Assembly: GCA_013115145.1 (NCBI GenBank)
Contig: JAAPAO010000314.1
Span: forward strand, 1 to 40,375
DNA from: Perkinsus chesapeaki
Lineage: Eukaryota; Perkinsozoa; Perkinsida; Perkinsidae
Direction: 5' to 3'
DNA length: 40,375 bases
In this document: piece after piece, positions 1-40,375 of the stretch
Position numbering within the stretch: position 1 is the first letter of the stretch
Layout: each line of letters opens with the position of its first letter
Made by a program: the position numbers and the translations under genes
The notes under the pieces: generated by a model
Database searches by the model: none
Seen by the model: the letters and a program-made list of their open reading frames with translations, nothing else
Told to the model about the DNA's origin: nothing

Positions 1-620
1 ATTGAGACCAGGTCCATGAGGTGGCATCAACACATACTCTGGCTCTTTCTCATAGCATCTGCCACTCACGTTTAGCCATCAACAGTCGATCACCGAAGAC
101 TTACAGCCAATCACGTTTCTTACGTCCATGATCAGCTCCTTTGTCGTTGGGATCTAATCGGCAATCTGAAATAAATATGAATCCAATTCACCACAACCGA
201 TAAGCTTTACCGTATCGTTTCGGGGCGTCAGTGTATCCTCTATCATCTTGATGCTTTTCATGTAGTCGAATACAATATCTAAATGATTAACCATTTTACA
301 TAGAAGTAATAATAACTTACTGTTTGATCTTCTTCTTCCGAGCTCCATAAGTTTCAGCATCTTTCCATTTCCCATCACAATCAGAATCCCCATTTGATTT
401 AATCCAACCTCGTCCATTCGCGTAAAGCTTGTAGTTAACATTCTTCGATGCTGCGAGTACTTTGTATTCCCCTAAAATAAAGATTAAATAACAAGTCGGG
501 TGTTAATGAGACAATCAACTTACATTTATGCTTCTGTTTATCTGGACGAGTAAGTCCCATCACAACAACTTGTTGAAGCACCACAAGAGCGGGGAATGCT
601 GCCAAGATAGTCGATACCAT
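1..620 (-). CDS. Secreted protein of unknown function, 3' end beyond the left edge
   Basis: I do not recognise the family. Five exons can be joined: 524-620, 321-471, 211-278, 105-165 and 1-58. All four introns (42-52 nt) have GT..AG ends and the reading phase is kept throughout. The start at 620 is followed by a hydrophobic stretch (about residues 2-22, rich in Val, Leu and Ala) that looks like a signal peptide, so the product is probably secreted or enters the endomembrane system. The mature part is rich in Lys, Asp, Tyr and Gly, with cysteines spread over exons 2-5 (motifs SDCDGKW, QYCIRL and YDCRLD), as in small extracellular disulfide-bonded domains. The frame is still open at base 1, so the C-terminus is missing. 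Exon joining is inferred from splice signals and phase only. Confidence 0.6.
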
Positions 621-1312
621 TACAGTAGACGATAAAAAGAGAGAAGTAAAGCTAAAAAGACTAAAGCTCCCAGCTCTAAATCAAGATTAATTCTAAGTAA
701 GGCAATGGAATGTGGCATTTCCTAAGCGATGCATCCAAGCTAAGCCGAAACGGTACGCGTTACGGAGTCCGTTCCGCCAAAAACCGTGAAACGCCCCGGC
801 TTGGCACCCGTGTCACCACTTAAGTGTGCCTGAAGATGTCTCTAGGGTATCATCCATTCGGTAAAGGGCTTGCGTTGTTCGCCAGAGTCGGCCTAGCATA
901 TAACTACACCTTTTACCCCCACCGCAGCCTTTTTCGACGCGATATTGTATGTGCATAATCCTTCCAAGCGTGGGCCGCTTTCGTTGAACCATTCGGACGG
1001 GATTCGTTCTACCTCCCAAGAAAGATGATTCAGTTCAGAAAGGCGCTAAATCCTTCCGATGATAGTCGAATGAATCCTCGGCTATCCCTCCGAATGCTTA
1101 TGTTCGATCAGTGGACACTGTGTACACCAACACAGGCACGTCAGATGTTTACGAAAGATTGCGCATCTGCTACGTTTTTCAAGCGGGCTGTCCTTGTACG
1201 GTTTGTTTGTTCTACTTCACAAACTCAAATCAGTATGTTATATCCAATAAGTGGAAATATTATAAATGGCAAAAGATAGTCACACCCACTAGTGGCCATC
1301 AGTGGCCCTAAA
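621..1312. other. Intergenic, no gene seen
   Basis: This lies between the start of the secreted-protein gene and the stop of the kinase gene, both on the minus strand. It should therefore hold the promoter and 5' UTR of the first and the 3' UTR of the second. Short ORFs exist on both strands (813-1019 minus, 1025-1279 plus) but have no domain, signal or supporting splice pattern. Confidence 0.5.
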
Positions 1313-4311
1313 CTATCGTGATCGGCTATTGGTGCCACCGCCATCAGCCAAGGCCAATCTCATTGAGGCTGCAGAGCTCTGTCGAGCAACTAGAGTAGGC
1401 GGGGGTGGCGGCGAACCACTCCTCTCCTGGGCGTTACCGTTATTCCTCTCGCCAGTACTGCCCGCCGCCGCCGCAGCTGAGGCCTTCAAGTCAAAATCGT
1501 CCACTTGAGCATAGACCAGATTCATGTCCTCCAAATAGACCTGCATCTGACGTGTCGAAGTATCGGAATACTGCTTGCAGACATCCTCGTATGTCTTCCA
1601 GAATGCATCATACTCCCGAGCTCTGTCTCTGAAGACTGCCAAAATCCGGGCAGATTTTGTCGTACCTGCGAGAAGCCTCGCGGCGTTCGCTCGCATGTCG
1701 GAGAGCTTCGCCACGGACTGGTCAACCCCTTGCCAGAATATGGACACTTTATGCAGAATCTCATCAACCCTCCGTAACTTCCGCATCGAATCGGCAATGA
1801 GCGCCGCGGTAGGATCAGTACCACTACTAGATTGCTGATGGGGGACAGCCAATTGTGTGCTGCCCTTGCTGCTGCCTTCGACTCTTCCCGCAGAGGACTT
1901 CCTCATTTCCGGCTCTTCGCTCTCCGACTTCTTCCCTCCTTTCACCGAGCCCGCCGAGACGTCTGTCGGCGAGTTGCTATCCTTCTCCGAGACCTCTCTA
2001 TATCGCCCAGAACTGTCCCCTCCGTTATTTCGGGAATAGTCCCCAACATAGCCGGCCGCCAGGAAGGGTAAATCTAGCAGCTCAGCCTGGTCGGGGTCGA
2101 TCGAATCACCGTCTTCAGCCCGAGAAATGACCTTCTCCTCAGATGGCAGGTTCCTCAGCCTATCCAGCAGGGAGTCCAATCGTTTATTCGCTCGCTTAGT
2201 CCGCCGACTCGCGGTCCTCCGATTCGACGCATCGCCAGGGGTGCTAGCTCCCGAGCTCGAATCAACAAAGGATATCCTTGGACCGATATCGCCCAACCTT
2301 TCTGACATCTTCACGTCCGATTCTATCACCTCCTTAGCGTCCATGATAGCCTTCGCTGTAATCTCCCTCTGCTGTGCCGGTGGAATGCCAACTGCTGTTG
2401 TCGGCAGCCCCACGATAATCTTTTGAACTTTCCCCTCGAACTCCACGTAGTGAGAGTGAAGCTCCTCCGAGCTGACCGCCATGCCTTGTAGCTTAGCCTT
2501 CACCGAATCCAGGCCCGCCATAGCCTCTTCGGGCAGCCCTTCCTCCGCGAACAGAACCATATCAGAGATGTCTTTCCGGACCACCTCAGCGATGTCTCCG
2601 CATCGACTTAGCATGACGGTGGTCTGATTCTGAAGTTCACGCGCCTCAAAAATCATGGCCTGAACGAGCTGGGCAACCACCGGATGCTGACGGAAGTGTA
2701 TGTAGATTTGCTGGAATATCTTCAGTATGTTCAACTGGGCTGTACAGAGCTCATCCAGTCGGAAATCTTGTGCGGCCTTCTTTCCCAGATTCGCCGCTAT
2801 ATTCGGCACTATGACCTGGTTCGCTATGTCCGACACCGGCGACCGAGACCCGCTCCGACTTTGCTGAACCGCGACAAGTCGATGCTGCTGATCCTCTCGT
2901 ACAGAGGTTCGAAATCTGTGAGCCTGTTGGACATCTCCAGAAGCCATCGGCAACCCTCTAGAGTCCAAATGTTCAACCTGTACACCCTCCATAGGAGAGT
3001 AGTCATCATCCTCGTCATCGTCTATTGTCATTGGAGAGTCCTCCCCCGGCTCATGGAAGCTCGAGAGGGGGCTGGGGGCCTCGGCAATGCTAGTGGGCTT
3101 CAACACCTGTGAGACAGTAGTGGTCGATGTCATCGGTTGATAGTCGATTGCTCGTGCAGTAAGCGTCGAGTAGAGTTCGGTGAGCTGCGGGACTCGGCGT
3201 TCTGGTACCCAGATCTGCTGGAGGGCCTGGGCGGGCGGGAAATTTTTGAGCCAAGGATGGCTGAGGGCATCCTCAAGTGTGATGCGATCGTTAGGGTTCA
3301 CCACTATCAGCCTGGAGACCAGATCCTTCGCCTCGGCGCTGACATGGTCCATCTTGCGGAACTTAAACTGCCCCACGCGGATCTGATCGTTCATGTGTTG
3401 GCCGGTGAAGGGATACCGCTTTCCTGAAAAATACGATCACAAAAGCACGCCTCTCTACCGGCAACAATCTACCGATTCTAGACCAGACAGAGCCCCTCCC
3501 CCCTACTACCTAGCATAACGTACAGCAGCACTCCTAAGCTCCAATTGTCGGCTCTTCCGTCATATCCAACCTTATCCTCTTGAGCTTTGATGACTTCTGG
3601 CGCCCAGTACTGCGGAGTGCCAACCCACGTCATCGCCAGACTAGAGGCATTCTGCACCGCTTTCGACAGTCCAAAGTCCGCTAGCTTCACAACTGGATAC
3701 ACCGGCATGTCCCCAGGGACCGCCTCATAGCCTTGAGGACACTCCTTGGTCATGCTCGATACCAATATATTCTCTGGTTTGAGGTCCCTGTGGATAACAC
3801 CATTAACGTGGAGGTAGAGTAAGGCATCGACCACTTGGCAAAAGACAAAGCGTATAACGTTCTCATTGCTGAAGTTACTGTCATCTACGACATAGTCGAA
3901 CAGCTCTCCTCCGCCAATATACTCCATAACGATAAACACGGCAGCCTGGGTCTCCACGACATCATATAGAGCCACGATGTTCCGGTGCTTAAGTCGGGAC
4001 AGGATTCCTATCTCTTTGTGAAGGGCCTGTATCTCCCCCTCGAAGTCGCCGGATAGCCTTGCTCGTTGAACAAACAGACACTTCACTGCGAAAATTGCAC
4101 CATCGCTTTGCCTTTGGCATTTGAACACTCTAGCTGTGGCACCAGCGCCGATTTCCCGACCTATCCGGTATCTTTTAGGGTCTCCTAGGGGACCAAACTC
4201 AGGGGTGATGCCCGGCGGAAGGGAGGCTGGGTCGATGTCCCAGCTGCTGTCCGCCTGGTGCGCTGACTGCTGCCTGCTCCTGGTGTTGTTGTCTGATTGT
4301 GTATCGGACAT
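1313..4311 (-). CDS. CAMK-like Ser/Thr protein kinase with long C-terminal regulatory region
   Basis: Protein kinase that transfers phosphate from ATP to Ser/Thr. Two exons, 3510-4311 and 1313-3423, are separated by an 86-nt GT..AG intron and give 970 aa. The kinase domain spans about residues 48-320: glycine-rich loop GAGATA (55-60), FAVK lysine 77, helix-C Glu about 100, HRDLKPEN with Asp176, DFG (212-214) and APE (237-239). The intron falls just after VMLG, and splicing restores GKRYPFTGQ. The catalytic motifs are complete, so it should be active. The CAMK-style YSxPEVI-like and HPWL motifs (the latter ends the domain) suggest a CAMK or CHK2-like kinase, but no EF hands or FHA domain are visible. 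The remaining 650 aa are charged and Ser-rich with predicted helical stretches, and are probably regulatory. An unusual Asn follows Asp in RADNWSLG, where Leu, Ile, Val or Met is usual. The stop is at 1313-1315. Confidence 0.9.
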
Positions 4312-4432
4312 AGTGACAACGGGAAATGCAAGCTACTTGGATGATGATTAAATGAACTTGGACGCAAGGCTGACTAGGATAATAGGGTGGGAGGCACAGA
4401 AACAGTGCAGTCAACATCAAATTCATAAATGG

Positions 4433-5002
4433 CTACCAAAGAATTCTGGGCCTCATTGGGAACACTACCGCCGTCCGCGACGGAGAGGGAGCTCGGATCG
4501 CCCCTATCTTTGACCCACCACCGCTCTTTCCTTCGAAATTGATCCTCCTAGCGAGCTGTTCGTTCGGCAAGTGTTGTTGTGTCATGTGTAGGTCAGGGCC
4601 TGCCACTGCCCCTTCACAGGTCGTACAGAGGCCGGTGGCATCCCGAGGGTCGAGGCCCATACACACCCAACACGCGGGGGTCTCGGCTTTGGTACCAGTA
4701 CTAGTGGGAGGCGAGGAATCCTGCAGGTCAGTTGAGGCAATCACTGCGTTCTCACAAGGAGGGCAAATCCCTGATGATGATGAGCTAGCTGGCAAGCTAC
4801 CGCAACAAATAAGGCAGGTCGCCGTGGATTGTGTCCGAGACCTGGGGAGGAAATGACAGCGGAGAGCAGCGGGTGGGACCTCACTGGTGTTGATTTGGAA
4901 AGGGAGCTGGCGGAGACCAGTGGGACATGTTAAAGATCTGGAGAAGGGGGACAGCAGTGAAGACTGGCGAACGCAAGGCAAGAGGGACAATAGTCGGTAC
5001 AT
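4433..5002 (-). CDS. Probable mitochondrial protein with two double-CxxC motifs
   Basis: Family not recognised. I chose the ATG at 5002 (189 aa) rather than the longest frame (start 5203) because the N-terminus MYRLLSLLPCVRQSSLLSPF is Arg/Ser/Leu-rich, basic and lacks acids, as in a mitochondrial presequence. Two similar cysteine modules follow: C63-x2-C66...C80-x2-C83 and C111-x2-C114...C126-x2-C129. Each is a CxxC pair, a Gly/Ser/Asp linker of about 11-13 residues and a second CxxC, as in zinc ribbons or other metal-binding folds. The frame is uninterrupted, and the gene ends 121 nt before the kinase start on the same strand. Expression is not shown. Confidence 0.55.
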   Translation of the reverse strand: MYRLLSLLPCVRQSSLLSPFSRSLTCPTGLRQLPFQINTSEVPPAALRCHFLPRSRTQSTATCLICCGSLPASSSSSGICPPCENAVIASTDLQDSSPPTSTGTKAETPACWVCMGLDPRDATGLCTTCEGAVAGPDLHMTQQHLPNEQLARRINFEGKSGGGSKIGAIRAPSPSRTAVVFPMRPRILW

Positions 5003-5215
5003 GGAAGAGGTAGCATAAGCATGGTCAAGCCTCTGACGTCTGTACGGAGAAGGATGGTAGCTGAAGCTGATATGTATCTTACGAGGTTCAACCTTGGATA
5101 CCTTGTGTTGACTGCAGTATACTAGTCGGCCTCCTTTACGAAGAATAGCTGAGACACTCTCTTGGCCCGATAAGGATGGAAGGGTCAACTGAATCAGCAA
5201 CACCTAGTAGCATTC

Positions 5216-5679
5216 TTAAACAAACCCATCGGCAGGAAACAGCCGAAGTTCTGCAATGAAGAGCGCTCTTACCGAAGGGCTAGAAGCACAAGCCTTGGGC
5301 CTTAGCCGGCTTCCTCCCCCGTGGGAGGCCTTTGGTTTCACCAGTACGTGATAGTGATGATGGTGATGGAATACTCTGACCTGCCTATAGCCTCTCCGCC
5401 ATAAATCATCAGCATCAATAGCCGAACGGTTATCGTTCATGCTTGCCGCCTGAAAGGTATCCGGTTCGATTCACCTTTAGTCGTTTTTATTTTCCCTTTC
5501 ATAACTATTACCCCTCCTGCAGTCGTCATGGGCCGGTTACCCGAAGCCACAGGATGCTGTCGAGATGGCGGCACCGACGAACTCTTCAGTTCCTGTCCGT
5601 CTACACTGCGAAGGACCATGAGTGGGTGATTGGACCGCTGAAGATCACTAGACTCTTGCTGCCTTGCAAAATCTCTCAT
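5216..5679 (-). CDS. Possible small gene, structure unresolved
   Basis: Two minus-strand frames (5437-5679 and 5216-5440) look more protein-like than their antisense. The second carries a His-rich run (FHHHHHYH) and an acidic start (MNDNRSAIDADDLW). I could not join them with a splice that keeps phase: the only obvious pair of sites gives a 25-nt intron and a stop. It may be a gene with an exon I missed, a decayed gene, or chance. Confidence 0.2.
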
Positions 5680-6195
5680 TTCCTCAATTTTCCGAACTTT
5701 TTTGCAGACGTGTTCCTTCTTGTGGTATTAAGATATGCCTCTCTGAGGTCTATTGCTCGTCGCTAAGTCCATTAGGCTTCTAAGAAGCATCGCACGTTGA
5801 CTATTGGAGGATCTGACCTTACTGTGTATGAGAAGCCTGCCCCAACTCCTCGCGAGGGCGGCCGAACGCTCCAAAGGGGAGTGTTCAAAATTATTGATAG
5901 AAATCCTTTTTAGTGCAATTTGTAGCTCCAGAGTCCTTTGAATTCTCCATAAATCTCCTGTTCATCCGAGGGTCGCCGCTACGCCAACAGTGGCAGCCGT
6001 TCCTTCATTGTAGCATACCCTAGCTGGAGTGTCACGGGGCCCTCTCCGGCGGGCCTCAGAGCTCGGAAACATTTCACCAGGCAATAGTAGATTTGCAGAG
6101 CCTGGCTTTTAGGCGCAGAACTGCCTTCGAAGACTACCCGTGCTTTTTCGGTCGAATGGCGACTTACTCTGATCAGCCTTGCGTTCCACGTTATT
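5680..6195. other. Intergenic, probable divergent promoter region
   Basis: This separates the minus-strand block on the left from the plus-strand run that starts with Mago nashi, so it probably holds the upstream signals of both. No gene or recognisable element was seen. Confidence 0.45.
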
Positions 6196-6938
6196 ATGGA
6201 CCCATCTCAAGCAGGCGGCTCCTCCATGGCTGATACCGACTTTTACGTACGATATTATGTGGGCCACAAAGGTAATATAACCAAACCAGGGTCGGTCGCC
6301 GGGGAGGGGCAGAGGTTCCCTTAGGGAAATTTGGCCACGAGTTCCTGGAATTCGAGTTCCGTCCGGATGGCCGTCTCCGTTACGCTAACAACTCCAATTA
6401 CAAGCAGGATTCTATGATTCGAAAGGAGGCCTATGTCAGCCAGGCTGTCCTTAGTGTAGGTGGTATGGTAGGGTTTGTGGGACTGTTGTTGACTGTAGGA
6501 GCTCCGACGTATTGTTGATGATAGTAAGATAGCAAAGGAGGATGATAACCAATGGCCTGTACCTGATAAGGTATTGCTGAGAAGGAGGAGAGTAGCTGCG
6601 CTGGCGTTTTACGGTTTTTCTATCAGATTGGGCGTCAGGAATTAGAAGTGATTCTTGGAGGAGGTCCTGGAAAGGAAGCTGTAGGGAAGAGTCCCGCGGC
6701 AGACTCTATTATCATTTACTTTTAAGATACACTTGTCCTTCACTACGAGTAAAATCGGTTCCATGCACGACGTGGCGAATTCCAAGGACCCCGATGGACT
6801 CAAAACCTTCTACTATCTCGTGCAGGTAGCTGCTGCTCCTCTCCACTACTCGGTCTCCATTCAGACTGGTTCTCTCAGGATCTCAAATGCTTCGTGTTTT
6901 CCTTGATTGGACTCCACTTCAGAATCAAGCCCGTATAA
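6196..6938 (+). CDS. mago: Mago nashi, exon junction complex core subunit
   Basis: Mago nashi pairs with Y14 and clamps eIF4A3 on spliced mRNA in the exon junction complex, acting in the nucleus and cytoplasm. Six exons were joined: 6196-6271, 6325-6455, 6499-6570, 6627-6680, 6727-6825 and 6879-6938. The introns are 43-56 nt, all GT..AG and in phase, giving 163 aa. The match to the family runs end to end: [66 protein letters not shown] and [10 protein letters not shown]. Human MAGOH has 146 aa; the extra length is about 15 N-terminal residues plus about six between RQELEVILG and SFTTSK. An in-frame second ATG at 6226 (MADTDFYV) matches the usual family start better, so either start is possible. 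The gene has no long reading frame because it is so broken up. Confidence 0.95.
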
Positions 6939-7093
6939 TCGTACGTTAAGGAGTAAGCTCTGCACTCGTGGTGGATTGATAGCAGCAGTAGCGGTAGCTC
7001 CAGTAGTAGCCAATCATTTCCCTACCCCCATCCAACTGTTGTTGTGTTTACTGGGGGAGGAGGCCGCCGCGTATAGGAGTTCACGTCAAGTTC

Positions 7094-8437
7094 ATGACAG
7101 CATCTGTTACCCGTGAGGGCCCGACAGGGAATCTTCTCACCAGCTGGGCAGCCCTTACGAATACAATTATCGATACAGGGCTACTCAGTATGGCCAGCGC
7201 CCTCAGCACATGTGGCTGGGTACTGGGAATGGCTATGTTCGCCTTTTTCGGTGGGCTGGCTCTGTTCTCTCTGGTGCTTCTCAATGCCATCTGCATGGTC
7301 CTGCCTACCACCCAGCAGTTCAGCTTCTTTACCGCCTGTGATGCCGCTGGGGTTCCTCATCTCAAATGGCTTATTGACTGCATTCTTATTCTCAACAATT
7401 TGGGCTTTAATGTTGTCTATTTGCAAGTATCAGCAACCCTTATAAGCACTCTCCTAGAGCACTGGAGCTCAGGCTTCCTTGCCTACAGTGGCATCGGTTA
7501 TAGATTCATTGTCCTCTCAGTGGTGCTCCTACTGCTATCACCGATCTGTCTTATGCGCCATATCACCGGAACAACTATTGCTAATGTTGCTGGGATAATT
7601 GGATTCACCTATGTGGTGTGTGCAGGAGTATCCTATGTTATTATGCACGCCGAAGCACAATCAACTCATTCCCTCTGGCCGTCCAGCGATGCCTTGAGGG
7701 TGCTGGGAGTGCTCCCGGTGTTTATATTCGCCTTTGCAGGCCATTTTAACGTGTTTCTTGTGGCCGAGGATCTCCGTGATAGAACCCTCAAGCGGCTTAA
7801 CTTGGTAGCAATCTCTACAATAGTCTTCACTACTGCATTGTTCCTGCCAGCCATGTGCGTCCCGTACGCTATTCTAAGCGGGGAAGTTAAGGACAACTTC
7901 TATGAAAACCTATCTATTGAGGACGTGGCCGTCCATATTGGTCAGGCCATTCTGCCATGTGCTATTCTATCATCTTATCCTTTGTTGCTTCTGCCGGCCC
8001 GGGCTTCCATGATCAACTTGATCGTCATGATATTACCGGATCACAAGGAGCGCAGATGGTTACATGTCTCTACTACTATTGGGTTCATGTTGGTCACTTT
8101 GGTGCTGGCTGCAACTATCAAGTCGTTGGGGAGCACTATGGCGCTTATTGGTCTATTGGGGGCAAACACTATGACATTTGTGGCTCCCTCTTATCTTTAT
8201 GTTAAGATCTTTGATCGCACTAGAGAGAGAATATCTACCAGGAAGGTATCATTATGTGCTTCTGGTGAAAGCAGCTGCGTCACCGAAGATACTTTAGAGG
8301 TCGGATTGGGGGCCAAGGAGCACAACTACACTTGGTGGGGAGCGGCTATTCTCTTCGTAGCAAGCTGCCTCCTTTACCCATTATGCTTGTCGGGTATTAT
8401 ATATACCCTTATTATCTCTAGTACTACTGCTGTATAA
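7094..8437 (+). CDS. Amino-acid/auxin permease family transporter
   Basis: Membrane transporter of the AAAP family (Aa_trans, the SLC32/36/38 type), which moves amino acids with H+ or Na+ across the plasma or vacuolar membrane. One uninterrupted 447-aa frame has about 11 hydrophobic segments. The first begins at about residue 18 in the family's typical form, with small residues and a conserved pattern after a short polar N-terminus (NTIIDTGLLSMASALSTCGW resembles the NxxxGxGxLxxPxAxxxxGW start). A polar loop at about 385-410 precedes the last two helices. Substrate cannot be told. It starts 155 nt after the Mago stop on the same strand. It has no introns although its neighbours have many. Confidence 0.88.
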   Translation: MTASVTREGPTGNLLTSWAALTNTIIDTGLLSMASALSTCGWVLGMAMFAFFGGLALFSLVLLNAICMVLPTTQQFSFFTACDAAGVPHLKWLIDCILILNNLGFNVVYLQVSATLISTLLEHWSSGFLAYSGIGYRFIVLSVVLLLLSPICLMRHITGTTIANVAGIIGFTYVVCAGVSYVIMHAEAQSTHSLWPSSDALRVLGVLPVFIFAFAGHFNVFLVAEDLRDRTLKRLNLVAISTIVFTTALFLPAMCVPYAILSGEVKDNFYENLSIEDVAVHIGQAILPCAILSSYPLLLLPARASMINLIVMILPDHKERRWLHVSTTIGFMLVTLVLAATIKSLGSTMALIGLLGANTMTFVAPSYLYVKIFDRTRERISTRKVSLCASGESSCVTEDTLEVGLGAKEHNYTWWGAAILFVASCLLYPLCLSGIIYTLIISSTTAV

Positions 8438-8744
8438 GAGCCTCTCCTACGCGTCATTATAGTGCTCTGAGATATCTATTATACAGACACAGGCTCTATT
8501 GTGCGTATGTCAGGGCTGACTTATTATTATAATGCTGTTATTGTTAATTGTAGGCGTCCTCTAAATGAGGCTTCTCAGCCGTTCAGGCATTCTGGTCTGT
8601 CGTAAGATTCTTTGTCAGTATCATCATGCTCGTTCTATTAATAATCTCATTTTCATCATCTTGTCTTCTACCTTTGGGTTCGGCCTGCCAATGGTTCATC
8701 TGCCTAGCTCAGGTTGATTAAGATATTTTTGCTGTTTCACTAAC
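8438..8744. other. Intergenic, 3' UTR and upstream region
   Basis: AT-rich spacer between two plus-strand genes. No gene or clear signal was seen. Confidence 0.4.
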
Positions 8745-9918
8745 ATGGGGTTCTTCTCTAATATTTTCAAATGTGGCAGTAAAAAGGACAAGAAGGCCCC
8801 TGACACAGCGCCGAGCACTCCGACGCCCTCAACAGAGCCTCTAGTCTGTGGCACCTGCAGGTCCGTATTGCTGTGGCTCACTTATGGCGCAATATTGGCC
8901 CTGTTTAGTTACGCCCAGGCAGTGCCGACGTCTGCCCCTGCATTTATATGTTCAAGCTGCCATGCTGTGAATAGAATAGACCGTTCCCAGCTAGGGGGTA
9001 CTATGGTTCAGACAGCCTCCCAGGTAGTAGCTGCTTCTGGGGCGACTTGGGGATACCATCAGGGGCGGCTTTTGTTAGGCACCACCGACAGGGCCAGAAG
9101 TCCCACTGGTCCGACTATCATCGGCATTCTTTGTCCCGGCTAGTGAGGTAACCCAAATGCCACCTCCTAGTGATCCTGATGAGAAGCCTTGGGAGATACC
9201 TCGGTGCAGTGTATGCTTGGAGAACCCTGGAGACATGGTAATATGGGGGCAAAGGGGGATTGGACAACATTGTAATATATTACATATAGCTTTATATTAC
9301 TATTAAGCAACATAGTAATATATTATATATAGCTTTATATTACTATTAAGCAACATTATAATATATTATATATACCTTTATATTACTATTAAGCAACATA
9401 GTAATATATTAGATATAGCTTTATATTACTATTAAGCAACATTGTAATAAATTATATATACCTTTATATTACTATTAAGCAACATAGTAATATATTATAT
9501 AAAACCTTTTACTTCCGCAAGCGACCAAATGGATTTATACTAGATTCTGTGGTATAGTATTAGTGTATTATAATGATGAATGTCATTGCTATTCTTTCAT
9601 TGCCCATGACTATTTATTTAAGTCTGATGTTTTATAATTTAGGTTATCTTACCGTGTGGTCATGGTGGTATCTGCGAGCCGTGCGCCATGCATATAGCCT
9701 GCAATGATGCTGTTGGTGGGGACCACTGTCCAAAGTGCAGAGGACCGATTGAACATCTTGTGCGGATCACCAGGATACCCAATTCAAATGCTATCACGGC
9801 CGTTGAGGTATATATGAGATCTATGGCGGTGATAGTGGATACTGATCGAGTAGGTACCCTTACCGAAGCCAAGCCAAAAGAGGAAGTCACCCCCGAAGGT
9901 CCCACCGCTACCGGGTGA
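8745..9918 (+). CDS. LSD1-like zinc finger plus RING finger protein, possible E3 ligase
   Basis: Probable ubiquitin ligase or adaptor. Four exons: 8745-8864, 8919-9023, 9079-9237 and 9643-9918, about 219 aa. Near the N-terminus CGTCR...CSSCHAVN (C35, C38, C51, C54) resembles an LSD1-type zinc finger. After a Pro-rich linker a C3HC4 RING runs from C118-x2-C121 across the long intron to CGHGG, CEPC and CPKC (about residue 168). The large third intron (405 nt) splits the RING between GDM and VILPCGHGG and holds a minisatellite. The first splice is ambiguous: donors at 8865 (54-nt intron) or 8873 (36-nt intron) both keep the finger, and skipping the splice also keeps frame. The N-terminus MGFFSNIFKC, with Gly2 and Cys10, could be acylated (inference). 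The RING is secure; the LSD1 assignment is moderate. Confidence 0.8.
9267..9501. repeat. 43-bp AT-rich intronic minisatellite, five full units plus a partial one
   Basis: Five consecutive 43-nt units start at 9267, 9310, 9353, 9396 and 9439, and a partial sixth starts at 9482. Each opens with ACAT and ends with ATTACTATTAAGCA. Units 1, 3 and 5 begin ACATT and units 2, 4 and 6 begin ACATAG, hinting at an 86-bp higher-order period. The array lies wholly inside the intron that splits the RING domain. Confidence 0.93.
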
Positions 9919-10527
9919 GAAAAAAGGCAAGGGCCAGAATTCTCAGCCTGTTGCTGCTGGTGCGTAGGGAAAGCGAAGATAGCTGGCTGACCGCTTGGCT
10001 AAGATTAAATACTAATAACAACAACTGTGTTTTGGCGCGGTCGGAGAGGGTTTTGTATGAAAGCTAGAGGTGTCAGAAAAAGAAATAATACTATGTTACT
10101 GTTTATATCATAACCATTATCGCGGCAGTTTTGTTAGTGTAATACAAGATTCAGCGAGGATGGCATCGTTCATCCTTTTCTGCACCCTTCTTGCCTTTTT
10201 GTGTGCTCTGGAATGACAAGGCATTTCTGTTCTCATAATGACTGGACTGTGCCGCGCTTGATTCTCCTCTTAATCTTGTAATCATATCATCCCTACTTGT
10301 CCTCATCTGCCCTCAACTATCACAAGTATCTCTGTTAATCTTTACTGCTAGCTATCTGAAAGCAGGATGCTTTCGGAGGTAGTCTGATGAGATCATTGTT
10401 GGTAGTCTTACGGTATGTGCGGGCAACAAACAGTTGATAAACCATTGCTCTTGATAGCATAGTGAGTTGTGTTTAAGTACCTATTTATGGTGGGGGTCAG
10501 CAGGCTACCGATATTCATTTGTTATAA
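9919..10527. other. Intergenic, no gene seen
   Basis: Spacer of about 600 nt between two plus-strand genes with AT-rich stretches. No protein-like frame, repeat or RNA gene was recognised. Confidence 0.45.
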
Positions 10528-12058
10528 ATGCCTGGTGCTCAGGAGGAGGCTCAGGTCAGTTACCTAGCTGTAGCGCGTCTCAGGGACCAGGCGGTAGGTC
10601 CTCAACGGCTTATAGTCAATCGGAGGTCGTGTCTTGGTAGGTTCTGCTGTCTTATTTCAATCCTGCCATTTCATCCCGAGAGCGTTCGCAGATCGAGACG
10701 GTCTTCTTTGAGGAGATCCACAAGCCGAATGCCGCTATACCTGGCTCGAGAAGAGTAGGTCCCCTAGAAAGTGACTTTGTTCGGAAAGCGAACTCGCATA
10801 CACCAAGGTCATTGTTACAGTGTCACCGTTATAACGCTTTGACCGGAGAATGTCTCCGTGACACCGTAGATGTGCTATAGCACATGTTAAAAAAATGTTA
10901 CTAATGTTACTAGCGCTAGTAACATTTGTGCTTTATTCTTTATCTTTTACAAGAGAACCTCCGAGCGTGGCATAAATATCTCCTGGGGGACTGATGCCAC
11001 GTTCCGAGTATTGCTACCTACAACCGCATCGGACTTGGTTGTACTGTTACCAGGGCCCTGTTGTGATCAGGTATCAGATGTAGGGCAAGGCGTAAATAAT
11101 AGGATTTACATACTTACCGACACTAATGCCATCTGCGTATACGTGGCTTGCCTTAAAGAAGGGTAGGGTTTTCGGATCAGCTTGCCCAACTTTTCTGTTT
11201 CTGAGTGCTTCTTTAAGGCAAGATGATTATTCTTTAAGGTATCCGGTCACAACAGCGTGGGAGCTATGCGAGGATATGCGAAAGTCTATTGAGGCTTCGG
11301 GAGTTCGCTTGGATGATGTACCGGCTGAGGGTCTGAGCAGACCAAACCGCAAACGTATGAAGGAGATAATGAGCAAGGTGGGCGTATGGGATGATGACCT
11401 TGAGTACTATCATCAGAGACTCCGTGATCCAAAGTGAATGTTTAATATAGCAGGTGGCTACGGGAGCTGGTCGGCGTACCGCATGCTTTCCCGTGAACAT
11501 ACTAATCATCGGTTATCGACCTATGCTTTCAGTATAATAATCCTACCGAGAACAACAAAACGGCCCGAGTTAAAGAAAAAGTGGACGAGGTCCACGGTGT
11601 TATGCAGGACAATGTAGGCTCGTGGGGCGTTCCTAGTCGAGCGCTCAAGGCTCCTGGTCTGGAGATTGATGTGTTGCACCAAGTGAATATCAGTGCTGAT
11701 TTACACTACCCGACAGCCTCGCTGCGAATCTCTTTCGAACATTCACAGCTGCTCGAATTAATCTTCCCTGTGGAGAGAACCAGTTCAACTAATGCGGAAG
11801 AGGGCATCGCCCTTAGAAACAATAATTTAACGAGTTTTGCATCACTGTTAGGTCCGACGTATTATCGAGAATCAGGAAACCACCGAGAGCTTAGGGCGTA
11901 GGACAGAGGATATGAACAGACAAGCGCACATATTTTTGAGACAGTCTGCTGATTTGAAGAGACAGATGCAGATTCGCAACATTAAGCTGAGGATCATTCT
12001 CGCTATTATTGTCATCTGCATCATTGTCTACATCATCGTACCCATCGTACGTCGATGA
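10528..12058 (+). CDS. Longin-domain R-SNARE, VAMP7-like
   Basis: Vesicle R-SNARE that drives fusion with endosomal, vacuolar or plasma membranes by zippering with Q-SNAREs. Six exons: 10528-10593, 10692-10807, 11103-11162, 11239-11377, 11533-11613 and 11852-12058, giving 222 aa (human VAMP7 has 220). The N-terminal longin domain spans about 1-127 (VSYLAVARL, IYILTDTNAICVYVACL). The linker KYNNPTENNKTARV leads into the SNARE helix VKEKVDEVHGVMQDNVRRII, with the zero-layer Arg just after DNV, then TEDMNRQA. The C-terminal anchor is about 20 hydrophobic residues (IILAIIVICIIVYIIV), followed by PIVRR. All introns are GT..AG and in phase. The SNARE and anchor exons are secure; the first two longin exons rest on phase and hydrophobic pattern only. 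Sec22 or VAMP72 types are alternatives. Confidence 0.85.
10820..10926. repeat. Cluster of inverted repeats inside a SNARE-gene intron
   Basis: The 295-nt second intron of the SNARE gene contains GTGTCAC (10820-10826) facing GTGACAC (10858-10864) around an inner CGGAGA/TCTCCG hairpin (10844-10858). A perfect 16-nt palindrome follows at 10870-10885 and a perfect 24-nt palindrome, centred on AGCGCT, at 10903-10926. The two last are even-length, unlike those in the island downstream. Confidence 0.85.
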
Positions 12059-12336
12059 CTCCAAGTCCAAACAGTCCAAGCCATAGTCATGTCGGAGGTG
12101 TTTGTATTCAGCAATGAGTTAGTACATGAATCATTTGCCGTTGGTATTTATCCCGCAGTCATGAGGTTTTGTAGAGCACTCAGCTGCGTTTGTGGATTTT
12201 TCACTTATTATTTGATAACATTGTATCTGAGTGGTTAATCAACGTTTTCACAGATGGCTTAGAGTTGACACAAAGAAGTTCCTTGAATAGGCCCTAAATT
12301 TCGGGGACAATCTTGTGTGAATTTCAGTCGAGGCTC

Positions 12337-12472
12337 TCGGCTCGAGGGCGTCGACTGCGTCGAGCCGATTCGACAGTCGGATTCCGAATCGAGGTGAACA
12401 AGCACCCGACTCGGGTGCTTCTCGGGTGACCCGAGATTCTTCGCTCGAAGCAGACAACTTGTCTGAGACAAG
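12337..12472. repeat. Palindrome chain 1 of the island
   Basis: TCGGCTCGA (12337-12345) faces TCGAGCCGA (12360-12368). At 12400-12420, 10-nt arms AAGCACCCGA/TCGGGTGCTT flank a single C. Directly adjacent at 12421-12435, CTCGGGT/ACCCGAG flank a single G. At 12452-12464 AGACAA/TTGTCT flank C, and at 12458-12472 CTTGTCT/AGACAAG flank G, sharing the middle arm with centres 7 nt apart. Confidence 0.93.
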
Positions 12473-12630
12473 CGAAGCGTACACTGGAGCTTTCTGGGCA
12501 TACACAGTTCAATTTCAAGGTATGCAAGAAACATTCGATGCGAGTCTCGTATAACGAGGAGATCTGAAATTTAGACTCTTATGCGACAAGCTAGCACCAA
12601 GCGCATGACAAGCGCGTGATCATGTGACCT

Positions 12631-12732
12631 CATAGCGGCTATGACATAGCCTACGAGTCATAGGGGCCCTATGATAGGGCCTATGACATAGGCATCATGT
12701 CGCATCATGGGTGTAAGTTACGCCGCGTAACT
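12631..12732. repeat. Palindrome chain 2 of the island
   Basis: Six odd palindromes with one-base centres: 12631-12643 (CATAGC/GCTATG), 12637-12651 (GGCTATG/CATAGCC), 12659-12673 (CATAGGG/CCCTATG), 12665-12681 (GGCCCTAT/ATAGGGCC), 12679-12693 (GCCTATG/CATAGGC) and 12716-12732 (AGTTACGC/GCGTAACT). The first two share an arm, and the next three form a continuous fold-back series. Confidence 0.95.
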
Positions 12733-12900
12733 CATACGAAATACGCCCACATTTTGTTGCATGTTCCCCGCGTTCAACGTGCGTTGGTACTGCGCGTTTA
12801 AGCCATAAACTTTGATCGTCTGGTACTAAACTGGTAGTGCTAATAGGAACTCCAGTATTGGTCAGTATGTACTGATAGTACGGTACCATTATTAATATTA

Positions 12901-13674
12901 TGGTCAACTTGACCACGTCAAGCCTTTGGTAATACTAAAGCGGTTAGAGCTTCAAAGAATAATTGTGAATACGGTAACCTTGTAACTTATCGTTTGATAA
13001 ACGATTAAATCCTTCCGCTACGGATCCACCGAACTCGGAGCCTCTGAGTCAGAGGTGCCGGACAGGATTGGCGCGTGGAAGTAAACATGTGAAAGAAACG
13101 AAATAGGTGAACTCGCGTCGTCCGCGTGGCCGACCCAAGCAGTGAGCTCAGTACGAGGGCACATACTTAGGAGATAGCCTACTTGGACTTTACTAAGGAA
13201 ATTCCTTAGCCGCGCGCTACCCGCAATGAAAAAAACACAAGCTCATCCCCCCGAAAGTATCTAACCTGCAGTGCGTGTGTGACCTTAGGATACGGCATAG
13301 CGTGATCGATACGCGTGAGTTAGAATCTTGGCACACAATCTGTGTACGCGCGCACACGCGCCAGCTCCATGTGACGCGCGACCCGCTGATGGGAGTTACT
13401 GTACGTCGACGCGCGCCTTCGCTCCCTCAATTTAACTCCTGATCACTAACGTGATTTCGATAATATCGTATAATACGATTCTTATTCAGTGAATACTATA
13501 ATAGTAATGCTATCCACAATTATGCTTGGAACAATTGTGAATAGACGATGTTTAACTGCTATGGCTTGATTTGAGCTGCTTAGAGTAGTGACTCAGTTAC
13601 TGTCAGTAACTTACTGAGGATATAGTGGCATGGGTTTGCGGGTGCGTGAGCACCGTACGCAGCGTAGTACGCTG
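12901..13674. repeat. Scattered odd palindromes of the island
   Basis: Perfect arms around one base: 12901-12915 (TGGTCAA), 13041-13055 (CCTCTGA), 13193-13209 (CTAAGGAA), 13458-13468 (CGATA), 13465-13479 (ATCGTAT), 13483-13495 (TATTCA), 13494-13506 (TACTAT), 13596-13610 (GTTACTG) and 13660-13674 (CAGCGTA). Several overlap or abut. Outer arms extend some of them with small bulges, for example around 13593-13618. Confidence 0.92.
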
Positions 13675-13715
13675 AGCGTACATATAGGATGATCCCATTA
13701 GGATTACTAGTAATT

Positions 13716-13760
13716 CTGATTTTCCCCGTACATCAAGGCTTGATGTACGGGGAAAATCAG
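13716..13760. repeat. 45-nt odd palindrome with 22-nt perfect arms
   Basis: The left arm starts CTGATTTTCCCCGTAC and ends CATCAAG. A single G at 13738 is the centre, and the right arm is its exact reverse complement. It could form a 22-bp stem in RNA or a cruciform in DNA. Confidence 0.97.
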
Positions 13761-13985
13761 ACTTGATGATCAGGTACATACAAATTGTTATTTCGGTGAA
13801 AATGCTCACGAATTGGTTTAACTTTCAAGACAAATCCTCCTGTAACACCACAAGGTTGCATGGTTTATAGTCCCATCTCCACGTCATTAGCCTGTAGATC
13901 TTCCTCAGGCCATCTGAAAGAACATAATCTAATACAAAGAATAACATTCTGACAGAGAATGATCTGAGGTTCAAATATCGTATTC

Positions 13986-14020
13986 CAACTGTAATACAGA
14001 GAGTCTCTGTATTACAGTTG
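13986..14020. repeat. 35-nt odd palindrome with 17-nt perfect arms
   Basis: CAACTGTAATACAGAGA lies on each side (inverted) of a single G at 14003. Imperfect complementarity continues outward (AAATATCGTATTC against GAAATATGATATTT), so the whole fold spans about 13972-14034. It lies 40 nt past the stop of the minus-strand membrane-protein gene, so it may sit in its 3' UTR. Confidence 0.96.
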
Positions 14021-14059
14021 AAATATGATATTTGTGACAGTCGCATTGTGGCTGGATTC

Positions 14060-14544
14060 TCACCTTGCCTCCTTTATCTTGCGTGTCTCTAGCAAGGCCA
14101 TCCTAATTTTCACTGTCAGCCACAATTGAAGTAGCGAGGCCCCAAACGCGAGTGCGCTTAAGACCGAAACTACTATCAAAAGAGCCTCGGGATAGTCCTT
14201 GCCGGAGACCAAAGGCACACCAGTGCCACCGCTTGAAGCCGCCGCGCCACTGTCGGGAGGAGCGGAAGTAGTTGTGAGCCTGAGGAAAAGCACCAAAGGA
14301 GTTAGCCGGTACCGTACCCGAAGCGTGGAGCTAGTTTGGCTCACCTTCGATCCTCAAGCATAGGAGAGTGCTCATCTTCTTTCTCCGTTTCCAGTGCATC
14401 GTAAAACTCTTCCATCGAATGGGAGATGTCCCCAACCATTGAAAAGGCCGCCGTGGTCGCCGGCTCGAAAATATCGATGGAGTTGAAGTCAAATGCTCCA
14501 GATGGAATAGAAGCGAGGAGAACGAAGAATCCGAAGATGAACAT
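14060..14544 (-). CDS. Small single-pass membrane protein with signal peptide
   Basis: Family not recognised. Two exons, 14345-14544 and 14060-14279, with a 65-nt GT..AG intron in phase, give 139 aa. The ATG at 14544 begins directly with a signal peptide (MFIFGFFVLLASIPSGA), which is why it is preferred over the upstream in-frame ATG. An acidic ectodomain (about 18-65) and a Ser/Gly/Pro-rich stretch (about 68-85) follow. A transmembrane helix (about 95-118, LLIVVSVLSALAFGASLLQLWL) leads to a short basic tail ending KIKEAR, consistent with a type I membrane protein. It is the only gene found within the palindrome island, and the only minus-strand gene between 6 and 35 kb. Confidence 0.6.
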
Positions 14545-14898
14545 GTTCCAGTTATTAACTGAATAATGTTTCCCTGCACCAGCCGCACTGCTTAATAAGC
14601 AGCTTAAGTTACGCTCCAGAATGGCGGTCGAAGGACGCCATGATGATTCCTTATGATGTGCACATTTCATGCATTCTGAGAAATCGGAAGGGCCCTAGAG
14701 TAGCGCGCTCGATTTCCACTGTGAAATCTCACCGAATACGGCATCACGGGAGGGAACCACAAACCTAACTCGAAGCCTGGAAGCCGGGATCTCTGGGTAC
14801 CCCAGACTGGGTTCACGAGCTAACTCCATAATAATCCCGTGCACCCGAGGGTGGCCAAGTTGTGTGTTTCCTATGTCAGTCTATTGTTCCATTCTTGA

Positions 14899-14919
14899 CC
14901 TCAAAGTTTGAGGCTCAAA
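14899..14919. repeat. Overlapping odd palindrome pair
   Basis: CCTCAAA/TTTGAGG around G14906 and TTTGAG/CTCAAA around G14913 share an arm; the centres are 7 nt apart. Confidence 0.93.
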
Positions 14920-15044
14920 CGGAGCAAGTGATGCAGCTTCAGTTGCGAAATATTGTTCAAGGTCTTTGGTAATCGCCGTATCCAAGAGATTTGTTAAAAA
15001 AATTGTCCCTCAAAAACCACTCGATATTTGTCTCGACCTGGCTC

Positions 15045-15067
15045 GGCCGTACGGTACGGCCCGTACC
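15045..15067. repeat. Overlapping odd palindrome pair
   Basis: GGCCGTAC/GTACGGCC around G15053 and GGTACGG/CCGTACC around C15060 share an arm; the centres are 7 nt apart. Confidence 0.95.
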
Positions 15068-15428
15068 ATGTGCCTAGTTGTACACTGATCATAACTCAGT
15101 AATTAATTGGGCGAAAGTACTTTCCCAGGGCAAAAGTGCGCATTTTCGGGAAAATGCGGAAACACTGAGTATTGAAGAGTTAACCAAAGCTCAGTAGATT
15201 GCTAGCGGGAATTCCCCAAACCCAAAACTCGATAAAGTATATGACAGTCACTTTGCTTACACGGCGAGCGCAACCTGTGCCCTGGAAATCGGATTAATGC
15301 CCTGTGAAAAAGGATTTACCCGTAATTTGCACGCATCCCCGCCTTGCACGCATGGGTTGTGTCGCTAGTCTACTTTGTGTCGGGCTGTGCAATTAATCTT
15401 GCCAGTGCGCAATCCCTTCTTGCGCGAC

Positions 15429-15450
15429 ACTTCAGTGAAGTGACTTCACT
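15429..15450. repeat. Overlapping odd palindrome pair
   Basis: ACTTCA/TGAAGT around G15435 and AGTGAAGT/ACTTCACT around G15442 share an arm; the centres are again 7 nt apart. Smaller ones follow at 15532-15542 (TGTCA/TGACA, nested in GCAGGC/GCCTGC) and 15565-15575 (CTGGT/ACCAG). Confidence 0.94.
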
Positions 15451-16194
15451 ACCGCTACAGTCCTTTGCCCTTCCGAAAACCAGAAATTTTCCAGGGTTGC
15501 CAGGCATTTCCATGGGAATTTGATGGCAGGCTGTCAATGACACCGCCTGCTTATCCCATCGGCTCTGGTCACCAGTGATGACTCACCACCGAGCGCATAT
15601 AATTGTGAAAGGTTCTCTCCTGTTCCCTGATGTCTTTTTCGTGGAAATGGGGGACTTGCAGGGAATCATCCCCCGGGGAATGGAAAATTTACGGGCCAAC
15701 GTGAAGTCCGCCGAGCTTGGCCCTCGAAGCGAAGCGTTAATACGGCTCTTATAAGAGGATCAATTCTTCAGAGGCTGTTGAACGACCTTCCTGTGTCACT
15801 TCTTAAAAGAGATTCGGTGGCAGTTGAACATGGCTTACGAAGACTTTTCGTTGGAAAGAGGCTTGAATACACCCTTGAATTGACAGTAGTGATGGTTCTA
15901 CTGTAATGCCTCTCGTGTGAGGAACATGGCTGAAATCTACCCTGGTACATTGGAAGGGGAAGCGATGTTGTGTTGTTGTGGCAATTAGTCTTTGTTGGGT
16001 AACATTCAATAACTTCATAAGATAAAATGAAATTTGTTCCTCGAGTTTCTACCACAGAGATACGAGATGAAAAGTTTGATGTAGAATGTAACATCCGACA
16101 TCACCTGTAACTTCATGGATGTTACTGAAAAGGGGAGCATCAATTACATTCCAGTTGACCGTGTTTAGCGGCAGTCCTCTTGTCTTCACAGTTA

Positions 16195-18727
16195 ATGGCG
16201 TCCAAACAGGAGGTCACTCCGGAAACACTCAGGATCTACTACGAGCGGCTTTTCCCTTGTCGTGACTTCTGCCGATGGCTTTGCTATCGTGAAGATGGTC
16301 CTGGAGGCAAGGCGGTGACCAGATCACCTGAGAATGAGGTACTAGATGAAGTCCTGCAAGCTGGTGATGTTGAGATTAGGGCACGCCTATGACATATATT
16401 ACTTGTTCAGGGAGGAGGGTTCTTGTTTCGGCGAGAGTTCTCATTCACTCTACCGGGAGATATTTACTGCCGTTATCTGTCTTTTCATGGGCAACATGAT
16501 TTTCGGAAGGCCTTACTTGACAGGGTGCCAGACAAGGTAATAAGCTTTGTTCGGTTGTCAATCTCATGTGGCTCCGTTGGATATATGCCACGTCACCCCT
16601 CGGTCGACAGAGTGAAACACTTCATTACTTAATGAACTTGATGTTACTAGGTTGTCCACCAATCGATCATCGTTATATCTCAGATTGATATCGGAGCTGT
16701 CTTTAATATCCCTCCAACCAACTACCAGCAGTTTGGCCTAACTGGAGGCAGCGGTACTATTCACACAACATGGGAAGGTTTACCTTATTACAGGCGGTGG
16801 GTTCCATCCGCAGCAAAGGGAACTAGTCTTTGATATTGATATGGACGATTATGATGAAGTTCGGAGGTGCTGCTCAGGGTCCAATGTGAGATGCTAGGAT
16901 GGCCGCACCGCTACGGTGTGCATTCAGGTGTGCAAACTTTGCTGGACGTTCATTGCCTGTGCAGTTAAGATCCTCGATAAAGCACTGAGGGAGGACTTTG
17001 GCTTCAAGCATATCATGTTTGTATTTTCTGGTCGCAGAGGAGTGCATTGTTGGGTATGCGATGAGGTAATAGCTGTGAACATGGATGAAATGATCATTGG
17101 GGAAGGCAAGGGGACGAGGGGGTTGGTGGAGACTGGTTGGTCAAATACTTTGGGATTGAGTCTTGCTTATCAATTGGGAGCTGACCAGCAGCCCATTGAG
17201 AAAAGGGGATAGCTGGGAACTCACGCTTGGTGCAGAGCTTCAAGGAATCCTTCTTAAAGTTCATCGAACGTTACTAATAGTGTCTTACCTCAGTCGGCTA
17301 GGAAGCTGAGTAACGATCAAAGGTCGGCGGTGGCTGAGTATCTTCAATTACTGAACGGTGGAAGGTAGTATTCGGTGGGTGGGTTTGGGCCTGCATGAAG
17401 AGAGCGAACGGACATCATTGGTAACTGGGTTTGCTCCGTAAGCTTGTAAGGCACAGTTTAGTATACGTAGACATGACCGAAGATTCGAGGCGAGACTCCT
17501 GTGTTGATTATTAGTCATTTGCATACTTAATAGATAATGAATAATATAGATCAGGTGCAAGTACATTCGTTCGTCAACTCAGCAACGGCACCCTCATGTT
17601 AGACGAGCGGTGGAAGTTTGCCATAAATACTTGGAGATGCCAGGGGTAATGCAGCAGCCGATGTGAGTCATGTATCTGAGTCATCATCTAGTGTGGACTA
17701 TTGGAGGGTCAACAACTTCTGGGAGCACCTCCGAAGGAAGAGGATAAAGAGTTGTTACAAAAGATTGTTAATGCTGCTATACCTGCGAGTGATCCGGTTG
17801 GGCGTGCTGAGGCTAAGAGCTTTCTGTCTTCAAAAAGGACAAGTCTCGAAGTAGTATGGGCTTGGGTGGATGAAGCTGGTCGGGACAGTCCTCCGGATAC
17901 TTCTCCGATTTCACGTCAGCTCGGCGTGTCTGGTTGGATGCTAAGTCGCTTCGTTGTGGATGTATCTGCCTTGTCAGCTTAAGGGCTTCGTTATTGTGTG
18001 TTAATCCTCGTTGGGTACCTCCTAAACGCACATGATCTTCTGTGCATGACTGATCGGAGTGAGATATATTTTATTATTCAATTTCAAGTAGGATATTTTT
18101 TCACTGACATTATTTCTCATTACTTTATGAACGCCAGTTTACTAGTAAATTTTGACAGTGAATGAACCCCACAGTATGAGCGGTATTGCGCCTTAGCATC
18201 ACACAGAAGTTTACAAATTAATCTTATTCCTCCCTGTCAAGCATTACAAGGAAAAAACCTGAGATTCGATAAGAAGCAAAAGTTTTACGGCAAAGGTGTT
18301 TTTATCTTTTACTTCCAGGTATGGCAGTGGTTATCGGGTCGAGCGAGCTCGGTGGCGATGGACGAGATATCTTTAGAGCTAGCATACCCGAGACTTGATA
18401 TTAATGTGTCGAAGCAGATGAACCATCTTCTGAAGGCTCCCTTCTGCATTCACCCCAAGACAGGACGAGTATGCGTGCCGTTAATTGACGTTAATAAGCC
18501 AGAGTCATTCGACCCATTGAGCGTGCCGACGGTGGCGGATCTTTACGAGGAGCTAGCGGCGCAGAAGGAAAATGCTGAGAAACACACGAGCCTGTCGAGG
18601 TAGGCCGGGCTGGTTTCCGGTTGCAGGCTCGAGTGGGTTTAGGTATCTGAGCTTCTTTAAGAAGTTCGTGGAGGGGGTCGAAGCTGATGTCCTCGGGGAA
18701 AAGAGAGATGTTGAGATGGAATTTTAA
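16195..18727 (+). CDS. PRIM1: DNA primase small (catalytic) subunit
   Basis: Catalytic subunit of DNA polymerase alpha-primase; makes RNA primers for nuclear replication. Ten exons: 16195-16338, 16411-16536, 16684-16753, 16794-16885, 16928-17065, 17294-17364, 17555-17645, 17692-17961, 18319-18599 and 18643-18727. All introns are GT..AG (40 to about 357 nt) and in phase; 455 aa against 420 in human. Landmarks: [19 protein letters not shown] and [15 protein letters not shown] near the start; metal-binding Asp127 and Asp129 in [13 protein letters not shown]; zinc ligands C139, C140, C146 and C149; nucleotide-binding SGRRGVH (178-184) then CWVCDE; third catalytic Asp361 in [10 protein letters not shown]; and [10 protein letters not shown]. 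The C-terminus [12 protein letters not shown] matches the family's end. The least certain boundary is the donor of exon 8 (about 17961), where the family is poorly conserved. All catalytic residues are present. Confidence 0.93.
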
Positions 18728-18739
18728 TAACAATAATGC

Positions 18740-19192
18740 ATGCAGATTTTCCTTGGCTGTTCGGTTGTGTTTAAAATTGGTGATGAACCTGCTTCAGCTT
18801 GGCCTTGTTGTCGTCCGTTCCTTGCGAGGACGGAGCATGACGGGGGCTATAAGCAAAGACAAGCCGTACTCGCCGTCCAGGTCGGTTGTGACGCTAGCTC
18901 GCAGGAGATGTCATTTGGTCGCAGATACCTGAGCACTGTTCGATGGGTTAATGACTCTGTAGTGGCTGAGCTCATGAACGAAAGCCAAGCAGCGTCATCG
19001 TGGACGTCACCGGGATCGCCTGCGAGGCCAGATGCTTCGCCGGCCGGAACTCCTCATAACACTCCGCCAGCAACGGCGTCTTCATTGATGCTTCTGGCAT
19101 CTGGGCCGCCGGTCTCCACACTCAACCCGAGCGATAGGAGCCTTGCAGCGCTCCAGCTTGGGAGAAGGGCTGCATTGGAGTCTAGGAAGTAA
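18740..19192 (+). CDS. Unknown 150-aa protein directly downstream of primase
   Basis: Not recognised. The frame is uninterrupted from ATG 18740 to the stop at 19192. The N-terminal half is mixed and globular-looking, with paired Cys (PCCRPF). The second half, from about residue 85, is a Ser/Pro/Ala/Thr-rich low-complexity stretch, followed by a short basic helix-like end (LAALQLGRRAALESRK). Only 12 nt separate it from the primase stop, too little for an independent promoter and 5' UTR. Either the true start is downstream (for example ATG 18909, MSFGRRYLS), the mRNA begins within the primase gene, or trans-splicing resolves a shared transcript. It could also be the tail of an alternative primase isoform. 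Confidence 0.45.
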   Translation: MQIFLGCSVVFKIGDEPASAWPCCRPFLARTEHDGGYKQRQAVLAVQVGCDASSQEMSFGRRYLSTVRWVNDSVVAELMNESQAASSWTSPGSPARPDASPAGTPHNTPPATASSLMLLASGPPVSTLNPSDRSLAALQLGRRAALESRK

Positions 19193-19620
19193 TAGGGCGG
19201 GGAGCGGCGGTTAGGCTTGTATTAGTAACACTTGGGTCATCACGGAATATTATTGCAGTCGAGACATTTTCGCAAGCCGTTTGAAAATATACCATCCATC
19301 TTAATAAGAGGGGTCTGTAGCATGTCTTGGATGATATTATGGTATCGTTTTAATCAATATATCTGTTTGAATATACTATCAGTTGCCATGTGTAGTGATA
19401 GTTAGTAATCCTCGGAACACCACAGCCAGAAGCTCTGTGTTTGGCTATTCGGTGATGCGGAGGATAACGTTAACTTCATGGCTTGCCGCGACTGACTAGT
19501 GTGATGAATATCGAAGGCATAACCATAGGAACCTTGCTCGAGTTATGTACGCTAAGGAGACGCGCCGCCCTAAATCGTCCTACTCGAGAACGCTAGGCTT
19601 TTGGACTTCATAGAGCTAAT
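19193..19620. other. Intergenic, no gene seen
   Basis: Spacer of about 430 nt between two plus-strand genes. No repeat or RNA gene was recognised. Confidence 0.45.
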
Positions 19621-21717
19621 ATGGAGTATTTTAGGTACGTTGTTAACTGCCTGATGCATTCACCGCCTCAGAAGGCGACATCTCATCAAGTGGAGGATAT
19701 CCTACCTTGGGCAATTCAAAGGCTGGAGACATTCGACGAGTACTGTGATGACCTCGCTAGTAGGGAGGCTCGGGAGAGTGATGTCGAACAACTGAGATAT
19801 ATGAGAAGGAAACGTCAGCGTTCGGGGAGCACGAACAACAGCAGCAGTACGCTGGAGATCGACCCTCAGTCGGCATCGGGGCAGGTGTCGCATCTTTACT
19901 CGCAGCTGGCGGAGGCTACTGAGCAGGGGAGGGTGGTGGCTAGTGTGCCTGAGAAAACCCGCAAGATGATTCGCAAGAGGGTCTCGATAGACAGTGTAGA
20001 GTTGGTGTCGTTTGAGCTGATGTGTCTGTGCATGTTGCAGCTGCCAAACGGCAGCAGTCCGGCAACCAGCGATGATTCAGACTCGGATGGTGAGGAGGGC
20101 GGAGTTGCGCCGAAGGAGATAGAGGATAGGGTTTGGTTTTTGTTGGAGAGGAAGTGTGGGCAGTTGGGAGATAGGCAAGGTCAGCTCTGGGAGAGGGTCC
20201 ACCTGGCATCGCTGGCAGCCTGTGCCGTCGCTCTCTTCGTCAAGTGCTATGCTCCAATGACGTCTGATAGGCAACAATCGGAATCGGAAGACTTCAAAGC
20301 TCGGGCTGTAGTATCGGCGACGATTGCCAAGCCTCCGCCAGAGCGCATCTTACTGTATGGTGGCCGAGCAGTTGTGGGTGATGATAGAATGGTCGAAGTG
20401 ACTAGAGCCGTTCCTGGCAGTGGAGGTGTTGTGGTTAGAGAGGCTGTCCGGAGGAGGACCTTCGAGGAGCCCTATGAGCACCTGCTCCTGCTGGAGGACC
20501 TAGAAAGAGCGTTGCATGGTAATTGTGGTGGAGGCGACCCGCACGATCAGCTCAGCGCGGCAGCTTCGAGAGCAGCGGCGTCGTCGCCTCCACCGAATTT
20601 GGTTGGCTGGACTGTTGTGGATGAAAATGAAGATGACGAGGATGATTCTAGGAAGCAGAAACCGTGTCCGGCGTATCTCAGTGTCGAGACAGAGGGCCGC
20701 TACTGTGACTTCAACCTGGTGCACGGAGCATCGGCCTTGGTCAGTGAGGAGACTATTAAGGAGGTTATGGAAGATCTGCCGGCCAGTCAGGCAGCTACAT
20801 TAAGTGAGTTCCTAGAGGACAGCGAGATTCACATCGAAGGGCCAGAGGAAAGCCTTGGCGGCGGTGATGATGAGGATACCGAGATGCGGGTTGGAGGCCC
20901 TCGGATACCCAAAGGCTTCCTTAGTGATGAGTATGGCTTGCTTAGTCTTGTTAATGATACAGACTCTGATGAGAGCGTTAAGGAGGGCGGAGTCAAGCAA
21001 CAGTCTCCTACTAAGGCTTCCTGTCCCGGTGACGCGCCTCGATTCTGCGGAGTCTGTGGGGGTGGATGCGATAAGTCGTCAACTTTTACATGCAAAAATT
21101 GTGCTGTCAGCATCCATGACGAGTGTCGTAACGTTCTCGGCTGGAGCAGAGACAATACTGCTCGGGGCCTCTGTCTGGCCTGCTCACACAGTAGTGTCCC
21201 CCGCATGCCAACATGCATGCTTTGCCCTTGTAAGGATGCAAGGCGCAGCGTGCTGATGCCCGAGGGGGAATCTGGCCACGGAGCCTGGTGCCATTTGCTT
21301 TGTTGTATGTCCTTTTCCGGCGTATCTATCATCCGGGATAGTCTAGGCTATCTGAGGGTGGTCCTGGGCCATGGGGACAGCTCTGGTCGTAATGAAGGTC
21401 ATCATCGAGCTCTCCAACCCAACAGTGCTCTGCCTCCTATCTACCACACGATGTTCATACAGCAGCGACGGCAGCAGAGGACCAGACGCTATGTCTGTGG
21501 GTCATGCGGCTTGCCAGTGGTATGGGGCCAAGCTCAAGTGAGATGTTGTGCGAAGGTATGCCGACGACGGTTCCATGCCATCTGCGCGCCTAATAGAGTT
21601 GATCGCTTCTTGAAAGGAGCAGCAGCTCCACAGGGCCGCAGGAAGAAGGGGGCACAACCTCTGTTGTACACTGTGGTGTCCTGCGCCGAGCATGCCATAG
21701 AGGAAGTGAAGGCTTAG
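19621..21717 (+). CDS. PHD plus extended-PHD finger nuclear protein
   Basis: Chromatin-reader type protein, 698 aa in one uninterrupted exon. The N-terminal 450 residues are helical and charged with acidic runs (SDDSDSDGEEGG, DENEDDEDD), with no domain I recognise. A PHD finger starts at C476 (CGVCGGGCDKSSTFTCKNC...HDEC...CLAC). After a short linker, an extended PHD runs from about 532 to 660: CMLC then GAWCHLLCC, and CGSCGLPVVWGQAQVRC then RRRFHAICA. This PHD, knuckle and extended-PHD order is that of BRPF, JADE and AF10 proteins, which read histone H3 and scaffold acetyltransferases; no bromodomain, PWWP or EPL region is visible. The role is inferred from the fingers. The N-terminus MEYFRYVVNCLMHSPP is the first ATG in frame. 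Confidence 0.85.
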   Translation: MEYFRYVVNCLMHSPPQKATSHQVEDILPWAIQRLETFDEYCDDLASREARESDVEQLRYMRRKRQRSGSTNNSSSTLEIDPQSASGQVSHLYSQLAEATEQGRVVASVPEKTRKMIRKRVSIDSVELVSFELMCLCMLQLPNGSSPATSDDSDSDGEEGGVAPKEIEDRVWFLLERKCGQLGDRQGQLWERVHLASLAACAVALFVKCYAPMTSDRQQSESEDFKARAVVSATIAKPPPERILLYGGRAVVGDDRMVEVTRAVPGSGGVVVREAVRRRTFEEPYEHLLLLEDLERALHGNCGGGDPHDQLSAAASRAAASSPPPNLVGWTVVDENEDDEDDSRKQKPCPAYLSVETEGRYCDFNLVHGASALVSEETIKEVMEDLPASQAATLSEFLEDSEIHIEGPEESLGGGDDEDTEMRVGGPRIPKGFLSDEYGLLSLVNDTDSDESVKEGGVKQQSPTKASCPGDAPRFCGVCGGGCDKSSTFTCKNCAVSIHDECRNVLGWSRDNTARGLCLACSHSSVPRMPTCMLCPCKDARRSVLMPEGESGHGAWCHLLCCMSFSGVSIIRDSLGYLRVVLGHGDSSGRNEGHHRALQPNSALPPIYHTMFIQQRRQQRTRRYVCGSCGLPVVWGQAQVRCCAKVCRRRFHAICAPNRVDRFLKGAAAPQGRRKKGAQPLLYTVVSCAEHAIEEVKA

Positions 21718-22267
21718 TGAAGAGACGCTTCGGGCATTTGTAACATTCAAGTTTTCTACGTTTTCCATTTGAGACATCTCTTGTCGAGTTTGAGTTTTCA
21801 ACAGTGGTAAGCTGGGACATGTTCTCTTGATAATAAGTGCATGATGTCCTTAATCGTATTTCCTGATGTATTGGTAGCATGCTGCTGCTTTACTGTAAGT
21901 TATAGTACGATAGCCTTGGATCTGCCAATCTGAATGGCCTATTTTCTCATGGTTATAGCTCGTGAACTATCAAAGGTTTATTATATTGTTAATGTATACC
22001 AGTGGAAGCGACGGTCTGAGAATTGAAAGGAACTATTCAAAAGCCGCATTAATGGCTCGTGCTTCAATTTCGACCCCGAACTACTCGGCTGCTGGTTTAT
22101 CAGGTGGAACATTGCTCTCAGTGTTACCCTCTCCCCAGCAGTGTACGACGGGGCTCCTCAGTCACCTGAACTTAGTGAACTTAAGTAGCCTTTGTGGCCG
22201 TATGATATTGACGGTATGACTCCTATCATGATAAGGTTGCCTTGGTTTTTACAGTAGAATTATTATA
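21718..22267. other. Intergenic, no gene seen
   Basis: Holds the 3' flank of the PHD gene and the upstream region of the first MFS gene. An 85-aa frame (21962-22219) has no recognisable feature. Confidence 0.45.
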
Positions 22268-24323
22268 ATGGACCCTAGCGTATCTGATGCCCGACGGTCT
22301 CTTCTCAGCGCCCCGAGCCCGGCATCTGCCGAGGCAAGCGTTCCGGTCCATAGATCTTTAACGCCAGCCCAGCGTGCTAAGAGGAGATGGATGCTTGTAC
22401 TCTGCCAGACTGCCTACTTTGTTACCATTACACTACTCTACCAAATAGCGCCTTTCTTCCCGGTCTATGCTAAGAAGGAGCTGGGTAGGCCCCGCAGAAG
22501 GTGCAGAATTCTCCCGTATCTCTCTTTGTTTTTTCTCAGGCCTCACCGATGCCACAATAGGTGTAGTGTTTGCCTTCTTGCCCTGCGCCTCCTGTATCAT
22601 GGCCCCTATTACCGGCTATCTGCTCCAGCTCCTTGGCTACTTTGCAGTGCTTGTTGGTGGTGGCGTATTTGTCGCTGTAGGGACCATAGGATTTGGTTTT
22701 TCCACGGCGCTGGGGTAAGCGTGCTCACCGGCCTCACCTCGTCTGGTGGACTGCTACCAAGTCAGGGGTTTCCTGGCCTTCCGGGCTATCCAAGGCGTCG
22801 GAGCTGCATGTACGTATCCTTCGACCTCCGCTATAATGGCCAGGTGACGAGTCCGTATCGGGCATTTTTGCTGTTAATATTCCCCTCAGATTGTTCCCCG
22901 GTGACATCGAGAAGATCTTTGCCTTCCAGGAGCTCATAGGCAACATCGGCTTCGCACTTGGACCGACCATTGGTAGCCATGACCGGCGATTCTGACTGTT
23001 GATATTCTCTTATCAGGCGCTGGACTCTTCCAGCTCGGAGGTTTCCACATGTCATTCATCGTCCTTACTGCGCTACACTTTGGTGTTATGGTACATTCAA
23101 TCCTTACCTATGCACAACACTGTTGTATTAGATTCTCATGATGGCAACGTGGGTACCCATACCACCGGCTCCCAGGCCGCCTCAGAGACATGATAGTGAG
23201 GGCGGACATGCATCCATCGAGCGAAAAATTGTGGGAGTTCGTGAGGTAGGCATCACCAGTTAGCATCCTCTTCCCCGTGTCATCTTCCAGGTTTTGAGAA
23301 TGCGTCATATCCTCATTACTGTCATCTGCAGCGCGCTGATTAGTTCGGCCTTTGGTTTTATGGATCCGGTAAGCAGCCTCCGTCAGAGTGAAGTATAAGC
23401 CTTGCAGGTCCTTTCTGAGCATTTCCTCCAAGTACTTGGTAAGGTCTCTCCGGCTACAATGGGACTCATGTTTGCCTTCCCCACCGTCACAATGGCCATC
23501 GCCACCCTTCTCATACCGAAGTAAGTCGATTCTCCGACGCTCCTCACCATCTGATCGTTTCAGGACCACAGCCCTCCTCACGAAGCATGTCACACTAGCG
23601 CTTGGTTTATTGGTCATGGGATTCGCTTTCGTAAGATCCTTCCATACTGCCTTGCTTCACCCACGGTTTGAGATCAGTTGACGGTAGGGCCCGTCATAAA
23701 GGTCTCGTCTAACCCCTGGGTGCAGCAGCTTATTGCTCTCGGCCTCGCCGGTATCGCTTCAAGTTGGGGTTGGGTGCCCTGTATGCCCTATATGATCGAA
23801 GGGGTCAGTGAGAAGCTCCTCGCACGGTTCAATACTGGTGCCTTCAGATCCCGCCTGAGATGGGTCACGGAGCGATCGATATGATATCTGCGATGTTTAA
23901 TGGAGGTGCCTCGTTAGGAGAGGCTTTGGGTCCAATACTAGGTGGATCATTAACTGGGTGAGATACCCTTGGACAGTTGTGTACCAGGACTTCCATACCG
24001 TAACTTCCTCTAATCAACTCCGAGTATTGCCCCCCACGTCTACTGGTATTCCCTTCAGGGTTATCGGCTTCAAATCTGCCTGTCTGGCCTATGCTATATT
24101 GTTCCTCTTGTACGGCGTCATCTTCTGGATTGTTGCACCAGACACATCAGCTCGAGACCGAGTCATGCCCTATACTGATTATGACGCTAATCCTGGGATA
24201 TCGGCGGCGAGGATTTCCCGAAGATACTCGACGGTTTCTGTCGCCAGCTGCCCGGTGGATGAACTGGAAAGACAAGCACCACTAGCGGCAAGAGAACGCA
24301 GTAGGCTGTCAATGCCGCTTTAA
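22268..24323 (+). CDS. MFS transporter, tandem copy A
   Basis: Major facilitator superfamily, drug:H+ antiporter/SLC18-like. Twelve exons: 22268-22484, 22540-22714, 22766-22843, 22890-22972, 23017-23090, 23132-23245, 23291-23368, 23408-23520, 23564-23630, 23678-23803, 23848-23957 and 24059-24323; 499 aa. Introns are 39-101 nt, GT..AG. TM1 follows the basic AKRRWML. Exons 4-5 encode GNIGFALGPTIGG, the motif C of MFS antiporters in TM5. The cytoplasmic loop between the two halves is exon 6 (38 residues, charged), and TM7 starts after exon 7's VLRMRHI. PxSRMGHGA-type and GPILGG motifs lie in the second half. Exon structure is identical in copies B and C. A is the most diverged copy except in exon 10. 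Substrate unknown. Confidence 0.9.
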
Positions 24324-24659
24324 ATGACTGGTATCTTAGGTCGAAGCATGCTCACCGGAGGGATGCGATAGAAGCAATTCGTTCGGCACTCCAGCATATT
24401 TGAAGGGGTGTTACTTCAATCGTCGATTCCGTCACAGCATGCCACTTCCTCTGCAGTAGATACTGCTTTTATATGCGTTACTTATTGCTGTCTCGATTGG
24501 ATAGCGGGGCTGTTCTCAACAACCTTAAGGTGTTTTCATTACAGAATCTCTTGGTTTTGTGTCGGAACCAGATTGCGTCACATCGTTGTCTACTTTTCAC
24601 AGACTTGGCAGGACCCTGCAAGCTAGCCCGCCAGAGCTGCCCTTGAAGTGATTCGCCGT
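24324..24659. other. Spacer between MFS copies A and B
   Basis: No gene seen. Contains the 3' flank of copy A and the upstream region of copy B. Confidence 0.5.
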
Positions 24660-26743
24660 ATGAGTGTCCAAGGAACATCCCACGACCTCCAACAATCGCT
24701 ACTAGCCTCCACTAAAGAGCAAGGCTGCCGTCCACCAGTCGCGGAGGATGCAGACTCTGGCGGCCACCTATCCTCGACCGAGCGTGCCAAGAGGAGATGG
24801 ATGCTGATACTGTGCCAAACTTCCTATTTCCTAACTATAAGTCTCCTCTATAATCTAGCACCATTTTTCCCAATTTATGCTGAGAGGGAGCTCGGTAAGC
24901 CCTCCCGCCCAAGTTGATATATTACCAGCCATTTTTCAGGTCTCTCAAACGCTATCATTGGTCTTGTATTCTCTGGCCTACCACTGGCATCCTGCATAAT
25001 GGCGCCTATATCGGGATATCTTTTACAGTCGATAGGTCACTTTGCAGTTCTATCCGCAGGTGGCGTCTTTGTCGCTATCGGTACCAGCGGTTTTGGATTC
25101 TCGCACACTCTAGTGTAAGCCAACATTAATGAAGTCTTGGTTGAATTTTTTTGTTTCCAGCGGATTCTTGACATTTCGAGCAATCCAAGGCGTTGGTGCT
25201 GCATGCAGTTACTCTGCCATATCGGCTATAATGGCCAGGTGAGGATGAGAGGGTAAGTCGGAGGATACTCTAACTTCGATTATTAGGCTCTTCCCGGGGG
25301 ACATAGAGAAGATCTTTGCAGCACAGGAGTTCATAGCGAATATCGGGTTCGCCTTAGGACCAACGATAGGTACCTGACCAGAGATAATGCATTTCAGTTT
25401 TGCACTATTGACGATCAGGGGCTTTCCTCTTCCAGTGGGGTGGCTTCCGTATGCCATTTGTCGCCGTCACAGTAGTTCACTTAGCCGTCACGGTGAGTTC
25501 CAATAGATGGGTTGATGTTTAGTAGCTTTGTCAGATAACCATGATGGTAACTTGGGTACCACTGCCGGAGGAGAAGCGTCGTCCAGCTGTTAATAGATCA
25601 TATACCAATCAGGGAAAGATAGTCGGAGTGCAAGAGGTAGGTATCCGGAAGTAAGATCATCTTGTCCGTCAAGCTGTTCGTGGCTGTAAAAATGCTTCCT
25701 ATACTTCCGTCTGTGTGGGGCGGTGTTCTCTAATGATTTGATACGATCTTCATCAGGTGCTACGTATGCGGCATGTTGCGATGACTCTCCTATCTACCGC
25801 TCTAGTATGCACATCATTTTCATTCATGGATCCAGTAAGTACCACAAACACTCCATACCACTCTTCCTTCAAATCACTCCTTTAGGTTCTGTCCGGTCAT
25901 TTCCTCGACGTCCTTGGTCCGGTATCACCATCAGTAATGGGCCTTCTCTTTGCCTTCCCCACCGTCACCATGGCCATAGTCACTCCGTTCATCCCACAGT
26001 ACTCATTCTAGTACCCCTTCCGCTTCCTGACCTAGTCACCTTCTCAGGACCACTGCCCTGCTCACCAAGCGCACGACGATTGCCTTTGGCTTGTTAGCTA
26101 CCGCACTCTTTTTCGTAATAGAGAACGATCGATGTGGCTGGATATTGCTCCCCCCTCTCAGGCTACCCTAGGACCGATCATAAAGGTCTCGTCTAACCCC
26201 TGGGTGCAACAGCTTATTGCTCTTGGCCTCGCCGGTATCGCTTCAAGTTGGGGTTGGGTGCCCTGTATGCCGTATATGATTGATGGGGTCAGTGGTAATT
26301 CCCTATACACGAGTACACTATTGTCTCTGTTAGGTTCCCTCCAGGATGGGACATGGCGCTACCGATATGATATCTGCTCTCTTTAATGGAGGCGCCTCTT
26401 TTGGTGAAGCCCTCGGACCTCTCATCGGTGGAATACTGACTGAGTAAGTCTACTGTTACTACCTTCCTTCAATCATGCTCTGCCGCTCAGCTACATCGGC
26501 TTCTACAATGCCTCTGTGGGTTTCGCAATAGTGGCAACCGTGTACGGCCTGCTATTCTGGATCTGCGCTCCCGACACCTCTCCTGTGGAGTGCTTACCCT
26601 CAAGCGAACAAGATACACACAGCATTACTTCTAGACGAATGCCATCAGTAGCACCCCTTACAGAGTCCCCTCGTGGCCCGGCTGTAGTTCATTTCGTGCG
26701 GGATAAAAGTAGTGTAGCAGTTGGCGGCTTTTTATTAAGCTGA
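24660..26743 (+). CDS. MFS transporter, tandem copy B
   Basis: Second copy, 497 aa. Exons: 24660-24894, 24940-25114, 25161-25238, 25287-25369, 25419-25492, 25535-25636, 25757-25834, 25886-25998, 26048-26114, 26162-26287, 26334-26443 and 26491-26743. Same domain order and motifs as copy A: basic KRRWMLILCQ before TM1, NIGFALGPTIG in TM5, WVQQLIALGLAG in exon 10 and LGPLIGG in exon 11. Exons 2-11, several introns and the 3' flank are nearly identical to copy C, while exon 1 is divergent (TSYFLTISLLYNLAPFFPIY against TAYFVTITLLYQ in A and C). The longest intron, between exons 6 and 7, is 120 nt. All junctions keep phase, so the gene looks intact. Confidence 0.9.
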
Positions 26744-27752
26744 TGATTCTCAGGCCCGAGAATGTTGAAACTCTAATAATCAGCTAATTAGTCACCAAGC
26801 AAATGAGCCAGGATGAGATTCACACCAAAGGCAATCAGAATGACAAATTTCAGCTGCTTTTTTTCGCGCGACGTGCATGAGCGCAGGTCCAAGTTGTTAT
26901 CACTCTAATCCGGTTTGCTCGATGTCCCCCTGTCATCCTATCGGCCCGAAGTGGCCGAGTGCATATCTCTCATAATAACGTACCCCACGTTTCTCTTTAG
27001 CTTCTTAACTTTTCGTAGTCCTTGAGTTCGTTAGCATAGCTCTATTGAGAGCTTATGCTAGCTGTTTCGCATTGGTCGAATCGTCTAGAAAAATCGAAGT
27101 TGGGATGGTCATCGATCGGCAGCAGGCATAATCTGTCTCGTCGTGGATTTAATTCTTAGCAGCCGATGCGTACGGGTGAGAGAGCTATCATGGCTTCATC
27201 GACGGCGACTTGTGCTGATGGCAGAACTCATGCGAAAATAGTTCTCGTGTCTGGTATTTGACGGCTCCAACATGATTCGACAACGGTTGGGAAGTTTAAT
27301 ACCCCCAATGCCCTTGGAGAGCTCGACGGCTTAGTAGGCGTTGTCGACAGCTGGCAAGGCAAATGACTATTTCAATTTTTTTGGCCCTGAGTTCGTGGCT
27401 CATCCGGACACTTTTGAACCTTTTGGGGGATAGATTGGGTCGCAGCACGCGCAACTATCTGCTTCATTATCGGATATATGCGCTTCTCCGTGAAAAACTG
27501 GAACTGAGCGGTATGAGAGTGCTGGAGTGAGGTCCGAGCTTCTCACTCCGCTGAATACCAGTTCTCCGTGTCATCAGTGGACTGTCCCTTTGGACGGCTT
27601 ACACTGCTTCCGACAACTCTGAGATGTTTCCATCACTAAGTATTTCAGTTTGTGTTGGAGCCCCTTTCGGTTCTTACTTCACGACAGCACAGTAGCGTCT
27701 TTCGAATTGGCTACCTGCCAGCGCCACTCGTAGCCTTTTAGTGACTTATTAT
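26744..27752. other. Long spacer between MFS copies B and C with duplicated flank and a gene relic
   Basis: The first part (about 26.74-27.04 kb) matches the 3' flank of copy C (about 29.85-30.18 kb), including AATCAGCTAATTAGTCACCA and ACGTTTCTCT stretches, so the duplication unit extends past the stop codons. The later part resembles the region around the esterase start (separate entry). Confidence 0.65.
27229..27560 (-). pseudogene. Relic of the 5' end and upstream region of an esterase paralogue
   Basis: Sequence from 27229 matches the start codon and upstream region of the minus-strand esterase gene (37139 to about 37510) in the same orientation. TCATGCGAAAATAGTTCTC parallels TCATGCGAAGATAATTCTC, and about 120 nt near 27417-27540 match 37371-37490 at roughly 80 % by eye (GGTCGCAGCACGC, GAAAAAC, CGGTATGAGAGTGCTGGAG). 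Weak similarity continues a little way inside the coding start, but no esterase frame follows. It may be a truncated duplicate; a shared dispersed repeat is the alternative. Confidence 0.5.
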
Positions 27753-29881
27753 ATGAACGCACAAGATACACCCGAAGGTCTGGAGCGATTACTATTACCA
27801 TCCGCTGGAGAGCAGAGCTGCTCCAGTCCTCCCCTAACCTCAGCCCAGCGTGCTAAGAGGAGATGGATGCTCATACTCTGCCAGACTGCCTACTTTGTTA
27901 CCATTACACTACTCTATCAGATGGCACCATTCTTTCCGGTCTATGCTAAGAAGGAGTTGGGTAAAAACTCTTACCCCTTCATTCGTTGAACCCATTGGTC
28001 TCGGCAGGTCTATCTCACGCTATCATTGGTCTTGTATTTGCGGGCCTACCGCTGGCATCCTGCATAATGGCGCCTATATCGGGATATCTTTTGCAGTCGA
28101 TAGGTCACTTTGCAGTTCTATCCGCAGGTGGCGTCTTTGTCGCTATCGGTACCAGCGGTTTTGGATTCTCGCACACTCTAGTGTAGGCCAACATTAATGA
28201 GCATTCTTGGTTAAATGTTGTTGCTTCCAGCGGATTCCTGACATTTCGAGCAATCCAAGGCGTTGGTGCTGCATGCAGTTACTCTGCCATATCGGCTATA
28301 ATGGCCAGGTGAGGATGAAGGGGTAAGTCGGAGGATACTCTAACTTCGATTATTAGGCTCTTCCCGGGGGACATAGAGAAGATCTTTGCAGCACAGGAAT
28401 TGATAGCAAACGTTGGATTCGCCTTAGGACCAACGATAGGTACCTGACCGACGGTCAGTGACCGTTGGTATAGTGGCCACTTTCCACTCCCGACTATCAG
28501 GTGCCTGCCTCTTCCAGTGGGGTGGCTTCCGTATACCCTTTCTCACTTTAACTGCCATTCACTTGGTCGTCACGGTGAGTTCCGATACACCCTATCTCAT
28601 TGAACATCTCATCCAGGTAACCATGATGGTGACTTGGGTACCCCTACCCAAGGACAAGTCTCATGCAAGTAGCGAGCAATCGTATAGAAATCAGAAGAAG
28701 ATAGTGGGCATGCGAGAGGTAGGCTACGATAGTCAAGGCTCGTGCCCTGCTGGAGTTGTGGCGTTTCAACTGAGAATCAGAAGATATGAGAATATTGGCT
28801 TCATGCTTCGGTATTTCACGCCGGAATCCTTCAGAGAACCTTCTGCCACCTGGTCTCCATCAGGTGCTACGTATGCGGCATGTTGCGATGACTCTCCTAT
28901 CCACCGCCCTAGTATGTGCGTCATTCGGATTCATGGATCCAGTAAGTACCACAAACACTCCATACCACTCTTCCTTCAAATCACTCCTTTAGGTTCTGTC
29001 CGGTCATTTCCTGGATGTCCTTGGTCCGGTATCACCATCAGTAATGGGCCTTCTTTTTGCCTTCCCCACCGTCACCATGGCCATAGTCACTCCGTTCATC
29101 CCACAGTACCCACCTCCATCACTTTTGCTCTCTCAGTCACCTTTGCAGGACCACTGCCCTGCTCACCAAGCGCACGACGATTGCCTTTGGCTTGCTGGCT
29201 ATGGGGCTCTTCTTCGTAAAAGACCTCTCCATCCTAATAGGCGTTACTCTTCCGTTCGCTTGGTCAGGCCACCCTTGGACCCGCCATAAAGGTCTCGTCT
29301 AACCCCTGGGTGCAGCAGCTTATTGCTCTCGGCCTCGCCGGTATCGCTTCCAGTTGGGGTTGGGTGCCCTGTATGCCGTATATGATTGATGGGGTCAGTG
29401 GTAATTCCCTATACACGAGTACACTATTGTCTCTATTAGGTTCCCTCCAGGATGGGACATGGCGCTACCGATATGATATCTGCTCTCTTTAATGGAGGCG
29501 CCTCTTTTGGTGAAGCCCTCGGACCTCTCATCGGTGGAATACTGACCGAGTAAGCTGAGTTCTACTGCTCCTGAGACTCGTCACGTTTTTCTCAGTTCCA
29601 TTGGCTTCCCGAGTGCCTGCGTGGGCTTCTCCATTGTAGTCACCGTGTACGGTGTGCTATTCTGGATCTGCGCTCCCGACACCTCATCCGTCAAGCTTCT
29701 CCCTCTGTGCCAAGACGAGGCAGACAGCATTACTTCTAGACGAATGCCATCAGTAGCACCCCTTACAGAGTCCCCTCGTGGCCCGGCTGTAGTTCATTTC
29801 GTGCGGGATAAAAGTAGTGTAGCAGTTGGCGGCTTTTTATTAAGACGATTATTTTCAGGCCCAAGAATGTTGAAACTCTAA
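27753..29881 (+). CDS. MFS transporter, tandem copy C (mosaic of A and B)
   Basis: Third copy, 499 aa. Exons: 27753-27960, 28008-28182, 28231-28308, 28357-28439, 28501-28574, 28617-28718, 28864-28941, 28993-29105, 29149-29215, 29268-29393, 29440-29549 and 29596-29881. All introns are GT..AG and in phase. Exon 1 is almost identical to copy A at the DNA level (for example CAGACTGCCTACTTTGTTAC), whereas exons 2-11 and many introns follow copy B; the intron after exon 7 is identical to B's. The C-terminal tail is B-like through RDKSSVAVGGFLL but reads on 12 more residues because a stop present in B is absent. Function is as for copy A; the gene appears intact. Confidence 0.9.
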
Positions 29882-30235
29882 TAATCAGCTAATTAGTCAC
29901 CAAGGGAATGAGCCAGGATGAGATACACACCAAAGGCAATCAGAATGACGAATTTCCGTGACCTCTACTGTTCTGTGTGCCTTGCGCATGCGTGCAGATA
30001 TGCGCATTGCATTCGCGTGCAGGTTCAAGTTGTGATTCCTATTAAGCCTCTTTAATCCGATATGCCTGATCCCTCTCCAGTCGGGCTGCAACGCCTGATG
30101 ATTGTATATCTGTCATTATAACGTACGCTACGTTTCTCTCTAGCTACTGTACTTCACTTCTTTCTTGAGTTCGTCACCACAATTGCGAACTTGCGCGCGG
30201 CTTCATTCACGCGCAGTTCTTCCTGAGGCGTTACG
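29882..30235. other. Duplicated 3' flank of MFS copy C
   Basis: Matches the flank after copy B. No gene was found. It also serves as the upstream region of the next plus-strand gene. Confidence 0.55.
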
Positions 30236-33200
30236 ATGGTCCCCAGTCGGCATCAGGCAGCATCCGCGCCATCATCGTCCTCATCAAAGATTCGAATCCA
30301 GCCGGGCCGCCGCGTCCAGGTGGTGGGGGAGCGTTGCTGCCGCCTTCGGCACCGTCGCCTGTCATGTACTCTTGGGCTTCTGGCATTTTGTTTGGGTTTG
30401 TCAGGGACGAACTTCGGATCCGGCGCTGCTGCATCCCCACTATAATGAGGGGCCCGCAGCAGCATCGTCTTCGTCTGCTACTGGCGCTGCTCCATCGACC
30501 TTCGTCAGAGAGATATACCGAGTTCAACCACAAGATCCCGCTAAGCCCGACATGGCGGCAATCAGGTAGGATGCGCAGCTCTAACGCACGTAAGTCGTGC
30601 CGCCGTGAAAATATCTGTATTTTTAGGCAAGTCGCCGGCGTGTACTGGGGCACATCCCTTGTTGTTGACCTCAATGGCCTAGTTCCGTCCAGCTTTGATG
30701 AGTTACTACAACTTGTATGATTGGATAGCATTGTCTGCCCCACCGGTGATATCAGTTACGTGACTTGGCCCTCCAAGCGAGAGATAAAAGATGTCCAATA
30801 GGCCAGCTTCACCTAACCAACTTAGCGCTTTTCAACTCTCTTGAGCCGGTCAGAGCCTCGGGCCAGCCGTGTCGCATTACTCACTTTGCAGATTCGTACA
30901 GTTACCACAGCAATACGGGAATCTCTTGGACCAGATGAAGAACTCTCGCTTTGTCAGCAGCTCTTTCTGAGGTACGTTCTCAAAGCCTATGTTCACGCTG
31001 TTACTTAGTCTTATCAGCTATCAGTGTTCCCCTAACGAGGGCGTAGAGCTAGAGTCCATGTGCTTGAGTATATCAGTTGAAGTCATCTTACCGACGGGAA
31101 CGGGCCTCAGAGCTGTGGTAGGCGGCGCACTCTACTTCCAATAATAGGTTTATCCTTCCTTTCAGAGCCGCCTTACTCCTGAGGAACTGTTGGATGCTTC
31201 CCGCATAAAATCTGAAATGAGTAAGATGCTTCCGGCTTATAGTCGTTACTAAACGGTAACAGTATTATCAGATACTCCCGGTCCGGCAAATACCACTGAA
31301 AAAAACGGCGACGCAAGCGCGGTGAGTCCGTTAATATGGCAGGCAGTTCTTCACGATTACTGCCGCGAAATGGAACCATACGCGTACGTGCTCAGAGCAT
31401 CGCCCCCGGTAAGGCACCGTCTGCAGAAGTTGAAGGCGGTCGGGAATCCTGGGTTGACGCGGCCGCACTGGTCGAATGCGATAATTGTCATAAGCGAAGG
31501 TCAGAGTCTTCAACCGATCGGTGATTAAGTTCCCGTTAACAGGTTCATCAACAAAGCGACGGCAGAGTTGGTGGAGAAGTTTAACAAGTTTAACTGCTCC
31601 ATGCTAGAAAGTGAGCTTCGGCATATTTCAGTACCAGAAGATGTCTGTGGCAGACGGTTCCTGTGCTACTGTTGATGACTGGCCGATGGTCATTGCGACG
31701 GTTTCCTCCGTAGCGGATTCTCGACAAGAGGCAGAGGATAGAGCAAAACCTGTTACGGTTCGTAGCGCACTGCGAGGATTACAGGGAATCTCGCTGTTCT
31801 CAGCAAAAATCTGCCAAGCGGCGTCGTTCAAAGTCGAAGGGGGAAACCGACAAGGAGGAGGAGCCACCTGTGGAGACAGCTACGCCAGCGATGAAGCGAA
31901 GGACTTCCAACGGAGGGAGGCGGCAGGTTGAGAAGACATCAATGAAATTTCCATTTCGTACCACTCCTTCAGAAAATCACTATCGTCAACGCTACCGATG
32001 CAGTAGAGGATACGGAGCAGGTTGCCGCAAAAGAAGAAGAGCTACCTGTAAGCTATTCCAGATCCATACCAGGTGAGGCTCTCATGTAGGTTATCGAAGA
32101 TGCCACTCCGATAGTAACTACAAATCGTAGGGCAAAGAAATCGGACAAGTCACAATCTCGGCCTAATAGAAACAGCGTAAGTCTGCTTTGGTGAAACCCC
32201 AGTAGCTTGGGAGGCTAGGGAGGTGCCCCACCAATCACTTGAGTCATCGGCCTGTAGGCATCAGGTCGAGACCCTCAGAGTGGTCGCTGAGGCACTAGCA
32301 CGCTGCACAGACTATGTCTGTGCAGTGAGCCCTACCCACACTCCCGTGCCTTCTGGGGCTTCAGTGTTAACGTTCATAACTCATCTGAATCGGCGGCTCG
32401 GCTTGATGGATTCTCATTATTTCGTAATTCAGAGGGCCCAGGAAGCCGATACGCAAGCGTTATTCCTTTCTCTAATTACACCGATAGTGGAACACGCCGC
32501 AAGGATCCTACTGCTCGCCCAAGACCCACCCCCCGAAACAAGTGTGGGAGATGACGTGTTGTGCATACCCGACTCGGTAGGCGACTCACTTCCGCCCATC
32601 ACCCGCGTATGTATGGTTTTAGTGCTTTGAGGAAGAGGTCGCCATCACAGACCTCTTCGAGTTGCTGCGGAAAAGTGACATTTCTGGTCTTCGGTAAGAA
32701 ACATCTCGTAGATCTGTTGCAGCCTTTTCATCCTTTCTATCGTGTTTTATGTTTAGCCTATCAACCGTTGCGTTACGTGGTGTTCGGTCGCTCCTAATTA
32801 ATTATTTCGTCCAGTGAGCTCTCGTTCTTATGTAGGTACATTAAATTCCCACCAAGCCGGTGCCGCCTCACCGTATCGTTCAACCAAGACCACTTGGAGT
32901 CCTTCGTTGATATGCTAGCTAAATTCCGAAACATCTCCCACCTTGATTTCGGCGCCATTGGGACCGCTGCCGCTGACTCGAAGATTCATTCTTGGTCAGT
33001 CTAGCTTCGACTGTATATCTCAGTTCTGACGGTCTTCCACTAGTCTTTGCGTCTAGCGTAAGTGCTTCCCCTCAGGAGGTCCCTTAGCCGTGGCTTCTCC
33101 CATACTGGTGTAACACACCTTGGCCTCAACCAGGAAAGGCTGACGCCATCTGTGAGAACTTTTTGTCAAGGCTTTGCTCGTACGCAGTGTTTTTGCTTAG

Positions 33201-33422
33201 ATGCTGCGGACTATCGAGAACGGTCTTATGAAAACCAGAGCTCGAGGGGAGGCGTTCCGGATTGCTGAAGGCATTCCCCATGATGACTTGGACGAGACCG
33301 CTGAGTAAGTAAAGCTAAGCTGCTCTTACTTGAATAATTCCCCCTCCATCAGACCTTACTATCCGGAGGCTTGGATAGCCCCTTCGGTGGAATCGCCTGC
33401 GGAGGTGAAAACAACATCATAA
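30236..33422 (+). CDS. Nuclear protein with CW-type zinc-finger-like motif, 18 exons
   Basis: Reconstructed from 18 in-phase exons: 30236-30319, 30405-30565, 30627-30714, 30892-30971, 31018-31117, 31166-31220, 31272-31321, 31396-31499, 31543-31642, 31714-31926, 31973-32047, 32090-32176, 32223-32576, 32623-32693, 32836-32994, 33088-33151, 33201-33304 and 33353-33422; 672 aa. Four introns are exactly 46 nt. Residues 231-274 (VECDNCHKRRF...FNCSML...VPED) resemble a CW finger, a reader of methylated histone H3 lysine 4: C234, C237 and C259 fit, but Ser270 sits where the fourth Cys is expected. A basic stretch (KRRRSKSKG, about 300) looks like a nuclear signal. The region at about 55-190 (FDELLQL...LTPEELLDAS) and the C-terminal 200 residues (ISHLDFGAI, VTHLGLNQERL, perhaps leucine-rich repeats) are unassigned. 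The exon chain is solid; exon 1 is the weakest. Confidence 0.7.
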
Positions 33423-33741
33423 TCATCATTGCTCCTTAGTATAGTACAAATGTTTAACTAATCTGCGTCTTATAGTATTAGCTGCTAATTGATTATATAT
33501 CAATGACCTTGCGTTGTTAATTACAATTCGATCCAAGCCGCGAGTCTTGGCCCACAACACATACGCTCTATCACACCGTTCCTGTCTACTGCACTCGTTC
33601 CAGGATGCACTACTCAGCCCGCCAAGCCCACTCTGGTCTTTCGCTAAAGGAAAAACATTTCAAATTTCGTGCATTGCAACGAGCGCGTGACCCCCTAACG
33701 ACATAGTGATTGTGACAAAGAAGTAGTCCGTTTCCAGTTTT
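33423..33741. other. Intergenic, no gene seen
   Basis: Short spacer with the 3' UTR of the CW-like gene and the upstream region of the START gene. Confidence 0.45.
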
Positions 33742-35287
33742 ATGTCTGTAAGTGATTTGGGCTTCGCAAGCTGGTGCTCCGCCACCTTCGCTTCAGACGA
33801 CGATCAGCTGGAGTTTGGCTCTGCGAACTCTCGTGAGACCACCGCTCCTGTGGCACCGCAAAAACCACTAAAAACTGTCGTGAAACACGGTCAAGAGAAA
33901 ACAGACGAACACGCCGGTCCATCTAGGAAGGCTCCCAACCTACTCCTACAGACGACAATTATATCCTTTATAGTAGTGCTGGCCAGCTCACTCACGTCCG
34001 CTCTACTCGGCCGGTATTGGGATGCTATGTTTGAAGCAGAATTCGGATTAAACAGTTTTATCGAAGTTGAGGTATTCGTCTCCGGCGCACCTGTCTTACG
34101 CATAGGTGTGGTTTGGGCCTTCCCATTAGCGCTGGCATTAGCGTTTTATTGGAAAGCCAAACCTGGAGCAGCGACAACCGCAAAGCCGGCGACTGTTCAG
34201 CAGTCGCCCGCAGTAGGGGAGACGGGCAAAGTCGACTACGAGTTACCAGAAGGGGCGTCGCTGATTAAGAGGATAAGGGAGGTGTTGGCACTACCCGATG
34301 CCCGGGAGCCTGGCGCTGACCCAGACGGGTTTTCAACCGTACACACGCAAACTGAGCCGTACTACTGCTACGTGGAGAAGCGTTCGGTGATGGTCGGTGA
34401 TGGCAATGAAGTTGACGCACAATGGATGTCACAATGGCGAATTACTGTTCACATAAAAAACCACAGCGCTTCTGAAGTTTATAATGTTATGGGCGGTAGA
34501 AATGAAAGCGAATGGAATAGCCAATGCACGGGATCGGAGGTGGGCCTAGTTACGGTATGGATAGCGTAACCGCCGACCGTTGCAGTTGATCACCGCGGCT
34601 GAGCAGCGGTTGGAGGATCGAGGCTTAGAGCTAGTACGATGCACGTACGCTGGGGTCCCTTTAACAATCAGCGCCAGAGAAGTGAGTTTGAGGAATCCGC
34701 CGTTCTACGAGGGAAATGTCTGAAATTCAGGTTCTCCAGTTCAGGACGCGTCGTAGAGAAGGTGACAGAAGCCTGTTGGCTTTTACTAGTACCGGTACAG
34801 AAGTGTAAGAATAGGAGTCTGGTTGTTCCAGTTGTCTTTCTCAAGTTTCGATTTCTCCTTCAAACTTGATTAGACATTAATGCAATAGTACGAGCATTAG
34901 CATCAAACATCATGTCTGTTTTGCTCCTTATCTGGCGCTCAATCACTGCCCATGGGCCTACATTACCCCAACCATTTCCTGTATGTCTTTGTGACGCATT
35001 GTTATCCTATATCAAGGTTCGATATACCAGTGAAAGATGGCTACACTAGAGCCCACCAGCACCTTGGTGGATGGCTGATAGAGCCTTTGCCGGGGGATTC
35101 TACAGGAACGATACTGAAGGTTATCTCGTGTGTTGATCCTGGAGGGTAAATCTGCTCTCACTGAAGTCAGACCTGTCGTCGACAAAGCAGATACGTGCCT
35201 GTTTCGATCCTAAACTGGATGGGCTGGCGAGGTGCAGTCGAGCTGTGTACGAGCCTGAACAAATTCCTCGATAAAAACCGTAATTGA
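33742..35287 (+). CDS. Membrane-anchored START-domain lipid-binding protein
   Basis: START domains bind and move sterols or phospholipids between membranes. Five exons: 33742-34539, 34586-34681, 34731-34804, 35017-35145 and 35191-35287; 397 aa. The introns (46, 49, 212 and 45 nt) are GT..AG and in phase. The N-terminal 65 residues are polar. Two hydrophobic segments follow (about 67-90, LLLQTTIISFIVVLASSLTS, and about 118-138, LRIGVVWAFPLALALAFYW), then the START domain at about 165-395: SEWNSQC matches the central EWD region, RTRREGDRSLLAFTSTGTE the following strand pair, and GYTRAHQHLGGWLIEPLPG, CVDPGGYVPVSILNW the conserved C-terminal half with its last amphipathic helix. With both segments membrane-embedded, the domain would face the cytosol beside an organelle membrane. 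The ligand is unknown. Confidence 0.85.
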
Positions 35288-36046
35288 TGGTAGCATTAAA
35301 TGGAAGCAGCTGTTATGTTTGATATTCCTGGGTCGGAGAATTGTGTTCACTTAGTAGTAGTTGAAGAAGGAAGAATAAAAGAATGAGAAGATTTACGCGG
35401 GGATTCCATGATGAGCTCTAAAGGGTACAGAGCTTGTCACAGCCTCGAGTCGAGACCCTCAACAGCCGTCACCCCATGGTTTTCGGTGGATACAGTATTG
35501 ATTCTTGTGGAACCTTCGCTCCTGATAAACATGCATCATAGTTAGCTGCTATCAACAGGTTACATTCCGTTTGTGGGAAACCAATAAATGACACTAAAAT
35601 CGCTACACTGCCCCTATTTTGGTTAATGGGTCGCCTCTAGAGGTTTGCTCGAAGAATCGCATAATTTGAAAACCCGACTAACCGACAAATATTTCCTTTG
35701 CTTTTATCAAAATCGCTATTCATATAGTTGTCAACCATTATCAGTAGTCTGCTGATGAGACCAGCTCCTGTGCGGGACAAATGCAGTCCGGCGTGTCCAG
35801 ATGAATCTACGGGAGCCCCCTCTTCACTAACAAACTCGAGACTTTCACTGTACCAGTACGGTTTCTCGAAAGAATGAGATTAATGTGTACTGGGATAGTT
35901 ACAACGAAGGCTGGCGCAGCCAATCGACTCTGTCTTAGATAGCCGCGGGAGACGCTGGCTCGTCAGAAGAGTCTATGATGTTGTGTTGGAGTATCATTAA
36001 TGCATTACTTTGATACTGAAAGCAGCAAGCGTTGATACAATTACAG
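35288..36046. other. Intergenic between convergent genes
   Basis: The START gene (plus) and the esterase gene (minus) converge here, so this is 3' flank for both. No gene or repeat was recognised. Confidence 0.5.
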
Positions 36047-37141
36047 CTACGTAGAAGTACCAATACCGAGAAAAAACTCAGCTGCCCAACTGGCAGGATC
36101 GAGATCAGATGTTTTGATAACACGATGGGCCCGACCGTGATAAGTACAGTTGGATCTTTGAATACTTACAACTCGCTTCCTTGGTGGGCAAGACCACTCT
36201 ATTTGTTGGGTCCACTGGCTTATGTTTGTAGTGCTAGTAGTAGCCTCACACCCAACTCTTTCAGCCCAGCGTATCATATTCCTATCCACCGCTGGCAGCT
36301 TAGCTCCCGGGAACACATAAGCTCCAAAGTAATAGTTCAGCCTGTCCTTCAGTTTTGGTGGCGGCAGACCATCAAAGGGAACACGTTCATCATCCAGGCA
36401 GTGTATATTGGCCATACTTGTATTGGATCTCCATTGGTAATGTCGAGGATCATGGTAGACCTCATCACATTTTGCAAACGAGCTCTCCGGGTCGTAGTCG
36501 ATAGCCAGTATGCCGTTTAGAGTGACGCCGCTTATAATGACCTTATGACAGAGCAATGTCTGAACCATCATACCTCCATTACTATATCCATAACCGTAGA
36601 TAGGTAACCGTCTACTATTCTCCCGGTAAAGAATCGTTTTGACGTACTCAACATCGTCAATATCCCTTGATGTGCAGCAAGCTCCGGCATCGAAACCAGG
36701 TTTGGTCTTGAAGATAGTTGAGAACATGCCAAATTCGCTCCCACAAGCAGTTAACAGAATAAACCCATATTTATCAGCGACGGCTGAAGTGTTGGATTTT
36801 CTCTCCCAATCTTCACAACTCTGTTTCCAACCACCAAATTGGATGAGTATACCCTTGATTTCAACATTCTTGGGGATGTAACGGTAATAGGAGCGAGTTA
36901 AAGACAACCTGGTCGCCATAACCAAACCCGAACTAATGTATTTTGTTAACTGGGAGAATGAGATCTTCTCGCCGGGGATTGGCTCGTCGTCAAGTCTGCG
37001 GGTGGCGGGCGCTTCAAAGACGGACGGGGGTTCAACTACCAATCTAGCCATACGGACTCTCAGAGTAGTTCTGTAGCTGGACCCTGAACCGCTCTCCTCC
37101 TCATCGATGACGGTGTGGACAACGTGATCCAGTGGCATCAT
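36047..37141 (-). CDS. Alpha/beta-hydrolase esterase, PHB-depolymerase/LpqC-like
   Basis: 364 aa in one uninterrupted exon. Predicted serine esterase: nucleophile elbow G185-Y-S187-N-G189 in IYGYGYSNGGMM; oxyanion-side IQFGGWKQS (about 100) followed by WERKSNTSAVADKYGFILL; acid Asp251 in CLDDERVPFDG, like the HGTxDxxVPY motif of feruloyl esterases and PHB depolymerases; and His339 in HGRAHRV near the C-terminus. The whole triad is visible, so it should be active. No signal peptide follows the chosen ATG (37141), although these enzymes are often secreted, so an upstream exon may exist. Cysteines at 109, 133, 155 and 156 may form disulfides. The substrate could be a polyester, feruloyl or acetyl ester. 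A 5' relic of a second copy lies near 27.2-27.6 kb. Confidence 0.75.
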   Translation of the reverse strand: MMPLDHVVHTVIDEEESGSGSSYRTTLRVRMARLVVEPPSVFEAPATRRLDDEPIPGEKISFSQLTKYISSGLVMATRLSLTRSYYRYIPKNVEIKGILIQFGGWKQSCEDWERKSNTSAVADKYGFILLTACGSEFGMFSTIFKTKPGFDAGACCTSRDIDDVEYVKTILYRENSRRLPIYGYGYSNGGMMVQTLLCHKVIISGVTLNGILAIDYDPESSFAKCDEVYHDPRHYQWRSNTSMANIHCLDDERVPFDGLPPPKLKDRLNYYFGAYVFPGAKLPAVDRNMIRWAERVGCEATTSTTNISQWTQQIEWSCPPRKRVVSIQRSNCTYHGRAHRVIKTSDLDPASWAAEFFLGIGTST

Positions 37142-38320
37142 GCGAAGATAATTCTCATATCTGGTACCTAAAACGATTTTGTAGTTTACGAAATGGTAAG
37201 CAATCGTTAAATGGAGACCATGAAGACTAGCATCCTACTATTGTTAACAGCTGTGACCTGGTAGAGCTCAACTTCGTAGTAAGTGCCTGGGAATACCTCT
37301 GTCCTGAAGGAAGTAATGAGTCAAATCCCTTTACTTGATCCTCCATCTTACCCTGAGCTTTCCTCAACTTTTTGGGTGATAGATTCGGTCGCAGCACGCA
37401 CAACCATCTGGTTCAATAGCGGAAATATGCATTCCTCCCTGAAAAACGGAGACTAATCGGCATGAGAATGCTGGAGCGGAATGTGCGATCTTACTCCGAC
37501 GGATATGGGTCATCTATGTCCTCGAAGCAGTCAAGGGGGACGGGTTTTAGCTGACTGTTGGTTCCTGCTGGCGGGGTTTCCTCACTTCCCATACAGATCG
37601 CCAGAATTGGGCCGACAGTAAGTGCCACATACAACATGATGAGGATAACTATGAGCTGACAAGGTTACGATAACGTTTTCTACTGAGCTTTACTCCTAGA
37701 CTGTTGATGAACACACGAAGACAGGAAAGAACCATAGACTTTACTTTCGAGGAGCACAGCGGGAGATACCGTCTTAGCTATGCACTACACTAAACGTGAT
37801 AAACGCACCATTGCGCTGTCTCCTGTAACTGTCTACGAATGGCACAGTCTTCGAAATTCTTTTCTCATAGTTGTTTTTCTTGCTATAAGAATTGCGCTGG
37901 GATTCCGGTTGCGGGAGGCCGTTGATGACCCGATTTGGGTGTCTTTTCTCACCCTGTCCATAAGGAGAAAATCGAAAAACCGTCAGTGAGTCACCGACCA
38001 TTTTGTGACCGACTCGTACGTGTGCGCTTTCCTGATACTCTGGCTTATCAGGATGCTCTTGGAGCCTGCTACACCCGAGCAGCCATGTGTTCTCTTATGA
38101 GGATATTGGCAATCAATCTGAGGTACTTTCTGAGCTATTCCGTCATAAAAGAGGGCTGCCACGCGAGAGAGCTGCATATGTATGGAGCACAGGCATACAG
38201 TCGCACTGCGACTATCACAGTACGTTCGTTGCCACCATGCGTACCAAGCGAGGATGGACGAAGAATGCTCTGCTAAGTTGACAGTGTTAGCGAAGTGGAT
38301 GACAGTATGTCTCAGAGTCT

Positions 38321-38381
38321 CCCTAGTAGGGGGCCCCAGAATGAATCCGATTCACTTCCCGGCCAGGCCAGGAAGTGAATC
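38321..38381. repeat. Odd palindromes, second cluster
   Basis: CCCTA/TAGGG around G38326. Then 33 nt at 38349-38381 with 16-nt arms (GATTCACTTCC, one mismatch, GGCC) around A38365. A CTGCAG/CTGCAG pair follows directly. Confidence 0.93.
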
Positions 38382-38875
38382 GCTGCAGGACTACTGCAGG
38401 AAGTAAGGATACCGGCGGTGAGGCAAAGACCCGGCTGATATGATAAACCAAGCAAGTGGATTATGGGAGCATCCAACTCGTCATAGTAAAGGCAAGAGTT
38501 AATCTTGAAGAGTAACATCTCAACAGACTCATCTCAGCGCTTATTTGTATCGCTCTGGCATAAATGTTGCGGCTAATAATAGCAATAGCTCACGTCTACT
38601 CCATTACGAGCAACCACATTAGCCATGTTTTCGGTGTTCTTCTGTGGTTCAGAACCGAACTCTGTGACAGACAACAATTTGTGCGAGTCAATGTGCAGCA
38701 ATAGCTAGCTTCTCTAAGAAGCTATGCTTCAGATGCTTGCGGCATGGAGGTTGGGGCCATCGAATAGCTTTACTAAACTTATTTTGATTAGCCTAATTGA
38801 GTGCTCCCGCGTGCCAAGATAGAATCCTTCAAGTCCTATAGATAGAGCTTGTGGTGTCGTAACTTGGGAGCCGTT

Positions 38876-38924
38876 ATTGCGTTTCGGTAGTTGTACACAC
38901 TGTGTACCACTACCGAAACGCAAT
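38876..38924. repeat. 49-nt odd palindrome with 24-nt arms
   Basis: ATTGCGTTTCGGTAGT and GTACACA on the left mirror the right arm around C38900, with one mismatched pair (38892/38908). Outer AGCC/GGCT extend it across a 3-nt gap. A related hairpin, TAGCTTCT/AGAAGCTA around T38715, lies 160 nt upstream. Confidence 0.95.
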
Positions 38925-39505
38925 GGCTCTGTGTACTACACAGGCCCTTGTTTGTATAAGTTAACTGTGCTCGACATATTCGTCCACTTAAACCACCATT
39001 TCACATGACGTGGCGTTACAGTATGATTCAATTTTAGATAGTGTAGAAGCGTTCATCATGTTTGTCCCTTCCAAGATGCGCAGCTGAGGAAGATTCGTTG
39101 CTTTTCTGAGAGATTTGACCGCTATTGTAACACAAGTCAGCTGCTGATATATTTGACGACGCTAATGCGAGTCCTACTACACCTAGCCTGTGGCATATAC
39201 GAAGGTATATTACGCTAGCGTCACTAAGGCACGAATTCAATCAATGCCATTCAGTTATACCAACCCTGACTGGGGTCAAAGGGAGCAGAAATGGCCCGAC
39301 ATAAGCCGAGAGCCGGAATCCACAACACTATTCCATAGTACCGTGGAATAAGTAAACGAAATTTGTATAAGAAAGCGAGCTTGAGATTGCTCTAGCAAGG
39401 GCGATAGTTACGATCTCAAGTTGTTGGGGCATTATAAAGAGGCATAGGAGTAGTTAAAGACGTCATATGCCTTCCAAAGACTCATTTTACGTATTTACGG
39501 GAGGG

Positions 39506-40375
39506 CTAGAAGGTGACGGGTCCAACGGCCCAGAGGAGGTATGTGTAACTCCAACTAGGCCTCCAAAATAGGAGAGTAATCCAAGCAGAAAGGGTCATTC
39601 CGGAGAAGAACTCCCATTTATTAGGAAGGTGATCAGCAGTGGCCGCACTTAAGCCGATCGAGATGCTCGCACCAGCTATCAGGATTGACTGGCTTACTCC
39701 GATTGTACCGTTAGCAGTTATAGTATTATTGGGAGCAGCAGTAATCCCGATTTCACCACTGATGGTACAGTCGATAACGCCATAGATGTCAGGTACGTTG
39801 ACATCGAATGAGATGGAGGCACCGATAGATGCAGCGAAAGACAAAGTCTCATTCGAGTAGTGCACACCACCAGAAGCAGTCAAACAAACCGTAATGGATA
39901 TAGAGACGCCTTCGCCCACTTGCCAAACGACAGCACATCCAGAAGCTCTGACTGTTAAGTCGAGCACGAGATTCTTGTTGTCGGGGCTTAAAGACAGCTT
40001 CAAGGCAAACGCGAGTTCGGCTACACGACCCGGCTTATTAACATCAGGTAGGCGAATCCCTGCACTGATGGCGAAGGTCGCCGCGACGCCTACGTCCAGA
40101 TTAACGAAGATGCAAAACTCATCCTTATTGGTGCTGTTTGCGCATGATGTGGGGTACTGAAATTCAGAGAGAATGACAAGTCTCCGCGGGTAGTCGAGCC
40201 TGTTAAAGTAGGTAGCAGCTGCAGTTCCATCCTCAATAGTGAAATATGGTATAATTTCAGCGGAGCGAAGACGACGTTGAGGCATCCACTTGTCTGCACG
40301 TGGAGATAGACCGGAGTCGGGTGGTATATAGCCGGATAGAAGCTGAGCACGCCAATTTGAGAAATCATCGTCTAC
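39506..40375 (-). CDS. Beta-rich protein of unknown function, N-terminus beyond the right edge
   Basis: Not recognised. The frame ends with a stop at 39506 and stays open upstream through ATG 40285 to the window edge, adding 30 residues (beginning VDDDFSNWRAQLLSGYIPPD), so the real start is probably outside. At least 289 aa are present. The middle (about 60-230 from ATG 40285) is alternating hydrophobic and polar with many Gly, Thr, Ser and Val (AISAGIRLPD, SISITVCLTASGG, ISGEIGITAAP), typical of long beta-sheets as in extracellular or beta-barrel/lipid-binding proteins. Six Cys and two NxT/S sites suggest a secretory route. The aromatic C-terminus (SAWITLLFW...YLLWAVGP) may be a membrane-associated strand or helix. 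No homologue is recalled. Confidence 0.6.
   Translation of the reverse strand, partial: VDDDFSNWRAQLLSGYIPPDSGLSPRADKWMPQRRLRSAEIIPYFTIEDGTAAATYFNRLDYPRRLVILSEFQYPTSCANSTNKDEFCIFVNLDVGVAATFAISAGIRLPDVNKPGRVAELAFALKLSLSPDNKNLVLDLTVRASGCAVVWQVGEGVSISITVCLTASGGVHYSNETLSFAASIGASISFDVNVPDIYGVIDCTISGEIGITAAPNNTITANGTIGVSQSILIAGASISIGLSAATADHLPNKWEFFSGMTLSAWITLLFWRPSWSYTYLLWAVGPVTF

Follow-up and report, generated by a model that had tools for sequence, protein, structure and literature searches.

The one-base-centred palindromes that crowd one part of a 40,375-nucleotide stretch of Perkinsus chesapeaki DNA (contig JAAPAO010000314.1, hereafter the window) are, judging from sequence, very probably excision footprints of DNA transposons of the hAT superfamily. 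Between positions 12400 and 15575 we counted 27 perfect inverted repeats with arms of at least 7 nt around a single central base (spacer 1), where about 0.2 are expected, and the whole window holds 32. The excess in this island is visible already at arms of 3 nt (113 versus 50 expected). At arms of at least 7 nt, spacers of 0, 2, 3, 4, 5, 6, 7 and 8 yielded 0, 1, 1, 0, 0, 0, 0 and 0 perfect inverted repeats in the island. These counts agree with an initial annotation of the window, which had noted at least 20 such palindromes between 12400 and 15450 and a one-base centre as the rule, with few even-length palindromes. Many of the 27 are not independent of one another, since two centres lying 7 nt apart belong to a single 22-bp figure.

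The same annotation had taken the palindromes to form an island, and this confinement does not hold. In 20 other P. chesapeaki stretches, 10 chosen by similarity to the island and 10 untargeted, we found 115 inverted repeats at spacer 1 versus 8–18 for each of spacers 0 and 2–6. Across 248 kb the arm-length spectrum at spacer 1 spikes at arm 7, with 139 cases versus 12–18 for spacers 0 and 2–5. A genome-wide comparison of spacers had been proposed as a check on the observation, and in the sampled part of the genome the spacer-1 excess is indeed present. An assembly artefact limited to one contig is contradicted by the recurrence of both this excess and the 22-bp figure in other stretches.

Most of the spacer-1 excess in the 248 kb derives from this figure, Y[1-7] + revcomp(Y) + Y[2-8], in which Y can be any 8-mer; the units are largely arbitrary in sequence, consistent with the earlier remark that the arms differ and do not represent one repeat family. 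The tally, which skipped runs of N, took units of 8 with a single base lost on each side and gave 47 perfect figures in 248,354 bases, 34 with one mismatch, 34 with two and 77 with three, compared with 0, 0, 1 and 9, respectively, in one mononucleotide shuffle. With up to two mismatches allowed, the figure occurs in 29 of the 30 scanned sequences, which comprise the window, 10 island-similar stretches, 15 untargeted stretches and 4 transposase loci. As expected for hAT footprints, the target-site unit is quantised at 8 bp: no perfect figure was found in the 248 kb at unit lengths 7 or 9–12 with 0, 1 or 2 bases lost, while at unit length 6 perfect figures numbered 2 for a loss of one base and 5 for a loss of two. 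Unit-8 variants that lose two bases, or none, had zero perfect copies in the 248 kb, so that perfect unit-8 copies exist only with one lost base, which is the form predicted if the central base is complementary to the TSD base that adjoins the element.

Because it includes the window, the island-similar stretches and the transposase loci, the 248-kb set overstates the average density of footprints. The 15 untargeted stretches, 10 from contig starts and 5 from interiors and all selected on contig number, contain 15 perfect figures in 99,878 bases of contig starts and 2 in 46,851 bases of interiors. They extrapolate to about 4,100 perfect 22-bp scars in the genome (pooled 95% Poisson range 2,389–6,566), or to about 1,500 from the interior stretches alone (range 183–5,458), numbers that are rough because contig starts are denser than interiors.

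The 8-mers also carry a target preference. T at Y2 or A at Y7 occupies 113 of 230 positions versus a background of 26.5% (p=3.6e-13), and 40 of 94 in the 47 perfect figures alone (p=9e-4), both p values treating figures as independent. T3/A6 is mildly enriched as well (79/230, p=0.009) and T4/A5 lies under background (47/230). An asymmetry of C over G at Y1 and Y8, which had appeared in a hand count of the first rows, came to 40 versus 35 at Y1 and 43 versus 25 at Y8 in fuller data and was taken as noise. The 8-mers thus fit nTnnnnAn, the preferred target described for Hermes, a hAT element with 8-bp TSDs (PMC10368747; PMC2803484). This motif is not common to all hAT elements, the target reported for TcBuster being nnnTAnnn (PMC3499496).

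Together, the unit of exactly 8 bp, the one base lost per side and the nTnnnnAn motif point to a hAT transposase. They bear directly on the idea that stalled forks or breaks provoke template switching or snap-back synthesis, which would copy any local sequence as a mirror and which we regard as very improbable here. Local mirror copies and filler do occur, and template switching has been proposed as the source of inverted copies elsewhere (PMC10766183), but it gives no reason for a fixed 8-bp unit, for the loss of one base per side or for the T2/A7 preference, and the sampled unit-length spectrum, empty of perfect copies at 7 and 9–12, and the motif (p ~4e-13) contradict it. The initial annotation had suggested snap-back repair; on our reading, a hairpin that is formed and opened and that leaves local mirror copies survives from that proposal, whereas an origin in random breaks of repair or replication is at odds with the 8-bp unit and with nTnnnnAn.

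Other DNA transposon superfamilies whose TSDs are close to 8 bp (P, Merlin, Mutator-like, Dada) are also improbable sources of the footprints. Mutator TSDs are near 9 bp, and P and Merlin elements are not known to form flanking hairpins. Merlin has been reported from Alveolata (PMC8101967) and Dada from Perkinsus marinus (PMC3706591), which makes both worth considering, but the TSDs described for Dada are 6–7 bp (PMC3706591) versus the unit of 8 found here. It is for hAT elements that hairpins on the flanks, a centre formed by the complement base and nTnnnnAn have been described (PMC5873905, PMC10368747, PMC4763223, PMC2803484).

From the products themselves we infer the following order of events under hAT excision. 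An element would enter an 8-bp target Y, preferably nTnnnnAn, to give Y-element-Y. The transposase would then excise the element and seal each flank as a hairpin, whose tip would be the complement of the TSD base adjoining the element, giving the one-base centre. Opening of the hairpins away from the tip, commonly at a distance of at least 8 nt, would leave overhangs that each mirror their own flank. Because the left overhang would start with revcomp(Y) and the right one with Y, the two could anneal across the whole 8 bp, and fill-in and ligation would yield Y[1-7] + revcomp(Y) + Y[2-8]. The site would thereby lengthen by 14 bp and hold two palindromes, each with a one-base centre, spaced 7 bp apart. 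More rarely, joining without full annealing would leave one long palindrome, or a pair of palindromes with filler between them.

Products of the rarer kind are present. We examined 16 long one-base palindromes (arms of at least 9 nt, with centres of 22-mers at up to 3 mismatches excluded) for a partner TSD at up to 1 mismatch, and found it at the predicted place and orientation in 10, compared with 178 of 3200 random centres (5.6%). Two of the 10 partnered palindromes, both in stretch L022, represent one event, and 6 of the 16 had no TSD partner. Examples of such palindromes lie in stretches L019 (arm 25), L011 (arm 16) and L022 (arms 11 and 15), and un-annealed products of two hairpins exist. 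Filler-type products numbered 9 at unit 8, 6 at unit 6, 2 at unit 7 and 1 at unit 9 and are weak evidence as a class. Filler-free joins at unit 8 numbered 46 at gap 8 and 4 at gap 6. Short Ac-like footprints of 1–4 added nt did not stand out, as the counts at gaps 1 to 4 fall off across units 7, 8 and 9 in the manner of chance; the background could conceal about ten of them.

The window contains 19 figures at up to two mismatches, 16 of which lie within 12368–15589. Perfect footprints occur at 12451..12472 (Y=CAGACAAG), 12630..12651 (Y=TCATAGCC), 13596..13617 (Y=GTTACTGA) and 13660..13681 (Y=CAGCGTAC). Footprints with one mismatch occur at 12710..12731 (Y=GGCGTAAC), 12901..12922 (Y=TGGTCAAG), 13034..13055 (Y=CTCAGAGG) and 13465..13486 (Y=ATCGTATT), and those with two at 12368..12389 (Y=ATCCGACT), 15568..15589 (Y=GTCATCAC), 38199..38220 (Y=AGTCGCAG) and 38493..38514 (Y=CAAGATTA). 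At 12658..12693 two footprints are nested, a younger perfect one at 12659-12680 (Y=CATAGGGC) lying inside an older one (Y=TCATAGGC); reducing the younger to 8 bp in silico renders the older footprint perfect. An un-annealed footprint at 12403..12435 (Y=CACCCGAG) has Y[1-7] CACCCGA and Y[2-8] ACCCGAG flanking two mirror stretches, 11 nt on the left and 8 nt on the right (9 if one shared base is counted twice), and explains the palindromes at 12400-12420 and 12420-12436. At 38893..38943 (Y=GTACACAG) two mirror stretches of exactly 8 nt are separated by 21 nt of filler. The feature at 13715..13775 consists of a one-base palindrome with 23-nt arms (13715-13761) followed by CTTGATG and a candidate decayed right TSD, ATCAGGT versus the expected ATCAAGC; with its 2 mismatches this gave no TSD call in the automatic search for partners, which allowed up to 1, and by eye we read the feature as a probable single hairpin whose opening lay about 24 nt away from the tip. 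The 17-arm one-base palindrome at 13986..14020 was negative in the TSD partner test and is perhaps a one-sided product whose other TSD has been deleted, being otherwise unexplained.

If the figures are excision scars, relatives of the same sequence should retain a single 8-bp target. Among 114 figures queried, a non-self paralogue spans the site in 6, and a plain 8-bp site is seen cleanly at 3 of these and more weakly at 2; the comparison is with paralogues, not alleles, and the paralogues are not all independent, since L012, L017 and L018 look alike at these sites. The perfect footprint at 15428..15449 (Y=CACTTCAC) has a plain 8-bp site, exactly 14 bp shorter, in 6 of 7 paralogues. The two other clean cases are the footprint at 14792..14813 (2 mismatches, Y=TCTGGGGT), with a plain site in 3 of 4 aligned paralogues, and the perfect one at 14899..14920 (Y=CCTCAAAC), with a plain site in both aligned paralogues (~70% identity). 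A further paralogue of the latter (L009 2984) carries a footprint of its own, displaced by 1 nt (Y=ACCTCAAA, 1 mismatch). At the perfect footprint 15046..15067 (Y=GCCGTACC) the 8-bp site is found in 2 of 3 paralogues, weaker evidence because a gap is needed to align the left flank. The perfect footprint outside the island at 28444..28465 (Y=CTGACCGT) has a single paralogue, at window positions 25304-25452, with 8 letters (CTGACCAG) at the site, and is weak because the paralogue diverges directly after it. At the sixth, L011 2186, the spanning paralogue does not show the plain 8-bp site.

These comparisons weigh against the palindromes being a class of recognition sites, as the initial annotation had suggested. 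Functional palindromic binding sites would share arm sequence, but the arms are largely arbitrary and at three footprints the extra 14 bp are missing from paralogues. Errors in a draft assembly are conceivable, but the figure's spread through nearly all scanned sequences, with mutational decay, is not that of an artefact, and we consider either explanation extremely implausible.

Sequences related to hAT transposases are present in the genome. The hAT dimerisation domain (PF05699) gave 4 matches above the cut-off, all partial, and was found again in 3 of 7 translated frames; DUF4371 (PF14291) was matched partially at 2 places. These partial sequences may be kin of the responsible element. A related frame, C179, is open for 359 codons, so an intact intron-bearing hAT transposase gene may exist; its only protein neighbour was the same P. 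chesapeaki protein. PF04937 and PF02892 had zero matches, which is uninformative because all control genomes were equally without a match. No convincing intact TIR element with an 8-bp TSD was recovered from the 248 kb or from 5 stretches at 4 transposase loci; C779 and C721 were covered by the 248-kb search only. That search gave 6 rows at TSD 8, none convincing: 4 fall within one AT-rich tandem repeat of the window, one in L026 is an inverted repeat with a self-complementary "TSD", and one in L033 adjoins a palindrome. TIR brackets at the transposase loci were weak, uncontrolled candidates, 2 of them at TSD 8, both in L052. The L026 element belongs to a repeat family with inverted arms of ~130 bp, and we draw no tie between it and the footprints.

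That the sample has many footprints but no convincing donor would also fit a domesticated hAT-derived transposase running programmed excision, with footprints as by-products of genome maintenance and no mobile parasite involved; Kat1 is described as a domesticated hAT transposase that makes flanking hairpins (PMC4763223). We think this quite unlikely, as the footprints decay (34 figures each with one and two mismatches), at least one pair is nested and the footprint at 15428 is missing from 6 of 7 paralogues, all as for sporadic germ-line insertions. A broader scenario, which we offer as a speculative outside possibility, is hAT-derived excision, past or present, coupled to a repair that opens hairpins at the edge of the target or further out and nearly always joins them again by annealing of the 8-bp TSD mirror copies. 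Elements would leave far oftener than they stay, producing thousands of +14-bp scars and few or no donors, either in a "cut and vanish" burst or through programmed excision that resembles DNA elimination in ciliates.

Excision by mobile hAT elements remains our preferred reading. Excision footprints have usually been studied in laboratory excisions, the Candida work comprising 128 revertants (PMC5873905). The genome of this oyster parasite appears to hold a natural archive of many past transposon jumps, which would reveal the target motif of departed transposons and the repair of hairpin ends in an alveolate. The formula Y[1-7] + revcomp(Y) + Y[2-8] could serve as a detector of past hAT activity in any genome, even where no element remains. 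Annotators should bear in mind that such palindromes can be scars and not regulatory sites.

V(D)J P nucleotides are caused by hairpin opening, and the Ac TSD is 8 bp. Like the Perkinsus footprints, V(D)J P nucleotides are described as short palindromic insertions that inversely repeat germ-line sequence, but they are 1–3 bp long and involve no 8-bp TSD (PMC3528771). Amoebophrya-type introners, with 3–5 nt direct repeats and 8–20 nt inverted repeats at both intron ends (PMC7789003), were considered and rejected, the Perkinsus unit being 8 bp with one-base centres and nothing between. In mPing, as here, the TSD itself is reported to provide repair microhomology; that repair is precise (PMC4561436), whereas in Perkinsus the complementary TSD mirror copies would anneal and leave 14 extra bp. 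TcBuster, a hAT element of Buster type, shares the 8-bp TSD and hairpin-type footprints (PMC3499496), but the T4/A5 counts run against its target. The 8-bp TSD and nTnnnnAn are those of Hermes (PMC10368747; PMC2803484), and hAT chemistry is described as placing hairpins on the flanks (PMC4763223), as we propose here; unlike Hermes, no intact Hermes-like element was recovered from the Perkinsus stretches. The closest parallel in product is Ac/Ds, for which P-nucleotide palindromes centred on the complement of the transposon-adjacent base are reported from yeast, plants and Candida, with arms of up to 20 nt in yeast (PMC5873905). Those footprints were obtained in laboratory excisions, and the Candida ones add no more than 3 nt (PMC5873905), a type without excess in the Perkinsus sample, whereas the Perkinsus record is natural and, unlike Ac/Ds, is dominated by the complete 8-nt TSD mirror copy. 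The excision chemistry is already known from Ac/Ds; what is new is a record of it left naturally across a genome, in which the whole-TSD product predominates.

Within the island of one-base-centred palindromes at window positions 12400–15575 we counted 27 perfect inverted repeats that combine a single central base with arms of 7 nt or longer, against a chance expectation of ∼0.2; the remaining spacers between 0 and 8 gave 0–1 each. The initial annotation, which had claimed at least 20 such palindromes here and had taken the one-base centre to be a rule, is thus borne out on both counts. The excess of spacer 1 that it raised for the rest of the genome was also found in 20 further stretches (10 chosen by similarity to the island and 10 untargeted), with 115 repeats at spacer 1 compared with 8–18 at each of spacers 0 and 2–6. 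Because of this recurrence, and because the 22-bp figure described below is present in 29 of the 30 sequences scanned (≤2 mismatches), the palindrome excess is a property of the P. chesapeaki genome (assembly of 35.4 Mb in 884 contigs) as far as it was sampled.

Many palindromes are paired with their centres 7 nt apart, each pair making up a single figure of 22 bp, Y[1-7] + revcomp(Y) + Y[2-8], in which Y can be any 8-mer. We scanned 248,354 bases, comprising the window, 10 island-like stretches, 15 untargeted 10-kb stretches and 4 transposase loci, and obtained 47, 34, 34 and 77 figures with 0, 1, 2 and 3 mismatches, respectively; a single mononucleotide shuffle gave 0, 0, 1 and 9. The arm spectrum at spacer 1 peaks at exactly 7 (139 versus 12–18 in spacers 0 and 2–5), and of the 202 one-base palindromes whose arms reach 7 nt or more, 151 coincide with a centre of a figure with ≤3 mismatches. 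No perfect figure was found in these bases at unit lengths 7 and 9–12 with 0, 1 or 2 bases lost, and none with no base lost at ≤1 mismatch. Unit length 6, where few matches are needed, gave 2 perfect figures with one base lost and 5 with two lost. The figures lie mostly outside long open frames: frames of at least 150 codons make up 20.6% of bases and hold 3 of 81 figures (≤1 mismatch). The 15 untargeted stretches contain 17 perfect figures (contig starts, 15 in 99,878 bases; interiors, 2 in 46,851 bases), which extrapolates to about 4,100 perfect figures across 35.4 Mb (2,389–6,566 as the pooled Poisson range), or to about 1,500 (range 183–5,458) from the interior stretches alone.

When aligned with paralogues, diverged copies of the same sequence elsewhere in the genome, the putative footprint is a plain 8-bp site plus 14 bp, cleanly so at three window sites. 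A non-self paralogue spanning the site was available, within the sequence sampled, for 6 of the 114 figures queried. The plain 8-bp site is present in 6 of 7 copies of window 15428, in 3 of 4 copies of 14792 and in both copies of 14899. Weaker cases are window 15046 (2 of 3 copies, with a gap in the left-flank alignment) and 28444 (its single copy, with divergence starting just right of the site); at position 2186 of stretch L011 the plain site was not seen in the single paralogue copy. Another paralogue of window 14899, on stretch L009, carries its own figure with a one-base shift (Y=ACCTCAAA, one mismatch). At window 12658–12693 two figures are nested, and the older becomes perfect once the younger is reduced to 8 bp. 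A second, weaker nested candidate lies on stretch L031, where reducing a one-mismatch figure gives another one-mismatch figure. On the same stretch (contig C779, ∼1646–1769) a run of overlapping footprint-like figures adjoins a hAT domain match; this chain suggests repeated events at a single spot.

The transposase of the hAT element Hermes nicks one base inside the flank, as reportedly found by Zhou et al. (2004). With an 8-bp target-site duplication (TSD), opening of the left hairpin 8 nt or more from the tip would give Y[1-7]+revcomp(Y), and the right hairpin, opened likewise, would contribute revcomp(Y)+Y[2-8]. Complementarity between the resulting overhangs would span 8 bp, and their annealing would yield the 22-bp figure. 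That hAT transposases leave the flanking DNA with hairpins is stated in the available text of PMC4763223. Candidate un-annealed products occur at window 12403–12435, where a left stretch of 11 nt is joined to a right stretch of 8 nt, and on stretch L022 from 7776 onward (12 + 16 nt, with 8 nt between). Two others account for long arms: right 26 nt plus left 4 nt with one shared base on L019 (arm of 25), and right 17 nt plus left 8 nt with three shared bases on L011 (arm of 16). Ten of the 16 long one-base palindromes outside 22-mers, two of them being both halves of the single L022 event, have a TSD partner at the predicted place, versus 5.6% of random centres. The remaining 6, including window 13715 and 13986, have none at that place; read by eye, the palindrome at 13715 looks like a decayed hairpin product. 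A loose search for filler-type products gave 6, 2, 9 and 1 cases for units 6, 7, 8 and 9, respectively (shuffle, 0), and this class alone is not specific for unit 8. At window 38893–38943 a further pair of mirror stretches, each exactly 8 nt long, flanks 21 nt of filler.

The hAT dimerisation domain gave 4 matches above cut-off, on contigs C379, C83, C779 and C721, and DUF4371 gave 2, on C354 and C379; all are partial. The dimerisation domain was recovered again in 3 of 7 translated frames. A frame on C179, with 35% identity to part of the C83 locus and encoding P. chesapeaki FOL47_004561 (100% identity), is open for 359 codons, so a working intron-bearing transposase gene may exist. Neither the 248 kb nor five stretches from the four transposase loci yielded a convincing element bounded by terminal inverted repeats and an 8-bp TSD, which would fit either with repeats having dropped out of the draft assembly or with a true rarity of the elements. 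Stretch L026 (C160) holds at 430–892 a repeat family with inverted arms of ∼130 bp, 86% alike, and partial relatives on 11 other contigs, possibly a non-autonomous DNA transposon.

The window also contains an amino-acid transporter frame (7094–8437; 78% of its length aligns with a Perkinsus olseni protein at 80% identity), a frame matching PF20525 (DUF6740; 39506–40285, strand −, E 2e-70) and an AT-rich tandem repeat with even-centred palindromes (9271–9484). A 233-bp repeat at 13230–13462 shares 93% identity with C184:39063-39295 and has partial, less similar copies on C165 and C579. Pieces of a diverged multi-copy repeat at 14722–15488 recur at 64–80% identity on C610, C201, C297, C288, C11, C449 and C46, close to a contig end on C610, C288, C11 and C449. 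Among the matches listed in a search of the Perkinsus and hAT-footprint literature that covered only a minority of subscription papers, no title describes such a natural record; an earlier description may exist.

In Candida hAT footprints, according to the accessible part of PMC5873905, short additions are the rule. They dominate there, whereas the Perkinsus sample has no such excess at gaps 1–4 and gap 8 stands out instead. Unit-8 joined products number 42, 14, 7 and 2 at gaps 1, 2, 3 and 4 and 46 at gap 8, compared with 169, 53, 16 and 8 at gaps 1–4 for unit 7 and 10, 8, 0 and 0 for unit 9, a background that could conceal about ten true cases in a test to which deletion products are invisible. 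Either hairpin opening seldom falls short of the TSD edge, or the joining step has a strong preference for annealing of the full TSD.

A target motif shows in the 8-mers themselves. In the 115 figures with ≤2 mismatches, some of which overlap (as on L031) and are not fully independent, 113 of 230 positions carry T2 or A7, compared with a background of 26.5% (p=3.6e-13). There is a mild enrichment of T3/A6 (79/230, p=0.009) and a mild deficit of T4/A5 (47/230, p=0.04), T1/A8 is avoided (28/230, p=2e-7), and perfect figures alone (n=47) give T2/A7 at 40 of 94 positions (p=9e-4). We consider it very likely that the figures are hAT excision footprints; the main grounds for this confidence are the unit-length spectrum and the motif, and it is therefore unaffected by the weaker paralogue sites, the filler class and T3/A6. 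The nnnTAnnn target of the hAT element TcBuster, as given in the available portion of PMC3499496, does not fit the Perkinsus 8-mers. The preferred 8-bp target of Hermes, 5'-nTnnnnAn-3' in the portions available of PMC10368747 and PMC2803484, matches their T2/A7 enrichment.
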